In this document: positions 1-64,000 of the stretch, one piece after another | How positions within the stretch are numbered: the first letter of the stretch is position 1 | Layout: each line of letters begins with the position of its first letter | Assembly: GCA_004297825.1 (NCBI GenBank) | Contig: SCSX01000015.1 | Coordinates: 62,001-126,000 of the forward strand | Direction of reading: 5' to 3' | DNA: 64,000 nt | From: Spirochaetota bacterium | GTDB taxonomy: Bacteria; Spirochaetota; UBA4802; UBA5368 | Program-made: the position numbers and the translations under genes | The notes under the pieces: generated by a model | Seen by the model: the letters and a program-made list of their open reading frames with translations, nothing else | Database searches by the model: none | Told to the model about the DNA's origin: nothing

Positions 1-126
1 CCCGATCGAGAGCAGCCCCGTCGCGATGAACGTCACCGCGAGTATCAGGAAAAAAGAAAGGCGAACCGTCTTCTGACGCATCGAGCTGCGGAAGGATTTC
101 CTGAGCATCCTGAACAGGTATATCAT
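1..126 (-). CDS. Partial membrane protein, N-terminal 42 residues
   Basis: An open frame starts at ATG 124-126 and runs off the left edge of the window. It opens with a basic stretch (MIYLFRMLRKSFRSSMRQKT) followed by a hydrophobic segment that can be a signal anchor. It lies 9 bases behind the phoH stop codon, so it is probably the third gene of the aspS-phoH operon. In many bacteria the gene after phoH encodes a membrane HD-domain protein (PgpH/YqfF type) that degrades c-di-AMP. That identity is only a guess from context, because no catalytic part is visible here. Confidence 0.55.
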   Translation of the reverse strand, partial: MIYLFRMLRKSFRSSMRQKTVRLSFFLILAVTFIATGLLSIG

Positions 127-135
127 GCGATCGGC

Positions 136-1113
136 CTATTCCGTTTTGGCATGACGATCGTACGCCCCGACGATTTTTTCCACGATGGGATGCCGGCAGA
201 TATCTTCTTTCCCGAATTCCACAAACGCTATCTCCTCGATTCCCCGAAGCACCTTCATCGCGTTAAGCAGGCCCGACTTTTTGGGTTTCTCTATGTCGAT
301 CTGGGTGACGTCCCCGGAGATTACGATCCTGGAGCCGGTCCCGAGCCTCGTCAGGAACATCTTCATCTGCGAGCTGGTGGTATTCTGGCCCTCGTCAAGG
401 ATGATAAACGAGCGGTTGAGGGTGCGGCCCCTCATGTAGGCGAGCGGCGCGATCTCGATGCTTCCCTTTTCGATGAGCTTGGTGGTGCGCTCGAATCCCA
501 CGAGGTCAAAAAGCGCGTCGTAGAGCGGCCGGAGATACGGATTGATCTTCTGGATGAGATCGCCGGGAAGGAATCCCAGGCTCTCCCCGGCCTCCACCGC
601 CGGACGCGTTAGGATGATCCTCTCCACCCTTCCGTTAAGCAGATGCTGAAGCGCGACCGCGACGGCGAGATAGGTTTTACCGGTTCCCGCGGGCCCGATG
701 GAAAGCGTTATCGGAAATTTCTGGATCGAGGTGATGTACCGGGCCTGGTTCAGGGTGCGGGGGGAAATCGTACGCCCGGATTCCGGGATGAGGATCTTGA
801 GCCTGTTCAGCTCGTCGATATCGACGCTGCCGCCCTTCGCCACGGTGGTCGCCAGGTACTTGATATCGAACTCGTCGAATTCGTATACCTTCTCCCGCTC
901 GTGAAGAAAATCCCCCATGAGGTGCAGGAGCCGCGCGGCTTTCTCCCCCCTGTCCCTGGGTGCGGTGACAATGAGCGTGTTCCCGCGGGGAATGATGCGC
1001 ACTTCCATGATTTTTTCGATGATGCGGATGTTCGCGTCCTTGAGACCGCAGATGCGCCGGTAGAGGGCGCCGTCATCGATCTCAACGTGGCTTTGTACGA
1101 CGCCTTCGCTCAT
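136..1113 (-). CDS. phoH: PhoH-like ATPase (YbeZ family)
   Basis: This is a 325-residue cytoplasmic P-loop NTPase of the PhoH/YbeZ family, which is linked to RNA metabolism and usually sits near ybeY. The Walker A motif GPAGTGKT is at about residues 140-147 and the Walker B segment FIILDEGQNT at about 236-245. The first 100 residues form the usual N-terminal domain that precedes the ATPase core, and the length is typical. The ATG lies one base after the aspS stop codon, so the two genes are translated from one mRNA. A membrane protein gene follows 9 bases downstream. The family assignment is secure; the precise substrate is not known from sequence. Confidence 0.93.
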   Translation of the reverse strand: MSEGVVQSHVEIDDGALYRRICGLKDANIRIIEKIMEVRIIPRGNTLIVTAPRDRGEKAARLLHLMGDFLHEREKVYEFDEFDIKYLATTVAKGGSVDIDELNRLKILIPESGRTISPRTLNQARYITSIQKFPITLSIGPAGTGKTYLAVAVALQHLLNGRVERIILTRPAVEAGESLGFLPGDLIQKINPYLRPLYDALFDLVGFERTTKLIEKGSIEIAPLAYMRGRTLNRSFIILDEGQNTTSSQMKMFLTRLGTGSRIVISGDVTQIDIEKPKKSGLLNAMKVLRGIEEIAFVEFGKEDICRHPIVEKIVGAYDRHAKTE

Positions 1114-1114
1114 G

Positions 1115-2890
1115 CTAGCGTTCGACCACCTTAATGCTGAGTTCCCGCAATTGTACGGCGTCCACCGGCGACGGGGCCTCGCTCATGAGGCACTGCCCCT
1201 TTTGGGTTTTGGGAAACGCTATCACGTCGCGTATGGACGCGCGTTTCAATAAAAGCATGATGACCCTGTCCAGCCCAAGGGCGATGCCGCCGTGCGGCGG
1301 GGCGCCGTACTTGAGCGCCTCGAGCAGAAAGGAGAATTTTATCTTCGCCTCCTCCTCGGTAATCCCCAGGACGTTGAACATCTTCCTTTGAACGTCGGTA
1401 GTGCATATCCTTATGGAACCGCCCCCGATCTCGACGCCGTTAAGCACAATATCGTATGCCTGCGCCTTGATCGAATCCACGTTCGCGGGGCTGATAGACT
1501 CGAGCAGCGGTATATGCTCCTCCCTGGGCGAGGTGAACGGGTGGTGCTTCGCGTAATAGCGCTTGTCTTCCTCGTGGTACTCGAGGAGGGGGAAATCCAG
1601 TACCCACAGAAAATTGAACTTGTTCTCGTCGATGAGTCCCAGGTCGCGGCCTATCTGCAGGCGCAGATTCGCCAGCGTATCGTTCACCACGCCAAGGCTG
1701 TCGGAACCGAAAAACACGAGCACCACGCCCTTAAGTCCCAGCTTCGCCGCGAGCGCGCTTTTTTCTGCGTCGCTCAGGAATTTCGCGATTCCCCCCTCGA
1801 ACGCCCCGTCGCGATACCGGAAGTACGGCAGACCCTGCGCCTTGAAAATTTTCACGTATTCGGTGTAGTCGTCGATCATTTTCCGGGAGATCTTTCCCTC
1901 GTCCGGAACCGGCAGGCATTTTATCGCACCCCCCGCCTCTACGGCCGCACGGAATACCTTGAATTCCGATTGGGCGAATATCTCGCTGCAAGTGACCAGC
2001 TCAAGTCCGAACCGCGTATCGGGCGCGTCCTTGCCGTAGCGTTCCATGACGTCGTCATATGCCAGGCATGGGAACGGCGTGTGCACGTCGACGCCGAGCA
2101 CTTCCTTTACCATGACCTTTACCAGTCCCTCGACCTCCTCCATGATCATCTCGCGCGTGATGAACGAGAGCTCCAGGTCGATCTGGGTAAATTCCGGCTG
2201 TCGGTCATTGCGAAGATCCTCGTCGCGGAAGCATTTCACGATCTGGAAATAGCGGTCGAAGCCTGACACCATGAGTATCTGTTTGAAAAGCTGCGGCGAC
2301 TGGGGAAGCGCGTAGAACATTCCCCTGTTGATCCTGCTGGGGACAAGAAAGTCGCGCGCACCCTCCGGCGTCGATTTGTTCAGCATGGGGGTTTCAATTT
2401 CAAAGAAGCGGCGGTCGGTGAGATAGCGCCGCGCAGCCTGCATGGCCTGGTGGCGCTTGATCATGGTGTTCTTCATCTCTTCGCGGCGAAGGTCGAGAAA
2501 ACGGTATGTCAGGCGCACCTCTTCGTTGACGGGCGTTCTTGAATCGAGCGGGAAAGGGGGCACCGCGGACGTGTTCAATATTACTATTTTATCGGCGAGG
2601 ACCTCGAGTGTGCCGGTCCGTAGATTCGGATTGATCGTCTCGGCGGAGCGTAAGGCCACCGTGCCCGTTACATGAAGACAGAACTCGCTGCGAACGCTTT
2701 CGGCTATGGCCGCGATTTCGGGGGACTTGGATGAATTTATGACTATCTGTACTATTCCCGTTACGTCCCTCAACTCAATAAAAATGAGACCCCCGAGGTC
2801 TCTTTTTTTATCAACCCATCCGGCAAGGATTACGCGCCCGCCCACGTCACCGGCGCCGACCTCACCGCAATAAATCCTTTCCCTGAACAT
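1115..2890 (-). CDS. aspS: Aspartate-tRNA ligase
   Basis: Class II aminoacyl-tRNA synthetase that charges tRNA-Asp, or possibly tRNA-Asp and tRNA-Asn. The N-terminal OB-fold anticodon-binding domain (YCGEVGAGDVGGRVILAGWV) is followed by the class II catalytic core with the motif 2 region FRDEDLRNDRQPEFTQIDLE, a bacterial-type GAD insertion, and motif 3 near GGIALGLDRVIMLL. The frame is open up to position 2938, but bacterial AspRS proteins begin at the equivalent of MFRERIYCGE, so the ATG at 2888-2890 is preferred, giving 591 residues. It heads the operon with phoH, one base downstream. Confidence 0.95.
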   Translation of the reverse strand: MFRERIYCGEVGAGDVGGRVILAGWVDKKRDLGGLIFIELRDVTGIVQIVINSSKSPEIAAIAESVRSEFCLHVTGTVALRSAETINPNLRTGTLEVLADKIVILNTSAVPPFPLDSRTPVNEEVRLTYRFLDLRREEMKNTMIKRHQAMQAARRYLTDRRFFEIETPMLNKSTPEGARDFLVPSRINRGMFYALPQSPQLFKQILMVSGFDRYFQIVKCFRDEDLRNDRQPEFTQIDLELSFITREMIMEEVEGLVKVMVKEVLGVDVHTPFPCLAYDDVMERYGKDAPDTRFGLELVTCSEIFAQSEFKVFRAAVEAGGAIKCLPVPDEGKISRKMIDDYTEYVKIFKAQGLPYFRYRDGAFEGGIAKFLSDAEKSALAAKLGLKGVVLVFFGSDSLGVVNDTLANLRLQIGRDLGLIDENKFNFLWVLDFPLLEYHEEDKRYYAKHHPFTSPREEHIPLLESISPANVDSIKAQAYDIVLNGVEIGGGSIRICTTDVQRKMFNVLGITEEEAKIKFSFLLEALKYGAPPHGGIALGLDRVIMLLLKRASIRDVIAFPKTQKGQCLMSEAPSPVDAVQLRELSIKVVER

Positions 2891-2977
2891 CGCGTTTTCC
2901 CGTCCCTGTCCGTTCATTCGGTTCGTAGTGTTCGACACAAATTAAGAGTTCTCAGTAATTTACCGCTCCGGCTTTTG

Positions 2978-3574
2978 TCAAGCCGAAAAATGGGGGGCGA
3001 TCCCGCGATCGAGGAGCACCACGTGCGGACGCCGCGCAAAAACCCCGCTGTCGAAAACGAAACCTTCATGCACCCTGAGAAAGGGAATGCTGCCGCAGTC
3101 TTTTATTTCGCACACGAATTTCCCCGCGGGGCATTTCCGGAAGTCGCATAACCTGCCCCGGTAACTTCCGTCCCGCCCGTCTAGGATATACACATCGACC
3201 CGGTGATGGGGAATGCCTATCGCGTGGAGCTCAAGCAGTCGCCGCAGCGCTTCGACCCTGCGTCGCTGGAGGTCCTTCATCGGGTGATTCGGGTCCATCC
3301 AAACGGCCAGGTCCACATCCCTGCATTGGTGCAGGAAGACGGGCCCGCTTCCCGCGAACCGGTGGTCCGCGGGAACCTCCTTCGAAAGCTCCGACGCCAC
3401 CGACCCGAAGAGCACGATCCTCACTACCGAATCGATCCCGGCGAACGCGCGCGCGATTTCCTCCGCGGCGGCCCGGAAATGTTCCTGTAACGTACGCCGC
3501 CGTGCGTTTTCCTGCTCGATGGCGAGCCCGGGCAACTCACCGCCATCATCCCAAATGAAGCGAACCTTGTCCAT
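2978..3574 (-). CDS. Nucleotidyltransferase-domain protein
   Basis: A 198-residue protein with the minimal nucleotidyltransferase signature: FGS at about residues 56-58 and the metal-binding pair DVD at 86-88 (CRDVDLAVWMD), with a later HRVDVYIL strand that can carry the third acidic residue. The family includes MNT-type antitoxins and aminoglycoside nucleotidyltransferases. No HEPN partner gene is adjacent, so a MNT-HEPN toxin-antitoxin role is not supported. The C-terminal half has four cysteines (C133, C138, C145 and C150 by count) that could bind zinc. The acceptor substrate is unknown. Confidence 0.75.
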   Translation of the reverse strand: MDKVRFIWDDGGELPGLAIEQENARRRTLQEHFRAAAEEIARAFAGIDSVVRIVLFGSVASELSKEVPADHRFAGSGPVFLHQCRDVDLAVWMDPNHPMKDLQRRRVEALRRLLELHAIGIPHHRVDVYILDGRDGSYRGRLCDFRKCPAGKFVCEIKDCGSIPFLRVHEGFVFDSGVFARRPHVVLLDRGIAPHFSA

Positions 3575-3605
3575 ATCCAGTTTATCGATAATTTATTTCA
3601 ATTAA

Positions 3606-3692
3606 AATAGACGCGTTGCGAAACTGCCTTCTCGCGCTCGCAGGGAACCCCTGCGGGGGGCTTTTAAGGGGCTTCGCCCCTTATACCCCATA
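3606..3692. repeat. GC-rich dispersed repeat, copy A
   Basis: The gap between the metallophosphoesterase and nucleotidyltransferase genes holds a run with nested short palindromes (CCCCTGCGGGGGGC, AGGGGCTTCGCCCCTT). A diverged relative occurs at about 26243-26312, sharing GTTGCGA, CAGGGA, the GGGG-C-TTTT block and AGGGGCT. It looks like a REP-type intergenic repeat and could also work as a transcript end. No gene is seen in it. Confidence 0.5.
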
Positions 3693-3759
3693 AAAAATTG
3701 AGTTCCACAACAAGTCTAGTGTGCGCGCATTCACGGGGAACCGCCCGGAAAGAATAGCG

Positions 3760-4920
3760 CTATTCGGAAAATTTAACCAGTATATTCACTATTTCCGGCC
3801 TGTTCCCCGTTCGTACCGGGGGGCCCCAGGTCCCGAAACCGCAGGAGACGTATACGTGCGATGAACCGAATTTCCTGTAACCCCGGCTTACTTCGTAGAT
3901 CATGGAGGTGATGTAATTGAAGGGCCACAGCTGCCCGTGATGCGTGTGACCGCACAGGAGAAGATCGACCTCCTCCGCGATCGCGTCCGGTATACCGAAC
4001 GGCTGATGATCCATGAGTATGACCGGAAGATCGCGCGTGTGTCCCGCAAGGATATTCGCGAGCGGTTTTCGCCTGGTTCCCGAAAACTGCCTGCCGCTCA
4101 GGTCCTCGCGGCCCGCGAGAACGAACGCGTTGTCGATCACCGCGGCTTCGTCCCTGAGCATGGTGATGCCGTGTTCCACGAGGTAGCTCACCGCCTCGTC
4201 GACGCCGCCGATATATTCGTGATTGCCCGTGACCGCGTACACGCCGTATTTCGCCTTGAGCATGCAGATTTTTTCGCCCACGTTTTCCTCGATCACCGGG
4301 GCGATGTCCTCGTCCACGATATCGCCGGCGAGCAGGATGATATCCGGATTCAATTCGTTTATCCTGTCCACGAGCTTCGCGAACCGGCCGTTCCCGATAA
4401 TTACACCCAGGTGAATATCGGTCGCGAGCGCGATATTGAGCGACTTGAGGTGAGTACGCTTTCCCTTGATCTCGAGTTCAAGCCTGTTCATCAGGGGGTT
4501 TGCGGCATTGACATAACCCGCGGCCACCGTTACCGCGGCGATCGCGACGACAAGTCCTCCCGAAAGCTGCCTGCTGATCGCCGACAGGGAGACCCTGCCG
4601 GGGAGCGCCAGGTGCGCCAGGTATGCGGCGCCATGCAGGAGGTCCGCGACCAGGAAGCCGATCGCGAGATACGCCATGAGTCCCAGCCAGATGGAACCGA
4701 TCCAGATAAACGCATCGCTCGCGGTGCACACGGTGAATTTTTCAAGCAGCCGGCCGCCGATATAGGACAGGGCCACGAAGATGAATCCGCCGATAAACCA
4801 GGGGCGGGCCGCGCTCCCTGCCGGGATTAACTGCCCTGCCCTGTAATAAATGTAGAAATTAACCAGGCCGTAGAGCGTGAGGAAAACGGTAAGGAATACC
4901 GCAAACGATGAAGCCTTCAT
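3760..4920 (-). CDS. Membrane-anchored metallophosphoesterase
   Basis: A 386-residue protein with about four membrane segments in the first 140 residues, followed by a calcineurin-like phosphoesterase domain. All metal-binding motifs are present: TDIH (residues 167-170), GD (199-200), GNHE (232-235), a mid-domain histidine in the MDHQPFG region, and GHTHHGQ (324-330). This is the YkuE-like arrangement of a membrane-tethered phosphoesterase, and such proteins often act on lipid or nucleotide phosphodiesters. The start is 20 bases after the TPR lipoprotein gene, so it probably ends the four-gene envelope operon that starts at 7501. Confidence 0.88.
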   Translation of the reverse strand: MKASSFAVFLTVFLTLYGLVNFYIYYRAGQLIPAGSAARPWFIGGFIFVALSYIGGRLLEKFTVCTASDAFIWIGSIWLGLMAYLAIGFLVADLLHGAAYLAHLALPGRVSLSAISRQLSGGLVVAIAAVTVAAGYVNAANPLMNRLELEIKGKRTHLKSLNIALATDIHLGVIIGNGRFAKLVDRINELNPDIILLAGDIVDEDIAPVIEENVGEKICMLKAKYGVYAVTGNHEYIGGVDEAVSYLVEHGITMLRDEAAVIDNAFVLAGREDLSGRQFSGTRRKPLANILAGHTRDLPVILMDHQPFGIPDAIAEEVDLLLCGHTHHGQLWPFNYITSMIYEVSRGYRKFGSSHVYVSCGFGTWGPPVRTGNRPEIVNILVKFSE

Positions 4921-4940
4921 TTTATCCGCCTGCCGCCCGA

Positions 4941-5759
4941 TCAGGGCTCCTTCACTTTTTTCGGATCGAGGCGCTTTACCTCGATCATGTCGTCACGGGC
5001 CTCGTCTCGCAGCCCCAGCTTGTCGTAGGCCCAGGCCCGGTTCCGGTACGCCTCCAGGTAGCGCGGATTGAGCTCGATGGCCCTGGAAAAATCACGCACC
5101 GCTCTTTTCAGCTCGCTCTTGCGCGCGTACGCGATGCCGCGCCGGTTATACCCTTCCGGATTTTCGGGGAGAAGGGTTATGAACGCATTAAAATCCGCGA
5201 TGGCGCGATCGTAGAGTTCCAGGTTCGTGTACACGCAGCCCCGGTTATACAGGGATTTCGCGAAACGGGGATCGGTCTTGATAACCGTGTCATAATCCCG
5301 CAGCGACTGATCGTACATCTTAAGCCGGTCGTACGCGATCGCCCTGTGGTGATAGGCCTCCAGCTCTTCCGGACGCACGCGTATCGCCACGTTGAAATCC
5401 TCTATGGCTTTCTGATACTCTTCCAGTACGATGTACGCCCTGCCCCTGTGAAAGTAGCCGGGATAAAAATCCGGGACGCGACCGATCGCCAGCGAATAAT
5501 CCTTGATCGCGCGCTCCGTTTCGCCGGTCTCTTCGCGCACGGCCCCGCGACCGATATACGCGTCCGCAAAACCGTGATCAAGCGCTATCGCCCGATCGAA
5601 ATTGTAAAGCGCTTTTTCGAACAGCCCGCTCTGGAAATATTTCATGCCCGCCCGGTAGTGGATCCGGGCCTCTTCCGCGTCCGCCGTGTTAGGTACGGAC
5701 GCACACCCCAAAAACAATAACGGCAGCGCGATACAGGCAAGCGCAAGAAGACGGCGCAA
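4941..5759 (-). CDS. TPR-repeat lipoprotein
   Basis: A 272-residue exported protein. The signal peptide MRRLLALACIALPLLFLGC ends in a lipobox (LFLGC, Cys19), so the mature protein should be lipid-anchored. The rest is about seven consecutive tetratricopeptide repeats, recognisable by the recurring A-Y-x-x-R-G-x-A-Y and A-I-x-D-F/Y pattern at 34-residue spacing. TPR arrays are protein-binding scaffolds. The gene starts 3 bases after the OmpA-like gene, and its position between an OmpA-like protein and a phosphoesterase suggests a scaffold in the cell envelope. Confidence 0.85.
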   Translation of the reverse strand: MRRLLALACIALPLLFLGCASVPNTADAEEARIHYRAGMKYFQSGLFEKALYNFDRAIALDHGFADAYIGRGAVREETGETERAIKDYSLAIGRVPDFYPGYFHRGRAYIVLEEYQKAIEDFNVAIRVRPEELEAYHHRAIAYDRLKMYDQSLRDYDTVIKTDPRFAKSLYNRGCVYTNLELYDRAIADFNAFITLLPENPEGYNRRGIAYARKSELKRAVRDFSRAIELNPRYLEAYRNRAWAYDKLGLRDEARDDMIEVKRLDPKKVKEP

Positions 5760-5762
5760 GCA

Positions 5763-6803
5763 CTACTCCGCAACGCGGGGAATCACCACGAGGTCGACCC
5801 TGCGATTGAGCGACCGGTTTACATCCGTGTCGTTGGGTACTATCGGATGGAAATCCGCGAATCCCGCCGCACCGAAACGTCCCGCGTTCAGTTTTTTATT
5901 CAACAGCAGATAGCCAAGCACCGCAAGCGCACGCTCCGTCGAAAGCTGCCAGTTGTCCCTGAATTGAGCGGTGAAAATCGGGATATTGTCGGTATGGCCC
6001 TCTACCATGATGGTATTCTCCGGGTATTCGGCGAGAATCCTCGTAATTTTATCCAATGCCGGCAGTATCTCTTTCTTGAGCTGTGCCGAACCGGAGTCGA
6101 ACGATATCTTGTCGTCAATATTGATAATGAGCTTGTTGTGCAGCTTTTTGAGGCGAATCTGTCCCTTCGAGATTTCGCTCTCGAGCTGCTTGGCAAGCTC
6201 GTTGCGCTGTTCGTCCATTCGGTCGAGCTCCGCTTTTTGGGCCGCGGTAAGCTTTTTAAGTGAAGAGATTTCATTGTTCAGCGACTGGATTTCGCGTTGA
6301 AGATCGGAAATCCTCGCCTCGTAAGACTTTTTCAGCGCGTCGAGCTCTTTAATATTCCGGTCACGCTCGTCCTGGAGCTCCTTGCGTGCGGCCGCAAGCT
6401 CCTTCTCGTAGCGTTCCTGAAGCTTCTTGTTTTCTTCTACTAGCTCCTTTTCCTTGTCGCTGCCTTTTTTCTGTAAAATGTCGATGGTGTTCTGGAGCTC
6501 CTTCACCCTGCTGTCGCACAGCTTCCTGTCATTCGCCCTTTGCGCTTCGAGATTGGCGAGTTGCTTGTTCAGGCTTTCAATCTTGGATTCAAGGTCCTTG
6601 ATCCTGGACTCATAATTCGCTTTCTCGTTCGCGAACTGCGACTTGAGGCTTTTCAGTTCAAGTTCCACGGCTACTTTTTCGTTGTATACCTTTTTGTATT
6701 CGGCGGGGGTATAGAACATCTGGGCCTTCACTTCCCCCCCGGCGAATACGAGTGCGATAAGGATCGACAGAATTACCGGCGTTTTCTTTCTCATGGCGCT
6801 CAC
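5763..6803 (-). CDS. OmpA-family protein with long coiled coil
   Basis: A 346-residue exported protein. A signal peptide ends near AGGEVKAQ. A long charged coiled coil spans roughly residues 30-215, and a C-terminal OmpA/MotB peptidoglycan-binding domain carries VEGHTDNIP and NRSLNRRVDLVV. The coiled coil should hold the peptidoglycan-binding head away from an N-terminal partner. The GTG at 6801-6803 overlaps the upstream stop codon (GTGA) and has AAGGA 7 bases before it; an ATG three codons later (6792-6794) is the alternative. Translation is probably coupled to the upstream lipoprotein gene. Confidence 0.88.
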   Translation of the reverse strand: MSAMRKKTPVILSILIALVFAGGEVKAQMFYTPAEYKKVYNEKVAVELELKSLKSQFANEKANYESRIKDLESKIESLNKQLANLEAQRANDRKLCDSRVKELQNTIDILQKKGSDKEKELVEENKKLQERYEKELAAARKELQDERDRNIKELDALKKSYEARISDLQREIQSLNNEISSLKKLTAAQKAELDRMDEQRNELAKQLESEISKGQIRLKKLHNKLIINIDDKISFDSGSAQLKKEILPALDKITRILAEYPENTIMVEGHTDNIPIFTAQFRDNWQLSTERALAVLGYLLLNKKLNAGRFGAAGFADFHPIVPNDTDVNRSLNRRVDLVVIPRVAE

Positions 6804-7501
6804 TTCCCTATCCTTGCCGCCGCTTCCTTAAGGCGCGCATCGGCCTGTTTTAACAGCTCCGCGGACTTCTTCTGTTCCATTTCCCGTTTTGCAAGGATAT
6901 CCTTCTGCTTCGCGAGGTAGGTTTCATATTCCGCAAGATTAACCTTGTCCTTATCGACCTTCTGGGCGTCCTTGGGATCGGCCGGTGCGGCGGCAGGAAG
7001 CTTGTCCTGGTATGCACGCACGATTTTTGCCTTTTCCAGCTCGCGCTCGGCGACCTTGGCGGAAAGGAGCGCGTCCTTGAGGTCGATTACCGCTTTTTCG
7101 TCTTCGACCAGGGCTTTAAGGTATTCAGCATTCAGGCCTTCGACCTCGGCCTGTTCGGTATTCCGCTTCATGGCTTTTTCATTGTCTTCGAGACCCTTGT
7201 GGTCGTCGGTAAGCATATGCAGCCTTTTCTGCTCTTCGATCACGTCCTTTTGGGCTGATATGACGCTTACGGTCTTCCTGCTGATCACCGCCCGCTGTTC
7301 GTTCAGCTTGAGCTCATTTTCCACCACAAGCTTTTCCTTGTTGATGGTGACGATCTCCTCGGCAAGCTTCTGTATACCTGCATTCTTCTCAAGCGTATCC
7401 TTGAGCGCCGCGTGATCGTCCGGGAGGGACGGCGGCATGGTTGCGAAACAGCCGGAGAGAATTGAAACCAGGAAAACCAGGCATATTCTGGATTTGAACA
7501 T
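6800..7501 (-). CDS. Coiled-coil lipoprotein (DUF4398-like)
   Basis: The frame is open further upstream, but the sensible start is the ATG at 7499-7501, which begins a lipoprotein signal (MFKSRICLVFLVSILSGC, lipobox Cys18) and has GGGG 7 bases before it. The 233-residue product is almost entirely Lys/Glu-rich helix predicted to form a coiled coil, with a short Ala/Pro break near AAAPADPKD. It resembles the DUF4398 group of envelope lipoproteins often found with OmpA-like proteins. It is the first gene of the envelope operon; its stop overlaps the start of the OmpA gene by 4 bases. Confidence 0.75.
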   Translation of the reverse strand: MFKSRICLVFLVSILSGCFATMPPSLPDDHAALKDTLEKNAGIQKLAEEIVTINKEKLVVENELKLNEQRAVISRKTVSVISAQKDVIEEQKRLHMLTDDHKGLEDNEKAMKRNTEQAEVEGLNAEYLKALVEDEKAVIDLKDALLSAKVAERELEKAKIVRAYQDKLPAAAPADPKDAQKVDKDKVNLAEYETYLAKQKDILAKREMEQKKSAELLKQADARLKEAAARIGK

Positions 7502-7684
7502 ACGTTTACCCCACGAGATTGAATGTTTTTTTCTGCGCTTTCGCGGCACACGCACGATGCCGTGCAGAATTGATTCCCAGGAACCTTGTATTGAATCTAC
7601 CGAAAAAGTCCTGGAAGTCAATCGAAAAATAGCCGGCGCGCCTTACCCCTAAAGCTGATGGGGTATCGTATATCAATATTTTCA

Positions 7685-7713
7685 TTGACATGTTATAAGA
7701 CACATACTATATT
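7685..7713 (+). promoter_or_regulatory. Sigma70-type promoter of spoVG
   Basis: A perfect -35 box TTGACA (7685-7690) and a -10 box TATATT (7708-7713) are separated by exactly 17 bases, upstream of spoVG in an AT-rich gap. A second TTGACA (7715-7720) and TATAAT (7728-7733) nearby are only 7 bases apart and cannot form one promoter. Confidence 0.75.
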
Positions 7714-7745
7714 ATTGACAACTACACTATAATGGCGGTACAGGC

Positions 7746-8030
7746 ATGCACGACATCATTACCGAAGTAAGGGTGTTCCCGAAGGAAAACCTTGGGAAGA
7801 CGCTTGGGTTCGCCAATATCACCATTCTGGACAAATTTGTCGTAAAAAACCTTCGCATTGTCCAGGGTGATAAGGGCATTTTCATTGGTATGCCGTCTAA
7901 CAAAAGGAAAAACGGGGATTTCATCGATCTCTTTTTCCCGATTACCCAGGATGCACGGGATTTGATTACCAACGCCATACTCGAAAAATACAAAGAGATT
8001 TCAAACGACCCATCGGCCGTCAGTTCGTGA
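7746..8030 (+). CDS. spoVG: SpoVG family regulator
   Basis: A 94-residue protein that matches SpoVG along its length: a beta-rich N-terminal domain (ITEVRVFPKENLGKTLGFAN, then GDKGIFIGMPS) and a C-terminal helix (DARDLITNAILEKYKEI). SpoVG is a site-specific nucleic-acid-binding regulator found in Firmicutes and spirochaetes; in Borrelia and Bacillus it affects many genes. The ATG at 7746 lies shortly after a near-consensus promoter, and the gene stands alone on the plus strand. Confidence 0.95.
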   Translation: MHDIITEVRVFPKENLGKTLGFANITILDKFVVKNLRIVQGDKGIFIGMPSNKRKNGDFIDLFFPITQDARDLITNAILEKYKEISNDPSAVSS

Positions 8031-8102
8031 CGAGTTAACTTTTTAATTTTATTTATAGCTGCACTACCGGCACGGCATTCCCCGCGGGAGGGAGAACGCG
8101 GG

Positions 8103-8420
8103 TCATTCCTCGCGCCTGAACCGTGACATGAAATTCCAGACGAAATTTGTGAGCCTCATGAGTACGAGCGCGCTGATAACGACATCCATGAGCCTGGGGA
8201 TGGCGATTCCCGTGCCCTTGAATACGCTGAACGTCTCTATCTTGTAGCACAGGAAAAAAGCCAGGACGAATATCAGCGCGTCGCGCGTGGCCTCTACCGG
8301 CCGCTTCGAGGACATTTCGCGCAACGAAGACATCGAGAATACCGCCATGACCGACGCCTCGATGATGACTGCGATCACGAACAGGCTTACGACGTTCTGG
8401 AGCAGTATATCTATATTCAT
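8103..8420 (-). CDS. Small membrane protein, function unknown
   Basis: A 105-residue protein with three likely membrane helices (about residues 7-30, 48-66 and 77-95) joined by short loops, with a basic C-terminus (SRFRREE). I do not recognise the family. It follows the 7TM-DISM sensor gene by 62 bases on the same strand, so it may be cotranscribed with it. Confidence 0.65.
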   Translation of the reverse strand: MNIDILLQNVVSLFVIAVIIEASVMAVFSMSSLREMSSKRPVEATRDALIFVLAFFLCYKIETFSVFKGTGIAIPRLMDVVISALVLMRLTNFVWNFMSRFRREE

Positions 8421-8482
8421 GTGCGGTGCAACCTCCCTGTAACGATCTGCATCTTCCCTCCCTGAGAAGCGTGTATATAATC

Positions 8483-10792
8483 TTACGCGGTTTCGGACGC
8501 CGATTCAAGAATTTTTTCCGACGAAAGGCGCTTTTCCAGGAGCACCTCGTTTCCCTTCCGGTTAAAGGTAATCTTGTCGAAGATGTTCAATGCCATGGTT
8601 ATGCCCCTGCCATGGTAGAGCATCTCATCGTTCACCTTCCGGTGAATTTTATCCATCATGATTTTATAATCGAACCCGTTGCCGTCATCCGATATTTTAT
8701 ACGCGGCTTTCTCCGGGGACAGGAGGTATTCTATACGGACTTTTTTGTCCTTTAAATGGGGTTCCTGCTGCCGCTTCATCACGAATTCTATATAATTGTC
8801 TTCCATTGTTGCCTGCGTCTTTTCCTCGAACGTGATGTTCAGATTACCGTGCTCGATGGCATTGATGATCATCTCGCGGAGCCCTATCCTCATGAATTTG
8901 ACATCCTGGGGTTCCAGGTATCGGGCTAAATTTCTCACGAGCCGGTGGCTGATCTCCTCCGCGGTGATGAGGAAATTGCCTATTTCGTATTTCTGGCGTT
9001 CCGATATGAAATAGTTGAGGAGCGCGTCTTCCCCCACGTGTGACGCCCTGCCCAGGAACTCATTTTTCCCCTCGATGGTGATGCCCTCGAGGCGCAGCAC
9101 GAAATTCTGCGGTTCAACCCCCGCCAGCGGCTTGAGAAGAACCTTCGCGCTCGCGGGCACGCCCTCGCTGGTAAGAGAATCGAGCTTTTCCAGCATGAGT
9201 TTTTTCGTGACGCCCGCATCCTGGGGATCGTCGTACACGATATCGAAAAGGCTGTACGTCCTGATCTCCTCGGGCGACGCGTGCAGGAATTTCAGGAACG
9301 CCTTGTTGGCGTTCTGGAACTTCAAACCCGCGTCGAGCGTGAATATGCACTCGTTGGTACCCTCGACGAGCACCTTGTACTTCTCCTCCGAAATGCTGAT
9401 GCTCCGGTTGGCCTCGTCGAGATCGCTGATCTTCTGCTTGAGGCTGAGATTCAACTTTTCGTTCTTCACCTGGAGGCCGATGAACTTGTTCGAAAGGATG
9501 AGCGCGGTTCCTATCACGAACATGAAAAAGCCGTACCGCGTAAGCACCAAGTCCATGTTGAGCAGGGTTGCGTCGATTATATCAAAAATCGTGGTCGACG
9601 CAAGCACCAGCACGCCGATTATCAGGTTTCCCGCTATTGTGTGCCACATGGTTGCGCGTAGCGCGTCCAGCCTGGGATAGCGCGCCCCGATCCGAATGGA
9701 TTTTTTATGCATGATTCCCAGGTTCATGAAAAATTTCCTGCCTATCCGGAACACGCTGTAATAGGCGATGGGGATGATGCTCGTGATCTGCCAGACCCTG
9801 AGCACGTCGACCGCGAACGCCTGCGTCGTGGGGAATACGACAATCAGGATAAGAAAGGCGCAGAATCCGCCATAGATCACGTTGAACAGGGAAATGCTTC
9901 GTTCCAGTATGTCGTCAAAGAATAGCCCGATGAGCGGAACGAGCGTGAACAGGGAAGTAAGTTCGAGCCGGAAAATGGTATTCGAATCGGTGAGCACGGA
10001 TTCGACCGTATGGGTGCGCATGAACAGGTATATGAACAACATCACGCAAAAAAGCCCGTAGTAGAGGTTGAACGCCTCCCCCTTCCGGTTCGAGAAAAGA
10101 AACAGGTAATAGAGACCCAGAAACCCGTACAGAACGATGAATGCTATCGGGATGGTCTCCGATATCTGCGCGGCAAGCGTTTCGTATTCGTCGATCACAT
10201 AGGGCTTCGTATGCAGGAATCCCGTATCCGTAAAGGTGGGGTCGCCCGTCACCCTGAATGCAAGGACGTTTTCGCCGGCCTTGATTATCCGCGGATCCAG
10301 GTGGACAAGGACATGACGCGACGATTTATGCCGGTCGATTCCGCCTTCGCCGTCGATATGCATCTCGCTGCGCAGCATGACGCCATTTACGTATATCTCC
10401 CAGTTGTCGGAAATATGCGCGAGGAGGAGGCCAAGGGCTTTCCCCTTTTCAAGGTGCGAGGAATCCAGCGCGAAACGTGTCACGAAGGTGAACTGCTCGG
10501 GTTTGTAGTCGTGGAGTGAGAAGATCGTACGAGCCGGAATATCCGGAAGGTTCAGGCTCTTTACCTGGATCGGCCGCATTCCGTTATCGGACGGGGGCAC
10601 GGCGATCCACGCTTTATCCGTCTTGTCCGGAAGCCTGGTTGTCCACCTGGGTGAAAAGCCGGTTCGCGCGTACATTGTTTCCGCGGTGAGGTCGACTATC
10701 GCCGCGCTCACCGCCGGAGGGAACGCGACCGCCACGCCAATCGCGGCCAAGCATAGCGCGATCAATCGCGCGCGAATGTGTATTCTATTCAT
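8483..10792 (-). CDS. 7TM-DISM sensor with PAS and RsbW-like ATPase domain
   Basis: A 769-residue membrane sensor. After a signal peptide (cleavage near AVSAA) comes an extracellular ligand-binding domain of the 7TMR-DISM extracellular type to about residue 210, then seven membrane segments to about 440. A coiled coil and a PAS domain (EKYKVLVEGTNECIF) follow, then a C-terminal GHKL ATPase with the N-box LREMIINAIEHGN and the G1/G2 boxes SDDGNGFD and GRGITMAL. No phospho-acceptor histidine box is visible, so it resembles anti-sigma serine kinases more than histidine kinases. It is divergent from a lipoprotein with a SpoIIE-like phosphatase domain, the usual partner activity in partner-switching pathways. 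Confidence 0.85.
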   Translation of the reverse strand: MNRIHIRARLIALCLAAIGVAVAFPPAVSAAIVDLTAETMYARTGFSPRWTTRLPDKTDKAWIAVPPSDNGMRPIQVKSLNLPDIPARTIFSLHDYKPEQFTFVTRFALDSSHLEKGKALGLLLAHISDNWEIYVNGVMLRSEMHIDGEGGIDRHKSSRHVLVHLDPRIIKAGENVLAFRVTGDPTFTDTGFLHTKPYVIDEYETLAAQISETIPIAFIVLYGFLGLYYLFLFSNRKGEAFNLYYGLFCVMLFIYLFMRTHTVESVLTDSNTIFRLELTSLFTLVPLIGLFFDDILERSISLFNVIYGGFCAFLILIVVFPTTQAFAVDVLRVWQITSIIPIAYYSVFRIGRKFFMNLGIMHKKSIRIGARYPRLDALRATMWHTIAGNLIIGVLVLASTTIFDIIDATLLNMDLVLTRYGFFMFVIGTALILSNKFIGLQVKNEKLNLSLKQKISDLDEANRSISISEEKYKVLVEGTNECIFTLDAGLKFQNANKAFLKFLHASPEEIRTYSLFDIVYDDPQDAGVTKKLMLEKLDSLTSEGVPASAKVLLKPLAGVEPQNFVLRLEGITIEGKNEFLGRASHVGEDALLNYFISERQKYEIGNFLITAEEISHRLVRNLARYLEPQDVKFMRIGLREMIINAIEHGNLNITFEEKTQATMEDNYIEFVMKRQQEPHLKDKKVRIEYLLSPEKAAYKISDDGNGFDYKIMMDKIHRKVNDEMLYHGRGITMALNIFDKITFNRKGNEVLLEKRLSSEKILESASETA

Positions 10793-10976
10793 TAATATTC
10801 CTTAATGTACATAATTGTATCGCACGTGATTGCCGGCGTCAATCGAATTTCAAACTACGAGTGTTCCGGGAATCACCTCTACCGGCAGCCGCTAAAAAAT
10901 GCTGGCGCAAACGGTTTTCATGCGGTACTATCCGAACTACCGTATCGAGACGAATTTACCCGGTGGAACGACGCCC

Positions 10977-13103
10977 ATGAAAACCAATGCACGAGTCCCA
11001 GGCACGCCCAACCTACCCGCCCGCATAAGGGCACTCCCCGCGGCGCTCCTGCTCTGCATATGCGCCCTCGGGGCCTGTGACGGCGGACCGGCGCAGGATG
11101 GAATGCTTGAAAGCGGATGGACCTATACCACGGGGGATCGCGACGAAAAACCGGCGCAGATCGCGGGCAGGGTGTTCCGCCCCGTCCCGGATATGAGCGA
11201 TCTTTCGCGGCTGGTCCCGTCGTCCCAGGACGGCTATGTCTGGCTTAAAAATGAATTCACGCTTCCCGCGCCCCTCCGCGGAAAGTCCTGCTCCATGCTC
11301 CTTGGGCGCATAACCGTGGCGGACGAGGCGTGGCTGAACGGTGAATTGCTGGGGCATCACGGGGGATTCCCTCCCGCCCTTTTCCGGGAATGGAACCGGT
11401 ATCGTCACTACCCGGTGAATCCGGGACTCATGCGCGAGAACGGCCCGAATATCATCCTGCTAAAAGTGTACGTGAGCGACGGGGGCGGCGTTTCCGGACG
11501 CATCGTCGTTGCCGAGCGCTCATTTTCGGAACGCTTCTCCGCGCGCGCCGAATTCCTTGGCTCTTCCCTCTTCGGGGCTATCGCCCTGCTGCTCTTTGCC
11601 GCGGGAATATATCACCTGTTCCTTTTCCTCATGCGCACACGGGGAAAAGAGTATCTGTACTTCGCGCTGCTCTGCCTTTCGTTCGGCCTGTACCTCGCGG
11701 ACAGGTTCTTTACGCGTCTTCCGTGGGGCGATCAGCCCCCGTTTTCATATGGGATTTTCAGCAAGGTCATTTTCATATCGGCACTCTGCGCCGGTTTTTT
11801 CTTCACGCGCTTCCTGAAGGAGTTCCTTCGCCGTGACGAGCGCCTCCGTGGAATGGCAGTATCGGCGGCCATCCTGGCCGTTCCCGCGCTCGTCGCCCTC
11901 TTTGCCCCGGATTATCACGCGCTCGTGTCGCTGCGGCCGCTGTTTCTCGTCTTCCTGGGACTGCAGATTTTGCTCGCCGCGACTATGCTCGGGCGGGCGC
12001 TGTGGGCAAAGGCGGACGGGGCATTGACGATGCTCGCCTGTACGGTCCCGCTCGCGGTCTTTATCGTGGCGGCCCTCGCGCTGCGCGGGGATGCGTTCTT
12101 CGATGAATATTTCTTTTTTCCCGACATGGGTGTCGCCGCGTTCCTCCTGGGAATCACGTTCATACTCGCCGCACGGGGGACGCAGGAAAGCGCAACTGCC
12201 TCATCGATCCCGGGCAGCGCGGCTCTGCACGCTCATGCCGTTATTCCGGCGGAGGGAAATACTTCACGGGACGAGCCCGCGGCCGCTGTCCCCGAAAACG
12301 CGCCCGCGACAAACGCCGCCGTTGAGCGCGAGCTCGGGGAGGCACGCGCGTCCGCGTCGCGCTACGCGTGGATGATGGCGCAGGCCCAGAAATACCTGTT
12401 CACGGCGGAACCCCCCGTGTGCGACGGCTGGGAGATCGCACGCGTGTACCGGCCGGTGTCGGACATCGCCGGCGAGATGCACGATTTTCACACGGACGGT
12501 TCCACTCTTTCCGGCGCCTGGCTTTTCGAGTCTTCCGGAAGGGGTATGGGCGGGGGGCTGGTCACGCTCATGCTGAACGGGCTCGCGAGGCGTCACTTCA
12601 CCGCCGACGGCGCGGTGAAACTCACGTCGATCATGGAGAAAATCAACGGGGACCTGGCCCCGGCGCTCAGGCAGAGCGGCGACTACGCGAGCGGGATCCT
12701 TCTCCGCTTCAGGGATGATATCGTGGAATACGTGAACGCGGGACATCCGGACCTGCTCCTGCGCAAGGCGGCCACCGGATCGATAAAGGCGGTGACGATG
12801 AGGGACCGCGACATCAAGGGGATATTCCTGGGGATACGCGTGGATGAGGCGGCCTATACCGGTCTGAGTTTCCGCCTCGCCCCCGGCGACGCGCTGCTCC
12901 TCTACTCCGACTGCCTGAGTGAAAGCGTGAATGGAAGCGGCGAGCCCTACGGCATGGATCGGGTCGCCGATTCGCTGGCCGGTGCTCCCCGTGCCGGCGC
13001 AACAGACGTGCTCGCGCACATCTCCGGGGCGTTCGACGCCTTCATGGGCGACCGAACGCCTTCCGACGACCTGAGCATTATCGTCATCATGAAAACCGTG
13101 TGA
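10977..13103 (+). CDS. Lipoprotein-anchored 7TM sensor with SpoIIE-like PP2C domain
   Basis: The ATG at 10977 with GGTGGA 9 bases upstream gives 708 residues. A lipobox (CALGAC) ends the signal sequence. A galactose-binding-like extracellular domain (DEAWLNGELLGHHGG) is followed by about seven membrane segments, a linker, and a C-terminal PP2C/SpoIIE domain. That domain keeps VNAGHP, YSDCLSE and a final DDLSIIVI. The usual D-x-SGHG motif reads ESSGRG, so an acidic metal ligand is Glu instead of Asp and the His is lost. It may be a weak phosphatase or a binding-only version. It is transcribed away from the 7TM-DISM kinase-like gene, 184 bases between starts. Confidence 0.83.
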   Translation: MKTNARVPGTPNLPARIRALPAALLLCICALGACDGGPAQDGMLESGWTYTTGDRDEKPAQIAGRVFRPVPDMSDLSRLVPSSQDGYVWLKNEFTLPAPLRGKSCSMLLGRITVADEAWLNGELLGHHGGFPPALFREWNRYRHYPVNPGLMRENGPNIILLKVYVSDGGGVSGRIVVAERSFSERFSARAEFLGSSLFGAIALLLFAAGIYHLFLFLMRTRGKEYLYFALLCLSFGLYLADRFFTRLPWGDQPPFSYGIFSKVIFISALCAGFFFTRFLKEFLRRDERLRGMAVSAAILAVPALVALFAPDYHALVSLRPLFLVFLGLQILLAATMLGRALWAKADGALTMLACTVPLAVFIVAALALRGDAFFDEYFFFPDMGVAAFLLGITFILAARGTQESATASSIPGSAALHAHAVIPAEGNTSRDEPAAAVPENAPATNAAVERELGEARASASRYAWMMAQAQKYLFTAEPPVCDGWEIARVYRPVSDIAGEMHDFHTDGSTLSGAWLFESSGRGMGGGLVTLMLNGLARRHFTADGAVKLTSIMEKINGDLAPALRQSGDYASGILLRFRDDIVEYVNAGHPDLLLRKAATGSIKAVTMRDRDIKGIFLGIRVDEAAYTGLSFRLAPGDALLLYSDCLSESVNGSGEPYGMDRVADSLAGAPRAGATDVLAHISGAFDAFMGDRTPSDDLSIIVIMKTV

Positions 13104-13107
13104 CCCG

Positions 13108-14991
13108 TCAGCCCCACAGCATGTCCCTGAGCCCCGACGCGCGGCTGACGGGATTGCCTATCGCATAACGAAGCGCCGCGGCGCTCCCCCCTATGAGCAC
13201 CGATTCCCGCGCCCGGGTGAGCGCGGTATACACGAGCTCCCGCGTGAGCACGGGGGAAACCGTTTCGGGAAGGACGAGCATGACCGAGTCGAACTCGGAG
13301 CCCTGGCTCTTGTGCACGGTCATCGCGTAGACGGTCATATGCTCGGGCATGCGCACGGGCGAAAGATGCCGGAAACCGCCGTCCTCGTCCCTGAACACCG
13401 CGGTGCGCGCGCCGGCCCCGCCGCCGTCCATAACGATGCCCACGTCGCCGTTGTAAAGCCGCTGCCGGTGATCGTTGCGCGTGATCATGACCGGCCTTCC
13501 CGCGTAGAAGCGGCCCCCGCCGGCGGGCAGTCCACGCTCCCCGAGCTCATGCTCAATGAGCCTGTTCACCCCTTCGACCCCGGCGGGTCCGCCGCGGAGC
13601 GCGCACAGGACGATGAAGCGCGCGTACGCGTCGAACGCCTCTTCGGGAGACTTTGCTTTCGCGAAGGCGAAGGCGCCGCGGTCGATTTCCCCGCGTAGCG
13701 CCTCCTCGACGCCTGCTTCGCCGGGCTTCAAGAGCCGCACGCCGGGATATTTCCCGGAGGTGAGCACCTCCATGGCCGCGTCCGCGTCCCCTTCCCTCAC
13801 GGCGCCCCCCAGCTTCCCAATCCCGCTCTCGCTGCCGAAACGATAGCTCCTGCGAAGTATCACGATCGAGTCGGCGATAGGCTTCTCGAAAAGCCCGCCC
13901 GCAAGTGGGGCGAGGTCCTCCCCCGCGTACTGCGCGGCGATCCCCACGAACCTTCCCGAATACCGGTGCTCCCTACCGGTGTCGCAGATATCGCCCAGCA
14001 CGGCACCCGCCTCCACCGATGCGAGCTGGTCCCGGTCCCCCAGGAGGATGAGGCGCGCTTCGGGCCGTACCGCATCGGCGAGCTTCGCCATGAGCGCCAG
14101 GTCGGCCATCGAGGATTCGTCCACCACCACGATATCGTGCGGGAGGGGGTTCCCGGAATCGTGGCGGAAGTACGGCGTTCCGCCGGACGGGCCCAGCAGC
14201 CGGTGAATGGTGGATGCGTCGTCCGGAAGGCGCGCGCGCACGGCGCCGTCGCTCGCGAGGGTATTCCTGGCCGCGGCTATGGATTCCTGGAGGCGCGCCG
14301 CCGCCTTGCCCGTGGGCGCGCACAGCGCGATACTGCATTCCGTCCCGGCGGCAAGGGCCTGTTCTATCAATAGCGCCAGGATGCGCGCCACGGTCCTGCT
14401 TTTCCCCGTGCCCGGCCCCCCGGAAATCACCGAGAACCCGTTCATCACCGCATTGAGCGCCGCGATCTTCTGCCAGTCCGTTTCCCCTGGTATGGCCGCG
14501 CCGAAAAGCCTGTTCAGCCCGTCACGCAGGAGCCCCGGATCGGCGGGCTCACGCTGCAGCGCAAGGCGCGCCCCGATATTCTGCGCGAGATCCCGTTCGT
14601 AGCGCCAGTAGCGGTACAGGTACAGCCTGTCGTGTTCGTCCAGCACGAGCGGGGTGAAATCGCCCGGCCTGCCCGCCACGCCGCTTCGGAGGATCGCGCT
14701 GCGCCATTCGGCAAGGGGCGGATAATCCGGCGCGTTACCTGTTACGCCCGGCGTTTCCGCGACCGGAAGCCCGGCCAGTGACGGCAGGTGGGCGCAGATA
14801 TTACCCTCCGCGGTCGCGCGGCTGGCGGCCAGGCACGCAAGGTAGAGGGATGAATCCTCCCCCACGCCGAGCGTTACCAGGAATTCCGAAAGTCTCCGGT
14901 CGAGCGGACTGAAACCGGCTTCCCCCGCGAATGCGCGCAGATTTTCCAGCGTGTCAACCGCCATATCCCGCCCTCGTCCCGTGACATTCAA
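13108..14991 (-). CDS. recD: Exodeoxyribonuclease V subunit alpha (RecD)
   Basis: The fast 5'-3' helicase subunit of RecBCD, 627 residues, close to the E. coli length. An N-terminal RecD-specific domain precedes Walker A GGPGTGKS (191-198) and Walker B VVDESSMADLALM; the C-terminal UvrD-like half has TVHKSQGSEFDSV and VYTALTRARE. The start is either the ATG at 14989-14991 or the in-frame ATG at 14962-14964, which has GAGG 7 bases before it. It is the last gene of recC-recB-recD and ends 4 bases from the convergent PP2C-domain gene. Confidence 0.95.
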   Translation of the reverse strand: MNVTGRGRDMAVDTLENLRAFAGEAGFSPLDRRLSEFLVTLGVGEDSSLYLACLAASRATAEGNICAHLPSLAGLPVAETPGVTGNAPDYPPLAEWRSAILRSGVAGRPGDFTPLVLDEHDRLYLYRYWRYERDLAQNIGARLALQREPADPGLLRDGLNRLFGAAIPGETDWQKIAALNAVMNGFSVISGGPGTGKSRTVARILALLIEQALAAGTECSIALCAPTGKAAARLQESIAAARNTLASDGAVRARLPDDASTIHRLLGPSGGTPYFRHDSGNPLPHDIVVVDESSMADLALMAKLADAVRPEARLILLGDRDQLASVEAGAVLGDICDTGREHRYSGRFVGIAAQYAGEDLAPLAGGLFEKPIADSIVILRRSYRFGSESGIGKLGGAVREGDADAAMEVLTSGKYPGVRLLKPGEAGVEEALRGEIDRGAFAFAKAKSPEEAFDAYARFIVLCALRGGPAGVEGVNRLIEHELGERGLPAGGGRFYAGRPVMITRNDHRQRLYNGDVGIVMDGGGAGARTAVFRDEDGGFRHLSPVRMPEHMTVYAMTVHKSQGSEFDSVMLVLPETVSPVLTRELVYTALTRARESVLIGGSAAALRYAIGNPVSRASGLRDMLWG

Positions 14992-15045
14992 ATTCGTGTT
15001 CCCCCGGCATTAACCCGCACCGACCGTGGCGGGTATTCGAACCCA

Positions 15046-18000
15046 TCATGATTCCATCCCCTCGCACAGGTAGCGGTCAAGTTTCATCACGTGTTCGCGT
15101 TCGGGCCTCGCGGCGTGGACGCCGCACCCCGGCGCTTCGACGGCGTCGATGCCCCTTATGAACAGGTACAGCGCGCCTCCGAAATTCCGGTCGTAGTCGT
15201 AGTCCTTCACACGGCCCGCGAGATACCGGTTCAGGGCAACGGTGTAGAGCATATATTGGAGATCGTAGCGATGCCTCTGCATTTCACGCAACATGCGCGC
15301 GGGCGTGTAATCCGCCGCCGATTCCCCCAGGTGATTCGATTTCCAGTCGACCAGGTAATACCGTTCGCCACGCTTGAATACGAGGTCCATGAAACCACGG
15401 AGAAATCCGCGATGGGATTCGAACTCGAGCGCGGGGAAGGCGTCGCGGGCGAATCCCCCCCCTGACGAAATCCCGCACCCGGCGAGCACCGATGATAATC
15501 CCGGGGAGCCTATCTTCTCGAGCGGGAAAAAGAACTCGAGCTCGCTCATCCTGTCGCCCGGAGAAACGGCCGCAAGGGAGGCTTCCTTCCCGGCGCCGTC
15601 AAGGGGAGCGCCCAGAACCCTGCCGAGCATGGCAATCACCGCGCTCTCCCATGCGGCATCGATTCCGTATGTATCGAGCGCCGCGCGTACCACGGGGGCC
15701 CAGCCCGCCCCGCCGCCGGTAAAATCTATCCGCTCGAACACGTAATGCAGCATGCTGCCCGCGCGCGTGCCGCGCGGAAAATGAGCGATCGAATCGAATG
15801 CGCCCGCGCGCGTTTCAGGCACCGATGCGAAATCGATCGCGTCATGGTCCCTTCCGCCGGATTCGGCGCCCCTTCCCGCGGCAATCATGCTGAAGCTCGA
15901 TATCCGCCACGTGCGCGGTATCGTCCCCCGAAATTCCCTGCTGCCGCACAATTCGTCGTCTTCGGGCCGCGCGTAGCCCCCCTGCATATCCGTATCGGGA
16001 AGCGGCGTTATGCACACGCCGGGAACACGCCCGGCGATATCATCAAGGGCACTGCGTATCTCGGCCGGGTCGATCGTGTCCATTATTTTCTTCAGCGATC
16101 CCTTCATGTCCGGATCGCCGGCGGCGGGCGCGCCATGAAGAAGATACGCCAGTGAGGATCGCTCGGAATCTTTTATCGGTCCCCACGCGAGGTAGCATCG
16201 GTACTTCGCCCGCGTGATCCCGACATACAGGAGGCGCATCTCCTCCGCCAGATCCTCCCGCCCCGCGAGAAGCGCGGCGCGTTCATCGTCCGCCGATACG
16301 CTTATCCTCAGTCGATCGTCCATATCCGGGTCGTGGAAGCTTACCGGTCCATTATGCGCCTGGGGCGTGCTCCACGCGAAGGTGCAGAACACCACCGGAA
16401 ACTCGAGTCCCTTGCTGCGGTGCACCGTGATGATCCTGACGGCGTCGTCGTCCGTCTCGAGCCGCAGGAGGCTGTCGTCGCCCGTGTAATCCCCCCGTAT
16501 CATGCCGGTGTACCACTTGAGCAGCCCGTCGATCCCCAGCCCCTTTTCCGTCTCGGCGCAATGGGCCAGCTCCGCCAGGTGCATGATGTTGGTGACGCGG
16601 CGCTCGCCGTCCGGGAGGGCGATAAGGTTCCGCTGTACCGATTCGCGCGCGGCGAGATCCCTGAACATGTGCATGAATCCGCGCCGCTCCCAGGCCGCCC
16701 GGTATTCATGGAACCGGGTGACCGCGCGGTCCCACGCCCGGTCATCCTCGATGAGCCGTGCAAGCGCATCGGCCCCCAGCCCGATCGCGTCCGTGATCAT
16801 GGCGGCGCGGATTACGGGTTCATTGGCCGGTTCGGCGGCGGCGCGCAATATCGTGTAGAGCTCGATCGCCTCATCCGATTTGAATACGCTCCCCGCCCCG
16901 TACCGCACGGAAGGCACGCCGACAGCGGAAAGGGCCCGGTGAACGGCCTCCCCCTGGTGGTGCATGCGCACCAGGACCGCGATATCCGCGGGTCGCAGGG
17001 ACCTGTCTCCGATCATGGTCTCCGACTCGCGGGACAGCAGGCGTGCGATCTCGAAGGCGGTCGACTCCGCCGCAAGCCCTGTCGCGGCACCTTTCAGTAT
17101 TTTTTCCTTCCCGTCCCCCGACTCCATGAGCCACACGGTGAGCGGCGGCGGTTTCTTGCCGCGTTCCGTAAGTTCAATGCGGTCGGGCACGCCGGCCGCG
17201 GCTATCGCGGGCAACGTGATTTCCCCGAATACGAAGGGATTCGGATGGCCGCCAAAAAGCCCCTGCACGGCGCGCACCAGTTCCGGATCGGAGCGCCAGT
17301 TCCGGTCGAGCGTATAACGGCGCCGCGCCCCGCGCGACGCCTTCATGTAGGCGAAAATGTCCGCCCCGCGGAAGGCGTAAATCGCCTGCTTGGGATCGCC
17401 GATCATGAACAGGGCGCTCCCCGGCCATGAAAAAATGGTGGAGAAAATTGAATACTGGACGGGGTCCGTGTCCTGGAACTCGTCTATGAGCGCGGCGGCG
17501 TACCTGTCCCTTACCGACCTCGCGAGGAAGGACTCGCCCCCCGCGCGCAGCGCGTCGTGCATGCCCGCCAGCAGGTCGTCGAAGCTACGCGTATTGAGCT
17601 TCGATTTGCGCGCGCGCAGCATTTCTGCCGCGTACCCGACGAAATCCATATGGAGCTTCTCCCGGAAATGGGCGAGTAGTCCGCGCGCCGCCGCGCGCGC
17701 GCTGCAGAGATCGTCGCATACCGTGAAAAACGGGTGGCGGGGCGCCGTCTTCCCCTTGTTCAACCGCTCCTGCATCCCGGCGTTCGAGAAAAGCTCCGGC
17801 TTCGCCGCGTCGGAAAGCGGATGGGCATTATCGAAATACCGGCCCATCTCCTTCGCGCGCGCGGTGAAATTCCTGTACCTGTTTCCGTTTAGGTCCTTCG
17901 CTTCGATCGCGCCCGAGACGAGGGATATCGCTTCATCCGAGTCCTTTGCCCAGGTCCGGGCCGCTTTTTCATAGTCTTCGCGCAGCCCGGAAAGGGCGGA

Positions 18001-18645
18001 TTCCACCTGGTGCGCTTCAACGCGCGCGGCCTCCGGACGGACGTATACATCGGACATCAGGGTGGTGCGGGAATAGAGCTCGACAAGCGCGGATGAGGCG
18101 GCGTAGCCCTTGTCGACCGCCGCGTACTCGGTGAACAGGGGAAGGCTCTCGTCGTACATTTTCTCGCGAAGGAAGTCCATTGCGAGGGTATGCAGCATTT
18201 CCGCTTCGTCGGTCACGAGCCGCGTATCGAACAGCGCCGCGCTCTCGAACGCGTAATCCATGAGCATCCTCTGGCAGAATCCGTGGATCGTATAGATCGC
18301 GGCCTCGTCGAACCCCCTGAGGGAAGTCTGAACCCAGAGCCTTGCCGCCGGGTCGCCCGCGCATCGCGCCGCGAGCGAGGCCATGAGCGGGTCCTTAAAC
18401 GAGGCTGCCTGGCGCGGTGCGGACGAATCGAGCAGATCACGCAGGCGCGTGCGAATCCGGCCCCGGAGCTCCTCCGTCGCGGCCTCGGTGAAGGTCACGA
18501 CGAGGACCTGGCCCGGACGCAGGCCCTTTTCCACAATGAGCCTCAGGTACAGCCCGGTGATCGCGTGCGTCTTGCCGGTTCCCGCGCTTGCCTCTATGAG
18601 GCTCGCCCCCTCGAGCGGACACGAGAGCGTGTCGAAGGGCTTCAT
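15046..18645 (-). CDS. recB: Exodeoxyribonuclease V subunit beta (RecB)
   Basis: The helicase-nuclease subunit of RecBCD, about 1200 residues. UvrD/Rep-type motifs are present: Walker A SAGTGKT near the N-terminus, LIDEFQDTDPVQ, GDPKQAIYAFRGAD, VHRSKGLEFPVV and YVGITRAKYR. The C-terminal RecB nuclease domain has YLVDWKSNHLGE and the Q-x-x-Y segment HRYDLQYMLY, so the nuclease looks intact. The ATG at 18643-18645 is preferred (AAGG 7 bases upstream); an ATG at 18667-18669 overlaps the end of recC by 8 bases. The complex repairs double-strand breaks and degrades linear foreign DNA. Confidence 0.95.
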   Translation of the reverse strand: MKPFDTLSCPLEGASLIEASAGTGKTHAITGLYLRLIVEKGLRPGQVLVVTFTEAATEELRGRIRTRLRDLLDSSAPRQAASFKDPLMASLAARCAGDPAARLWVQTSLRGFDEAAIYTIHGFCQRMLMDYAFESAALFDTRLVTDEAEMLHTLAMDFLREKMYDESLPLFTEYAAVDKGYAASSALVELYSRTTLMSDVYVRPEAARVEAHQVESALSGLREDYEKAARTWAKDSDEAISLVSGAIEAKDLNGNRYRNFTARAKEMGRYFDNAHPLSDAAKPELFSNAGMQERLNKGKTAPRHPFFTVCDDLCSARAAARGLLAHFREKLHMDFVGYAAEMLRARKSKLNTRSFDDLLAGMHDALRAGGESFLARSVRDRYAAALIDEFQDTDPVQYSIFSTIFSWPGSALFMIGDPKQAIYAFRGADIFAYMKASRGARRRYTLDRNWRSDPELVRAVQGLFGGHPNPFVFGEITLPAIAAAGVPDRIELTERGKKPPPLTVWLMESGDGKEKILKGAATGLAAESTAFEIARLLSRESETMIGDRSLRPADIAVLVRMHHQGEAVHRALSAVGVPSVRYGAGSVFKSDEAIELYTILRAAAEPANEPVIRAAMITDAIGLGADALARLIEDDRAWDRAVTRFHEYRAAWERRGFMHMFRDLAARESVQRNLIALPDGERRVTNIMHLAELAHCAETEKGLGIDGLLKWYTGMIRGDYTGDDSLLRLETDDDAVRIITVHRSKGLEFPVVFCTFAWSTPQAHNGPVSFHDPDMDDRLRISVSADDERAALLAGREDLAEEMRLLYVGITRAKYRCYLAWGPIKDSERSSLAYLLHGAPAAGDPDMKGSLKKIMDTIDPAEIRSALDDIAGRVPGVCITPLPDTDMQGGYARPEDDELCGSREFRGTIPRTWRISSFSMIAAGRGAESGGRDHDAIDFASVPETRAGAFDSIAHFPRGTRAGSMLHYVFERIDFTGGGAGWAPVVRAALDTYGIDAAWESAVIAMLGRVLGAPLDGAGKEASLAAVSPGDRMSELEFFFPLEKIGSPGLSSVLAGCGISSGGGFARDAFPALEFESHRGFLRGFMDLVFKRGERYYLVDWKSNHLGESAADYTPARMLREMQRHRYDLQYMLYTVALNRYLAGRVKDYDYDRNFGGALYLFIRGIDAVEAPGCGVHAARPEREHVMKLDRYLCEGMES

Positions 18646-18661
18646 ATCTCCGCCTTCCCCG

Positions 18662-21600
18662 TCATTCATTATCGATATCCGCCTTTACCTGGTGCGCCAG
18701 CATGGGGCCGAATACCGCTGCGGCGAGTCGGCGGAATCTTTCACCGTCCGGCGGATTTGGCCCAAAGCAGCGCATGAAATACCTGTCCTGGACGTCCCCC
18801 TTCGCGTGGCCGGTGGAATCGGCGGGGCTCCACGCCGCGTCTATGGCCCGAAGGATTTTACGTTCCCGTGCGGCGGGATCCCCGGCGGTCTTCGCGTCCG
18901 CTTCGCAGAAGGCGAGTGAAGTTCTTGGAAAGAAGGGAACCGGCTCGTCGAGTCCGCCCGTGAAAATTTCCGCAAGGGCGCCCAGGTACCCGGGCGCGCC
19001 GTCGAAGTGGTTCATACGATAAATGGCGTCAAGGCACACGAGGTGGCTCACGCACCCGGAGCCGAAAGAACCGGAGGCGCAGGCCACGCAGTGTCCCAGC
19101 CACGCGGCCAGCCTGTCCTTTTCACGCGCCGCTCCCGCGCGGTGGTACAGCGTGCCCGTCGGGAGGACTCCCTGCAGCCGGCCCCCTATGACGAGGCCGC
19201 CGGCCCCCACGCTGAAGTCCCGTGCCGCGGGCGCGGTCCCGCGGCCCAGCGCCGTAACGTTATGCGCTATCCGATCCGCATCCGGACCCAGGCGCACGAG
19301 CATACCCGAGGAAAGCCCGCCCCGGGGAAGCATACCGGACGCCCTCATGGTCTTCGCGGTTTCGGCGGGATCCCGCCCGGCCAGTGCGCCCCGGATGAGC
19401 GTCGCGCGCGCCCTGTAATCGTCCAGGTTCGACGGAAACATGGGCTCCTCGTCGCTGACCGCTTCCTCCACCAGGGGAATGTTCACGCCCAGCCTTTGCG
19501 TCAGGAACCAGCGGGAGGGATTTTCGAAGAAGTCAAGGAATTGTTCCAGCGCGATTTCCCCTTTCACGGGCCGGACCGACGGAAGTTTCCCGTGCAAAAA
19601 AACCCCGGGTGACGCCGCCCGCGCACGCGCCCGGCAGGTCTCCCCCTGCATCGCCGAATAGCTGAACAGCCGGTCCCTCCCGGAGAAGTAACGCGCGCTG
19701 AACGGCTGGAGCGGGTGCCGATTCACCAGCCATTCCCGCGCGCCCTTTCCCGGTCCCGTGAAGGCGGCATCGATATAGTCAAGCAGTTCGCTCACGCACA
19801 CCGAGGGGGGAATTTCGCTGTTATCCCTGCTGCTCTGCCCTACGTAGCTGATATACAGCGTCTCCCGCGCCGATAACAGGGTCTCCAGGAAGGTGTAGCG
19901 GTCCTCGTCCCGGATGGACCGGTCGCCCGGGCGGGGCGCGCGCGAAACGAGGTCGAAGGCCGGCGCCCTGACGGCCCGTGGGAACGCCCCGTCGTTCATG
20001 CCGATAAGGCAGATGACCCGGAAGGGAATGCTGCGCATGGGGAGCATCGCGCTGAAGGTCACGCCGCCCCCCAGGAAACCGCCGCTATCGAATGACTCGC
20101 CCACCGCCCCCAGGAGCCACGCGACGACCACCCTCGCGTCGAGGATATCCCCGTAACCCGTCCGTTCGCCGATAAGCGAGAGTCGCGCGACGGCGGACCG
20201 GAGCATCGCCTCGTCATCGCGCGCGTCTTCGCCGGCCAGGAAAAGCCTGTCCAGTATCCCGGTCAGCGCTTCCTTCCACCCGGAAAGCGTTCTCGCCGTG
20301 TCCAGGGTGTCGACAGCCTGAAACAGCGTTTCACAGAAATCGATAAATCGCCCGAGCACCTGGGCCCCGCTTCCCTCGATCGTATCGCAGGGCAGGATTC
20401 CCCTGAAAATCCGTTCCTCCCGGCCCGGCATGGCGACCCCGAGCAGCAGGCGCTCGATACCAAAGCGCCAGGAATGCTCATGGAATTCCGGGAATCCCTC
20501 CCTCTTCCGCCAGCCCGCGTCCCGCCCCCAACGCACGCCCGACCCTTCCGCAAGATCGCGCAGGAGCGGAATATCGTGCTCCTCGATCCCGAAGCGCGAT
20601 CGGACATCTTCAAATTCAAGGAAATCGAGTACGGCGCTGGCCTCGAACCGTTTATGTAGGAAATCGAAGAAGGTGAAGAAGGAATCGATAAATCGCCTGG
20701 CCTTGCGTATCCCGCGATCGGCGATCGTGAAGGGAATCGCGCGGTCGCCCGCCGTGTCGTCGCCCAGGACGGCCCCGATGAAGGGCGCGTATTCCTCGAT
20801 ATCCGGCGTCATCACCAGCACGTCGCGGGGCTCCAGCCCCGCACAACGCTCGAACATCTCCAGCAGCGCGTCGCGGAGAACCTGCACCTCGCGCATGGCG
20901 CTGTGGCAGGAGTTCACGATTACACTGCGGTCGTCCGGCGCGGGGAACCGCCGCTCCGCCGGATTCACCCCTGCGCCCTCCACGAAATCCGGCGCCCCCG
21001 GATCACTCACCCGAAAAATGTCGTTCTGGATGCTTCCCCTCATGGTACCCGCACCCGGCGGCTCGTATAAGGGAAACGACGCCTCTCCCGTATCGAGCGT
21101 TGTCACCAGTTCCTGGAACTCCCTCCCCGATTTTCCCAGGGAGGCGAGCAGACTGTTTCCCTTCTCAAGGTGCAGGTCTTCGGCGGACATGGGCCCGCCC
21201 GGCGACCTTCGCGCGATCCGCGCGATTTCCGTATCGGAACGTATATCGGCCCAGAACTCCGGCGTGGGGCTCAGGACGAACAGGCGTACATCGACGTACC
21301 GGGAGATGGCGGAGAGCACCTCCATGTGAAAGGGCGGCAGCGAGGGAATCCCGAACACCGAGACCCGTTCGGGAAGGAACGACGCCGCGTCATCCGATGC
21401 GCCCAGCCTCTCGAAGAACAGGGCCCGCCGTGCCGCCCGGTGGGAACGTGCCCCCGTACCCGCAAGGGCGCGCCAGAGCTCCGCCTGCCACTGGCCGTCT
21501 TCCCCTTCTTCCCACGAGGTCACGATATCCGGCCTGAAGGTGATGTACTGGTCGAAGACGTCGGCGAGGCGGGTCGCCAGCTGGAAGCGTTTGAGATGGT

Positions 21601-21961
21601 CGTTGTCCTTCCCAAGGTACGAGCGCACCAGGGCGAAACCCGGCCGGGGAGCGCATTCCGGGAGAAGCCGCATCAATTTCCAGGTGATCGATTCGCGGGA
21701 GAAAGAAGCCTCGTCCGCCGGTTCGCCGATCACGCGCGAAAAGATATCCTCGATGGCGATGTTGGGAAACGGAAACCGTGCGTTGGCGAAGATACCGTTG
21801 CGGGCCGCAAGCTCGAGCGAGAGCCATCGCTCCATGCCGCGGCTCTGCACGATTATCGTCTCCGGGGTGAACGGGTGCGCACACGGTGCGCGCGTGACCT
21901 GGGCCAGTGCCCCGGCGAGAATCTCCAGGCGGTTGCCGGTATACAGGCTTAAGCCCGCCAT
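18662..21961 (-). CDS. recC: Exodeoxyribonuclease V subunit gamma (RecC)
   Basis: The Chi-scanning and structural subunit of RecBCD, 1099 residues against about 1120 in E. coli. The N-terminus shows the family pattern (LYTGNRLEILA, IVQSRGMERWLSLELA), followed by a degenerate helicase-like core with VLVMTPDIEEYAPFI, IPFTIADRG, and the segment PMRSIPFRVICLIGMNDGAF. Its C-terminus overlaps the recB reading frame region, and its start lies within the end of mobB (13-base overlap), so mobB-recC-recB-recD look like one transcription unit. Confidence 0.93.
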   Translation of the reverse strand: MAGLSLYTGNRLEILAGALAQVTRAPCAHPFTPETIIVQSRGMERWLSLELAARNGIFANARFPFPNIAIEDIFSRVIGEPADEASFSRESITWKLMRLLPECAPRPGFALVRSYLGKDNDHLKRFQLATRLADVFDQYITFRPDIVTSWEEGEDGQWQAELWRALAGTGARSHRAARRALFFERLGASDDAASFLPERVSVFGIPSLPPFHMEVLSAISRYVDVRLFVLSPTPEFWADIRSDTEIARIARRSPGGPMSAEDLHLEKGNSLLASLGKSGREFQELVTTLDTGEASFPLYEPPGAGTMRGSIQNDIFRVSDPGAPDFVEGAGVNPAERRFPAPDDRSVIVNSCHSAMREVQVLRDALLEMFERCAGLEPRDVLVMTPDIEEYAPFIGAVLGDDTAGDRAIPFTIADRGIRKARRFIDSFFTFFDFLHKRFEASAVLDFLEFEDVRSRFGIEEHDIPLLRDLAEGSGVRWGRDAGWRKREGFPEFHEHSWRFGIERLLLGVAMPGREERIFRGILPCDTIEGSGAQVLGRFIDFCETLFQAVDTLDTARTLSGWKEALTGILDRLFLAGEDARDDEAMLRSAVARLSLIGERTGYGDILDARVVVAWLLGAVGESFDSGGFLGGGVTFSAMLPMRSIPFRVICLIGMNDGAFPRAVRAPAFDLVSRAPRPGDRSIRDEDRYTFLETLLSARETLYISYVGQSSRDNSEIPPSVCVSELLDYIDAAFTGPGKGAREWLVNRHPLQPFSARYFSGRDRLFSYSAMQGETCRARARAASPGVFLHGKLPSVRPVKGEIALEQFLDFFENPSRWFLTQRLGVNIPLVEEAVSDEEPMFPSNLDDYRARATLIRGALAGRDPAETAKTMRASGMLPRGGLSSGMLVRLGPDADRIAHNVTALGRGTAPAARDFSVGAGGLVIGGRLQGVLPTGTLYHRAGAAREKDRLAAWLGHCVACASGSFGSGCVSHLVCLDAIYRMNHFDGAPGYLGALAEIFTGGLDEPVPFFPRTSLAFCEADAKTAGDPAARERKILRAIDAAWSPADSTGHAKGDVQDRYFMRCFGPNPPDGERFRRLAAAVFGPMLAHQVKADIDNE

Positions 21962-22440
21962 AGCTCCTCGATGAAGCGTGCGACCCCGCCGATATCGTCC
22001 CTGCGAAACACGGGTCTTTTGTCCCTGACGGCAGTATCGGTGACCAGCGCCGTGATGTTTCTCACGCCCGAGGTATCGAGGGGACCCTCCGGCGAGTCGC
22101 CGATAACCTCGATCTTGGTGATATCGCCCTCCTTGTAGCCCTCGATGATGACGAGATCGAACGCAGGGAAGAATCGCTGCGCGAGATCGACAGGCGAAAG
22201 GGCGTCCACGTTGGATGCCATGACCGCATAATCCCGGTCGTTCGTTATGATGCTCGCGGCGGCGCCCGCCTCGCGGTAGCGGAAGGTGTCCTTTCCGGGG
22301 GTGTCGACGGTGAAATCATGCTTCATGTGTTTAATGATTGCAATTTTAAGCCCGCCTTCGCCCCAATGACGCAAAAGCCTTTCAATAAGCGTGGTTTTGC
22401 CCGACCCGGACCTGCCCACGATGGAAATGATATGTGGCAT
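21949..22440 (-). CDS. mobB: Molybdopterin-guanine dinucleotide biosynthesis protein B
   Basis: A 163-residue GTP-binding adaptor of molybdenum cofactor assembly. Walker A GRSGSGKTT is at residues 9-17, followed by the MobB segment IAIIKHMKHDF, the D-x-x-G-K-D-T-F-R-Y-R-E-A-G-A stretch and DLVIIEGYKEG. MobB binds MobA and helps load GMP on molybdopterin. The two genes are divergent with 41 bases between starts, and the promoters must lie inside or overlap that short gap. Downstream it overlaps recC by 13 bases, an unusual partnership that is probably positional. Confidence 0.93.
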   Translation of the reverse strand: MPHIISIVGRSGSGKTTLIERLLRHWGEGGLKIAIIKHMKHDFTVDTPGKDTFRYREAGAAASIITNDRDYAVMASNVDALSPVDLAQRFFPAFDLVIIEGYKEGDITKIEVIGDSPEGPLDTSGVRNITALVTDTAVRDKRPVFRRDDIGGVARFIEELWRA

Positions 22441-22481
22441 AATCCGATTAACGCAAAACCAGGGCCGCGTGTCAAGGAAAT

Positions 22482-23084
22482 ATGGACCAGCGAATCGAGG
22501 GAGTGACCGCCTATATCGTCGCCGGGGGCAAGAGCAGCCGGTTCGGCCGCGACAAATCCCTTTATCCCTACGAGGGGAAGCCCCTGATAGAGCACGTCAT
22601 TGGCACGCTCTCCCTGGTGTTCGACCGGATCGTCATCGTCGCCGACGAGTCCGCCAAGTTCGCGTATCTGGGCCTCGAATGTATACCCGATGCCGTACCC
22701 GCCCACGGCCCCATAGGCGGGATATACTCTGCCCTCCTCCATGCGGCCGGGCCTTACAGCTTCATCTCCGCCTGCGACATGCCGTTCCTGTCCGCCGGCC
22801 TGATCCGTTACATGGGTACGTTTATCGGCACCCATGACGTAATCGTGCCCTGCGTAAATGAATTCTACGAGCCCCTTCACGCGTTTTATTCCCGGGCATG
22901 CATCGATCCCCTGTGCAGCGCCATAGAGGAGAACCGGAGGCAGATCATCCGGATATTTCCCGCGGTGAACGTCCGGAGGATCCCGGAGGACGAGATACGC
23001 CGGTTCACGGACCCCTCCCACGTGTTTCATAACATCAATTTTATCGAGGATATCGCCGGTCCCCCCGGCGGAATGCCCGCGTGA
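22482..23084 (+). CDS. mobA: Molybdenum cofactor guanylyltransferase
   Basis: A 200-residue nucleotidyltransferase that transfers GMP from GTP to molybdopterin, giving the bis-MGD cofactor of DMSO-reductase-type enzymes. The GTP-binding signature VAGGKSSRFGRDKSL is at the N-terminus, followed by GPIGGIYSAL and the acidic metal site SACDMPFLS. The length is typical for MobA. It is divergent from mobB and followed 73 bases later by an XRE-cupin regulator. No molybdoenzyme gene is in the window. Confidence 0.93.
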   Translation: MDQRIEGVTAYIVAGGKSSRFGRDKSLYPYEGKPLIEHVIGTLSLVFDRIVIVADESAKFAYLGLECIPDAVPAHGPIGGIYSALLHAAGPYSFISACDMPFLSAGLIRYMGTFIGTHDVIVPCVNEFYEPLHAFYSRACIDPLCSAIEENRRQIIRIFPAVNVRRIPEDEIRRFTDPSHVFHNINFIEDIAGPPGGMPA

Positions 23085-23157
23085 AACTTTAATTGACGTG
23101 CAAGAAGAGACCCGATACCTTGAACACAGGCGATTATACCACGATTGGAGAATGCTC

Positions 23158-23727
23158 ATGGCTGCGGAAGAGGTAAAGGTCGGCGAAAAGATCAAGGCGA
23201 CACGGGAGGCGAAAGGCCTCGCGCTCAAGGACATCGCCGACAGGACCGGGTTTTCAACCGCCTTTCTCTCCCAGCTCGAAAATCACCTGATATCGCCGCC
23301 GCTGGGCGCCATAATCAAGATCGCGCATTCGCTCGACGTGGAGATCGGCACCCTGTTCAACCAGGTGGGGACCGCCCCTTTCACCATCGTGCGCACGCAC
23401 GAACGCACGCCCACCTCGCGCGTCGCGTCCAAGGAAGGGGTCCGATACGGATATTCCTACGAATCGCTCGCCCCGGACAAGATCAACCGGCGCATGGAAC
23501 CCTTCCTGGTCACCCTGGAACCGGTCTCCACGCAGGGCGTTCCCTACAACCATGAAGGCGAGGAATTCCTGTTCGTCCTGGAGGGCAAGATCGAGGTTCG
23601 CCTGGGCGAATATACCGATACGCTCGAGCCGGGCGACAGCATTTATTACGATTCGACCACCCCTCATAAAGTGGCCTGCGCGGGGGACAAGCCGGCCAGG
23701 ATACTCGCGGTGATCTTTGCGTCCTGA
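23158..23727 (+). CDS. XRE-family regulator with C-terminal cupin domain
   Basis: A 190-residue transcription factor. The HTH_3 domain covers about residues 7-62 (ALKDIADRTGFSTAFLSQLE as the core), and a small cupin fold covers about 115-188 (NHEGEEFLFVLEGKIEV, LEPGDSIYYDSTTPHK). Proteins of this layout (PuuR/SutR-like) sense a small metabolite through the cupin. The frame is open upstream to 23098, but the ATG at 23158 has GGAG 7 bases before it and fits the family start. Its target is unknown; nearest neighbours are mobA upstream and purF downstream. Confidence 0.9.
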   Translation: MAAEEVKVGEKIKATREAKGLALKDIADRTGFSTAFLSQLENHLISPPLGAIIKIAHSLDVEIGTLFNQVGTAPFTIVRTHERTPTSRVASKEGVRYGYSYESLAPDKINRRMEPFLVTLEPVSTQGVPYNHEGEEFLFVLEGKIEVRLGEYTDTLEPGDSIYYDSTTPHKVACAGDKPARILAVIFAS

Positions 23728-23858
23728 TTCCCGGACAGATTCGGCGCCGCACGTGCAACTATCAGGCAGTTAAATATTGTTTTCCCTTTCCCATGCGCTA
23801 CGTTGTCTGCGAGGTCTTTTTCAGATATGTTAAAAATGCATATCCAGGTTAAAAGTAC

Positions 23859-23887
23859 TTTACAAGTCGGCTAATTAGTTCTAAAGA
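23859..23887 (+). promoter_or_regulatory. Probable sigma70 promoter of purF
   Basis: TTTACA (23859-23864) and TAAAGA (23882-23887) are 17 bases apart, about 40 bases before the purF start. The surrounding 199-base gap is AT-richer than its neighbours. No purine riboswitch core was recognised in it. Confidence 0.5.
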
Positions 23888-23926
23888 CCGGGTAGCGATA
23901 TCAAATCCCCCAATCGAAGAGAAAAT

Positions 23927-25378
23927 ATGAAACCAGGGTGTCTTGGACACTATTTGAATAGTTACAAGCCGCGCGAGGAGTGCGGCGTTTTCGGCATATT
24001 CGGAACACCGCAGGCATCCAACCTGACCTACCTGGGCCTGTACCGCCTCCAGCATCGCGGCCAGGAGTCCGCGGGGATCGCCTCCTCGGACGGGATGCAC
24101 ATCTTCCGTTACGCGGGCATGGGCAAGGTCGTCGACATCTTCAAAGAGGAACACCTTGAAAGCCTGTCGGGACACATGGCGATAGGGCACAACCGCTATT
24201 CGACGACGGGCTCGTCCTTTCTCAGGAACGCCCAGCCCCTTCGCGCCGATTCGATTCTGGGGCCGATAGTGCTTTCGCACAATGGGAACCTCGTGAACGC
24301 GGGGGATATCCGGTTCGACCTGGAGCGCCAGGGCTCTATCTTCCAGACCTCGATAGACACCGAGATAATCGTGCACCTCATGGCGCGCTCCGGGATAAGC
24401 GATTTTCTCGAAGCGCTCATACGCTCGCTCAAGCAGATCCGGGGGGCCTACTCGCTTCTGGTCATGAACCAGAACGCCATTTACGCCGTCAGGGATCCGT
24501 ACGGCTTCCGGCCGCTCGTGCTGGGAAAGCTCGACGACGCCTGGGTGGTCGCATCCGAGACCTGCGCCTTCGACATCATCGACGCGGAATACGTGCGCGA
24601 AATCCAGCCGGGAGAGCTCGTGGAGATTACTGCAAACGGCGTGCGCTCCTACTTCCCGTTCGAGAAGCACGACCAGGCGCTGTGCATCTTCGAATACATC
24701 TACTTCTCGAGGCCCGATTCCATCATTTTCGGAAACTCGGTCCACGACATGCGCATCCAGCTGGGACGCACCCTCGCCAAGCAATCGCCCGCGAACGCCG
24801 ACATCGTCGTGCCCATTCCCGATTCCTCGACCTGCGCGGCGCTGGGCTATTCCCGTGAATCGGGAATCCCCTACGAAAACGGTATGATCCGGAGCCATTA
24901 CATAGGCCGGACCTTTATCGAGCCGTCGCAGAAGATCCGCGACTTCGGGGCCAAGATCAAGTACAACGTCGTGCGCTCGGCCGTGGCGGGAAAGAAGCTC
25001 GTGATCGTGGACGATTCCATCATGCGCGGCACCACGATGCGCAAGATCATAAAGATGTTCCGCAACGCGGGCGCGGTCGAGATACACGTGCGCATATCGT
25101 CCCCGCCCACCATGTTCCCGTGCTTCTACGGCATCGATATTCCCACGCGAAGCGAGCTCATCGCCTCGTCGCACTCCATCGAGGAGATTCGCAAATATCT
25201 CCGCGTCGAGTCCATCGAGTACCTCACGCGCGAGAACATGCTCGCGGCGATCGACCGCCCCGAGATGCAGTTCTGCGCGGCGTGCTTCGACGGAAAATAC
25301 CCGGTCGAGTTCCGTCAGAGCGAGGACAGCCAGAAGTATCTCTTCGAAGACCTCGCCATAAGCGGCGAATACTACTGA
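23927..25378 (+). CDS. purF: Amidophosphoribosyltransferase
   Basis: First committed enzyme of purine synthesis: it moves the glutamine amide nitrogen onto PRPP to make phosphoribosylamine. The protein has 483 residues. Cys19 of ECGVFGIF becomes the N-terminal catalytic cysteine after removal of an 18-residue propeptide. The glutaminase domain shows HRGQESAGI, GHNRYSTTG and LSHNGNL. The phosphoribosyltransferase domain has the PRPP loop VIVDDSIMRGTT. Cysteines in ALCIFEYIYF, PCFYGID and FCAACFDGKYP match the ligands of the Fe-S form known from Bacillus. The ATG has a GAAGAG ribosome-binding site. Confidence 0.96.
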   Translation: MKPGCLGHYLNSYKPREECGVFGIFGTPQASNLTYLGLYRLQHRGQESAGIASSDGMHIFRYAGMGKVVDIFKEEHLESLSGHMAIGHNRYSTTGSSFLRNAQPLRADSILGPIVLSHNGNLVNAGDIRFDLERQGSIFQTSIDTEIIVHLMARSGISDFLEALIRSLKQIRGAYSLLVMNQNAIYAVRDPYGFRPLVLGKLDDAWVVASETCAFDIIDAEYVREIQPGELVEITANGVRSYFPFEKHDQALCIFEYIYFSRPDSIIFGNSVHDMRIQLGRTLAKQSPANADIVVPIPDSSTCAALGYSRESGIPYENGMIRSHYIGRTFIEPSQKIRDFGAKIKYNVVRSAVAGKKLVIVDDSIMRGTTMRKIIKMFRNAGAVEIHVRISSPPTMFPCFYGIDIPTRSELIASSHSIEEIRKYLRVESIEYLTRENMLAAIDRPEMQFCAACFDGKYPVEFRQSEDSQKYLFEDLAISGEYY

Positions 25379-25456
25379 TCGGCGGGAATGAAACCGCGCG
25401 TTGAAACGCGCGGCTACGAAGCATAAACACCCGCCGCCCCGGCGCGGAAAAAAAAC

Positions 25457-25486
25457 TTGACACTCCCATGAGCGGGGCCTTATGTG
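25457..25486 (+). promoter_or_regulatory. Promoter of tRNA-Trp
   Basis: A perfect TTGACA (25457-25462) and TATGTG (25481-25486), 18 bases apart, place transcription start within a few bases of the tRNA 5' end at 25497. Confidence 0.55.
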
Positions 25487-25496
25487 GGACACGTAC

Positions 25497-25569
25497 AGGT
25501 GACTAGCTCAATTGGTAGAGCAGCGGTCTCCAAAACCGCAGGCTGGGGGTTCGAGCCCCTCGTCACCTG
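25497..25569 (+). tRNA. tRNA-Trp (CCA anticodon)
   Basis: A complete cloverleaf can be folded by eye. The acceptor stem AGGTGAC pairs with GTCACCT, with G as discriminator. The D arm is GCTC-AATTGGTA-GAGC. The anticodon stem GCGGT/ACCGC encloses the loop CTCCAAA, giving anticodon CCA. The T arm carries TTCGAGC. The 3' CCA is not encoded. A promoter precedes it and a strong terminator follows, so it is a single-gene transcription unit. Confidence 0.96.
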
Positions 25570-25584
25570 CATGAGGAACGCGAA

Positions 25585-25613
25585 AAGGCGGGGTTTTGAG
25601 ACCCCGCCTTTTT
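25585..25613 (+). terminator. Rho-independent terminator after tRNA-Trp
   Basis: A perfect 10-bp stem AAGGCGGGGT/ACCCCGCCTT with a 6-base loop (TTTGAG) is followed by a T run. It ends the tRNA transcript, 15 bases after the mature tRNA. Confidence 0.85.
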
Positions 25614-25632
25614 GCCCACTAAAACGCTGAAT

Positions 25633-25995
25633 TTATCCTTGATATGCTATACCCATCTTGTGAGCGATGCCATGCAACCTCTTATCATTAGTCCATAACA
25701 CGCAATCCGATAGTAAAGAGGATGCGAGAAGGTTGATGTCTATGAATCCTATTCCCTTACCCTGAAGTTTATTCATCTCGATAAAACGCAATATTTCCTG
25801 AAGGGCTATTTCAGGCGACGAATCAAGTGTTTGCAACAGGTTCAGGATTTCTTTGCGGTTTTTAAGAGTTCCGCATGCGAGTTCCCCGATTATAAAAGGA
25901 TGAATTACCACATCGGCATTGTTAAGCAGTTCTATCAACCGTGGATGGCCCTTCTTAAAGTGTTCGATCCAGACGGATGTGTCAACAAGGACCAT
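25633..25995 (-). CDS. vapC: VapC-like PIN-domain toxin
   Basis: A 120-residue PIN-domain ribonuclease. The acidic active-site residues can be placed at D5 (VDTSVW), E39 (GELA), D86 (GFIDIN) and D104 (WTNDKRL). The length and pattern are typical of VapC toxins, which cleave specific RNAs when freed from their antitoxin. The start codon is 4 bases after the vapB-like gene, the normal order for such pairs. The pair is more AT-rich than its surroundings, suggesting transfer. Confidence 0.88.
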   Translation of the reverse strand: MVLVDTSVWIEHFKKGHPRLIELLNNADVVIHPFIIGELACGTLKNRKEILNLLQTLDSSPEIALQEILRFIEMNKLQGKGIGFIDINLLASSLLSDCVLWTNDKRLHGIAHKMGIAYQG

Positions 25996-25999
25996 AGGC

Positions 26000-26194
26000 T
26001 TAGAAATCGTTCCTTCTTCTTCGTACCGTAGTCAATGACTTCTCTGTCCCACCGAGCTTCGCAAGACGCCTGCTGTTCTCTTTCTTAATAAGGGCCTCAA
26101 GGCCGAGGCGGACAAGAGTCGTTTTTTCGTCTATTCCGGTGAGAGATGAAGCCTTCTTGATTAATGAATCGTCAATATTTATTGTTGTTCTCAT
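26000..26194 (-). CDS. vapB: VapB-like antitoxin
   Basis: A 64-residue protein with a ribbon-helix-helix type N-terminus (MRTTINIDDSLIKKASSLTG) and a basic C-terminal tail (TTVRRRRNDF) that would wrap the toxin. It precedes the PIN toxin gene by 4 bases. Antitoxins of this group repress their own operon by binding an operator upstream; the AT-rich stretch just before 26194 is the likely place but no clear palindrome was identified. Confidence 0.85.
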   Translation of the reverse strand: MRTTINIDDSLIKKASSLTGIDEKTTLVRLGLEALIKKENSRRLAKLGGTEKSLTTVRRRRNDF

Positions 26195-26242
26195 ATGTAT
26201 CTATGTGCATATTTTAAGCATATTAGTCAAATAATAATTAAT

Positions 26243-26312
26243 AGTAGACTGTTGCGAGACCGCAGGGAGCACTGTGGGGCGTTTTCAGGGGCTGCGCACC
26301 CGCCTTTCTTCT
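26243..26312. repeat. GC-rich dispersed repeat, copy B
   Basis: This stretch between vapB and the PP2C phosphatase gene is a diverged relative of the repeat at 3606-3692: both have GTTGCGA, CAGGGA, a GGGG-C-TTTT block and AGGGGCT in the same order. It carries no gene. Confidence 0.45.
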
Positions 26313-26333
26313 TGACGATGGCCAGTTCCCCGC

Positions 26334-28184
26334 TTATTTAATCTCGAAACCGAGGATGACGATGTCATCCTCGACCGGACCACCGCCGCGAAAGGCGGTC
26401 AGACCGCCGATCACGGCGTCAAGCGTCGCATCGAGCGATGCGACGCCGTTGTCCCTGAGTATCGGCATCATGCCTTCGACCCCGAAAAATCTTCTTTCGC
26501 AATCCCTGGTTTCAACTACGCCGTCGGTATAGAGATAAACCCGGTCGCCCCTTCGCAGGCGTACCCTTGTTTCGTCGAAACAGGCGCTCCTGAATTGTCC
26601 TATCAGGGTTCCGCCGCAGTTCAATTCCTCGATCCCCCCCGTGGCGGCCCGATGCACGATCGGGGCCGGGTGCCCTCCCCGCGCAAATATGAATTCCGCC
26701 GAATCGTCTTCCCGGGAAAACGTGAATATCCCGTACACCGCGGTAAGGAAGTAGTTTTGCATGTTCACGATAAGATCGCGGTTAAGCTCCTCCATGAAGG
26801 ATTTCGGGCGATCCCCGCAAATCCGGCATATCCGGTCGAACTCGAATTTGACGAGCGAGAGAAACAGCGCCGCGGATACGCCATGCCCGGAAACATCGCA
26901 GATAAAGACGCCAAGATCCCCCGAATCGAATTCCGTGAAGGAGAAATAATCGCCGCCAATCGCCGCGGCGGTGTCGCTCCGGGAACCGATCCGGATGCAC
27001 GTGTGTTCCGGGACGGACACCGGCAGCAGCGCTTTTTGAATTCTCTGCGCGTGCCCGAGCTCTTTTTCAATCGCGGCATTTTTCATACGTAATATGTCCT
27101 CGGCGGCGGTCCGCTCCCTGATCTCTTTCCGCAATTGAAGCTTCTCCCTGAGATCGCTGCCGATTATCACCACCCCCTGTGGATCTCCGAATTCGTCCTG
27201 GATGATCGAGGCACGAATTTCCGCGGGGATGAATTCTCCCGTCGAGGTTATGAATTCGCCTATAATTTCGAACCTCGGGGTCCGGCTGCTTATCATCGCG
27301 TCGAACGCCCTGCCCGCCCGCTCGCCGTCTTTTAAAAGGGCGTGGAAGCGCGTTCCCGGTTCTCGCCGGATATCGAACCCCAGTATCTTTTCGATCTGGG
27401 GATTGGTCTTGATAATAATTCCACGGGTATCTGTGAGTACGAGCAGGTCCCGCATCCGGTACACGACCTCGTCCGAGACGTCAGACAGGTTGATGGACAT
27501 GAAGCGGTAGCGCCGGATGGAATACCAGATGCCGAACGCCCATATGAAAATAAAAATCGGCGAAAGCGCCGGCACAGTAAAATGATGTATGGCCGGCAGT
27601 ATGATGTCGGTGAAGAAGGCGAATGTAAGCGCAGAAACGGAGGTGACCACGAGCACGCGCGCCTGTTTTTTCTCCCGCCGGGCCGGCGCCCTTTTTCCCC
27701 AGAGATAGATGAGCACGATTCCCGCGAGCGCGTATCCCGATTGGTATGCGATAAAGAGCCAGAACCACGGACTGTCCGTCATCGGGACCTCGGCGTATCC
27801 GAACCCCACGCGGATAAAATCCGCCGCGTACATTTCGCCGGTGATCTGCTTGAGCGTGAAAACGAGGCCCGGAGCATAGAGCGCGAGGTATACCCAGGAT
27901 CTGGCCAGGAGCGAATGCTTTCCGGTGAGCGTGAGCACGTAGTGAAGTGCGAACCCGCTGAACAGGCACCACCCCGGGGCGCTCAAGCCGTACCAGAACA
28001 GGAGATCATCGCGGGCGGGCGCGGCATGAAGAAACGCGTAGCAGAATCCCCACAGTGAGAAACACAAACATGTGGCCAGGGAGAGCCGGTTAAGCCGCGC
28101 GCGCGGATCCAGACGCAGCGAAAAGACCCCGAGGGAAGCGCACATGATCGCGGAAAATATGTTTATAAGAGAGAACGGGTTCAT
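26334..28184 (-). CDS. Membrane PAS-PP2C (SpoIIE-type) phosphatase
   Basis: A 616-residue protein with about seven membrane helices in the first 225 residues (the 7TM region found in some histidine kinases), a PAS domain (LVLTDTRGIIIKTNPQIEKI), a short coiled coil and a C-terminal PP2C serine phosphatase. The metal-binding motifs are intact: GGDYF, CDVSGHG, ARGGHPAP, LYTDGVVE and a final EDDIVIL. Such enzymes dephosphorylate STAS-domain anti-anti-sigma factors. No sigma, anti-sigma or STAS partner gene is adjacent. It appears to be a single-gene unit between vapBC and the sulP gene. Confidence 0.88.
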   Translation of the reverse strand: MNPFSLINIFSAIMCASLGVFSLRLDPRARLNRLSLATCLCFSLWGFCYAFLHAAPARDDLLFWYGLSAPGWCLFSGFALHYVLTLTGKHSLLARSWVYLALYAPGLVFTLKQITGEMYAADFIRVGFGYAEVPMTDSPWFWLFIAYQSGYALAGIVLIYLWGKRAPARREKKQARVLVVTSVSALTFAFFTDIILPAIHHFTVPALSPIFIFIWAFGIWYSIRRYRFMSINLSDVSDEVVYRMRDLLVLTDTRGIIIKTNPQIEKILGFDIRREPGTRFHALLKDGERAGRAFDAMISSRTPRFEIIGEFITSTGEFIPAEIRASIIQDEFGDPQGVVIIGSDLREKLQLRKEIRERTAAEDILRMKNAAIEKELGHAQRIQKALLPVSVPEHTCIRIGSRSDTAAAIGGDYFSFTEFDSGDLGVFICDVSGHGVSAALFLSLVKFEFDRICRICGDRPKSFMEELNRDLIVNMQNYFLTAVYGIFTFSREDDSAEFIFARGGHPAPIVHRAATGGIEELNCGGTLIGQFRSACFDETRVRLRRGDRVYLYTDGVVETRDCERRFFGVEGMMPILRDNGVASLDATLDAVIGGLTAFRGGGPVEDDIVILGFEIK

Positions 28185-28292
28185 TTTTCTTTACCGTCCC
28201 GGGATTACCAGATTTAGCCCGGTGTAAGAAATATCCGTCCGTGGACTGCGATGCCCGATTCCAGGCCGCGGCAGGCGCAGATAGTGCGCATT

Positions 28293-30515
28293 TTAATTCT
28301 CGACCAGCGTCTTGATAATCACATCGGTCTGCCGTAATCGTTTTGCCAGCGCCGACGCGAGCTTGAGGTACACCGTTTCCCCGAAGCGGTGGTCTATTTC
28401 ACACAGCGCGTCAAATGAGGCGCGCGTCATCACGTAAAGCCAGGCCTCATCCTCCGCGACGGCATTGGCGGAGCGGCCCCCCTTGACGAGAAACGCCATA
28501 TCCCCGAAAAAGTCGCCCTTCCCGAAGGTTGCAAGGTGCTCCGACATGCCGCCGGAAAGGGGAAGGTCGATTCGGACCGAACCCTTCCTGATAAAAAATA
28601 TTTCCCTGCCCTCGTCGCCGTGCCCGAAAATCATCTCGCCCGGCGCGTAGCGCTTCTCTTCCATGATGCCATTGAGCCCTTCGATCACCCGCCGGTCCGT
28701 TTCCAGGAAAAAGGTGAACGCGGCAAGGTCGAGCGGAAGGTCCGCATCACCCAGGCACGAGTTCACGGACTCGAGGATGCGGTCCTCGGCCCACTGAATC
28801 CCCTCGTCCAGGCTGCCGAGGTAGCGGATATTCCTTCCGGCCTGAGATAGTCCCAGCCGCGAAAGGTACGCCTGCACGTTCTGACCGGTCGGCAGGTTGA
28901 TGGGGACCGAGGTGAATATAAGCTCGCCCCCGTTCGCGCTTACCGTCTGCTCAATCTGGTCGATGCGATGCACGGCCGTGTAATCGACCGCGGCCACCCT
29001 CCGCATGTCGAGAATGAGGTAGCGCGATTTTTCGAGGTGCGGTTCTATCTCCGTCATGAGCTGGTCCGAGGTGCCGAAAAAAAGCGGACCCTGAAGTTCG
29101 ACGATCAGGATGTCCTCGCCGCGCGCATTGAGTATTTCGCGCTGGAGCGGGATCCTGTGTTTGCGCGAATAGAACTGATTTCCGAATACTTTCCTGCGCA
29201 CTACCGGCTGGCGCATCTGGTCCCGGAGAAAAATGAGTATGGAAAGAACGATTCCCATGCCCGCCGCGGCGATCAGGTTCAGGTAAAGGGCCGTGACGAC
29301 CACCGCGAGGTATACCAGGAAATCGAACCGGGTGCTGCGGTGTTTTAAGAGATATAAATTCTTGAAATCGATCATGCGCGCGCCGATAACCACGAGGATG
29401 CCCGCAAGCGCCGGCAGCGGCACCCACGATATGGAAGAAGTCAGGAAAAGCAGCACGAGCACGGAAAACAAACCCGCAAGCACGCCCGAGAGCCTGCGCC
29501 GCCCTCCGCTGCCCGCGTTTACCAGCGTGGGGCCCATGGTACCGGCGCCCGCGATACCGCAGGCGAGCGACGAGCCTATGTTCGCGATCCCCTGTCCGAA
29601 AAGCTCGCGATTGGAATCGTGACGCGATCTTGTCATCGCGTCCAGCACCAGGCACGTCTTCAATGTATCGATCGAGAGCAACACCGCAAGGGTGATCGCC
29701 GTGACCGCGATGGTGGGAATAAGCGACGGGCTTACCGATGCGAGGGATCCGTAGGAATTGACGATCGTCTGGAAAAACGCGTCCGTCCCCGTGGCCACGG
29801 GTCCCACGACGAGGCTGTTTCCCATCAGGGTGGCCATTGCCGGATAGTACAGCGCAAAAGCCCAGTAGGAGGCAATCCCCGCGACGAGGGCGAGTATGGC
29901 CGCGGGCACCTTGCGGATTAATTGCTGTGAAACCACCATAACGACGATTGTCACCAATCCCACGGAAAGGCCCTGCAGGTTCCACGCGTCCGGCGTGGCG
30001 AGTCCCTTCCAGAGCGTCATGCCTCCTCCGGGAACGCTGAATAGCCTTGGAAGCTGGCCGAGTATTATGAGCAGGCCCACGCCGCTCAGGTAGCCGGATA
30101 CGACGGAGTACGGAATGTACTTGATAAAGCGACCCCCGCCCACGAGACCAAGGAACACCTGCAGCAGTCCGCAGGCCATGATTACGAGGAGAATCATGGA
30201 GGGGAGCGTTGCGGCAATATCGGTGCCGGTTCCGTTCGCGGTGACTCCCAGCACGAACGCGGAAAGCACCGCGGCGGCCGGTGCGCACGGTGCGGAGACG
30301 AGCCCCGGGGTCCCGCCCGTGAGCGGCGCGATCAGGCCGAGCATTATCGCGCCCACCACGCCCGCCATCGCCCCGCGCGACGCGAATTCCGCGCCCATTG
30401 GCGAGTAAATGATGATCCCGAACGCGATCGAAGACGGCAGCGAGACGAGCATGGCGGCGAAACCGCCGTAAATCTCTCCCTGCAATGCCGACAGCCTGCT
30501 CTTTATATCACCCAT
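28293..30515 (-). CDS. SulP anion transporter with STAS and cNMP-binding domains
   Basis: A 740-residue protein. Residues 1 to about 430 form the SulP transporter (GFAAMLVSLPSSIAFG at the start, about 12 membrane segments). A STAS domain follows (ILIVELQGPLFFGTSD, then LILDMRRVAAVDYTA), and the last 130 residues are a cyclic-nucleotide-binding domain (PGEMIFGHGDEGREIFFI, GKGDFFGDMAFL, RSANAVAEDEAWLY). The substrate could be sulfate, bicarbonate or another anion. The C-terminal domain suggests control by cAMP or a similar ligand. It starts 40 bases after the EEP-family gene and may be cotranscribed with it. Confidence 0.9.
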   Translation of the reverse strand: MGDIKSRLSALQGEIYGGFAAMLVSLPSSIAFGIIIYSPMGAEFASRGAMAGVVGAIMLGLIAPLTGGTPGLVSAPCAPAAAVLSAFVLGVTANGTGTDIAATLPSMILLVIMACGLLQVFLGLVGGGRFIKYIPYSVVSGYLSGVGLLIILGQLPRLFSVPGGGMTLWKGLATPDAWNLQGLSVGLVTIVVMVVSQQLIRKVPAAILALVAGIASYWAFALYYPAMATLMGNSLVVGPVATGTDAFFQTIVNSYGSLASVSPSLIPTIAVTAITLAVLLSIDTLKTCLVLDAMTRSRHDSNRELFGQGIANIGSSLACGIAGAGTMGPTLVNAGSGGRRRLSGVLAGLFSVLVLLFLTSSISWVPLPALAGILVVIGARMIDFKNLYLLKHRSTRFDFLVYLAVVVTALYLNLIAAAGMGIVLSILIFLRDQMRQPVVRRKVFGNQFYSRKHRIPLQREILNARGEDILIVELQGPLFFGTSDQLMTEIEPHLEKSRYLILDMRRVAAVDYTAVHRIDQIEQTVSANGGELIFTSVPINLPTGQNVQAYLSRLGLSQAGRNIRYLGSLDEGIQWAEDRILESVNSCLGDADLPLDLAAFTFFLETDRRVIEGLNGIMEEKRYAPGEMIFGHGDEGREIFFIRKGSVRIDLPLSGGMSEHLATFGKGDFFGDMAFLVKGGRSANAVAEDEAWLYVMTRASFDALCEIDHRFGETVYLKLASALAKRLRQTDVIIKTLVEN

Positions 30516-30555
30516 GCTCCAATTCTCGCATCCATTTCTTTCGCGATACCGGGAC

Positions 30556-31647
30556 TCATTGTTTCGGAACAGTCACATCCGCGACGAGGGGAAGGTGGTC
30601 CGATATTTTCAAGGTGTCGTCGCGGCGCACGTAGTGGGTCCCCAGGTTTACATTATTCGAATAGAACAAATAGTCGATTATCCTGTCCGGGCCCTTAACC
30701 GCGGGATCGTTCGGGAAATGGGTATACCAGCGCTTCGCATCGGGACTGTTCGCCTCGGCGTACGAGGGTACGGACCGGTATGCCTTGAATATCAGCTCGA
30801 CCTCGGTTTTAGGATTGAAATACACGCGCTGGTCGGGAGGGAGCGCCTCATAGGCGCCGCCCGGGGGAAGCAGGTTGAAATCGCCGCCGATCATCCACGG
30901 GTTTCCCTCGGCGCTCAGGGTGTCCAGGATCGCCCTCACCTGCTGCGTCTGCTTTTCCATCGTGTTCGTGCCCTGGGCGAACGCGTCCATGTGCGTGGTC
31001 AGGAACGCGAAATCCTTCCCGCCCCTGACCGGCAGGCGGACCTCGAGCACCGCGCGCCGGAAATTGAAGAGCATCGTGACCGGATCGCCCGGGATAAGCT
31101 CAAGCTGGTGGCGCGTCGCCGACGATATCTTGTATTTCGAAATTATGGCGAGTTTCATTCCCACGGCGCCCCGGATGCGCGGGTGCGGCACATAGGCCGC
31201 CTTCCAGTACCAGGCGCTCGCCTGGCAGGCGTACGAGGACGGGAGAAGCGCGAGCAGCCTCTTGAGCTGGTTTTCGTAATCGGTGCGTTTCGAGCCGTCG
31301 TCGATCTCCTGCAACAAAATTACGTCGGGGTCCTCGGCCCTGATTACGCGGGCGGTCTCGTTGAAGGTCGCGGTAATATCGGCGGGCGACGGCCTTTCAT
31401 CGGGTCCCGAGCCGTCGAAAAGATCGTAAAAGAATACGTAGTTCTTCCCTGCCATGTACTGGATGTTCCAGCTGAGCACCTTGAGCTTCTGACCGGGCGC
31501 GAGCACGGGCGCCTCCCCGGCGCAGTTCACTTTTTCGCTCTCGATAGCAGCGGGATGATAGGTGGTAAACCATGCCCAGGCGACAAGCACGATGACGAGC
31601 GCCGCCAGTCCCATTAATACCCGCGTCAGCACCTTCTTGGTTTTCAC
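30556..31647 (-). CDS. Endonuclease/exonuclease/phosphatase family protein
   Basis: A 363-residue protein anchored by an N-terminal membrane helix (about residues 9-29), with an EEP-fold hydrolase outside. The active-site motifs are LSWNIQYM, ILLQEIDD, GGDFNLLP and ISDHLPLV, matching the Asn, Glu, Asp-x-Asn and Asp-His of the fold. The family includes nucleases, sphingomyelinases and inositol phosphatases. An exported location with no DNA-binding extension favours a phosphodiesterase for lipid or extracellular substrates, which is inference. sulP follows 40 bases downstream. Confidence 0.85.
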   Translation of the reverse strand: MKTKKVLTRVLMGLAALVIVLVAWAWFTTYHPAAIESEKVNCAGEAPVLAPGQKLKVLSWNIQYMAGKNYVFFYDLFDGSGPDERPSPADITATFNETARVIRAEDPDVILLQEIDDGSKRTDYENQLKRLLALLPSSYACQASAWYWKAAYVPHPRIRGAVGMKLAIISKYKISSATRHQLELIPGDPVTMLFNFRRAVLEVRLPVRGGKDFAFLTTHMDAFAQGTNTMEKQTQQVRAILDTLSAEGNPWMIGGDFNLLPPGGAYEALPPDQRVYFNPKTEVELIFKAYRSVPSYAEANSPDAKRWYTHFPNDPAVKGPDRIIDYLFYSNNVNLGTHYVRRDDTLKISDHLPLVADVTVPKQ

Positions 31648-31754
31648 GATTTCTTTCCCCCACGGAATTTAATCGCCGACGGATGCGATCCCTTGTTTTT
31701 AGTTTCCCTTTAAAGACGGCGCATGTCAAGGAAGTTCCGCGCGGGGCGCCGATA

Positions 31755-32810
31755 CTACTTGTCCTCCCAGTCCCAGAAATAGTCCTTGTTCGTGAGCTCC
31801 TCCTGTTTCCCGTTCGCGTCCTGTTCCCTTCGCAGTCCCTCCGGGATATCCTCCACGGTCTCGTGGAAATATTTTATCTGCTCCTCGAGGTCGGCGGTGC
31901 ATTCCTCCCAGTACTGGACGGTGCCGAAATGGGGAAAGGCGCGCGGGAAGGCGGGGTCCTCCCAGCGTCGCGCGATCCAGGCCGCGTAGTTGATATACCT
32001 GAGCGCCCTGAGCGGCTCGATGAGCCTCAGGGTGGAGCGGTCGAACTCCCTGAACTGACCGTATGCCTCCAGGAACACCTCGCGCTGGCGGAGCCCCTCG
32101 CGATCCCGGGCGGGGACCATCATCCACACGTCCTGAACGGCGGGACCGTTGAGAAAGTCGTCGAAATCGAGGAAGTACCAGCCCTCCGCGCCGTGTAAAA
32201 GGTTCCCCAGGTGGCAATCGCCGTGGATCCGGTGAAAGGGAACGTCCCGGCGCAGTTCGTCGTAGAGCTTCACGATCTCGTGGACGGCGTCCGCGTAGCG
32301 CCCCGCGCAGTGCGGGGGAAGAAACCCGTTCTCCTGGAGGAACGCGAGCGGCTTAAGCCCATAGGTTTCGCCGGTGAGGGCGATACGGTACACGGCGTTC
32401 TTCGAGGCGCCCATGTTGTGGATCCGCGCGAGCGTCCTGCCCAGGATGCCCAGCACCTCGTCGGAGAGCTCGTCGGGCACCCTCCCGCCCGTGCGCGGCC
32501 AGATCGCGTAATAGATGCCCTCGATCTCGTGCAGGGTCGCCCCGTCCGCGAAGCCGCGCGGCGCGCAGACCGGGATCTCGTCGTCCCTGAGCGAGATCAG
32601 GAACTCGTGCTCCTCGAGTATCTGCTCCCGGGACCAGCGGCCCGGGCGGTAGAACTTCGCGACGACGTGGGTGCCGTCCTCGAGCTTCAGGTCGTAGACC
32701 CGGTTTTCGTAGCTGTTGAGCGCCATGCAGTGTCCCGTGGGCTCCAGGCCGCTTTGCTCGAGGGCCCTGAGGATGATGTCCGGCGTGAGGTTATAGAAAA
32801 AGTTTTTCAT
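31755..32810 (-). CDS. srkA: Stress response kinase A (SrkA/YihE family)
   Basis: A 351-residue aminoglycoside-phosphotransferase-fold protein kinase. Visible motifs are LNSYENRVYDLKLEDG, the lysine of VVAKFYRPGRWS, the catalytic loop HRIHGDCHLGNLL and the metal-binding FLDFDDFLNGP. This matches SrkA (YihE/RdoA) over the full length except for a short charged C-terminal extension (ANGKQEELTNKDYFWDWEDK). In E. coli SrkA protects against stress-induced death by countering MazEF-linked pathways. It stands alone, more than 100 bases from either neighbour. Confidence 0.9.
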   Translation of the reverse strand: MKNFFYNLTPDIILRALEQSGLEPTGHCMALNSYENRVYDLKLEDGTHVVAKFYRPGRWSREQILEEHEFLISLRDDEIPVCAPRGFADGATLHEIEGIYYAIWPRTGGRVPDELSDEVLGILGRTLARIHNMGASKNAVYRIALTGETYGLKPLAFLQENGFLPPHCAGRYADAVHEIVKLYDELRRDVPFHRIHGDCHLGNLLHGAEGWYFLDFDDFLNGPAVQDVWMMVPARDREGLRQREVFLEAYGQFREFDRSTLRLIEPLRALRYINYAAWIARRWEDPAFPRAFPHFGTVQYWEECTADLEEQIKYFHETVEDIPEGLRREQDANGKQEELTNKDYFWDWEDK

Positions 32811-32935
32811 CGTACAGTTATATCGGCCCCCAAATGCTGTTACGCATCTCCGCGAACCAGCGCGGCTGGTAACATGGAATGGGGTCCGGTCGCGATGTAA
32901 ACCGTTTTTTCCGGCGGGCGGATTCGGGGCGCCGG

Positions 32936-33877
32936 TTACCGCGTCCCGTAACCCTCCTCGCAGGCGCCGTCTCCCGGATGGTAATGCACGTGTACGTCCA
33001 CGATTTCATCGATTTCCGCGACTAGGCGCGATTCAAGCATCGTCGAGATTTCATCGCCACGGCGAATGGTCCTCGAACCGTCTATGCAGATGTCGATGTT
33101 GACGACGAGGTATTGTCCGAACGTATGTACGCGTATCCGCTCTATGCCGCTGATCTCCGGGATTCCCTTCGCGACGCCGGTTATCCGCTGCGTGAGCTCC
33201 GTGGCAGGCGCCGTGCTCATGAGCGCAAGGGCCGATTCCCGGATGATGTTGATCCCCGTGCGCAGTATGAACAAGGCGACCACGCCCCCGGCGAGCGGGT
33301 CAACCCAGGGAAACCCCTCGCGGCCGAAATAGATGCCCACGGCCGCGGCGAGCGATGCGAATATGTCGTTGATGTGGTCGAACGCCAGCGCGCGGATGGC
33401 GCTGTTGTTGGTTTTGGCGCCGATTCGCTTCGTCACCAGGGTGAGCGCTATTTTCAGGCATATCGTGAAAAGGGCGATCCCGAGCGTAATGAGCGGGGTT
33501 TCCGGCGCGGGCGTATGCCGCACGAGCGCATCGTACACCCCGTCGAGCGCGTTCCAGAAGATCGCGACCGCGGTGCTCAGGATGAACGCGCCCACCACCA
33601 CCGAGGCGATGCTCTCCATCTGCCGGTGCCCGTAGGGATGCTCGTGGTCCGCGGGCTCGACCGACAATCTTAGAAATATCTTCGTCGCGATATAGTACGC
33701 CACGTCCGAGGTCGAGTTGATGCCGTCCGCGAGGAGTGCCGGGCTGTGCCCGAGCATGCCGAAGAACACCTTGAGGAAGGCGAGCACGATATTGGACACG
33801 AGTCCCAGGTTCACCGCGAAGGAGTTGCTCCTGTCGTTTGCGCGCTCGCGGGTTTCCTGTTCGCTGTTTCGTTCCAT
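32936..33877 (-). CDS. Cation diffusion facilitator efflux protein
   Basis: A 313-residue CDF transporter with six membrane segments and a cytoplasmic C-terminal domain. The metal site of the second helix reads LLADGINSTSDVAYY, followed by the diagnostic DHEHPYGHRQMESI. The fifth helix carries AFDHINDIFAS, and the C-terminal domain ends in DVHVHYHPGD. CDF proteins export Zn, Mn, Fe or Co in exchange for protons; the motif does not fix the metal. Confidence 0.93.
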   Translation of the reverse strand: MERNSEQETRERANDRSNSFAVNLGLVSNIVLAFLKVFFGMLGHSPALLADGINSTSDVAYYIATKIFLRLSVEPADHEHPYGHRQMESIASVVVGAFILSTAVAIFWNALDGVYDALVRHTPAPETPLITLGIALFTICLKIALTLVTKRIGAKTNNSAIRALAFDHINDIFASLAAAVGIYFGREGFPWVDPLAGGVVALFILRTGINIIRESALALMSTAPATELTQRITGVAKGIPEISGIERIRVHTFGQYLVVNIDICIDGSRTIRRGDEISTMLESRLVAEIDEIVDVHVHYHPGDGACEEGYGTR

Positions 33878-33970
33878 TTTATTTACATGCCCCGTCCGGC
33901 GGCCGCGCGGGAGAGAAATATTTTTCGGGCCGGGGGCCGATACGCGATCGGCATCCGGACGCGCCGATCG

Positions 33971-35071
33971 TTACAGGTTCTGCCAGTCCTTGAAGACCGG
34001 CTGGTACCCGCGGGAATAGATCATGGCGCTCACCTCCTCCACGCTCCGGTGGTCGGCGATCTCGAACTGCCCGGTGGTCCGGGGGCCCTGGGCGTATCCG
34101 CCCACCTCTGTGTGCGATCCCGCGGACATGCGCGTAACCCCCAGGCCTACGAGGTTGTCGCGCATGTAGCCGCGCTCCCGCGTGGAGACCGTGATGCCGG
34201 CCCTGGGGATGAACAGGCGGAACGCGCACATGATCTGCACGAGCTCTTTGTCGCCTACCTCGTGCGGGGAGGTATAATGCCCTTCCTGCGGCTGGAGGCG
34301 CGGCAGGGATACGCTCACCTCGATCTCGGGAAAGCGGTCCTGGAGCCAGGCGGCGTGCAACCCGGTAAGGAAGGCGTCCCTCCGCCAGTCCGCAAGGCCC
34401 AAGAGCGCCCCGACCCCGACGGTACGCACATGCGCGGCGCAGGCGCGCTCGGGCGCGTCGAGCCGCCAGCGGTAATCCCGCTTGGGACCGCGGTGAAGCG
34501 CGTCGTACACGTTTTCGTCGTAGGTCTCCTGGTAGATGGTGAGCCCGTCAAGGCCGGAGGCGACGAGCTCCGCGTATTCAGGCTCGTCCACCGGGTACAC
34601 CTCGGCGGAAACCGAGGAGAAGTGTTCCCTGAGCAGCTCGATGCTCTCGCCGATATAGGAAACCGGCGATTCCCGGCGGGATTCGCCCGTAAGCACGAGG
34701 ATGTGGCGTATCCCGGTCGCGGCTATGATGCGCGCCTCGCGCTCTATCTCCTCCATGGTTAGCTTCATCCTGGGGATTTGAGTTCCCTGCCGGAAGCCGC
34801 AATAGGCGCACTCGTTCACGCAGTAGTTGCTTATATACAGCGGTGCGTAGAGCTGGATGACCCGCCCGAATTGCCGGAGCGTGATCTCCTGCGACTTGCG
34901 CGCCATGTCCTCCAGCCGGCCCTCCGCCGCGGGCGAAAGCAGTGCGAGGAAGTCCTCCGGGCCGGGCCTCTCCGCCGAAAGCGCGCGCGCGATATCGGCC
35001 TCTCCCGCGCGCCCGATCGCGTCGGCAAAGTCGAAATCCCTGTAGCGTTCTATGGTCTCGAAGAATGACAT
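33971..35071 (-). CDS. thiH: 2-iminoacetate synthase ThiH
   Basis: Radical SAM enzyme that splits tyrosine to dehydroglycine for the thiazole ring of thiamine. The cluster motif CVNECAYC is in the expected place, with LVLTGESRRESPVSYI and the family-specific LQPQEGHYTSPHEVGDKELV further on. An open frame extends to 35197, but MSFFETIERY at 35071 has AGGA 7 bases upstream and gives 366 residues, the usual ThiH length. It is the third gene of thiS-thiG-thiH, 22 bases after thiG. Confidence 0.95.
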   Translation of the reverse strand: MSFFETIERYRDFDFADAIGRAGEADIARALSAERPGPEDFLALLSPAAEGRLEDMARKSQEITLRQFGRVIQLYAPLYISNYCVNECAYCGFRQGTQIPRMKLTMEEIEREARIIAATGIRHILVLTGESRRESPVSYIGESIELLREHFSSVSAEVYPVDEPEYAELVASGLDGLTIYQETYDENVYDALHRGPKRDYRWRLDAPERACAAHVRTVGVGALLGLADWRRDAFLTGLHAAWLQDRFPEIEVSVSLPRLQPQEGHYTSPHEVGDKELVQIMCAFRLFIPRAGITVSTRERGYMRDNLVGLGVTRMSAGSHTEVGGYAQGPRTTGQFEIADHRSVEEVSAMIYSRGYQPVFKDWQNL

Positions 35072-35093
35072 GAGTGTTCCTATGGAAGGGGCC

Positions 35094-35861
35094 TCACCGG
35101 AGGAACCCGGTGAGCGGCGACGAGGCCTCCGCGTATTTTTTAATCGATCCCGGACCGGCGAGGTAGGCCTCGCGTCCCGCCTGGATCGCCATCGCAAACG
35201 CCCTGGCGATGCGCGCGGGGTCCTTCGCCGTCGCGACCGCGGTGTTCACGAGGACGGCGTCCGCCCCTATCTCCATCGATTCGGCCGCCTGCGAGGGAAG
35301 CCCGATCCCCGCATCGACGACAACCGGCAGGTCCATTTCCTCTATGAGGATCGAGATCATCTCGCGCATGCGCAGGCCCTTGTTCGTGCCAATGGGCGCC
35401 CCCAGGGGCATCACGGACGCGGCCCCCGCGTCGCGGAGCCTTCGCGCGTCCATCAGGTCGGGGTTCATGTAGGGCATCACCACGAAACCCTCCTTCGCGA
35501 GTATATCGGTCGCGCGAATCGTCTCCGCGTTATCCGGGAGCAGGTAGCGGTTGTCCGATATCACCTCTATCTTGATCCAGTCCCCGCATCCCATGGCGCG
35601 GGCGAGCCGGGCAATGCGCACCGCTTCGTCGGCGTTGCGCGCACCCGAGGTGTTGGGCATGAGTATGCATCCGGAGGGCACGTATTCGAGCATGTTCTCG
35701 GACCCGGCGTCGGGGTCGACGCGCCGCACCGCGACGGTCACGATATGCGAGCCCGACGCGACTATCGTGTCACGCATCACCGTATGCGACGGGAACTTAC
35801 CCGTCCCCAGGAGGAACCGGCTCCGGATTTCACGCCCCGCGATCTTCAGCACATCGTCCAT
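35094..35861 (-). CDS. thiG: Thiazole synthase ThiG
   Basis: Makes the thiazole phosphate moiety of thiamine from deoxyxylulose phosphate, dehydroglycine and the ThiS thiocarboxylate. Characteristic segments are [55 protein letters not shown] and [18 protein letters not shown]. The start is the ATG at 35859-35861 overlapping the thiS stop (TGATG), giving 255 residues as is typical. Cotranslated with thiS and followed by thiH. Confidence 0.96.
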
Positions 35862-36061
35862 CAGCCCCCTCCGACAAGCGAGAGCACCTCGAGGGTGTCC
35901 CCCTCCTCGACCATTACCGAGTCCCATTCGTCCCGGGGAACGATGGAACGATTCTTCTCGACTACCAGCGAATCGGTCTTAAGGCCCCTGGCCGTAATGA
36001 GCCCTTTTACGGAAATCTTCCCGTCGAACTCCACTTTACGGCCGTTCAGCGTAATGATCAT
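35861..36061 (-). CDS. thiS: Sulfur carrier protein ThiS
   Basis: A 66-residue ubiquitin-like sulfur carrier ending in the required Gly-Gly (SLVGGG), which is adenylated and thiocarboxylated before sulfur transfer to ThiG. The ATG at 36059-36061 has AAAGAG upstream and gives the normal family start ([12 protein letters not shown]); a TTG at 36079 is less likely. No thiF for its activation is found in the window. Confidence 0.92.
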
Positions 36062-36090
36062 GGCGCATCGCTCTTTCAATAGAATACGGC

Positions 36091-36118
36091 ACTATTCAAT
36101 AATACACACTTCTGTCAA
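36091..36118 (-). promoter_or_regulatory. Probable promoter of thiS-thiG-thiH
   Basis: On the minus strand TTGACA (36118-36113) and AATAGT (36096-36091) are 16 bases apart, 30 bases before thiS. No TPP riboswitch core (CTGAGA, CTGGGTAATGC) was found in the leader, so thiamine feedback by that route is not supported. Confidence 0.5.
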
Positions 36119-36170
36119 GGTTTTCCGCGCGGTAACGCAAATCGAGCAAAAATACGCGCAAAGGCCCCAG

Positions 36171-36620
36171 TTAAATGGAATAGCTCCCCTGGTGCGCGGG
36201 TTCGCCCCTGCGCGCCTTCAGCTTGCGCACCAGTTCATCGAGCGTTACGGATTCCAGGTAACCGCGCATCGCCCCCCCCAGTCCCTCCCAGAACTCCCTG
36301 GCAACGCAGTCCCCTGAACGCGAACATGCCGCCGGGCTTTCCACGCAGTCGACGAGCTCGATGGTCCCCTCGAGCGCCTCGACGATTTCCCGCACCGGGA
36401 TATCGGCCGCGGGCCGCCCCAGCATGTACCCCCCATGGGCGCCCCTGAATGTAGCCACCAGGCCGTGCGCCTTAAGCGGAATGATGATCTGGCTCAGGTA
36501 TTTTTCGGAAATGCATTCGTCCCTGGCAATCTCTCGTAGAAGGATGGGACCTGCGCCATCGCGCGCACCGAGATCCATCATCATGCGCAATCCGTATCGA
36601 AGCCTCGTCGAAATTTTCAT
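36171..36620 (-). CDS. Rrf2 family transcriptional regulator
   Basis: A 149-residue regulator with the Rrf2 winged helix (STRLRYGLRMMMDLG, ISEKYLSQIIIPLK, GAHGGYMLGR) and three cysteines in the C-terminal half (VDCVESPAACSRSGDC), the pattern that holds a 2Fe-2S cluster in IscR, NsrR and related proteins. It lies 109 bases upstream of thiS on the same strand. Its regulon could concern iron-sulfur or sulfur metabolism, which would fit thiazole synthesis, but this is inference. A 12-bp palindrome sits just upstream of its start. Confidence 0.92.
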   Translation of the reverse strand: MKISTRLRYGLRMMMDLGARDGAGPILLREIARDECISEKYLSQIIIPLKAHGLVATFRGAHGGYMLGRPAADIPVREIVEALEGTIELVDCVESPAACSRSGDCVAREFWEGLGGAMRGYLESVTLDELVRKLKARRGEPAHQGSYSI

Positions 36621-36652
36621 TGTGTTCGCCCGGAGTCCTTATATGGAAGCAT

Positions 36653-36664
36653 ATTACTAGTAAT
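36653..36664. promoter_or_regulatory. Palindromic operator candidate for the Rrf2 gene
   Basis: The perfect palindrome ATTACTAGTAAT lies about 33 bases upstream of the Rrf2 gene start. On the minus strand it overlaps the expected -10 position (TACTAG) 17 bases after a TTGACG box. A repressor bound here would block the promoter, as in autoregulated Rrf2 genes. The binding protein is inferred. Confidence 0.5.
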
Positions 36665-36708
36665 TGAAATTCGATTCTTCGTCAAGGCAATTTCGGCGGG
36701 GCGGCAGA

Positions 36709-36846
36709 ATGGGCCTTGAAAAATCCGGGTATGCCGCAATCCTTCCCATCCACGCCGACGGCGAAACCATCGCCGCTGCCGCTCAAAGAGCGCGCATCGA
36801 AATCGCGGAAAAAGCGCTTGAAATCATTCGCCCCGCCGCGTCATAA
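36709..36846 (+). CDS. Possible 45-residue small protein
   Basis: A short frame from ATG 36709 with a GC-rich, weakly Shine-Dalgarno-like leader. The product starts MGLEKSGYAAILPIHADGET and continues as an Ala/Glu-rich helix. It precedes the DUF3343 gene by 33 bases on the same strand. I do not recognise it, and the frame could be accidental in this GC-rich sequence. Confidence 0.25.
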   Translation: MGLEKSGYAAILPIHADGETIAAAAQRARIEIAEKALEIIRPAAS

Positions 36847-36879
36847 CACCGTCAGATTTCAACACGCCGGAGGCGGATC

Positions 36880-37104
36880 GTGCCCGAAGCTTATAGCATC
36901 ATCCTTTTCAAATCGGTCAGCCACGCCATGCACGCCGAAAACCTGCTCAAGCGGGCGGGCGTGCCCGTGAAGCTTATCCCCATTCCGCGCCACCTGAGCT
37001 CCGATTGCGGCGTGTGCCTCCGGTTCGCGCGCGAATCGCGCGCCACCGTGGAGGAGACGCTCAGGGATCGCGTGGGATACGATCGCATTGTCGATACGGA
37101 ATAA
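36880..37104 (+). CDS. DUF3343 family protein (putative Se/S carrier-like)
   Basis: A 74-residue protein with the DUF3343 pattern: YSIILFKSVSHAMHAENLLK, then PVKLIPIPRHLSSDCGVCLRF containing a CxxC pair. The family is described as putative selenium/sulfur carrier-like and often occurs near YedF. The start is GTG at 36880 with GGAGG 6 bases upstream. The MFS permease gene follows about 100 bases later on the same strand. Confidence 0.8.
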   Translation: MPEAYSIILFKSVSHAMHAENLLKRAGVPVKLIPIPRHLSSDCGVCLRFARESRATVEETLRDRVGYDRIVDTE

Positions 37105-37212
37105 CGGGCCGGACGGGCGGCGCGCCCCGGGAAGCTGCTTGACGCGGGAATGGCCGGCGTGTATCACGTCAGGTCTCAAGCACGGAATTCATTAGAGGAT
37201 TTGGAATACGCC

Positions 37213-38394
37213 ATGACGCTTCCGCCGCGCATCCGCCGCGATTTCCTGCTGTTCTTCATCGCCGTCTCTGTCGCGGCTTTTTCCCAGAGCGTGATCGATT
37301 CGGTGTTTAACAATTTCCTCGCGGAGAGCTTCTCGATCACGGACCTCCAGCGCGGGGTCCTGGAATTCCCGCGCGAATTGCCGGGATTTCTCGTCATCTT
37401 CTTCTCGGCGCTCTTCGCCTTCCTGTCCATACGGCGCATGGCCGCGCTCGCGAACCTTTTCGCGGCGGTGGGGATACTCTGCGTCGGGTTTTTCTCGATC
37501 GACTTTTCCTTCATGCTGCTGTGGCTTTTCATTTTCAGCACGGGGCAGCACCTGTTCATGCCCCTCGCCTCGACCATAGGCATGGAATTCGCCGACGAGG
37601 GCAACGCCGGAAGCCGCCTGGGCCAGTTCAACGGCGCGATGAACCTCGCGGCCATCGTGGGGAGCTTCCTGATCTTTATCGGGTTCAAGTATCTCGATTT
37701 TTCATTCTCAATCGCGTTCACGATTTCCGCCGCGGGCTTCCTCACGGTGTCCGCGCTCATGTTTTTCATGAAACCGGACAAACCGCTCCCCGCGCGGACG
37801 CGCTTCAAGCTTCGTAAAGAATACCGGCTCTTCTACTGGCTGAATATCCTGTTCGGCACCCGCAAGCAGATATTCCTCACCTTCGCGCCCTGGGTGCTCG
37901 TCAAGATATTCAACCAGCGCACGGAGGTCGTCGCGACGCTGCTCACCGCGGGGGGCATTATCGGTATCTTCTTCAAGCCCCTGCTGGGGCGCGCCATAGA
38001 CCGGCTGGGCGAGCGCTTCATCCTCATGGCCGAGGCGGCGCTCCTCGTCTTCGTGTGTGCGGGCTACGGGTTCGCCCGCGATATCTTCACGGAGGACGTC
38101 GCGATGTACATTGTCTTCGCCTGTTACGTGATCGACCAGCTCCTCATGTCGGTAAGCATGGCGCGCGCGACCTACATGAGGAAGATCGCGCTTTCGCCCG
38201 CCGACATCTCCCAGACGCTCACCATGGGCGTGACGATCGACCACATCTTCTCGATCACCATCGCGCTTGTAAGCGGGGCAATCTGGATCACCCTGGGCTA
38301 CCAATACGTGTTTCTTCTCGCGGCGTGCATCGCGTTCGTGAATTTCTTCTCGGCGTCGCTGGTGAAAATCCCAAGTAACCGAGTACCGGAATAG
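37213..38394 (+). CDS. MFS permease
   Basis: A major facilitator protein of about 393 residues with around twelve membrane segments, for example FLLFFIAVSVAAFSQSVIDS near the start and VFLLAACIAFVNFFSASLVK at the end. The loop GRAIDRLGERFI resembles the MFS motif A of the second half. The start is the ATG at 37213 (MTLPPRIRRDF); the upstream frame to 37150 is not membrane-protein-like. The substrate cannot be predicted. Confidence 0.85.
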   Translation: MTLPPRIRRDFLLFFIAVSVAAFSQSVIDSVFNNFLAESFSITDLQRGVLEFPRELPGFLVIFFSALFAFLSIRRMAALANLFAAVGILCVGFFSIDFSFMLLWLFIFSTGQHLFMPLASTIGMEFADEGNAGSRLGQFNGAMNLAAIVGSFLIFIGFKYLDFSFSIAFTISAAGFLTVSALMFFMKPDKPLPARTRFKLRKEYRLFYWLNILFGTRKQIFLTFAPWVLVKIFNQRTEVVATLLTAGGIIGIFFKPLLGRAIDRLGERFILMAEAALLVFVCAGYGFARDIFTEDVAMYIVFACYVIDQLLMSVSMARATYMRKIALSPADISQTLTMGVTIDHIFSITIALVSGAIWITLGYQYVFLLAACIAFVNFFSASLVKIPSNRVPE

Positions 38395-38683
38395 GATTCC
38401 GGGTACCCGCGTAAATCCCCCCTTTAGGTAACTGATCATTACCCATATCACAAAAATTGCCTCAGGAAGCCCCCTAAATCCCCCGGAGGGGGACTTTAGC
38501 AATCGGCAGAATATGCATTTTCTGGCATTGGCAGGTGTCGTTGCCCCCGTCGGGGGGGTATGGGGGGTGTTTTTTAAGCAGATAAATACTTGTTGACTTC
38601 GCGTCAATATTTAATAATCAGAAGCACATCATTCGAAACTACATGCGTGCCGCGATATGCCTGCCGCGGCCTTCCGGGAGCCT
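38395..38683. repeat. Intergenic palindromic repeat region
   Basis: The gap between the permease and thioredoxin-like genes has several hairpin-forming stretches: AAATCCCCCGGAGGGGGACTTT, GCCCCCGTCGGGGGGG, and TATGGGGGGTGTTTTTTAAG, which could end the permease transcript. A possible promoter for the next gene (TTGTTG, 17 bases, AATAAT) lies near 38590-38620. No gene was seen in it. Confidence 0.45.
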
Positions 38684-39181
38684 ATGAAAACGACCGTAAG
38701 CCTGATCCTGTTCATCGCCCTCTGCATCTCCTCCACCGTCCTGTACGCGGAGCTTAAGCAGGGGGATACCGCCCCCTCCTTCACGCTGCGGGACTCGAAA
38801 AACAGGCTCGTCCTGAGCAAGGCGGTGATCCAGCAGAAGCCCCTGCTCGTGAGCTTCTACTTCGCGGGGTGCGAACCGTGTAAGAAGGAGCTCCCGGAAA
38901 TGCAGAAGCTTTTCGAAAAGCACGGGAGCGCCGTCGCCTTTTACCTCGTTTCCACCGACAAGGAGGGCGCAGAGGTCGCCGTTCCGTTCGTCCAGAAGCT
39001 CTCGGTCACCATCCCCGTTCTCTGCGACAAGTATTCCGACGCGGCGAAGGGATTTGGTGTAACGAAGTACCCGACCGTCGTGATCATAGGGATGGATGGG
39101 ACCGTCCTGTTCGCCGCGAGCGGTTACCATGAGGAGACGATTGCGCTGATTGATCAGGTGTTGGGGGCGCTGCATCAATAG
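38684..39181 (+). CDS. TlpA/ResA-like exported thiol-disulfide oxidoreductase
   Basis: A 165-residue secreted thioredoxin-fold protein. The signal peptide (MKTTVSLILFIALCISSTVLYA) is followed by an AhpC/TlpA-type domain with GDTAPSFTLRD, the active site FAGCEPCKKE (CxxC) and the cis-proline segment VTKYPTVVIIG. It would reduce or exchange disulfides outside the cytoplasmic membrane, for example in cytochrome maturation. The ATG at 38684 has GGGAG 4 bases upstream and is preferred over the frame opening at 38657. It is a single-gene unit. Confidence 0.88.
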   Translation: MKTTVSLILFIALCISSTVLYAELKQGDTAPSFTLRDSKNRLVLSKAVIQQKPLLVSFYFAGCEPCKKELPEMQKLFEKHGSAVAFYLVSTDKEGAEVAVPFVQKLSVTIPVLCDKYSDAAKGFGVTKYPTVVIIGMDGTVLFAASGYHEETIALIDQVLGALHQ

Positions 39182-39209
39182 GGGATATTGCCAAACCGGA
39201 TGAATTCTT

Positions 39210-39833
39210 TTACCCGGAGAAATCCTTCTCACGCACCAGCGCATAGCTGAACCGATTGCTCCATCCGCGCTTGATCGCCTTCCGGTAGTGCCCCAGGAAC
39301 TCATGATAGCGGAAGCTTTCGGGACCATACCGGAGCACCTGGCAGCCGGCGCTCCATTTCCCAATGTGCTCAATCCTGTCAACGCTGTAATGTATATTGA
39401 TCCCCGACCAATCGATTTACTGGACGGTGCGACCGTCCAGGTCCAGCACCATGTCGCGCGTCGTGTCTCGATAGAGCCTGAGCAAGCCTACCTGCTGGAG
39501 TGCGGGCAGCCCATAGTGCAATCCCAGTGTGTACGCGCCACGGTAGAAACCGGGGGCAAGAATCGCTGTCCCGAATTCGGGGAGCATGGGATGTTGCAAA
39601 TAATAGATCCCGGGAACCGTCGCGGCCTTATAGGTGTAGAGCTTCCACTTACCCTTCACTTTGTAGAAAACACACAGGCAATCGTTGAATCGATCGGCCT
39701 GCACCTCCCCCGTCTCATCGTTCATTATCGACCGGATGCCGACCGTGTTTATATTGTAGTCCCCGGTCTCGAAGACGGGATAATACTTTCTTTTCATTAC
39801 ACTAATTATCGAAGAGACGGAAAATTTTTTCAT
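39210..39833 (-). pseudogene. L,D-transpeptidase-like gene broken by in-frame TAA
   Basis: Starting at ATG 39831-39833 (GAGG upstream), the frame encodes 138 residues (MKKFSVSSIISVMKRKYYPV and on) and stops at TAA 39417-39419. The same frame then stays open for exactly 68 more codons to a second TAA at 39210, and the extension carries the most diagnostic part: INIHYSV, WSAGCQVLRYG and a terminal FSYALV. The family I recognise has NIH and SAGCQV as conserved active-site-like motifs resembling the His and Ser-x-Gly-Cys of L,D-transpeptidases. The stop therefore removes the catalytic half. It is probably a pseudogene, though a sequencing error or readthrough cannot be excluded. Confidence 0.75.
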
Positions 39834-40003
39834 TGGGGCCTCGTACAGGTAAATTTTCCAACCTTCCCCGAAGCGATGCTTCACAAGCGGGTCAGTTCTA
39901 TATACGAGCGGGGATGCGCAAACGGTAATACTTTTACGCGCGGGGACGGGTGATTTCTCGTTCCCGCGCGCAAGAGTAATTCATTATGCATGCAGGGAGG
40001 GAT

Positions 40004-40030
40004 CGACAAGGAGCCGGCACGCCGGTCTCC
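40004..40030 (-). terminator. Possible terminator after the LPP20-like gene
   Basis: On the minus strand a strong stem (GGAGACCGGC/GCCGGCTCC) directly follows the stop codon at 40034 and is followed by TTGT. The T run is weak, so termination efficiency is uncertain. Confidence 0.45.
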
Positions 40031-40033
40031 TGG

Positions 40034-40903
40034 CTAGTTCTTGAACATGAGTTCGTTGCTAGTTATTATTCTCCTGCTAATATTCAGCATCGTGTAACAT
40101 GTGTATGTTCCGTCTTCACCGATCTCCAGGTATTCATCGATTTTTTGCTTGGACTCCAAAGCGAGAGAAGCCGCATCCACCTGGAACCCGGATTTATTTC
40201 CTTCTGTCCCTATGGCAAGGGCCAGCCGCGTTCTCATCTGTGCGATGCCGTTTTCCATAGACGCCCGCCGGGCTTCATCGATGCTGTTTCCCCGTCCTAT
40301 TCCCACGAAATACGCAAACTGATCATCCGCCGGGGTCTTGCTTACCCATTCCGGGGCCGCATCGTCCGCTGCATAAGCACTCGTTAATAAACCAGTTGTG
40401 GTTGCCTCGTTAGCGGCTATTCCGGCAGAAATTTTTCTAATAAATTCATCTTCCCTGGTGTAAATAGAGTCCCTTTTCTGAAAGATGAGATACTCCAGCA
40501 CCGCTTTTCGCTTCACAATGGTCGTAGTATTGTACTCCGCAACGTAGAGCTTCATTTGCGAATAGTCGCGGTTCATTTCCCGTACGAGCTTGTCGATTGC
40601 TTTATAATCCGTGTCGAAACAGGTGTTTTTTACTACGACGAGCGAGGGAATGAGTATACCCATGATGATCACGGCACTTTTTACCCATTTGTATTCAAGG
40701 CGCTGGAATCCGACGATCACGACCCCCAGCACTGCCACCAAGACCGTGAGCGCGAGGGACAGATTGGACTGCCATTTCCATCCGTTGATCGTCTTACCTA
40801 CCTCATCGATCAGGTCTCCGAATGCTCCTCCCTGTGAGTTGAGTGCTGTGGACAATAGGAGCATTGATGAAAGCGCCAGCACAACGACTACTGCTTTTTT
40901 CAT
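40034..40903 (-). CDS. Membrane protein with LPP20-like C-terminal domain
   Basis: A 289-residue protein. A signal peptide or first helix is at residues 4-22, with two further membrane segments at about 48-66 and 74-92. A coiled segment follows, then an exported-looking C-terminal domain (FAYFVGIGRGNSIDEARRAS, then IAQMRTRLALAIGTEG) that matches the LPP20 pattern of envelope proteins. Unlike LPP20 lipoproteins it has no lipobox. The start has GGGAGG 7 bases upstream. Its role is unknown; it may be cotranscribed with the patatin gene 93 bases upstream. Confidence 0.7.
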   Translation of the reverse strand: MKKAVVVVLALSSMLLLSTALNSQGGAFGDLIDEVGKTINGWKWQSNLSLALTVLVAVLGVVIVGFQRLEYKWVKSAVIIMGILIPSLVVVKNTCFDTDYKAIDKLVREMNRDYSQMKLYVAEYNTTTIVKRKAVLEYLIFQKRDSIYTREDEFIRKISAGIAANEATTTGLLTSAYAADDAAPEWVSKTPADDQFAYFVGIGRGNSIDEARRASMENGIAQMRTRLALAIGTEGNKSGFQVDAASLALESKQKIDEYLEIGEDGTYTCYTMLNISRRIITSNELMFKN

Positions 40904-40996
40904 TTCATACCTCCCGTTTACAAATTTTTGTTAGACGTTCTCTATTAAAATGAGACCGCTGCAAAGTATCCTGCGAATCCCAGGCATAAGCCCATT

Positions 40997-42016
40997 CTAC
41001 GCGTTTGCCTTCGTTTCTGAGTTGTCATACCATTTTAAATACAATTCCGCCCCGTCCCTGCCGGACTTTACTAAATCATTTTTCTTCTGATCGGTAAGAT
41101 TGAAGTCGGTCGTGTTCACGCCAAGGGTATCAATGTATATCGTTCGCATCCAGTCGTCGCTGTGCAGGTGGAGGCTCTCCTGGGCATTGAGCACCGTTCG
41201 AATGAGGGCCCAGCTGTAGTCGAAAAAGTTATCCACCTTCCGGTGAACGGGCTCCTCATGATCCCTGAACAGGGAAATCTCCTCGCGGGTATCCAGCCGA
41301 AAGCCCAGGGTTTCCTTATTGTAGACGAAGTCCGAATCCCTGCCTGCCGCGGTAAAATCGGTATTTATTTTCGAATAATAGGGCGGCACGGAATAATTGA
41401 CGGTTGCGAGGTATCGTTTACGGTCGAAAAGCTTAACCGGGTAGTTGTCCAGGACGCCGCCGTCCACGTATACGTCGCCCCGTGCGTTGCGCTTCGCCGC
41501 AAAGAACAGCGGTATGGACATGGAAATTCTCACCGCATCGGCCACGCGCGTTTCGGGCGTTCGCTCCGCCGAGAAAACCTCCGAAAAACCCGTCGACAGA
41601 TTGGTTCCCATGAAGTACAAAGACTTGAATCCCTTCGTTGCCCGGGCGGCCTCTATGTCCGCGAACGTCGAATTGGCGTTCCCGGTCTTTTTCTTTATAA
41701 GCTTTCCTATCCAATCCCTGAAGAAATCCCCCTTGTACCAGCCGAATTTCTCGATGAGCCGGGCGGTATCCCGGACAACGCCCCACGAATCATCCATGAA
41801 CTTGTTGAAATCGAGCGACCACATGATCTCCCGGACCTCGGCAAGGGTGAAGCTGAGACCCAGCAACACCGCGTTAATGGCCCCCGCCGACGTGCCCCCT
41901 ACCCTTTCGATGTTCGGTAAGATGTTTTTTTCGGTGAGAACTTCAAGGGCACCAAGGTAGGCTATTCCTTTTACTCCGCCGCCTTCGAAAACGAGGTTTT
42001 TGAAATGGTACGGCAT
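40997..42016 (-). CDS. Patatin-like phospholipase
   Basis: A 339-residue patatin-family lipid acyl hydrolase. The oxyanion motif GGGVKG is at residues 12-17, the nucleophile elbow GTSAG at about 41-45, and the catalytic Asp in the YVDGGVLDNYP segment. The central part has family features (YFMGTNLSTG, MSIPLFFAA). It is a single-domain protein apart from a C-terminal region of about 100 residues that I do not recognise. It would hydrolyse membrane phospholipids or other acyl esters. Base composition is like the host chromosome, not like the AT-rich island that begins just beyond it. Confidence 0.9.
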   Translation of the reverse strand: MPYHFKNLVFEGGGVKGIAYLGALEVLTEKNILPNIERVGGTSAGAINAVLLGLSFTLAEVREIMWSLDFNKFMDDSWGVVRDTARLIEKFGWYKGDFFRDWIGKLIKKKTGNANSTFADIEAARATKGFKSLYFMGTNLSTGFSEVFSAERTPETRVADAVRISMSIPLFFAAKRNARGDVYVDGGVLDNYPVKLFDRKRYLATVNYSVPPYYSKINTDFTAAGRDSDFVYNKETLGFRLDTREEISLFRDHEEPVHRKVDNFFDYSWALIRTVLNAQESLHLHSDDWMRTIYIDTLGVNTTDFNLTDQKKNDLVKSGRDGAELYLKWYDNSETKANA

Positions 42017-42105
42017 GGGTTGGACCTCCTGGGATAAATTTTGCTGCTTCCACCAGGAATCACATGTCCCCTGATAATCTCGACATCATCGACCCGACAT
42101 AAAGT

Positions 42106-42123
42106 CTTCGACTAAAGTCGAAG
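42106..42123 (-). terminator. Hairpin downstream of the BREX operon
   Basis: CTTCGAC-TAAA-GTCGAAG is a perfect 7-bp stem about 140 bases beyond the end of the cysteine desulfurase gene. On the plus strand it is followed by GTTTTATT and on the minus strand by ACTTTAT, so it could stop transcription leaving the operon. The rest of the 42017-42259 gap shows no gene. Confidence 0.4.
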
Positions 42124-42259
42124 GTTTTATTCCCCGCATTGGATAATAAGACCCGCATATTAGAGATTTTCCAATAGTAGCTGTTCAGCTGAATTTGGCT
42201 TTTAACTAATTTTTGTACCTTCACATCCTTTTGCTGGAATTTTGGATATGAAATGAAGT

Positions 42260-43402
42260 TTATTCTCCTGATTTCTTTATTTTGCTATACGCATCAATAA
42301 TAGCGGTTACGATAACGGTCACATCCTGCATTGTGTTGTATCTGCCGTATGAAATGCGAATTGATGATTTAGCTTGTTTCTCTGACAGACCTAATGCAAG
42401 CAGAACGTGTGAAGGTTCATCTTTGCCGGAGTTGCAAGCCGATCCTGTAGCAATATAAATCCCTTTTAAATCCAACAAATGCATTATTGCTTCGCCATAA
42501 ACATGAGGAAAAGTTACATTCATCGTACCTGGTAGTCGTTCAGCATCGTCCCCGTTGATTCTGATATCAGGGATTTCTGCTCTCAGTCCATCAACGGTTG
42601 CTCTGATGAGAGAAGAGAGCTTTTCTCTCATTTCAATCATATCGGTAACGCTTTCCACAAGTGCATAGCCCAAAGCCACTATCCCTGCTACATTCTCTGT
42701 ACCTGCGCGTTGACCTTGTTCTTGTTCGCCGCCATACACCAACTGAGGCAATGCTAAGCCAGAGCGCCTATACAAAAACCCTGTGCCTTTTGCACCGTTG
42801 AATTTATGTGCAGAAGCAGTCAAGAAATCAACCTGCAAGTTTTTTACATTCACCGGAATGTGTCCAACAGCCTGCACTGCGTCAGTGTGAAATAGAATCC
42901 TTCGTTCGCAAATACGCTTACTAATAGCGGCAATAGGCTGGATTGTTCCAATTTCGTTGTTAGCTAGCATTACCGATACAAGTTTTGTGTTCGGTCTCAA
43001 TGCCATTTCTACATCATCAACCGAAACACACCCGTTACCATCAACAGCTAAGTACGTTACTTCAACTCCTCGGATTTCAAGCGCCTGGCAAGCGTTCAAA
43101 ACAGAGTGGTGTTCAATGGAGGATGTTATGATATGAATCGGATTGTTACTGAACAATATTGAAACGTTCTGAATAACCCAACTGTTTCCCTCAGTTCCGC
43201 CGGAAGTGAAGGTGATTTCGGAAGACTCCGCCCCAATAACTTCTGCAACCTGCCGTCGTGATTGTTCGATAGCTCGTTTTGCTTTCACTCCGAGCGCATA
43301 CTTACTGGATGCATTGCCATATTGCTCCTGTAGAAACGGGAGCATTTTTTTAAAAGCCACATCGGATATTTTTGTTGTAGCTGCATTGTCGGCGTAAATC
43401 AC
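42260..43402 (-). CDS. Cysteine desulfurase (IscS/DndA-like)
   Basis: A 380-residue PLP enzyme that removes sulfur from cysteine and passes it on as a persulfide. The N-terminus YADNAATTKIS, the FTSGGTEGNSW loop, HTDAVQAVGH, the PLP-lysine motif SAHKFNGAKG and the catalytic-cysteine loop GSACNSGKDEPSHVL are all intact. The start is GTG at 43402, 12 bases after the zinc-ribbon gene. It is the last gene of the BREX operon. With a PAPS-reductase-like protein in the same operon, it probably supplies sulfur for DNA modification as DndA or IscS does for DndC, but it could also serve general Fe-S assembly. Confidence 0.9.
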   Translation of the reverse strand: MIYADNAATTKISDVAFKKMLPFLQEQYGNASSKYALGVKAKRAIEQSRRQVAEVIGAESSEITFTSGGTEGNSWVIQNVSILFSNNPIHIITSSIEHHSVLNACQALEIRGVEVTYLAVDGNGCVSVDDVEMALRPNTKLVSVMLANNEIGTIQPIAAISKRICERRILFHTDAVQAVGHIPVNVKNLQVDFLTASAHKFNGAKGTGFLYRRSGLALPQLVYGGEQEQGQRAGTENVAGIVALGYALVESVTDMIEMREKLSSLIRATVDGLRAEIPDIRINGDDAERLPGTMNVTFPHVYGEAIMHLLDLKGIYIATGSACNSGKDEPSHVLLALGLSEKQAKSSIRISYGRYNTMQDVTVIVTAIIDAYSKIKKSGE

Positions 43403-43414
43403 GATTTCATCTCA

Positions 43415-43612
43415 CTAAAATAGTATACAGCCTTGCTCTTTAAATTCTTCAACCTTTGCCAAAAGGAACTCGGTGTCGACCTCCAAGAATTCCGAAAGAC
43501 AATCAATGCAGTAATAACGCTTGGCGTCTTTGTCGATTAACTTTTTAATTAGCCCGATTTCATTTTTGCTCAGGTCTTGCTTCCCGCATACGTAACAGTT
43601 CTTTTTCTCCAT
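43415..43612 (-). CDS. Small zinc-ribbon-like protein in BREX operon
   Basis: A 65-residue protein with two CxxC pairs (CYVCGKQD near the N-terminus and YYCIDCLSEF) that should bind one zinc ion, a helical linker of about 25 residues between them, and a helical tail ending EEFKEQGCILF with a fifth cysteine near the C-terminus. The ATG at 43612 has AGGGG 8 bases upstream and lies 4 bases after the brxL stop. I do not recognise the family. Its place between brxL and the desulfurase suggests an adaptor or sulfur-relay role, which is inference. Confidence 0.75.
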   Translation of the reverse strand: MEKKNCYVCGKQDLSKNEIGLIKKLIDKDAKRYYCIDCLSEFLEVDTEFLLAKVEEFKEQGCILF

Positions 43613-43616
43613 TCCA

Positions 43617-45107
43617 TTACCCCTTTTGCACTTCAGGGTCTGGGCGCACACTAAATACCGGGATATCTTTGCCTCTATACTCTTCATCAAGCACACCAAG
43701 CTGGTACTTAATGGTATCTCTCATCTTACGTGCTCTGTCAAGGCAGTACCTTTTAAATTCACGGGCTGTAATGTCACCGGGCTCACGCACATTTGGGAAA
43801 AGTAGTTTTAAGTAGGCTGTAGCTATACGCTTGACTGCTTCGGTATCACGGGTGTCTGCCGCTTCCGGCACTTCAATAAGTTCATCGACAACAGCACGAT
43901 AACTCATATCTTCACGAAGTTCGTGAAGTACCGAGCAAAAATACTCTGAATTCAAAGCCCAGCCTGCAATTTTAAGGTCATCGTTCATCCGAGGTATGTT
44001 CCAACCTTTAATGAAACCGTGGAAACGCTCTATCAGTGCCGATTCGTGGAACACATTCGGCAATTCTTCAAACATATTGCTGTAACCATCTGCATCCATT
44101 GTTTCTTTTTTAATGTTACCGCAGAGGATTACACCGGCATCGGCAATTCCCTCATAGTTGCCAACTGTGAAAATACCCGATTCGAGGTAACCTTTTAGTG
44201 CCGCGCGCATTTCATCAACATCTGTGAATGATATAGTCTGCACTTCGTCGAGAGTTATAAAATCATTCCCTGATACCAATCCAACCGCTCGTTTATTTTG
44301 ATCATAGAACATCTTTGCTCGGCTCATTATACCTCCGCTTGAGAGCCAACCGAAACGACTTACACGACCAAATAAATACGACTTGCCAGTACCTTTTGGT
44401 GCAAGTTCGATAAGATTCAGTCGCTTTTCTATAAAGGGAAGTAACCGAGTCAGCATAGTCAGTTTTTTTTCATCGTCACCGAGGTAACCGCTCGGATTAT
44501 AGTCTACCGCACTTAAAAGGACATCAAGCCACTCCGATGTTGTAAACTCCCTGCGGGCATCCTTGTAGTAGTCAACATCAATTGTATACGGACAAAATGT
44601 CTTGAAAGTAATCAGTTTAATTTTTCCCCTGTTGGCTCCTTTGGCTCTGTTTTTTAGAAATTCAACATCATAGTCATCAGGCGGGCGATAGCCGATTTCA
44701 ACCATTCCCCATGTTTCACGACCGCGTACCAAATCTTCCTTGCAGATTTGCCAAACGGAATCCTCGATGATAGTGTCTTTGCTTGACAACCCGAAATCAG
44801 GCAAAGCAAAAGAAACTTCTCCCGTTTTGATGTCGATGTCAATAGACACCTTAGCGAGAAATTTTACTCGCTCGTGTTCGATTACCACCTGATTCTTAAT
44901 AGCTGTCCAGTCGTCCTTGCGCGGCAGGTAAGTCCGCACAAAACGAACCAACTCGTCGGAGTCGAAGTGACCGTTCTCGTCCTCGAATTTCTTTAAGAGC
45001 CAGTCACGCATAAAGGAAGGTAGGCTCAGAGCGGAGAAGAAGTTGCTCTTCTTAAGGTCTTTATAAACGACCATCTCGTCAAAGCAATTTCTGAGTTTAT
45101 CAATCAT
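43617..45107 (-). CDS. brxL: BREX protein BrxL (AAA+ ATPase)
   Basis: A 496-residue BrxL-family protein. The N-terminal domain (about 1-220) is followed by an AAA+ core with Walker A APKGTGKSYLFG, the GGIMSRAKMFYD stretch and Walker B NDFITLDEVQT, plus sensor-like LCGNIKKE. It ends about 130 residues after the core, so the Lon-like protease domain of longer BrxL proteins appears absent. The ATG at 45107 has GGAGG 8 bases upstream; the GTG at 45116 overlaps that site and is unlikely. It lies 12 bases after pglZ. BrxL proteins are ring ATPases that bind DNA in BREX defence. Confidence 0.88.
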   Translation of the reverse strand: MIDKLRNCFDEMVVYKDLKKSNFFSALSLPSFMRDWLLKKFEDENGHFDSDELVRFVRTYLPRKDDWTAIKNQVVIEHERVKFLAKVSIDIDIKTGEVSFALPDFGLSSKDTIIEDSVWQICKEDLVRGRETWGMVEIGYRPPDDYDVEFLKNRAKGANRGKIKLITFKTFCPYTIDVDYYKDARREFTTSEWLDVLLSAVDYNPSGYLGDDEKKLTMLTRLLPFIEKRLNLIELAPKGTGKSYLFGRVSRFGWLSSGGIMSRAKMFYDQNKRAVGLVSGNDFITLDEVQTISFTDVDEMRAALKGYLESGIFTVGNYEGIADAGVILCGNIKKETMDADGYSNMFEELPNVFHESALIERFHGFIKGWNIPRMNDDLKIAGWALNSEYFCSVLHELREDMSYRAVVDELIEVPEAADTRDTEAVKRIATAYLKLLFPNVREPGDITAREFKRYCLDRARKMRDTIKYQLGVLDEEYRGKDIPVFSVRPDPEVQKG

Positions 45108-45119
45108 CAATTGCACCTC

Positions 45120-47360
45120 CTAAAACAAGTCATCAAAAGCGTCATTGACTTTGCCGCTCTTGCCTTGCGCCTTAATCATAATCTTGCCAATCAAGTTGTC
45201 ACCCGCGTAAACGTCCGCCGAATAGTCACCTGCCCGTTTTGTGTCGGGCAACTTCACGGAGTAGTGGTTCGCGTCTATCTGCAAAGCTGAGTAGGGTTTC
45301 CCATTCAGGACAATGGAAAGATCCTGCACCGGCGAGTTAAGGAATAGCTTAATCTTCGATCCGGTTTGGATGTCTACGGTTACGATCTCGTCGACCAGCT
45401 TAACCATTACGCTTCCGTCTTTCAGAAACAGTTCAATAACGGGAACGACGACCTCTTCCAAAGACGCCCCGCCGTGAACCTCGACATTCGCTGCGCGGCT
45501 GCCCTTGAAGCGTCCGTAATCGGCAAGTACGAGGTATCCGTTCTGCTCTGCAGCGAACGGGAGATCATAAGGATGAAACAACTTACAGCAACGCCCCGAA
45601 TGCTCGCCTGCGGTATCGGTGTCGTATTTTTCCTCTTTGCGCCGCAGGACAGCAAGCCGTGATGCGCCGTGGTCACTTACAATCAAGAAGCGTTTGCAAT
45701 GCCTTAGCGCAAGTTCCGTAGCCGCCTTGTCTATCATTGCAGTGATGATGTCCAGTTCTTTCGCAAGGTGGAGGGGAAATTCATTATTTGTGAAGTCGTA
45801 ACCGCCCGCATCACTGTGCTTAGTATCATCAAGTTCATCGTTCTTCTCTTTGCGACCTTGCCACGCATCGAAGAAGTCTCTGTTGATGGCCGTTATCGTA
45901 GGAAGTTCCGCACGGGCGATATTGACCCGAACTGACAACCCACGCTTTTGTACTAACGCTTCGATCAAACCTAAATATTCGACACCGAGGGCATCAAGAC
46001 AGTATAGGAAGGTGTCGCTCTTATCCACGCTATCCATAATTTCATTCCGCGTTGGCAGTCTGTTGAACTTCCGCGAAAGAGCAAGCTCATCAACCTTTTC
46101 TAAGAATTCAGGCTCAAGATGGTTGGACAGCTTTTGCCGTTTATACGCCTCGAAATACTCGGACAGCAAGTTTGCCAATTCCGGGCATTTGAAAACGTAC
46201 TTTTCCATGTAGGCCGCTAGCACGGGGTAAATGCCATCGAGCTCCGGAATCATACCGTTTTTCGAGAGCCAAGCAATAATCTCTTCACGCTCCGCTCTTG
46301 TCCCGTCCGTCAACTTATAAATGCTTTCAGGCACCAATTGTCGACTATTCACCACGAAGTCAGCAATATCCGATTCTGGGAACTTCTCGACCAGGGCCTT
46401 ACGCTCACGGTAGAACGAGGCAAATCGCCTGTCGGTATATTGAATTTCGATTATCGCATTAAGAACATTCCCGGCAAAGTCCTCAAAACGGCTCGTCTTC
46501 TCTAGTATGAACCGAAGGTATCCGTTTTGCAATGTGTCAGCTTTGCTCTTTAGGCAAATGAAATAGAGCCAGTTGCGGTAGTCGCTCCCAGCAATGCGGG
46601 CGTAAAAATCCGACTCCATATTCTTGCCAAAATCGTGCTTTTCGAATACCTCGTCTAGCGAGCCGTTGCTCTGGTTGAGTTCTGTCAGCAACTCTGCCCA
46701 GTTAGCGTCATTTCCGCAAGAAGGCGCCAAGGCAAAGCCCCTTTTTAAGAACTTAATGCCCTCGTAGGCATCGCTGATTTGGTGTACCGTCAATATCGAT
46801 TTGTCGAGATTAATAGCAGTGTTTACGACAACACTACCGCACCGTCCATTTTCGAGTTCCGCAAGCATCGCTTTAAAACCCGATAAAGCCGACAATCCGA
46901 CAGACGGGGCAGCAAGGGTAAACGATAAGTCGCACTCCGCCTTGTCGACGACGCTTAGCCGACGGCTGTCAAAGCGTGGGTCTGTCTGCAACCCGTCAAT
47001 CAGCAAGGCAAGCCCTCGCAGTAGCAGCAAAACTTTTACACCGCCGACATTGAGGTCTTTCAACCGCGACAGGGTGCGTATTGCCTCATCACTTCCGCGA
47101 AGCGCAAGAAACTCGCCAAGCCCCGTTACAACGAGCTTTTTCCCGTTTGCCTTTACGTCCTCCGCCTGGATATAGGTGAGGAGTCCGTCGATGTCTGGCA
47201 TTTTGTCGTCACTGTTACAGAACCAGCTCATATGCACGAAATCAAGCCCCAAGACCGATAACTCTTCCATTGCGGTCGTATACTGCCCGTCGCTGATGAA
47301 CAAAAAATATGGCGTTTCGACGGGTGATGTCAGGTATTTTTTTACCGAATCAATTTGCAT
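45120..47360 (-). CDS. pglZ: BREX phosphatase-like protein PglZ
   Basis: A 746-residue PglZ protein. The alkaline-phosphatase-like PglZ core is in the second half: LPTITAINRDFF, FLIVSDHGASRL with the metal-binding Asp and His, and the strongly diagnostic EVHGGASLEEVVVPVIEL. The N-terminal 400 residues are helical and unlike the core. A C-terminal beta-sandwich of about 90 residues follows. The ATG at 47360 has a GGGGG tract just upstream and overlaps the brxC end by 11 bases. PglZ is the signature protein of all BREX systems and its phosphodiesterase role in defence is not fully understood. Confidence 0.92.
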   Translation of the reverse strand: MQIDSVKKYLTSPVETPYFLFISDGQYTTAMEELSVLGLDFVHMSWFCNSDDKMPDIDGLLTYIQAEDVKANGKKLVVTGLGEFLALRGSDEAIRTLSRLKDLNVGGVKVLLLLRGLALLIDGLQTDPRFDSRRLSVVDKAECDLSFTLAAPSVGLSALSGFKAMLAELENGRCGSVVVNTAINLDKSILTVHQISDAYEGIKFLKRGFALAPSCGNDANWAELLTELNQSNGSLDEVFEKHDFGKNMESDFYARIAGSDYRNWLYFICLKSKADTLQNGYLRFILEKTSRFEDFAGNVLNAIIEIQYTDRRFASFYRERKALVEKFPESDIADFVVNSRQLVPESIYKLTDGTRAEREEIIAWLSKNGMIPELDGIYPVLAAYMEKYVFKCPELANLLSEYFEAYKRQKLSNHLEPEFLEKVDELALSRKFNRLPTRNEIMDSVDKSDTFLYCLDALGVEYLGLIEALVQKRGLSVRVNIARAELPTITAINRDFFDAWQGRKEKNDELDDTKHSDAGGYDFTNNEFPLHLAKELDIITAMIDKAATELALRHCKRFLIVSDHGASRLAVLRRKEEKYDTDTAGEHSGRCCKLFHPYDLPFAAEQNGYLVLADYGRFKGSRAANVEVHGGASLEEVVVPVIELFLKDGSVMVKLVDEIVTVDIQTGSKIKLFLNSPVQDLSIVLNGKPYSALQIDANHYSVKLPDTKRAGDYSADVYAGDNLIGKIMIKAQGKSGKVNDAFDDLF

Positions 47361-50300
47361 TCTGTCCCCCCCCATTCGCCAGTATTTCAATCCCGACTGT
47401 TATGCTGTCCTTGACAAGCCGTTTGAGGTACTGCTTTAATTGGGCGTCGTCCATCTCGTCGATTTTCAAGAGAACCTTGTCGCTGCCGCCGGCATTATAC
47501 TCGGCTTCGGCGAGTTGCTTCACCTTGCCCTTGACGCTAGGATTGTCGCGCCAATCGTAAGTGTCTACGGAAAGGTGGTCGAGCGTGTCCCTGACCTTAT
47601 CGAGGTCAGGGAGCAACGGGCTGTATTCACCGACAATATCCCGCTTGAATGCCGTGTTCCGCTTCTCTTCATCCGCAAGGATGCCGAACAGCGTGGTGGA
47701 TTCAAGGAACGCATGAGCGGATTGGATTTCGGAATCCATTCCCCAGTTTCGGTTGAGGGTTTCAAATGCTTTCTTTGCTTTTTCGTATTCAGCTTCGGAG
47801 ACACAACATAGAATAGGTGTCCTGTAGCGGCTCGACCACTCACTAGGGTTTCTCGTTCCCGTCTTGTCTTTCCATAAGCGGAAGAGCTGCGATTTCAACT
47901 GGTTCTTGCGGAACTCCTCGGCAGCTTCTTTTACCTTGACATTACAATCAGTTTTCGATAACTCAAACAAGCCTGTCTGGAGTTTGCTCTTCACATCGGC
48001 GATGTCGTTATCGCTCAAGTCTTCAAGGTACGGCTTATAGACCTCTGCAAAAGCACGTCTGTCGTTGTTCAGCAATTCTCGGATTTCCGCGCCGTGCGTC
48101 TCTAACTCCGGATAGAACGCTTTCAACTGTTCGGGCAGGATATCCTCTTGCTTACAGATTTTCAGGAGCGTGTCGAGGACTTTTGCCAAGTCGGGATACT
48201 TTGCCCGCAGAGCCTCGCACGAGATGCCGATGAACTTCAGCCGCTCGCGCCACTCCTTGTACGCGTCCGTCAAGGAATGACCCGCACTATTCAGGATTGT
48301 ATTGCTCTCTTTGACCACGTTATACTCGGTCAGCAGTTTGCGTATTTCTGTCTCGCCCGTTTGCTTATCCCAAAGGCACGAGTACTCCACTTCGAACAAT
48401 TGGCGAATGTCGGAAAGCACATTATTTTCAGCACCGATTGCCGTTGCAAGTTCCATAACTTTACCGTCCTCAAAGGGGCGGAGATACTCGCGCATACCTT
48501 TCTGGCAGTTCTCGCTTGTGAGCAAAGTAAACAAGTTGTCGGCGAGCGAGGGCTTGGCGGACGCAATCCTGCCGATTTCCACCGCTTTCTTATGAGCCTC
48601 ATGGCCTTCCTTTTGAACAAGTTCAATGTACTTCTGAACCACATCAAAGATTCCGACTGTGTCCACTTCTTCAAGGCACCATACCGGCAGGTTTAGAGCG
48701 CGCATTTTCGTAGACACGGCTATTGCAGCATGTCCTGCGGATGAACACGAATTTGGCTGGATACCCCATGCTTTTTCCGTGAGTTCGTAAAATGCCTTCT
48801 CATCCGCAGTCATCTTCACGATGTAAGTTGGCTTCGCTTTTTTTCCGATGTAATTGCCGATCATCTCCGCAAGTTTATCCTGTGTCATCTGTTCGTGACT
48901 TCCGGATGAATCGCTGTAACGGTAAGGCTCACTGCCGTACTCTTTCAAGAGGAAACCCGTAATTAAGGCCGAAAGGTTACACGGTGCAAAGCCATAGGTT
49001 TCCTCAAGGAAGTCGTAGATTTCGCCGATTGAAATCTGCCCGTCGCGGGCAAATTCGACATCGATCCGCTTGTCTACCTCGACTTTGATTTTTGAGATGG
49101 GCAGTGAAGATGTTGGCGGGCTTTCCCAATACTTATCGATCTTCCAAACGGTCGGAAGGACATGCTTCTCGATGCCGGAAACAACACCACTAGTGGCCTG
49201 CGATATGCCGGACTTTGCCGATTGCCTCATCGCAGGAGTTATCTTCAGTTGGCTCTCTGTGAGGCTTTTTGCGAAATCGAACACGTACGGGAATTTGGTC
49301 ATCACTATGGTCTGGAGGACGCTTGCCACGCCTTGCCCGTTGCCGAGTTTTTCGCCCTCTTGATTTGCGTAGGTGTATACTACAAATTGACCGTTGTAGA
49401 TATGGTTTTTCCAGTTTTGGTCTAAAACACGCTTTGCTTTATCCGAACTTTCCCGCGAGGACGTGTTGTTGCTGCCTTGGTAGTACATCGCCATAGCGGA
49501 GAAGTCCACGTACTGTTCAAACGCCTCCGAGCCAAGCGGTGTAGAGAGCGCGTCGATGAATACGATGTTCTCATACTGCTTATCCGCAACAGCAGTTCTG
49601 AGCGTCTTGCGGAAGCTTGCCGCTTCCACATCGTCCTTGGCAAAGGCGATAACGGCGCAGAAATTACACCCCATGGCTCTGTCGCGCAGGATATTGATTG
49701 TGCGTGTGAAGTCGGCGGTGGTTACGGGAGTGATTTTTCCAGTACCCGGCTCGGACTCAAATCTCAGACGTAGGGCAGGCGAAAGCGACAAAACAGTAGA
49801 AAGCTCACCCTCTGTAACCAGTTTCGAGGTTGTGCTATTCTGTCGCATATCTTTCTTATGGTTGTCGATCTTGGCTTGGTCTCCCGCAAGCACGGCAGCC
49901 GCATAGGCATACCGCCCACCGCTTATCGGGTTCGAAACGAGGATGCCTTTTTCCTTAAGTACTTTCGCGATGTTAGCGGATTTCGTTCCCTCCAAGTCGG
50001 GAATGCCCTCAAAGACATAGCTGAGGTTCTGTTCGGTTGCCTTGAAAAGGTCGATTGTGCCGCCCAACCGCTGATCAATCGCCTGCATACTGAGGATGGC
50101 TTTCAGGACAGCTTTCTCATCCTCACGCAAATTCTGCTGCTGCGGAAAGGTGTCCAGTATTAGGCGAATGCTTGATTTGAGATTATCCCTACCTTTTTCA
50201 TAGAAAAAGTTCCACAGCATATCCACCGTGAGAAGCGGGTGGCCGTCAAAGGGACCCGTATTCTCAATGAACCATTGGAACGCCTTTACATTGTCCGTGT

Positions 50301-51510
50301 TAGAGGATTTGATGAAGTCGAACATACTCCGCTGGTTGGACTTGAACGCAGAGGCTATGTTTTTAAGGAGCAGAGCCGCCATCGGGTGAAGCGGCATAAT
50401 GTCCTTCATCACCTGAAAGTTGTCAATCTTTGCAACCGCCATCACCTTGGAGCAGGAATTCTTGACCCGGTCGTTAAGGTCGTCGGCGAGAATGTCCCAC
50501 TGCGGCTTGGCGGCAGGCTTAACGTTGAAAGCGTGACCGATTAGGTTGAACGCAATGTTGTCAGGCAGGGCAATCTGCACGGGGATGAAGCGGTCGCGTA
50601 CCTTTTTCCAAGTCGTGTCGGCGGTCGTGAACAACTGTCCCGATTCGTGCGTAACGACGATGAAGTAGAATGGCTTTAGGTTCACCAACTCGGCGAGTTT
50701 CTGGAACTCCGAAAGGCTCTCACGGTTGTTCTTAAAGTAATCGGAGAACTCGTCCCATATAAAGACAATCTTTACATTGTTGTGGTCGATAATGTCAATC
50801 AGCCAGGCGATGAGCCTGTCAGCGTCAATATTCAGCGCAGTAATGCCTTCTTTGTCGGCAAGACGGAAGATGTTATCCATCAGCGTCTTGATCTCACCAC
50901 CTTTTCGAAGGGCGTTCAGCACCTCACCAGCAGAGGATTGGCTGAACAAAGCGGCCCACTCCGGCTCTTTCAAAAGCGCGTTGAAGTACAGCTTGTTCGA
51001 AGGCTTGTCAATCCAAGCTATAACGCTTTCCTTCAGAGTGTTCTCGCCTGCGTAAAGGTTTGTCGCTACCAGTGAAGCCTTTAGTGTTTCTTGAACAGCA
51101 AGAAAAAGATCGCGGGGAGAGTCAATCATACCCGAAGCATAACGATAAGCGGTCAGGATACCCTTTTGTTTATGACCGTTGAGCTTTTCGAGCAAGTCGG
51201 TTTTATTTTTCAGCGGCTCGTATCTGTCCCAGTAGGCGCGGAGCTCTTCTTCCGGCACTTCGAGAATTTTTTTCAGAGCATAGGCGCACTGCGACTTGCC
51301 CGTGCCGTATGCGCCCTCAATCCAGAGGGAACGCTTCTCCTGGCGTGCCAACACCCGCTCCATATTGTTCAGCATTTCGATGAACGTGTTGTGCGGGTAT
51401 GTGCGCATCCAGAAGTCCGGGCTGGCGGCGGCGATGGCAGAGTCGTTTACTTGAGGAAAATACTCCTCGTCAATGTCAAAGTATTCGCGGTATTTGTTTT
51501 TAGTAGCCAT
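47350..51510 (-). CDS. brxC: BREX P-loop ATPase BrxC/PglY-like
   Basis: A 1386-residue protein with Walker A GAYGTGKS (residues 66-73) and Walker B KIVFIWDEF (about 246-254). Most of the remainder is helical, with no further domain I can name, as usual for BrxC/PglY. The ATG at 51510 follows AGGGGGA and overlaps the end of the BrxP gene by 11 bases. The family is an essential part of BREX types and is thought to be a large ATPase of the DNA-sensing or modification complex. It sits between brxP and pglZ, as in BREX type 4. Confidence 0.9.
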   Translation of the reverse strand: MATKNKYREYFDIDEEYFPQVNDSAIAAASPDFWMRTYPHNTFIEMLNNMERVLARQEKRSLWIEGAYGTGKSQCAYALKKILEVPEEELRAYWDRYEPLKNKTDLLEKLNGHKQKGILTAYRYASGMIDSPRDLFLAVQETLKASLVATNLYAGENTLKESVIAWIDKPSNKLYFNALLKEPEWAALFSQSSAGEVLNALRKGGEIKTLMDNIFRLADKEGITALNIDADRLIAWLIDIIDHNNVKIVFIWDEFSDYFKNNRESLSEFQKLAELVNLKPFYFIVVTHESGQLFTTADTTWKKVRDRFIPVQIALPDNIAFNLIGHAFNVKPAAKPQWDILADDLNDRVKNSCSKVMAVAKIDNFQVMKDIMPLHPMAALLLKNIASAFKSNQRSMFDFIKSSNTDNVKAFQWFIENTGPFDGHPLLTVDMLWNFFYEKGRDNLKSSIRLILDTFPQQQNLREDEKAVLKAILSMQAIDQRLGGTIDLFKATEQNLSYVFEGIPDLEGTKSANIAKVLKEKGILVSNPISGGRYAYAAAVLAGDQAKIDNHKKDMRQNSTTSKLVTEGELSTVLSLSPALRLRFESEPGTGKITPVTTADFTRTINILRDRAMGCNFCAVIAFAKDDVEAASFRKTLRTAVADKQYENIVFIDALSTPLGSEAFEQYVDFSAMAMYYQGSNNTSSRESSDKAKRVLDQNWKNHIYNGQFVVYTYANQEGEKLGNGQGVASVLQTIVMTKFPYVFDFAKSLTESQLKITPAMRQSAKSGISQATSGVVSGIEKHVLPTVWKIDKYWESPPTSSLPISKIKVEVDKRIDVEFARDGQISIGEIYDFLEETYGFAPCNLSALITGFLLKEYGSEPYRYSDSSGSHEQMTQDKLAEMIGNYIGKKAKPTYIVKMTADEKAFYELTEKAWGIQPNSCSSAGHAAIAVSTKMRALNLPVWCLEEVDTVGIFDVVQKYIELVQKEGHEAHKKAVEIGRIASAKPSLADNLFTLLTSENCQKGMREYLRPFEDGKVMELATAIGAENNVLSDIRQLFEVEYSCLWDKQTGETEIRKLLTEYNVVKESNTILNSAGHSLTDAYKEWRERLKFIGISCEALRAKYPDLAKVLDTLLKICKQEDILPEQLKAFYPELETHGAEIRELLNNDRRAFAEVYKPYLEDLSDNDIADVKSKLQTGLFELSKTDCNVKVKEAAEEFRKNQLKSQLFRLWKDKTGTRNPSEWSSRYRTPILCCVSEAEYEKAKKAFETLNRNWGMDSEIQSAHAFLESTTLFGILADEEKRNTAFKRDIVGEYSPLLPDLDKVRDTLDHLSVDTYDWRDNPSVKGKVKQLAEAEYNAGGSDKVLLKIDEMDDAQLKQYLKRLVKDSITVGIEILANGGGQNAN

Positions 51511-53860
51511 TTGCTGCATCCCCCTTAAATAAGTCGAGTACATCTTGGGACGATTTATCCTCTGCCAGCGTTATTTTTTCAAGGTCGTGCGTGAACGATG
51601 CGGTTATGAACTCAGGGTACTTCGCCGATAGTCCCAACAGGAGCTGCGTCATATCTTCACGGTCAAGCCCGAAGATGCGGGTGGGGCTGATGCCGTCGCG
51701 ATCGATGCTGTCGTTCAGAAGCGTGGCAAGAGTGAACTCCTTATAGTCGTTGCACTTTTCCGCGAACTTGAACAGGCCGTACAGCACCACGCGCGGGTCG
51801 CTCACCGAGCATTTCGTGCGGACGAGGTCGCCCTCATTGGTAACGAAGCCCCAATGCAAGCTTGCGCCGAGTGGTGTCTCGACAAGACGTTTGTAGGATT
51901 TGACGATTGACTTAGCGTCCTTTGGACTGACATCAACCACGGTCAGCATATCCTCGACTGTCTTACGAGCATAGGTTCTGCCGACATCGAAATTGTTTAC
52001 ATACCACTCTATCTGCGGGTTTTCGGCAACAAGGTTGATAAGAATCAGACCTTGCGCCGTGTCCGTTTCCCAACCTATCTGCGCGATTAACTCGGCAAAC
52101 GACGTGAAGTGGTTCTTTTCATTTAGGGAAGCATCCTTAAGGAAACGCCTAAACATATCGAACATCATTGGACCCAGTGAATGCTCAGAAAAGAAAGCCC
52201 CTTTCAGTTCAAAGAATGAGCGCAACCACTCCGGCTTTGGAGCGTGGTCGGCAAATGAGTTCAGGCTTTTCATTGACTTACCTCCTCCTTGTGGCTGGCG
52301 CAGCGAGTGGAACAACAGACAGCCGCTGTCGATTGCGTGGCACTCGTGACACCTGCTACAGTTACTTATTTGGACTTTGCCGTCAGCAAAACTGATACAA
52401 CCATTTCGACAGTTCGTTTCGCAAACTCGGCAACCTTTACAATACGAGGCTTTTCTGAATACCTGTCGGAACATTTTCCCGAATACGGGTCGCTCTTTCA
52501 GCACAACCTCCGGGATTGTTACGATGTAGCCGTTCTTTGTCGCCTTAACGGAAGCCAGAATGTATTCGCCGTCAAATTGAACGTAGTAGCCACCGTTACC
52601 GCCGCGTAAATCTCCGAGCGTTTTTATCCATTCCAACCAGTCGGAATCAGGGTCAGTAATGGTTATAGTCAAATTTCCATTTGTAATCTTTTCAATGCAA
52701 CGGAAAGTATTGTTCGATAACTCGCGCCCATTCTTTCTGGCGTTCCAGCCGCCGTTTAGGATATACGATTCGATGTTGCTCTTACTTCGCTTGTCCCCAT
52801 CGTAGGTCTTCTTAATCGAATCGATATAGCTATCAATCTCTGCCGGATAGCTCGCTCGGCGTAAGTAGTCGCTTGTACCGCCCGACATAGGGCAAAACAA
52901 ACATCCGGCACGACCATTGCCCTTCTTATAGGTTTCGTTAATAAGCACATCGTTCGCGTATATATAAAGCCATATCTCGGCAGATGTCCATTCGAGGATT
53001 GAGTTATGGCTGAACTGGCCCTTTTGTTTTGCGCCATAGTTCTCATAATTGTAAGTGCTTCGAGCAACGCTCTCCTGGGCCCGAACTCCAACAAAGTCAA
53101 GGCCGATAAAATTGTTATTGCCAGTTACATCTCTCAACTTCAACGTCTGCGGAGTGCTTTTATGCACCGAGCAGCACCAACGGAGCACACGTGACGGGGG
53201 GCCGAATAATTCCCACGATTCCTTTGGGTTGAGGTGCGACTTGCCAATGTAGAACGGTATCTCGTCCGCGGCACATTGATGTTTGGTCTTTTTGATGACT
53301 TCGTAGGTGTCGGGGAACTCCATGCCCGTGTCGCCAAATACCACAACGAAGCTGCCTTTGGGCAGGGCTTTCTTAACCAGGTCGAGCAGGACACAACTGT
53401 CCTTACCGCCCGAAAACGCTACATGGAAGCAGTCGAGCCTATCCTTGTACTTATTGTAGACAGCCAGTATTTTCTTGACCGTGGTCTGCTCGATGATTTC
53501 AAGCATCTCACGGTTTACTTCAACCGTAGCCTCTATGTCAATGGGGCGAAGCGATATGCCTTTAGGTTCTGGCATTATCGGTTTGCCGTCCTCGCCGTTC
53601 GGAATGATAATCTCAGGGGCGGTTTTGATATTGCCGCCTTTCAGCTTTGCAACAAGTGTCCCGCGATAGTAATAACTGTTCGCCTCCGCCCACATATATG
53701 GGCGGTCGGTCTGCTTGTCGTACTTCCAATACTTTTCAAAGCCCAGCACGTCCAATTCTGGCGCGTAAACCGGGCGAGGTTCTTTGGAGAATCCGGTCGG
53801 CGAGGAATTAAGAAGTATCCCACCCGCTTTCTTGTCGTAGGTATACGAGTACAATTTCAA
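51500..53860 (-). CDS. brxP: BREX type 4 PAPS reductase-like protein BrxP
   Basis: A 786-residue multidomain protein. After an N-terminal region that includes a phage-type PAPS reductase leader (KYWKYDKQTDRPYMWAE), the ATP-pyrophosphatase loop FSGGKDSC is at residues 149-156. Cysteines in VLRWCCSVHK and GCLFCPMSGG could hold the Fe-S cluster seen in DndC-like enzymes. A second cysteine-rich part (CKGCRVCETNC, CSRCHEC) resembles a 4Fe-4S ferredoxin domain. The last 240 residues look like a DUF4007-type domain. The probable start is TTG at 53860, overlapping the upstream stop by 4 bases. By analogy with DndC it would activate DNA for sulfur insertion. Confidence 0.88.
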   Translation of the reverse strand: MKLYSYTYDKKAGGILLNSSPTGFSKEPRPVYAPELDVLGFEKYWKYDKQTDRPYMWAEANSYYYRGTLVAKLKGGNIKTAPEIIIPNGEDGKPIMPEPKGISLRPIDIEATVEVNREMLEIIEQTTVKKILAVYNKYKDRLDCFHVAFSGGKDSCVLLDLVKKALPKGSFVVVFGDTGMEFPDTYEVIKKTKHQCAADEIPFYIGKSHLNPKESWELFGPPSRVLRWCCSVHKSTPQTLKLRDVTGNNNFIGLDFVGVRAQESVARSTYNYENYGAKQKGQFSHNSILEWTSAEIWLYIYANDVLINETYKKGNGRAGCLFCPMSGGTSDYLRRASYPAEIDSYIDSIKKTYDGDKRSKSNIESYILNGGWNARKNGRELSNNTFRCIEKITNGNLTITITDPDSDWLEWIKTLGDLRGGNGGYYVQFDGEYILASVKATKNGYIVTIPEVVLKERPVFGKMFRQVFRKASYCKGCRVCETNCRNGCISFADGKVQISNCSRCHECHAIDSGCLLFHSLRQPQGGGKSMKSLNSFADHAPKPEWLRSFFELKGAFFSEHSLGPMMFDMFRRFLKDASLNEKNHFTSFAELIAQIGWETDTAQGLILINLVAENPQIEWYVNNFDVGRTYARKTVEDMLTVVDVSPKDAKSIVKSYKRLVETPLGASLHWGFVTNEGDLVRTKCSVSDPRVVLYGLFKFAEKCNDYKEFTLATLLNDSIDRDGISPTRIFGLDREDMTQLLLGLSAKYPEFITASFTHDLEKITLAEDKSSQDVLDLFKGDAANGY

Positions 53861-55335
53861 TCCATCCTTTCTCGTATGGCTCTCGCCTTATCGATAATTT
53901 CGTTAACTTGTGCGGTTGTCTTTCTACCCGTGTAGCCGCTCTCATACAGGAACTTGCCCACGGCGGCTTCCTTCAAGGGAACGTCGGCATTCGCCACGGC
54001 ACAGGTCATAATCTCCGTATAATCCATGCCACAGCTTTTGCGGATAATTGCTCCGGCGTTCCGAGAGTTAACCGATGGGGTACCAAACCGAAACTTCCGA
54101 CTGAAGCGGCGGCAGTAGCTTTCAAGTATAAACAAATTCCACGTCTGACCGCAGTCGGGGAACGCTCCGAATGTGGTGAAAGACTTAAGCGGAAGATAAT
54201 CTCCCTTAACAAACAGCCCAATTGCTTCGTCGATTATGTCGGCGTTGAAGTGAACATATTTATCCGCCAAATATGTGTCTTTATCAATACGAACCAGAAC
54301 GGTGTTACCCGCTTCCATCGGAATCCAACGGTGCGCTTCACCCGTCAGTTCACGTTCAAAGTTAAGCAGTTCTTGCAGTGTGCATTTCTCCAAAGAGCGA
54401 CAATGTTCTTTCATAATTGACAGCGCATCGAGCGTGTCACCTTTACTCATTACTATTTTGCCGCGTCTATCGTATTTGTCCGCAATAATGATTTCAAACG
54501 TCGCGTTGCGGACGGCCGTGAGTGTTAGTTCGCAATTACGCTCCACAATTTCTCCGAGCGGAATGTCACTCAGGGAAGCATACCCGCACTTACGATAAGC
54601 CATCGCGACATAATTCGTTATGGCAGCGCGCTCTTCATCGTTAATGTCTACACTGCTGATGTGTGTGTACACGCCTTCGCTGTTCCAAATGAAGTCTTTG
54701 TTTTGCGCCAAAACGTTCTTTATCTTGTCAACGGGAACGTATGGGAGCCGTTCCGAAAGCTGCTCGTAGCTTAAGAGAACATCAGCGCCCCATACGCGAA
54801 GTACCTCTCTTCTGACTTTGCTGAGTACATGGCCGCTTTGCATTTGTAACGCAAAGTATTTCATCGTGTGCGCAAATCGAGGGCACAACTTCACAAGGAT
54901 GTTTTTAAGCATATCCTTGGAGATTATATTCGCCGAGAACAGCCAATCCTCATTTTTCTCGTAGAAAGCACTATAGAATATGACTTCCGCTCCCTCGGTC
55001 ATCGCCGTATCTATTTCGCTCTTTATTCTATTAGTGACATTTGCCCCGACAATATACAGTTTTCCGTCGAATAGTGTTCCACGAGACAGAATAGCTGAAT
55101 TGAGTTCTTCATCGGATAAATCAATCTCCTCACCGAAATCTTCTGCTACAAACTTGCGAAGACGAAACAATTCTATCGGTGAACCGCTCCTGAATCCGTT
55201 TAGAAAATGCTCCCTCAGAGTTTTTATAAGTATGTTGCCAAGCTGTTCTTCGTCTTCTTTTTTCACATCGACTCTTCCGTTTATCATAATTGGAGAAGTG
55301 GTATAATTGATAGTAGAAATGTCGTAATCTACCAA
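53857..55335 (-). CDS. Unrecognised 492-residue protein heading the BREX operon
   Basis: I do not recognise this family. The product is soluble, with segments that look like repeated winged-helix units (SYEQLSERLPYVPVDKIKNV, ELNSAILSRGTLFDGKLYIV). A C-terminal helical region ends KTTAQVNEIIDKARAIRERM. No catalytic motif is obvious. The likely start is TTG at 55335 with AAAGGA 9 bases upstream; the next ATG (55287) has no ribosome-binding site. Its stop overlaps the brxP start by 4 bases, so it is coupled to the BREX genes. A DNA-binding or regulatory role is a guess from the helix pattern and its first place in the operon. Confidence 0.72.
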   Translation of the reverse strand: MVDYDISTINYTTSPIMINGRVDVKKEDEEQLGNILIKTLREHFLNGFRSGSPIELFRLRKFVAEDFGEEIDLSDEELNSAILSRGTLFDGKLYIVGANVTNRIKSEIDTAMTEGAEVIFYSAFYEKNEDWLFSANIISKDMLKNILVKLCPRFAHTMKYFALQMQSGHVLSKVRREVLRVWGADVLLSYEQLSERLPYVPVDKIKNVLAQNKDFIWNSEGVYTHISSVDINDEERAAITNYVAMAYRKCGYASLSDIPLGEIVERNCELTLTAVRNATFEIIIADKYDRRGKIVMSKGDTLDALSIMKEHCRSLEKCTLQELLNFERELTGEAHRWIPMEAGNTVLVRIDKDTYLADKYVHFNADIIDEAIGLFVKGDYLPLKSFTTFGAFPDCGQTWNLFILESYCRRFSRKFRFGTPSVNSRNAGAIIRKSCGMDYTEIMTCAVANADVPLKEAAVGKFLYESGYTGRKTTAQVNEIIDKARAIRERMD

Positions 55336-55728
55336 TTGAATAATCCTTTCTTAAATCAGACTGTCTATGGCAAATACATACACCAGACGGGGAAATTACT
55401 ATTTATCAACCATAAAAATTGGCATTTTCTGAAACTATTAAACCTCGCGAATGATAAATCCAACTAATAGACTCTAAACGGAGATTCTGGCTTTTCCAAA
55501 TTCATAAATGCGGTCCAGCAGTCAAACAAATGCGAAGCATCCCTCTGCCAGTACGGGGATAGATTAGTGATAACACCCCCGCGCAGACGTTCTGCGCAGC
55601 CCTCCTCTGCCATAGGGCTCCGGGATAGCCTCTAATCCTCCCCGGATTTTTCGAAAAATTTTTTTAAAATTCCCCCCCCTCATTCGTATACATACCAGTC
55701 ACACTAATTTAATCAAATGGAGTTTGCC
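55336..55728. other. AT-rich intergenic region upstream of the BREX operon
   Basis: This 393-base gap separates the minus-strand BREX operon from a plus-strand gene. Its right part has the perfect hairpin GCGCAGA-CGT-TCTGCGC (55582-55598), the palindrome TTTTTCGAAAAA (about 55645-55656) and homopolymer runs of T and C. On the minus strand TTGGAT and TTTAAT, 15 bases apart, near 55430-55460 are a weak promoter candidate for the operon. No gene was seen. Confidence 0.4.
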
Positions 55729-56346
55729 ATGTCGAAAGTTAAATTTATCTCAGTCCTCACCGAGAGCCACGGGCGCATGAAGGATGTCGTCTTCAAGACC
55801 CGGAACGGGCGCTCAACCATGTACCAGTACGAGAAGCACACGCAGGACCTTACCGCCAACCAGGAAAAGGTCCGCAAAGCCTTCGTGAAGCTCGTGGACG
55901 ACTGGAAACAGTTGAGCCCCCTTGTCCGCAAATCATGGGACGGGCACGGCGAGAACCCCAACGCGAGCGGCTACAACATCTTCATAGGCGACAATTCGCC
56001 CCGCCAGATGGCCGCGGAGCCACTTCGGCTCTCGCGGAAGCTGGGGGAGGAGCGGCTCGCGGATTTCAAGGCGACGCCGGGAGGCGCCGCAGGACAGATC
56101 TCATGCGGCTTCGCGCCGGTGAACGGTGACAGGCACCTCGCCTTTTTCGTACAGGAAAAGGCGAACGGCGTTGCCACCGGTTCCCTGGAGCGTCATGACG
56201 GGGGCGCGAACTGCGCGTCTCCCTTCATCGTAACGGGGCTCAACCCCGGGATGGAATACTTCGTGTACGCCCTGGTGACTGATAAGGCCTACCACGAGGC
56301 GATGCTCGTCTCCGAGTCCGTGGGGATGCTCACCACGGCCGGCTGA
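55729..56346 (+). CDS. DUF6266-like protein, paralogue 1
   Basis: The ATG at 55729 has GGAG 6 bases upstream and gives 205 residues (MSKVKFISVLTESHGRMKDV). The N-terminal 90 residues have the pattern of the DUF6266-type proteins: an HGRMKDVVFKTRNGRSTM strand pair, then an Ala-x-Gln/Lys-rich helix, W-K-Q-L-S-P, and ASGYNIFIGDN. The second half is a fibronectin-like domain (CASPFIVTGLNPGMEYFVYA). The N-terminal part is paralogous to the gene at 56757. Function is unknown; a strong terminator follows, so it is a single-gene unit. Confidence 0.68.
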   Translation: MSKVKFISVLTESHGRMKDVVFKTRNGRSTMYQYEKHTQDLTANQEKVRKAFVKLVDDWKQLSPLVRKSWDGHGENPNASGYNIFIGDNSPRQMAAEPLRLSRKLGEERLADFKATPGGAAGQISCGFAPVNGDRHLAFFVQEKANGVATGSLERHDGGANCASPFIVTGLNPGMEYFVYALVTDKAYHEAMLVSESVGMLTTAG

Positions 56347-56459
56347 GGGCGCAGATGCGCTGATACGCTGGTCGCAGATTCACCGGTTCGCCGCCGTGCC
56401 GATACACCAAAGGCCCGGCGGCACCCGAGTTAAATAAAATACTTACCTCCCTGTTGATT

Positions 56460-56488
56460 CGCCCTCCCTCCCGGGAGGGCGTTTTTTT
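56460..56488 (+). terminator. Rho-independent terminator
   Basis: A perfect 9-bp GC-rich stem CGCCCTCCC/GGGAGGGCG with a 4-base loop and seven following T residues lies about 115 bases after the first DUF6266-like gene. It is the cleanest terminator in the window. Confidence 0.85.
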
Positions 56489-56555
56489 GCTCCGTTGATC
56501 CGCTTATTATCCTCTTATTGTTCCCTTCCGGACTCATCGCCCCAGCAACCGTCCT

Positions 56556-56668
56556 CCCCCTGTCATTTCGAACCCCTCCTTTCGGGGTGAGAAATCTTAA
56601 CGGCATAACCCATGCCCTAAGATTTCTCCTCATCCCAAAAGGCCGGGATTCGTCGAAATGACAGGGGG
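56556..56668. repeat. Long imperfect inverted repeat
   Basis: CCCCCTGTCATTTCGA at the left end pairs with TCGAAATGACAGGGGG at the right end. Inside, TGAGAAATCTTA pairs with TAAGATTTCTCCTCA around a central GGCATAACCCATGCC. The whole 113 bases can fold into one hairpin. It looks like a REP/MITE-type element seen widely in environmental genomes. No coding region is inside. Confidence 0.75.
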
Positions 56669-56756
56669 AGCCTGAATAAATTCCAACACCCTGCATCTTT
56701 AAGATAAATTTTGTCGGGATATTTGGGACCTGAAGCGTAGTAAAAGAGAGGAAACC

Positions 56757-57353
56757 ATGAAAAACGATATCTCAATAATCCTTCCCCCGTACATCCGCGC
56801 GATCGTGACGGAGGCCCACGGCAAATTCGGGGGGTATGTCCTGTGCACCAGAAACGGCAGGATCTTCCCACGGAGGCATTTCATCCCACCCAACCCGCGC
56901 ACCGCGAAGCAGCAGGCCAGGCGCGCCCTCATGGCCTCCGCGGTGCGGCACTGGCGGAGACTGGACGAAAACAGGAAGCTCCCTTGGAAACGGGAAGCGG
57001 CGGCGCTCGGGAGGACCGGGTATCACCTGTTCATAAGCGTATTCATGGACAGGACTGGACGCCGTAGCGGGTCCGTTTCCCGCATTCAATTAACTGCTTT
57101 CGGCGCTTCACCCTCCCCCGGCCCCTCCCATCAAGGGAGGAGAGTTGTCCGATTAAGCATTCACCGGCACTTCCAACCAGTCGCGAACACGATGTTCGCG
57201 GCGGCCACCGCGATTTCCGCATCCTGCGGGCAGTGGCAGGCGAACATCGTGTTCGCACGCCACTGCAAGCCATGGACGGCTTATCAGGGGCCGCGAGCGG
57301 AACGCACATTTAATCACCAGCCGTTATTGAGCATCCGGCTTCTTGTACATTAA
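56757..57353 (+). CDS. DUF6266-like protein, paralogue 2, with repeat-derived tail
   Basis: The ATG has GAGAGGAAACC upstream. The first 100 residues align by eye with the gene at 55729 (HGKFGGYVLCTRNGR, the Ala/Gln/Arg-rich helix, W-R-R-L, and TGYHLFISVFMD). From about residue 115 on, the frame runs through dispersed repeat sequence (57102 onward), giving a Pro/Ser-rich then Ala-rich tail unlike any domain. The native gene was probably shorter or was cut by repeat insertion, so the stop at 57353 may not be original. Function unknown. Confidence 0.55.
   Translation: MKNDISIILPPYIRAIVTEAHGKFGGYVLCTRNGRIFPRRHFIPPNPRTAKQQARRALMASAVRHWRRLDENRKLPWKREAAALGRTGYHLFISVFMDRTGRRSGSVSRIQLTAFGASPSPGPSHQGRRVVRLSIHRHFQPVANTMFAAATAISASCGQWQANIVFARHCKPWTAYQGPRAERTFNHQPLLSIRLLVH
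57102..57145 (+). repeat. 44-bp GC-rich repeat, copy 1
   Basis: GGCGCTTCACCCTCCCCC and the following CCCCTCCCATCAAGGGAGG match, in reverse orientation, the stretch at 61117-61160. The two differ at only a few bases. The repeat is a short hairpin unit and lies within the tail of the open frame at 56757. Confidence 0.65.
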
Positions 57354-57566
57354 ATCTGCTGGTCCGACATCGACCTGCAACCCGCCCCTAAATCGCCGCC
57401 GTTGCGGTTATCCATATTAAAGCGTGCGACGGACAGGATGTCCTAGTGCCGGGCACGCGACACGAGGTCGCGTCTGTGCCCGGCCAGGGGGTGTTTGCTG
57501 TTGAACACCCCCTGCAAGCTCCTCATTGCCAATGAGTCGGTAAAATGCCAATAACGCTTTGCGCAG
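57156..57566. repeat. ~400-bp dispersed repeat, copy 1
   Basis: Shares with 58510-58890 a series of identical blocks in the same order: AGCATTCACC, TCGCGAACACGATGTTCGCGG, CATGGACGGCTTA-like, GAACGCACATT, CTGCTGGTCCGACATCGAC, AATCGCCGCCGTTGCGG, GAACACCCCCTGCAAGC, and CATTGCCAATGAGTCGGTAA. Different spacer segments lie between some blocks. It carries nested hairpins and ends 6 bases from the HD-domain gene stop. Confidence 0.7.
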
Positions 57567-57571
57567 CACTA

Positions 57572-58159
57572 TCATCCCTCAATAAACCCCTTCTCGACCG
57601 CGTCCTCGATCATCTCCCGGACAAAATCCCACAGGGCCGGCGAGCCGTTCTCGATCCTGCTGTTGACCTGCATTATTTTTTCCGCGGGCACCTGGTGTGC
57701 CCGCCACCCTTTTCCCCCGCTCCGGTAATTCAGCATGACCGCCACCAGCCTGTCGATCGATCGCGCGAATCGGGCCTCGGGCGTGACGCCGTCTTCGAAC
57801 TCCCTCCACAGGGCGAGATACTGCGCGGCCTGGTCGGCGGGAAGCAGGCCGAACAGTCGCTCCGCAGCGCGTTCCTCGCGCTCCCTCTGGCCGGCCTTCG
57901 CCGCATCGTCATAGATGAAGGTGTCGCCCGCGTCTATCTCGACGATGTCGTGGATGAGGCCCATGGTTGTCACCTTGAAGGCATCCACCGGCGTCCGTGC
58001 GTGTTCGGCCAGGAGCATCGCCGCGGTGGCGAAATGCCATGAATGCTCAGCGTCGTTTTCCGATCGTGAGCCGTCCGCAATGAAATTTCTCCGGAAGATC
58101 GATTTGAGCTTGTCGATTTCCAGCAGAAACTCGATCTGCCGCTGCAATCGTTCTTTCAT
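57572..58159 (-). CDS. HD-domain hydrolase (YfbR/HDDC2-like)
   Basis: A 195-residue HD-fold metal-dependent phosphohydrolase. The metal ligands are the His of ENDAEHSWHF, the His-Asp of GLIHDIVEIDAGD and a later Asp (RSIDRLVAV). The relatives YfbR and HDDC2 are 5'-deoxynucleotidases. The ATG overlaps the stop of the DUF2683-like gene (TAATG), so the two are coupled in translation. Copies of the ~400-bp repeat flank this unit. The substrate here is inferred from family only. Confidence 0.85.
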   Translation of the reverse strand: MKERLQRQIEFLLEIDKLKSIFRRNFIADGSRSENDAEHSWHFATAAMLLAEHARTPVDAFKVTTMGLIHDIVEIDAGDTFIYDDAAKAGQREREERAAERLFGLLPADQAAQYLALWREFEDGVTPEARFARSIDRLVAVMLNYRSGGKGWRAHQVPAEKIMQVNSRIENGSPALWDFVREMIEDAVEKGFIEG

Positions 58160-58359
58160 TATTCGCCTTTCAGTTTTTTCATGACCGCATCACGGCCCGC
58201 CTTCTTTGACCTGTCGGCCTTTTTCATCAAGATGGCCATCCCGGTATCTTCAATTTCGTCGTCGGTCATGGTTTTGAAATTCAATTTCATTTTTCTCAGG
58301 AGCTCGCTGATAAGCCTGGATTCCCACTGGTTTTTCGGTGTAATGATTATCGGGTTCAT
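58159..58359 (-). CDS. DUF2683-like small protein (antitoxin-like)
   Basis: A 66-residue protein of the pattern MNPIIITPKNQWESRLISEL, then MTDDEIEDTGMAILMKKADRS and VMKKLKGE. This resembles the DUF2683 group of small proteins, often found beside RelE-type toxins and thought to be antitoxins. No toxin gene is next to it; instead its stop codon overlaps the start of the HD-domain gene. It may be an orphan antitoxin or partner of the HD protein. Confidence 0.65.
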   Translation of the reverse strand: MNPIIITPKNQWESRLISELLRKMKLNFKTMTDDEIEDTGMAILMKKADRSKKAGRDAVMKKLKGE

Positions 58360-58906
58360 GGTAATGCTCCGAAATGAAAAAATATGAATTGGTCTTAGCT
58401 AATTAAAATTATATAGTAAGGCAAGCGTAAAACACCAATCTGGGAGCCCGTATGGCGCTTGAGTTTTTCTTCATGCCCCTTCCATCAAGCTTATGGAGTT
58501 GCAAATTTCAAGCATTCACCAGTTAATCCAACCGGTCGCGAACACGATGTTCGCGGCGGCCGATTCAAGCCACGGATGGCTTACAATCGGCCGCGAGCAG
58601 AACGCACATTCAATTTCTAGCCGTTAATGAGCATCTGGCTTCTTGAACATCAAATCTGCTGGTCCGACATCGACTTGCAACCAGCCCCTAAATCGCCGCC
58701 GTTGCGGCAAACCAAATCCGCCCGCTTGTCTGAGCCAAATCCCACGCAGTGGGTTTGGCGAGAAAGGGCGGCCAGCCCCTCCGGCTTCTGAGGAGCGGCG
58801 CGGGGGTGCAGGGGGTGTTCGCTGTTGAACACCCCCTGCAAGCATCTCATTGCCAATGAGTCGGTAAAATGCCGATAACGGCCCGCGCAGGCGTGCCGCG
58901 CAACGT
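58360..58906. other. Intergenic region dominated by a dispersed repeat
   Basis: The first 150 bases (58360-58509) are AT-rich and contain only the leader and likely promoter of the DUF2683-like gene. From 58510 to 58890 the second copy of the ~400-bp repeat fills the gap. No gene is seen. Confidence 0.5.
58510..58890. repeat. ~400-bp dispersed repeat, copy 2
   Basis: Same block order as 57156-57566. It also has inverted ends on its inner part: GCCGTTAATGAGCAT near 58620 and ATGCCGATAACGGC near 58870. A 16-bp stem (CGGCCGATT...AATCGGCCG) and CGCGAACA-TCG-TGTTCGCG hairpin are in the left part. Its right end is 17 bases from the DnaJ-domain gene stop. Confidence 0.7.
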
Positions 58907-59884
58907 CTACCCCCCCGGCAGCTCCCTCCTCCTCACCCACTCAATCCCCTCCCTCTTCTTCAACTTCACCTTAACGTACCGAATATTCGGATACTCCATG
59001 AGCGCCTCCCGGATCACCTCGAACGCGAGCGGGACCGCGAGTGCGAAGAGCGCGACGGCCGCCGCGAGACCGGCGACCAGGAGCGCGATTTTCCCGTCCG
59101 CGTCCATGGGCAGGAGCGCGGTCAACGCTTCCACCCCGGCACCAGTTCCCGCGTAAAGAACGAGCATGACCCCGAACGCCGCGAGCACCGCGCATGCCGC
59201 CAGGTAATTGAAAAAAAGTATCCACTTGCCGAACTGCCGTGGGATGCCGCGCAGCGGCCTTGCCGCGAGCCTCCCCAGCGATTCCGCGAACCGCGTTCGC
59301 AGGATAGCTATCTTCCTGCGCGTTTTGCGCAGCGCACGGAAAAGCAGGAAGGCCAGCACGACCGACGCAAGCGATGTCGCGGCGAAGGCCGCAAGCAAGA
59401 CCGCCGCGGCGAGTGCGATCATGGGCACGGTTACGAATACGATGGTCAGCACCGCGAGCGCGGCGGCGAGCCCGGACAGGATCGACAGCCCCGCGCCTAT
59501 GGCGGCCCTCCAGACCCCCTCGAAGAGCCCCAGGTAATCGTCGGGATGGCGGACGAAGTACTCCCACTCCTCGCGGTACTCGTCGCCCTGCCGGAAGCCT
59601 TCGTACGCCTGCCGGAACGCTTCCTCCGCCCCGATATCGGCGGGCGAGGAATCGTGGTGTATCGTCCAGAGCCGGTCGTAGTCGGCGCGGCGCTCCGGGT
59701 CGGCGAGCACGTCGTAGGCCTCGCGTATCATGATGAAATGCTCATAGTTGTGCGCCTCACGGGTAATGTCCGGGTGTGTCCTGAGCGCCATTGCGCGGAA
59801 GGCCGCCCTGATCTCGCGGAGCCCCGCGAATCGGCCCACCCCAAGGATGGCGTAGTAGTCCTTTATTATGAACTCGGTCTGCAT
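58907..59884 (-). CDS. Membrane protein with N-terminal J domain
   Basis: The ATG at 59884 starts a 325-residue protein (MQTEFIIKDYYAILGV). The J domain covers about residues 9-70 with the HPD tripeptide in ALRTHPDITRE, so it should stimulate an Hsp70 partner. A linker is followed by about four or five membrane helices (the largest cluster near residues 130-190, then 235-258 and 275-297) and a basic C-terminal tail (VKVKLKKREGIEWVRRRELP). Its membrane location suggests recruiting DnaK to the membrane. It is 38 bases downstream of the methyltransferase gene. The open frame upstream to 60130 is not used. Confidence 0.82.
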   Translation of the reverse strand: MQTEFIIKDYYAILGVGRFAGLREIRAAFRAMALRTHPDITREAHNYEHFIMIREAYDVLADPERRADYDRLWTIHHDSSPADIGAEEAFRQAYEGFRQGDEYREEWEYFVRHPDDYLGLFEGVWRAAIGAGLSILSGLAAALAVLTIVFVTVPMIALAAAVLLAAFAATSLASVVLAFLLFRALRKTRRKIAILRTRFAESLGRLAARPLRGIPRQFGKWILFFNYLAACAVLAAFGVMLVLYAGTGAGVEALTALLPMDADGKIALLVAGLAAAVALFALAVPLAFEVIREALMEYPNIRYVKVKLKKREGIEWVRRRELPGG

Positions 59885-59922
59885 GATAAACCCTGGAAAT
59901 CCGGCGCGGATACGGCTTCGCG

Positions 59923-60636
59923 CTATTTCATGAACACTCCCTCGTTGCGCGGCATGACGAGTCCCAGTATTTTCGTGCGAACCAGGGAGACCTCTTTCAG
60001 CCCGCTGCCCGTCATGAGCACGCGGATCTCGTCCATCGACATGGAGTGCCCCTCCTCGTCCGGCTCGTTGATGTGGAGTCTGCCGCCCGGTTTCAATACC
60101 CGCGCAAGGGCCTTCCCGATCCCCGGCCACAGGGATTTATCGATGCCGTGGATCACGTAATTGACCAGGATCACGTCATACGAGTTCTCCTTGATGGGGA
60201 GGCTCGTGATATCGCCGCAGATATACTCGACATTCGTGTACGCCGCCAGCCGTAACCGCGCCACCCTCTGCCAGAGGGGCGAGATATCCATGCAGGTAAG
60301 CGAGCCGCTGCTCCGCGACAGCGTGTCCGCGATGTAGATATCGGGCGCCCCCGAACCGCAGCCGAAATCGAGCACTTTCTCCCCGCCGGAAAGGCCCATA
60401 CTATCGGCTATGGATTTATAGAAGAATGCGTACAGGTACCCGGTCATGAAGAAGTCCCGTTTCATCTGACGGATGCTGGGACGATCGTACGCCCGGGAGG
60501 AATCATCCGTGGTGTTCCCGATGTTCATCGCGTCAATAGCCTTCGATATCTGCCCGTACCGATACACCCCCCAGCCCGCCACGGCCGCCGCGCAGAGGAC
60601 GAGAATCGCAAGACCCACCTGAAGCTTTTTCTTCAT
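59923..60636 (-). CDS. Membrane-anchored SAM-dependent methyltransferase
   Basis: A 237-residue class I methyltransferase with an N-terminal membrane helix (about residues 5-22). The SAM-binding motif I is VLDFGCGSGAPDI, followed by TCMDISPLW, EYICGDITSLP and YDVILVNYVIHGID, as in UbiE-like enzymes, with LARVLKPGGRLHINE later. The ATG at 60636 has AGGAGG about 8 bases upstream. The substrate is unknown; the anchor suggests a lipid or quinone. Confidence 0.85.
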   Translation of the reverse strand: MKKKLQVGLAILVLCAAAVAGWGVYRYGQISKAIDAMNIGNTTDDSSRAYDRPSIRQMKRDFFMTGYLYAFFYKSIADSMGLSGGEKVLDFGCGSGAPDIYIADTLSRSSGSLTCMDISPLWQRVARLRLAAYTNVEYICGDITSLPIKENSYDVILVNYVIHGIDKSLWPGIGKALARVLKPGGRLHINEPDEEGHSMSMDEIRVLMTGSGLKEVSLVRTKILGLVMPRNEGVFMK

Positions 60637-60672
60637 GCCCGTTTCCTCCTGACCAGGAAATTTCCTAATGGG

Positions 60673-60702
60673 TTGACACGCGCCCCCACCGGCATGCATA
60701 TT
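60673..60702 (+). promoter_or_regulatory. Possible promoter of the rhodanese gene
   Basis: TTGACA (60673-60678) and CATATT (60697-60702) are 18 bases apart on the plus strand, about 50 bases before the rhodanese start. The -35 box is perfect and the -10 box moderate. Confidence 0.4.
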
Positions 60703-60752
60703 ATGATCACGCGTGTTCTGCGCGCCATTCATTTTTAAAGAGAGAGCCGATA

Positions 60753-61109
60753 ATGCTTACCCTGATAAAGTGCCTGAAAATCCTTCCCCTGATTCTCCTT
60801 GGCGCATCGGCGGCATGTGCGGCGGCCGACCCGGCCCTCGTGCGCCAGAAGATCGCGGCCGGGGCGCTGGTGCTCGACGTGCGCACCATCGAGGAATTCA
60901 ACGCGGGCCACTATCCCGGGGCGACCCACATCCCCGTCCAGGTGCTCAGGGAGCGCATAGGCGAGCTGGGCGCGCCCGGCAAACCGGTCGTCATCTATTG
61001 CCGCACGGGCCGGCGCTCGGAGATCGCGCGGGGCATATTGCTCGAGCACGGCTTCACCGACGTCACCAACGCGGGGGGGCTCACCGACATGCCCGTTCCC
61101 GGGAACTAG
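60753..61109 (+). CDS. Exported single-domain rhodanese
   Basis: A 118-residue protein with a signal peptide (MLTLIKCLKILPLILLGASA, cleavage near ACAAA) and a rhodanese fold. The active-site cysteine lies in YCRTGRRSEIA, with VLDVRTIEEFNAGHYPGATH earlier. It would handle sulfane sulfur outside the cytoplasm. It is divergent from the membrane methyltransferase gene and lies about 180 bases before the TPR genes. Confidence 0.9.
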   Translation: MLTLIKCLKILPLILLGASAACAAADPALVRQKIAAGALVLDVRTIEEFNAGHYPGATHIPVQVLRERIGELGAPGKPVVIYCRTGRRSEIARGILLEHGFTDVTNAGGLTDMPVPGN

Positions 61110-61116
61110 TTTGAAT

Positions 61117-61160
61117 GTCTCCCCTCCCTCGATGGGAGGGGCTGGGGGAGGGTGAAGCGC
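61117..61160 (-). repeat. 44-bp GC-rich repeat, copy 2
   Basis: Inverted copy of 57102-57145: the block CCTCCCTCGATGGGAGGGG followed by GGGAGGGTGAAGCGC. It lies directly after the rhodanese gene and may serve as its transcript end. Confidence 0.65.
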
Positions 61161-61290
61161 TCTACGCCACTCGCCTATCGGACCCCCAAAATAATCTTTA
61201 CTTTGCCCCCCCTTTCCTGTAACTTTTACCAGAGCATGATACCTTTATACCGGCGGCGAAGGTGACGATACTATAAACAGGGTGGACGTA

Positions 61291-62010
61291 ATGAAAATGT
61301 CACTTATCATATCCGGGCTCATCATGCTTTGCGCGGCAGGCGGGTACGCCGCGGCGGAGGACGTGAAAAAGCCGGCCGAGGAAACCCTCTTCAAGAAGGC
61401 AGTGGCGTACTACTACCAGCAGAAATTCGAGATGGCCGAGCTTATGCTCCAGGAGGAGCTCAAGACCAACCCGGAGAACGCCCTCGCCTACTCGTACCTG
61501 GGCGACATCTTCCTGCTGAAAAAGCGCTATGACGGGGCCATGGACCTCTACCGCAAGGCGGTGGACCTGAATCCCTCGAGCGCCGAGGACCATTTCCGGA
61601 TCGGCCAGATATACTATTACAAGAAGGACGGCAAGACCGCGATCGAGGAGTTTCGCAGGGCGTTCGAGATCAACGAGAACATCAAGTACGCCTACTACCA
61701 CATGGGCCTCTCGTACCTCATGCTCATGCGCGACAAGAAGCAAACCATCGAGTGCTGGGAGACGTACCTGCGCATCGCGCCCGAGGATCCCCAGCACGAG
61801 AAGATCCGCCGCGTGATCGAGCTCCTGAAAGACCCCAACTTCACGATCCCCCCCGTGGGCAGCGAAATATCCATTGAGGAGGCCCTGCACCTGGGCGGCG
61901 CCGTGCTCAAGGAGACCGCGCACCAGACCGAGGACAAGAAGGCGGGCCACGAGAAAAAAAAGACCAAGGACACGATGGAAGACGTATACCGCGACGACGC
62001 GTTAAAATAA
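61291..62010 (+). CDS. Exported TPR-repeat protein
   Basis: A 239-residue protein with a signal peptide (MKMSLIISGLIMLCAAGGYA) and about four TPR units (KAVAYYYQQKFEMAELMLQ, YSYLGDIFLLKKRYDGAMDL, HFRIGQIYYYKKDGKTAIEE, YYHMGLSYLMLMRDKKQTIE), followed by a charged tail (HEKKKTKDTMEDVYRDDALK). The ATG at 61291 has AGGGTGG upstream and is preferred over GTG 61282. It is followed 16 bases later by the large TPR protein gene, likely one operon. Confidence 0.82.
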   Translation: MKMSLIISGLIMLCAAGGYAAAEDVKKPAEETLFKKAVAYYYQQKFEMAELMLQEELKTNPENALAYSYLGDIFLLKKRYDGAMDLYRKAVDLNPSSAEDHFRIGQIYYYKKDGKTAIEEFRRAFEINENIKYAYYHMGLSYLMLMRDKKQTIECWETYLRIAPEDPQHEKIRRVIELLKDPNFTIPPVGSEISIEEALHLGGAVLKETAHQTEDKKAGHEKKKTKDTMEDVYRDDALK

Positions 62011-62026
62011 ATCCCGGAGGGCCTCA

Positions 62027-64000
62027 ATGTATTACGACCGTTCGCGCAGCATCAAGATGGTGGGCGCGGGAGCCCTTGTAGCGCTCTTTCTCCTGGGCGG
62101 CTCCTACCTGCTCTACAAGAATTTCAGCAACCCGGCGAAGGACGTGCCCGACCTGCGCTACGAGCAGATCGAGCTTTTCAAGAAGCTGCTCGCGACCGAT
62201 CCCACGAACGTCGAGTACCTCATGAAGATCGGCGGCCTTTACAAGGCCCTGGGCGAGTACGACAAGGCAATCGATTATTTCAAGCGCGCCCTCAAGGAGG
62301 ATCCCAACAACTACGCCGCGCTCACGGAGCTGGGTCACGCGTACGCCCTCAAGGGCGATTTCGACAGCGCCATAGCCACACTCGAGCTCGCGAAGAAGAA
62401 TTTCCCGAAAAATCCGGCCGCGTACAACAAGCTGGGCGGCATCTATGAAAGCATGGACAAGCTGAACAAGGCGATCGACGAGTACAGGGCGGCCATCAAG
62501 GTCGCGCCCCAGTACCAGGAGAGCTACTGGAACATCGCGAAGAACAACCTCAAGACGGGCGACACCAAGGGCGCCGTCGATATCGTCAACCAGGGGATCA
62601 AGGCGAACCCCAAGGACCCCGAGGGACATTACAACCTGGGAAACGTGTACATGGGCGAGAACAGGTTCGCCGATGCGCTCGGCTCCTTCAAGAAGGCCGT
62701 GGCGCTGGATCCGCGCGTGTCCAAGTACCACCGGGGCGAAGGGGAAGCGGACCTGAAGCTGGGCCGCACGGACGACGCGATCGCCGCATTCAGGCGCGCC
62801 CTGGACGCCGACAAGGCCGACGCGATGGCGGCGGAACGACTGGGCGACATCTTCGCGCAGGCGGGGGATTACGAAAACGCGCTCAAGAACTACACGCAGG
62901 CGCTCAATTACAACGGCAACGACAAGAATTTACAGGATAAGTACAATTTCGCCTACGGCAAGGTCAACGCCGCGAAGAAACCGGCGGACGGCAAGGTTCG
63001 GGCCGATAAATCCGGCGTGGACCGGGGCGGCGAGGATATCGGGGAGGAGAAGATCCCCGGGGTGAAAAAGCCGAAAGACGGCGATTCCAAGTGGCGCGAG
63101 ATGGGGGACAAGTACCGCGAGGAAAAGGACTACGACAACGCGGTAAAGTCCTACAAGAAGGCCATCGCCCAGGACCCCATGGACGACTACTCCCATTACT
63201 GGATGGGAAGGATCCATTACCACAACAAGATGGACGAGGAGGCCAAGAAGGAATTCACCGAGGCGGCCACCCTGAACCCGCAGAACGCCGACGCGTTCTA
63301 TCGCCTGGGAACGATCAACCACATGGAGGGCCGCTACGATACGGCAGTCCGGAATTTCAGCAAGGCCGTAGAGATACAGCCCAATTTCCCGCGTGCCTAT
63401 TATTCAAGGGGCCTCTCTTATTATAAGCAGAACGACCAGGGACGCGCAATCCAGGACCTGAAAACGTCCATCCAGCAGGACCCCCAACTCGACAAGGCCT
63501 ATTTCAACCTGGGCACCATCTATCTTAAAAACAAGAACTTCCAGGAGGCGCTCAACAACTTCTCGCGCGACAAGGAGCTTCGCCCCAACAATCCCGATAC
63601 CAATTTCAAGCTGGGCGAGACCTACCACGAGATGAAATCCTACGCCAACGCGGTGCAGTTTTACCAGAAGGCCATAGAGGCCGATCCCTCCTATTCCCAG
63701 GCCTATTTCAACATGGGCCTTATCAGCTCGGAGCGCAAGCAGTTCCAGGAATCGGTGGGATATTTCGAAAAAGCGCTCAACGTGAAATCCGAGGATGCGC
63801 CCTCCTATTACGAACTGGGCAAAGCATACGAAGGACTGGGGAACGAGAATAAGGCGATCGAGAGCTACAAGCAGGCCATAAACAAGAACCCCTCCTATTC
63901 AGCCGCGTACCTGAACCTGGGCAATATCTACGCCAAGAACAAGCTTACCGACAAGGCGATAGAGCTCTTCAAGAACGCGACCACGAACGATCCGCGGTCG
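62027..64000 (+). CDS. Large membrane-anchored TPR protein, partial
   Basis: The ATG at 62027 follows GGAGG by 6 bases, and the frame is open for 658 codons to the window end. An N-terminal membrane helix (about residues 12-30) is followed by a first array of about seven TPR units to residue 310. A charged linker without repeats (about residues 315-345, rich in Lys/Gly/Asp) comes next, then a second array of at least eight units. The TPR pattern is clear (for example ALGEYDKAIDYFKRAL and GEYHEMK-type helix pairs). It is probably a scaffold for envelope or secretion complexes, cotranscribed with the TPR gene upstream. The C-terminus lies beyond the window. Confidence 0.85.
   Translation, partial: MYYDRSRSIKMVGAGALVALFLLGGSYLLYKNFSNPAKDVPDLRYEQIELFKKLLATDPTNVEYLMKIGGLYKALGEYDKAIDYFKRALKEDPNNYAALTELGHAYALKGDFDSAIATLELAKKNFPKNPAAYNKLGGIYESMDKLNKAIDEYRAAIKVAPQYQESYWNIAKNNLKTGDTKGAVDIVNQGIKANPKDPEGHYNLGNVYMGENRFADALGSFKKAVALDPRVSKYHRGEGEADLKLGRTDDAIAAFRRALDADKADAMAAERLGDIFAQAGDYENALKNYTQALNYNGNDKNLQDKYNFAYGKVNAAKKPADGKVRADKSGVDRGGEDIGEEKIPGVKKPKDGDSKWREMGDKYREEKDYDNAVKSYKKAIAQDPMDDYSHYWMGRIHYHNKMDEEAKKEFTEAATLNPQNADAFYRLGTINHMEGRYDTAVRNFSKAVEIQPNFPRAYYSRGLSYYKQNDQGRAIQDLKTSIQQDPQLDKAYFNLGTIYLKNKNFQEALNNFSRDKELRPNNPDTNFKLGETYHEMKSYANAVQFYQKAIEADPSYSQAYFNMGLISSERKQFQESVGYFEKALNVKSEDAPSYYELGKAYEGLGNENKAIESYKQAINKNPSYSAAYLNLGNIYAKNKLTDKAIELFKNATTNDPRS

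Follow-up and report, generated by a model that had tools for sequence, protein, structure and literature searches.

A BREX type 4 operon of a Spirochaetota bacterium and its little-described tandem winged-helix gene

Seven close-set genes in a Spirochaetota genome very probably form, as judged from their sequences, a full BREX type 4 operon for phage defence whose marking chemistry is phosphorothioation. The operon is a known kind of system and the sulfur mark is not a new idea: a 2026 paper had already reported its cysteine desulfurase and its small zinc protein for the type, and its little-described gene is the first one, hereafter X. We propose that X is an exchangeable recognition adaptor or subunit of the restriction arm of the system, a reading to which we give a little under an even chance.

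The operon and its BREX type 4 core

The window, i.e. the whole stretch of 64,000 nucleotides analysed, has on its minus strand (42260-55335) seven long open frames. In the direction of transcription they read X, brxP, brxC, pglZ, brxL, zn and cd; together with the region 5' of them, they are as follows:

Leader: 55336..55720, minus strand, AT-rich, probable promoter region 5' of X; consensus match weak
X: 53857..55335, minus strand, 492-aa tandem winged-helix protein (predicted), first gene of the operon; without a family in Pfam, NCBIfam, PADLOC or PHROGs
BrxP: 51500..53860, minus strand, PAPS-reductase/PP-loop domain (SGGKDS), CC...CxxC, ferredoxin-like 8-Cys region and C-terminal DUF4007 (SspB/BrxA-like)
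BrxC: 47350..51510, minus strand, AAA+ ATPase with Walker A GAYGTGKS, type 4 form, distantly SspC-like
PglZ: 45120..47360, minus strand, BREX-4 type, alkaline-phosphatase core with SDHG and HGG motifs
BrxL: 43617..45116, minus strand, short form with BrxL_N and AAA ATPase, without a Lon domain
Zn: 43415..43612, minus strand, small Cys4 (CxxC...CxxC) zinc-ribbon-like protein, 65 aa
CD: 42260..43402, minus strand, NifS/IscS-class cysteine desulfurase, closest to DndA/SspA/NifS models

With starts set at codons that follow Shine-Dalgarno-like sequence, no spacer or overlap between the seven genes exceeds 12 bases, which bears out the first-pass annotation in treating them as one operon. Where it had also claimed clear ribosome-binding sites or stop-start overlaps, Shine-Dalgarno-like runs are present before six genes; the desulfurase gene is the exception, its upstream GTGAGATG being weak, and three starts were shifted, namely those of BrxC (likely ATG 51510, not 51543), PglZ (likely ATG 47360) and Zn (likely ATG 43612, giving 65 rather than 94 aa). 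The other likely starts are TTG 55335 for X, TTG 53860 for BrxP, GTG 45116 or ATG 45107 for BrxL and GTG 43402 for the desulfurase. Scans for promoters and terminators gave matches at chance level only.

The four genes that follow X were recognized as the BREX type 4 set in the first-pass annotation, and profile searches agree. With PADLOC models, BrxC scores 2282 bits (PDLC02485), PglZ 885 bits (PDLC02554), BrxL 761 bits and BrxP 873 bits over 779 positions (PDLC02510), the last against 30 bits with DndC. Further, PglZ matches the NCBIfam BREX-4 PglZ exception model NF033445 at 567 bits (cut-off 140), and BrxL matches TIGR02688 at 392 bits (cut-off 329) along with PF13337 and PF20442. The C-terminus of BrxP is also matched by the standalone 265-aa BrxP model (E=1.9e-6), its similarity to Pfam DUF4007 lying below the cut-off (E=0.0034), and 36 homologues all keep the SGGKDS motif, C229-C230, C320xxC323 and the eight ferredoxin-like cysteines unchanged. 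No gene for PglX or another methyltransferase is present within the operon, as had been noted from the start, and the gene complement is that which characterizes BREX type 4: a type 4 PglZ, BrxP in place of PglX, BrxC and BrxL.

Of 38 further genomes searched within the order of the host, only one gave a long (300-residue) BrxP match; horizontal acquisition is thus most likely, and the Spirochaetota genome probably gained the operon in this way. The GC content of the operon and its 5' leader is 43-51%, compared with 51-66% for most of the window. The annotated flanking genes are chromosomal in character (MFS, patatin, HD and DnaJ) and are accompanied by two uncharacterized plus-strand ORFs without a Pfam match (55717-56346 and 56757-57353). 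A search for flanking repeats around the operon found none, and when an empty insertion site was sought in close relatives, the flanking genes had no usable counterparts there. The last 2 kb of the window (62001-64000) show a strong AT skew of 0.293.

Sulfur marking and the desulfurase

The type 4 passages of NAR 2026 gkag035 call BREX type 4 a DNA phosphorothioation system, name Yuan et al. (Nat Commun 2026;17:1717) as having demonstrated phosphorothioates and report a desulfurase in 255 of 457 taxa, frequently accompanied by a gene for a small zinc finger; brxPCZL has likewise been counted as one of three known phosphorothioate-making gene families (PMC11931770). The sulfur-based mark suggested in the first-pass annotation thus holds for the type by this literature and is hence not new. 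We infer from the system type, to which the published work pertains, that the mark is also made in this organism. A new sulfur-based system was rejected as a candidate, since those same passages already cover phosphorothioation by type 4 and its link with a desulfurase.

The closest resemblance is to published BREX type 4 (brxPCZL), the described part of which has the same order of BrxP, BrxC, type 4 PglZ and BrxL without PglX; the desulfurase and small zinc protein reported for many loci are present here too. To this the window operon adds X, of which we found no description in the main-text type 4 passages of NAR 2026 gkag035. Relative to SspABCD-SspE, the desulfurase is SspA-like, BrxP resembles a fusion of SspD-like and SspB/DUF4007-like parts and BrxC matches SspC weakly (79 bits), whereas SspE is missing, with PglZ and BrxL in its place and X in addition. 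Relative to DndABCDE(-FGH), the desulfurase is DndA-like and the PAPS-reductase protein distantly DndC-like at the 30 bits given above, but DndB, DndD, DndE and DndFGH are missing and an AAA+ BrxC stands against an ABC ATPase. Membership in the Dnd or Ssp systems was rejected: none of the seven proteins matches SspE, DndB/D/E or DndFGH.

The desulfurase scores 444 bits with the PADLOC DndA model and 441 bits with SspA, and both its PLP lysine (SAHKF) and its catalytic cysteine loop (TGSACNSG) are intact; against the DndA equivalog TIGR03235 it reaches 324.7 bits, under the cut-off of 480. On these profile matches its class is certain and its status as a DndA equivalog is not. We infer a flow of sulfur from desulfurase to BrxP to DNA, with BrxC, PglZ and BrxL as the restriction arm. 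The cysteine desulfurase would draw sulfur from cysteine and hand it to BrxP, the PP-loop of which would activate the DNA phosphate while its iron-sulfur centres would help insert the sulfur as phosphorothioate, the choice of site falling to the DUF4007 arm of BrxP and the AAA+ ring of BrxC. Unmarked DNA would trigger the BrxC-PglZ-BrxL arm, for which X would act as the invader- or site-recognition adaptor, as a winged-helix chain with a front part swapped between systems.

It is very improbable that, behind an intact operon sequence, phosphorothioation is inactive here, that the sulfur genes only load the Fe-S clusters of BrxP and that BrxP modifies in some other way. Such a reading could draw on the architecture of BrxP, which according to the type 4 passages of NAR 2026 gkag035 has an extra ferredoxin-like cysteine region and is without the DndC-specific cysteine pair, as well as on a desulfurase that is dispensable (present in 40 of 46 distinct loci) and evolves independently of BrxP (r 0.16-0.27, from non-independent pairs). 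However, the papers cited above present phosphorothioates from BREX type 4 as published, and housekeeping desulfurases can substitute for a missing one, the host genome itself having three further desulfurase homologues.

Type 4 loci across genomes and the place of the Cys4 gene

A BrxP scan of genome contigs, in samples of limited extent, recovered 56 loci from Bacillota, Spirochaetota, Thermodesulfobacteriota, Synergistota, Chloroflexota, Planctomycetota and Bacteroidota and from one archaeal MAG; two further samples, picked by the type 4 PglZ family, gave hits in 7 of 393 genomes from the same phylum and in 14 of 397 that belong to the same family as the L014 genome. With duplicate records removed for the distinct counts (L173=L025, L181=L006, L182=L034), X lies directly 5' of brxP in 57 of the 63 distinct loci with upstream sequence (60/66 overall), and the full order X-BrxP-BrxC-PglZ-BrxL-Zn-CD recurs across phyla. 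These two observations exclude chance. A decayed or fortuitous cluster of sulfur-metabolism genes beside BREX genes is therefore a reading with practically no probability left: nothing was found in its favour, all frames are open with their catalytic motifs present, and the same gene order is found in dozens of genomes from many phyla.

The six loci without an X profile match before brxP (L177, L178, L045, L054, L168, L169) seem for the most part to hold a divergent version of it, with one sub-lineage lacking it. L177 and L178 have a long ORF at the X position, that of L177 containing HARE-HTH and SAM-like modules and showing weak profile similarity, and L045 likely has a divergent X (hhalign E 3.5e-7). 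L168 and L169, which constitute the sub-lineage, are truly without X and presumably work without it; X as a universal BREX-4 gene is thereby ruled out. Their order (L168 4828-16569, L169 5087-16789) is BrxP-Zn-BrxC-PglZ-BrxL-205-aa gene-desulfurase, with a shorter BrxC of about 1170 aa; the additional gene, some 205 aa long, is without a Pfam match.

Several other loci deserve mention in their own right. The type 4 operons of L171 and L180 are apparently decayed, with no more than a fragment of BrxC (L171) or PglZ (L180) left upstream of BrxL, Zn and the desulfurase. Flexilinea flocculi encodes, besides L023, a second and divergent BREX type 4 operon with a divergent X of 1179 aa (L110, G402:C3:1118000-1136000). 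Two viral-classified IMG/VR contigs (L072, L074) contain X-BrxP-BrxC-PglZ, which suggests either carriage on mobile elements or mis-binned host DNA.

The zinc gene is present in every locus with enough downstream sequence (48/48; 46/46 distinct), compared with 42 of 48 (40 of 46 distinct) for the desulfurase, and its position varies within the operon but is never outside it. Being both mobile and retained in more loci than the desulfurase, it appears to be a core part; the Cys4 protein is thus probably not the desulfurase's companion. The proposal in the first-pass annotation that the three extra genes are dedicated parts stands in that all of them travel with the core, but they are not of equal standing: the desulfurase and zinc genes, found beside BREX genes in relatives as expected, had already been reported, while X is little-described.

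The first gene: fold, history and possible role

Searches of PADLOC, Pfam, NCBIfam and PHROGs gave no family for the X core, and no PDB sequence matches it significantly. An AlphaFold2 model built on a 47-sequence alignment (pLDDT 92.5) shows a repeating helix-helix-helix-hairpin pattern, from which the core is predicted to consist of about six winged-helix units in tandem; the protein probably binds DNA. The nearest solved folds in Foldseek are winged helices of UFL1 and SelB (E 1e-5 to 1e-3), with TM-scores of 0.13-0.37 that are low enough that only the repeated winged-helix class is secure. X is comparable to the multi-winged-helix recognition modules of DndG, SspB, BrxA and FokI (Rakesh et al. 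2024, PMC10853773) in being a tandem winged-helix, fast-evolving protein in a DNA-modification defence system; those modules have three domains against about six in X and no sequence match to it.

Relatives of X carry N-terminal extensions of about 50 to 900 aa, which include a Cro/C1-type HTH (L010), integrase-type SAM-like domains and HARE-HTH. In L037 the extension is disordered in part and is predicted to contain one alpha+beta domain, and Foldseek with this longer model returned nothing beyond the first search. The window X, shorter than most relatives, is the minimal form without an extension; truncation was ruled out, as it has a good ribosome-binding site before its TTG start, the full 452-position core and similar short forms in L016, L028 and L052. 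Two X homologues occur in other settings. The contig of L041 has, 3' of its BREX-4 desulfurase gene, another X-like gene that is partial (573 aa, 134-192 bits; L111, G407:C53:1-15000, 359-10222) and adjoins type I restriction genes for an N6-methylase, a RhuM-like protein, HsdS and HsdR. An orphan, divergent homologue of 917 aa (L071/L075, G367:C30:494-3244) lies on a 3.8-kb contig without BREX genes and has RNA-polymerase alpha-CTD-like and sigma-70 region-4-like segments at its front.

The history of the window X differs along its length. Against the nearest relative, L037, the operon DNA is 85-90% identical up to 54587 and similarity is lost beyond; correspondingly, residues 321-490 of X are 85% identical and residues 28-300 about 48-51%, with BrxP at 93%. 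Trees of the two parts conflict, the front grouping with L014 (support 98) and the back with L037 and relatives of the latter. A tree constrained to place the front in the L037 group is rejected (AU p=8e-74), as is one that joins the back to L014 (AU p=8e-5); the constraint groups were named after the identities had been seen, which makes these p-values optimistic, but the log-likelihood gaps of 95 and 54 are large. By this conflict and these rejections, the window X is, at the level of sequence, a natural recombinant with its front two-thirds exchanged, such that the nearest relative of the front is not that of the back third. Among close pairs (BrxP at least 78% identical), a sharp front/back break is seen for the window copy; it is chiefly the variety of N-terminal extensions that suggests recurrent swapping of X.

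Across 37 complete loci, whose pairs are non-independent, mean pairwise identity is lowest, at 0.32, for both the PglZ N-terminal half and X. The identity of X correlates most strongly with that of the BrxC C-half and of the PglZ N-half (r 0.92 for either); for the desulfurase no close correlation is seen (r 0.16-0.45). Both properties of X would be unexpected in a simple operon regulator, i.e. a DNA-binding autorepressor or activator that keeps costly defence genes in check from outside the defence complex, and so would a multi-domain core of 490 aa with up to about 900 aa more in front. Such a regulator is nonetheless what the position of X as first gene, the Cro/C1 HTH at the front of L010 and the polymerase- and sigma-like segments of the orphan outside BREX might lead one to expect; on balance we consider it rather unlikely. 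For the recognition adaptor that we favour, type I restriction systems offer a parallel: their specificity subunits are swapped much as proposed for the front of X, with its winged helices and HTH/SAM/HARE-type extensions. We further advance, more tentatively, the fuller proposition that BREX type 4 has in X a core subunit not described before, one whose recombination-swapped front sets the target of BrxC-PglZ, with the Cys4 protein as another universal core part and not a helper of the desulfurase.

If X is a swappable recognition part, it would offer a direct handle on the unsettled questions of how BREX recognizes phage DNA and what triggers PglZ. Similarly, if the Cys4 protein, found in every locus scored, belongs to the core, then the minimal set for reconstitution of BREX type 4 would be larger than brxPCZL.

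What the first reader, a model, noticed from the sequence alone, without database searches (positions are those of the whole stretch)
53857..55335. First gene of the BREX operon encodes an unrecognised 492-residue protein
It is translationally coupled to brxP and leads the operon, yet has no domain I can name. Repeated winged-helix-like stretches suggest DNA contact. An uncharacterised component at this position could be a regulator, a target sensor or a restriction-blocking factor.
Basis: partly seen in the sequence, partly recalled or inferred. Interest (0 to 1): 0.65.

Follow-up and report, generated by a model that had tools for sequence, protein, structure and literature searches.

The report
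Winged-helix leader protein of BREX-4
The first gene of this bacterial anti-phage operon makes an undescribed protein built of repeated winged-helix units with a replaceable front part, which may be how the defence system changes what it recognises.

Summary
The ORF is real (minus strand) and leads a complete type 4 BREX operon: X-brxP-brxC-pglZ-brxL-cysteine desulfurase. X itself has no match in Pfam, PADLOC, PHROGs or PDB sequences, and none of note in NCBIfam. X is not a stray: it sat directly upstream of brxP in all 18 loci where it was found, and in a BrxP tree the 15 X-bearing operons are one side of a 100/99 branch; five operons without detectable X lie on the other. In 392 genomes of the window's phylum, full-length X occurs only in the five with a full pglZ-4. 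Relatives carry up to about 990 extra N-terminal residues of shuffled modules. Between near-identical operons X residues 1-~335 have been replaced (synonymous sites saturated) while 336-492 match; brxP has a second, independently exchanged cassette. I read X as an exchangeable recognition/adaptor subunit docked through its C-terminus. That function is inferred: the core is acidic, nothing was assayed, and edge-of-operon recombination is a neutral alternative. No description of X was found in the papers searched.

The parts
53857..55335 (-). X, 492-aa leader gene of the BREX-4 operon; array of about seven winged-helix-like units (about residues 24-96, 98-164, 168-227, 230-299, 302-358, 363-434, 437-492)
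   Evidence: ORF; model; unit borders are my reading of the DSSP string
54331..55335 (-). X residues 1-~335: part replaced relative to near-identical operons (L003, L005, L022)
   Evidence: 24-59% aa identity, pS 0.61-0.87 against L003, L004, L005, L022; split at codon 325-339 of the frame, far outside 200 shuffles
53857..54330 (-). X residues ~336-492: conserved C-terminal part with the WNLF(I/L)LESYCRRFS motif; presumed docking end
   Evidence: 79-91% aa identity, pS 0.20-0.41 against L003, L005, L022; unit 6 best conserved, 61.8% mean pairwise
51500..53860 (-). brxP: PAPS-reductase domain, ferredoxin-like cysteines, C-terminal partial DUF4007 match
   Evidence: PADLOC BrxP 5.7e-263; Pfam PAPS_reduct 2.7e-29, DUF4007 0.0034, below cut-off
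51908..52990 (-). brxP residues ~291-651: second exchanged cassette, independent of the X exchange
   Evidence: window vs L005 and L022: 40-60% aa, pS 0.63-0.92 in its middle blocks; flanks mostly 82-97%, pS 0.19-0.40
47350..51543 (-). brxC
   Evidence: PADLOC BrxC, E 0, 2282 bits
45120..47390 (-). pglZ of BREX-4
   Evidence: NCBIfam BREX_PglZ_4 567 bits, cut-off 140
43617..45116 (-). brxL
   Evidence: NCBIfam TIGR02688 392 bits, cut-off 329
42260..43402 (-). cysteine desulfurase (DndA/SspA/NifS-like), sulfur donor of the presumed DNA phosphorothioation
   Evidence: PADLOC DndA 1.3e-133; NCBIfam NifS 445 bits, below its cut-off

Best explanation
X is an accessory subunit of one clade of type 4 BREX that works as an exchangeable recognition head or adaptor. 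Shown by computation: it leads the operon, is tied to this clade, is an array of winged-helix-like units, its C-terminal third stays matched to the BREX core, and its N-terminal two thirds plus optional modules (integrase-SAM-like, ZorC-C-terminus-like, RNA polymerase alpha-CTD and sigma-70 region 4, a possibly SeqA-like fold) are replaced and shuffled. Inferred: the C-terminal units dock X on the BrxP/BrxC/PglZ machine; the variable front end meets DNA, a nucleoprotein or a phage factor and so steers where or when the machine modifies or restricts. Because the X exchange and the brxP exchange are independent, X probably does not set the phosphorothioate motif itself but supplies a second recognition.
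For: X directly upstream of brxP in 18 of 18 X-bearing loci. One-clade distribution, support 100/99, 15 X vs 5 no-X rows. Of 392 phylum genomes, full X in exactly the five with full pglZ-4. Tandem winged-helix model, best Foldseek matches UFL1 and the SelB winged-helix array, E 2.6e-5 and 3e-4. X diverges faster than BrxP: mean identity 34.9 vs 54.0%, X lower in 86 of 91 pairs. Replaced head with saturated synonymous sites, conserved tail. L003 and L022 share the X core allele (82-95%) but carry different N-terminal modules. DNA-binding modules in a relative: alpha-CTD 7.4e-27 and Sigma70_r4 9.8e-10 in L032.
Against: The core is acidic, net negative in 9 of 10 rows; only unit 6 is mostly positive. 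The window's own X has no N-terminal module. The X exchange needs only one breakpoint plus the operon's edge, so it could be a neutral edge of a recombination tract; brxL at the other edge is also divergent. X is interrupted by an in-frame stop in 2 of 18 loci (L004, L022) and has an internal deletion in L007. No DNA, protein or phage binding was tested.
Confidence: 0.45

Rival explanations
1. X is a structural scaffold or loader for the BREX-4 complex, like other winged-helix arrays that bind proteins; its front end drifts and is swapped without functional meaning.
For: Acidic core; closest folds include protein-binding arrays such as UFL1, ESCRT-II and Dcc1; X exchange has one internal breakpoint and reaches the operon edge.
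Against: N-terminal modules in a relative include DNA-binding types, and modules differ between near-identical cores, which a plain scaffold does not need.
Confidence: 0.25
2. X is the operon's transcriptional regulator, a leader-gene autoregulator analogous to BrxR of type I BREX.
For: First gene, winged helices, and alpha-CTD/sigma region 4 modules in L032 and L133.
Against: No WYL domain by Pfam at E up to 1; no inverted repeat with arms longer than 7 bases in the upstream region; tied to one BREX-4 clade; six to seven winged helices are far more than a simple repressor needs.
Confidence: 0.18
3. X restrains the system (an off-switch or self-protection factor) and is released by infection.
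For: Leader position gives X before the effectors; only general reasoning.
Against: Nothing specific in sequence or structure; X is broken by stop codons in L004 and L022, and at least in L022 brxP, brxC, pglZ and brxL remain open.
Confidence: 0.1

Closest known systems
BREX type 4 (brxP-brxC-pglZ-brxL, with cysteine desulfurase)
   Same: The operon here has all these parts.
   Different: The descriptions I read (PMC12839542 section 34 in full; passages of PMC11931770 and PMC12707154) name no counterpart of X.
BrxR (WYL regulator of type I BREX; PMC9122589, search listing and start of abstract only)
   Same: Regulatory gene linked to a BREX system; winged helix (recalled).
   Different: No WYL domain in X; six to seven winged-helix units; found only with BREX-4 here.
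PglW of type 2 BREX (PMC12839542, passages)
   Same: An alpha-CTD-like domain followed by three winged helices, a theme also seen in the X relative L032.
   Different: X has no kinase match; no sequence comparison with PglW was made.
BrxA / DUF4007 / SspB tripartite winged-helix unit
   Same: Multiple winged helices in the same kind of system.
   Different: DUF4007 is already part of brxP here; X has no DUF4007 match.
HsdS specificity subunit of type I restriction (recalled)
   Same: Exchangeable recognition part beside a conserved docking part.
   Different: No sequence or fold relation tested; target recognition by X is not shown.
SelB C-terminal winged-helix array
   Same: Tandem winged helices; Foldseek 1lva E 3e-4; VIA Z 8.5, rmsd 8.1, 214 aligned, for the L123 model.
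   Different: SelB binds mRNA (SECIS) in selenocysteine translation; no such context here.

Membership tests
BREX type 4 system | BrxP PAPS reductase | tested here: met
   PADLOC BrxP 5.7e-263
BREX type 4 system | type 4 PglZ | tested here: met
   NCBIfam BREX_PglZ_4 567 bits vs cut-off 140
BREX type 4 system | BrxC and BrxL | tested here: met
BREX type 4 system | DNA phosphorothioation in the host | not testable with these tools
   needs PT sequencing or mass spectrometry
BrxR | WYL domain | tested here: not met
   Pfam 0 families at E up to 1
BrxA/DUF4007 | DUF4007 sequence match | tested here: not met
   X: 0 Pfam families
BrxA/DUF4007 | tripartite HTH + two winged-helix fold | tested here: inconclusive
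   X model is a longer winged-helix array; no direct comparison with a BrxA structure was made
PglW | S/T/Y kinase domain | tested here: not met
   no kinase match in X or in the 14 related proteins or pieces scanned
PglW | alpha-CTD-like domain plus winged helices | tested here: inconclusive
   alpha-CTD match in relatives L032 and L133, none in the window's X
HsdS-like specificity subunit (works like) | replaceable part next to a conserved part in the same gene | tested here: met
HsdS-like specificity subunit (works like) | sets the DNA sequence recognised | not testable with these tools
   needs allele swap and PT-seq
SeqA C-terminal fold (module M3 of relatives, not in the window's X) | SeqA DNA-binding fold | tested here: inconclusive
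   VIA 3fmt_B Z 8.0, rmsd 2.4, 92 aligned; hhalign probability 1.3%; score 17.6 vs at most 15.9 in 30 shuffles
ZorC C-terminal region (module in L014, L022, L004; not in the window's X) | PADLOC ZorC match | tested here: met
   E 5.5e-8 (L014), 2.2e-5 (L022), 0.002 (L004), over 31-75 profile positions of 570 only

The most novel reading that the evidence does not exclude
Type 4 BREX carries two independently exchangeable recognition cassettes: one inside brxP (residues ~291-651, spanning the iron-sulfur part and probably most of the DUF4007 region) that sets the phosphorothioate site, and one in the leader protein X (N-terminal two thirds plus plug-in modules) that sets a second, separate recognition such as a phage or modified-DNA cue. 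Reassortment of the two would give combinatorial anti-phage specificity.
Probability: 0.3. Interest if true: 0.8.

Novelty: new variant of a known kind. Interest (0 to 1): 0.57.

Why it matters
Type 4 BREX is treated as brxPCZL. A conserved, undescribed leader subunit in a whole clade means that reconstitutions with four genes may miss a working part. The natural head exchanges give ready-made allele pairs to test what type 4 BREX recognises.

Tried and rejected
Known-family hypotheses: Pfam, PADLOC, NCBIfam, PHROGs and PDB sequence searches of X gave nothing usable. A TagK match at E 0.18 was set aside.

X on plasmids and in viral contigs by single-sequence search: no relative; the alignment search found two.

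Was the ORF upstream of brxP in the other BREX-4 branch also X? L033 (673 aa) shares short N-terminal stretches with X relatives (best E 9.6e-7) but hhalign to the X core gave 0.2%; no relative of it beyond the same contig was found. L116's 371-aa ORF was not matched by the X core profile at E up to 10. L117, L118 and L028 have no candidate that I could see. So homology there is not shown.

A distant X-like protein was found in G366 (L133, hhalign probability 98.6), but its contig ends, so its setting is unknown; a viral scan for it found nothing. G139's weak match (E 9e-4, 73 positions) was set aside as chance; no BREX gene was recognised by eye on its contig.

Insertion in L030's split brxP: no Rfam match.

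Literature: searches, passages or sections of four papers; no description of X. The key preprint (Yuan et al. 2024) is not held, and supplements could not be opened, so a mention there cannot be excluded.

Fold searches: viral library nothing below E 0.001; the 1066-residue model gave nothing below 0.001 in the PDB. BrxA, PglW and SspB structures did not appear among the listed rows; this excludes nothing.

Full report
Observation. The frame at 53857-55335 is on the minus strand, 492 codons, TTG start. It opens an operon X - brxP - brxC - pglZ - brxL - cysteine desulfurase, that is BREX type 4 with the desulfurase that PMC12839542 (section 34, read in full) proposes as its sixth core part. X has no match in Pfam, PADLOC, PHROGs or PDB sequences, and only E 0.18 in NCBIfam. 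The X stop overlaps or lies 2 nt before a possible brxP start.

Structure. AlphaFold2 on a ten-row alignment gave mean pLDDT 83.0 and pTM 0.58. The element string repeats helix-helix-helix-strand-strand; I read about seven winged-helix-like units. Foldseek's best PDB matches are winged-helix arrays: UFL1 (E 2.6e-5), SelB C-terminus (3e-4), then Dcc1 and others. VIA's best rows cover single units, Z 8.6 at most. The low TM-scores mean that the arrangement of units is not matched, only the kind of unit. A second model of a longer relative (L123, 1066 aa; pLDDT 70.9, pTM 0.39) shows the same pattern in the core.

Distribution. Loci with X: the window, L003, L004, L005, L006, L007, L013/G052, L014, L015, L017 (genomes), L022, L030 and L032, L110 and L111, L119, L120 and L123: 18, and in 18 of 18 X lies directly before brxP on the same strand; in L007 the brxP start runs into brxC sequence, so that operon is damaged. 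Nine of these (L014, L015, L017, L022, L030, L032, L119, L120, L123) were found through brxP or pglZ, not through X. BREX-4 operons found through core genes in which X was not detected: L028 (Methanosphaera plasmid), L033, L116, L117, L118, L016/G357, which keeps only a piece of pglZ, brxL and the desulfurase, and L112/G925, a cut contig whose brxP is 56% identical but whose upstream 265-aa frame matches only weakly (E 0.02). Other brxP-like hits lacked detectable brxC, pglZ and brxL (L029, L031, L034, L113-L115); G873 and G890 were not fetched, and 75 weaker rows were not examined one by one (the X profile was run over all of them).

A BrxP tree of 20 rows puts the 15 X-bearing rows on one side of a branch with support 100/99, needing one change of state (0 of 500 shuffles as low), and the five without X on the other. 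Rows with partial brxP (L004, L007, L112, L119) were left out. One row without X (L116) has a long branch. In 392 genomes of the window's phylum, pglZ-4 was found in six and X at full length in five: the same five; the sixth, G357, has the truncated operon. Two weak extra X matches came up; one, L133, is a true distant relative (hhalign probability 98.6, E 1.3e-15) with alpha-CTD and sigma region 4 matches, on a 3.8-kb contig with no BREX gene in view.

Modularity. Before the core, relatives carry from 55 to 993 residues (stop-to-stop frames; 36 in the window). Parts recur in different combinations: an integrase-SAM-like part (Pfam Phage_int_SAM families, E 0.0024-0.14 in L015 and L110, all below cut-off), a ZorC-C-terminus-like part (E 5.5e-8 in L014), the part I call M3 (in L003, L004, L013, L015, L017, L030 twice, L123), and in L032 two alpha-CTD stretches and sigma-70 region 4. 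M3 in the L123 model matched SeqA bound to DNA (Z 8.0, rmsd 2.4, 92 aligned); by sequence the support is slight. It is a lead only.

Cassette exchange. Between the window and L003, brxP is 93% identical with synonymous distance 0.21, yet X residues 1-~335 are 26-56% identical with saturated synonymous sites (pS 0.65-0.84), and residues ~336-492 are 85-91% identical with pS 0.20-0.27. The best split lies at codon 339 of 495 of the open frame (score 14.5; the largest of 200 shuffles 1.97), and at 330 and 325 against L022 and L005. So the front of X has been replaced, not merely fast-evolving. brxP has its own exchanged segment, about residues 291-651: L005 and L022 differ there from the window/L003 type and from each other (about 39-63% in the middle blocks, pS 0.59-1.09), while both flanks stay mostly at 82-97%. 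The exchanges are independent: window and L003 share the brxP type but not the X head; L003, L005 and L022 share the X core but not the brxP segment. brxL also differs throughout between window and L003 (pS 0.65-0.96), so recombination at operon edges is general and a neutral reading of the X exchange remains open.

Rates. Over 14 loci (91 pairs) X core identity averages 34.9% against 54.0% for BrxP, lower in 86 of 91 pairs, with rank correlation 0.89: X travels with its operon but changes faster. Between L003 and L004 dN is 0.04-0.18 and dS 0.19-0.76 over X blocks: constrained, so a working gene. Against a working gene in every host: in-frame stops in L004 and L022 and an internal deletion in L007.

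Mechanism. I take X to be an adaptor whose C-terminal units dock on the BREX-4 machine and whose front end recognises something that differs between hosts. Docking is inferred from the conserved third; recognition from exchange and module types. Against simple DNA binding: the core has pI 5.1-5.6 and is net negative in 9 of 10 rows; unit 6 (363-434) is positive in 9 of 10. BrxC, PglZ and BrxL here are acidic too, so this is not decisive. Rivals are a protein scaffold, an autoregulator, and a restraint factor.

Known or new. The papers I could reach (search listings; passages or sections) do not describe X. The main preprint on type 4 BREX is not held and supplementary tables could not be opened, so 'undescribed' means within these searches.

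Noticed in passing
window 51908-52990: brxP has an exchanged cassette (residues ~291-651) between otherwise near-identical BREX-4 operons, a possible site-specificity determinant.
   Followed up: partly
window 40997-42016: Patatin-like phospholipase gene follows the desulfurase on the same strand; weak likeness to CBASS phospholipase effectors. Not checked whether it belongs to the operon.
   Followed up: no
L031 2403-5753; L034 1-3030: Viral contigs with two brxP-like genes in tandem and no brxC, pglZ or brxL detected: possible phage-borne DNA sulfur modification.
   Followed up: no
L030 7094-9991: brxP is split by about 2.9 kb of inserted sequence; no Rfam match.
   Followed up: partly
L003 brxC, codons ~121-180: Amino-acid identity to L022 drops to 43% while synonymous difference stays 0.16, which suggests a compensated frameshift in L003.
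   Followed up: no
L133 503-3247: 914-aa protein with alpha-CTD and sigma region 4 matches plus an X-like core, no BREX gene on its short contig: X may belong to a wider family.
   Followed up: partly
L033 7975-9996: 673-aa ORF ending at the start of brxP in the other BREX-4 branch, with below-cut-off HARE-HTH and integrase-SAM matches; similar layout to X but homology of the core not shown.
   Followed up: partly
window 61282-64000: TPR-repeat proteins, the last running off the window.
   Followed up: no
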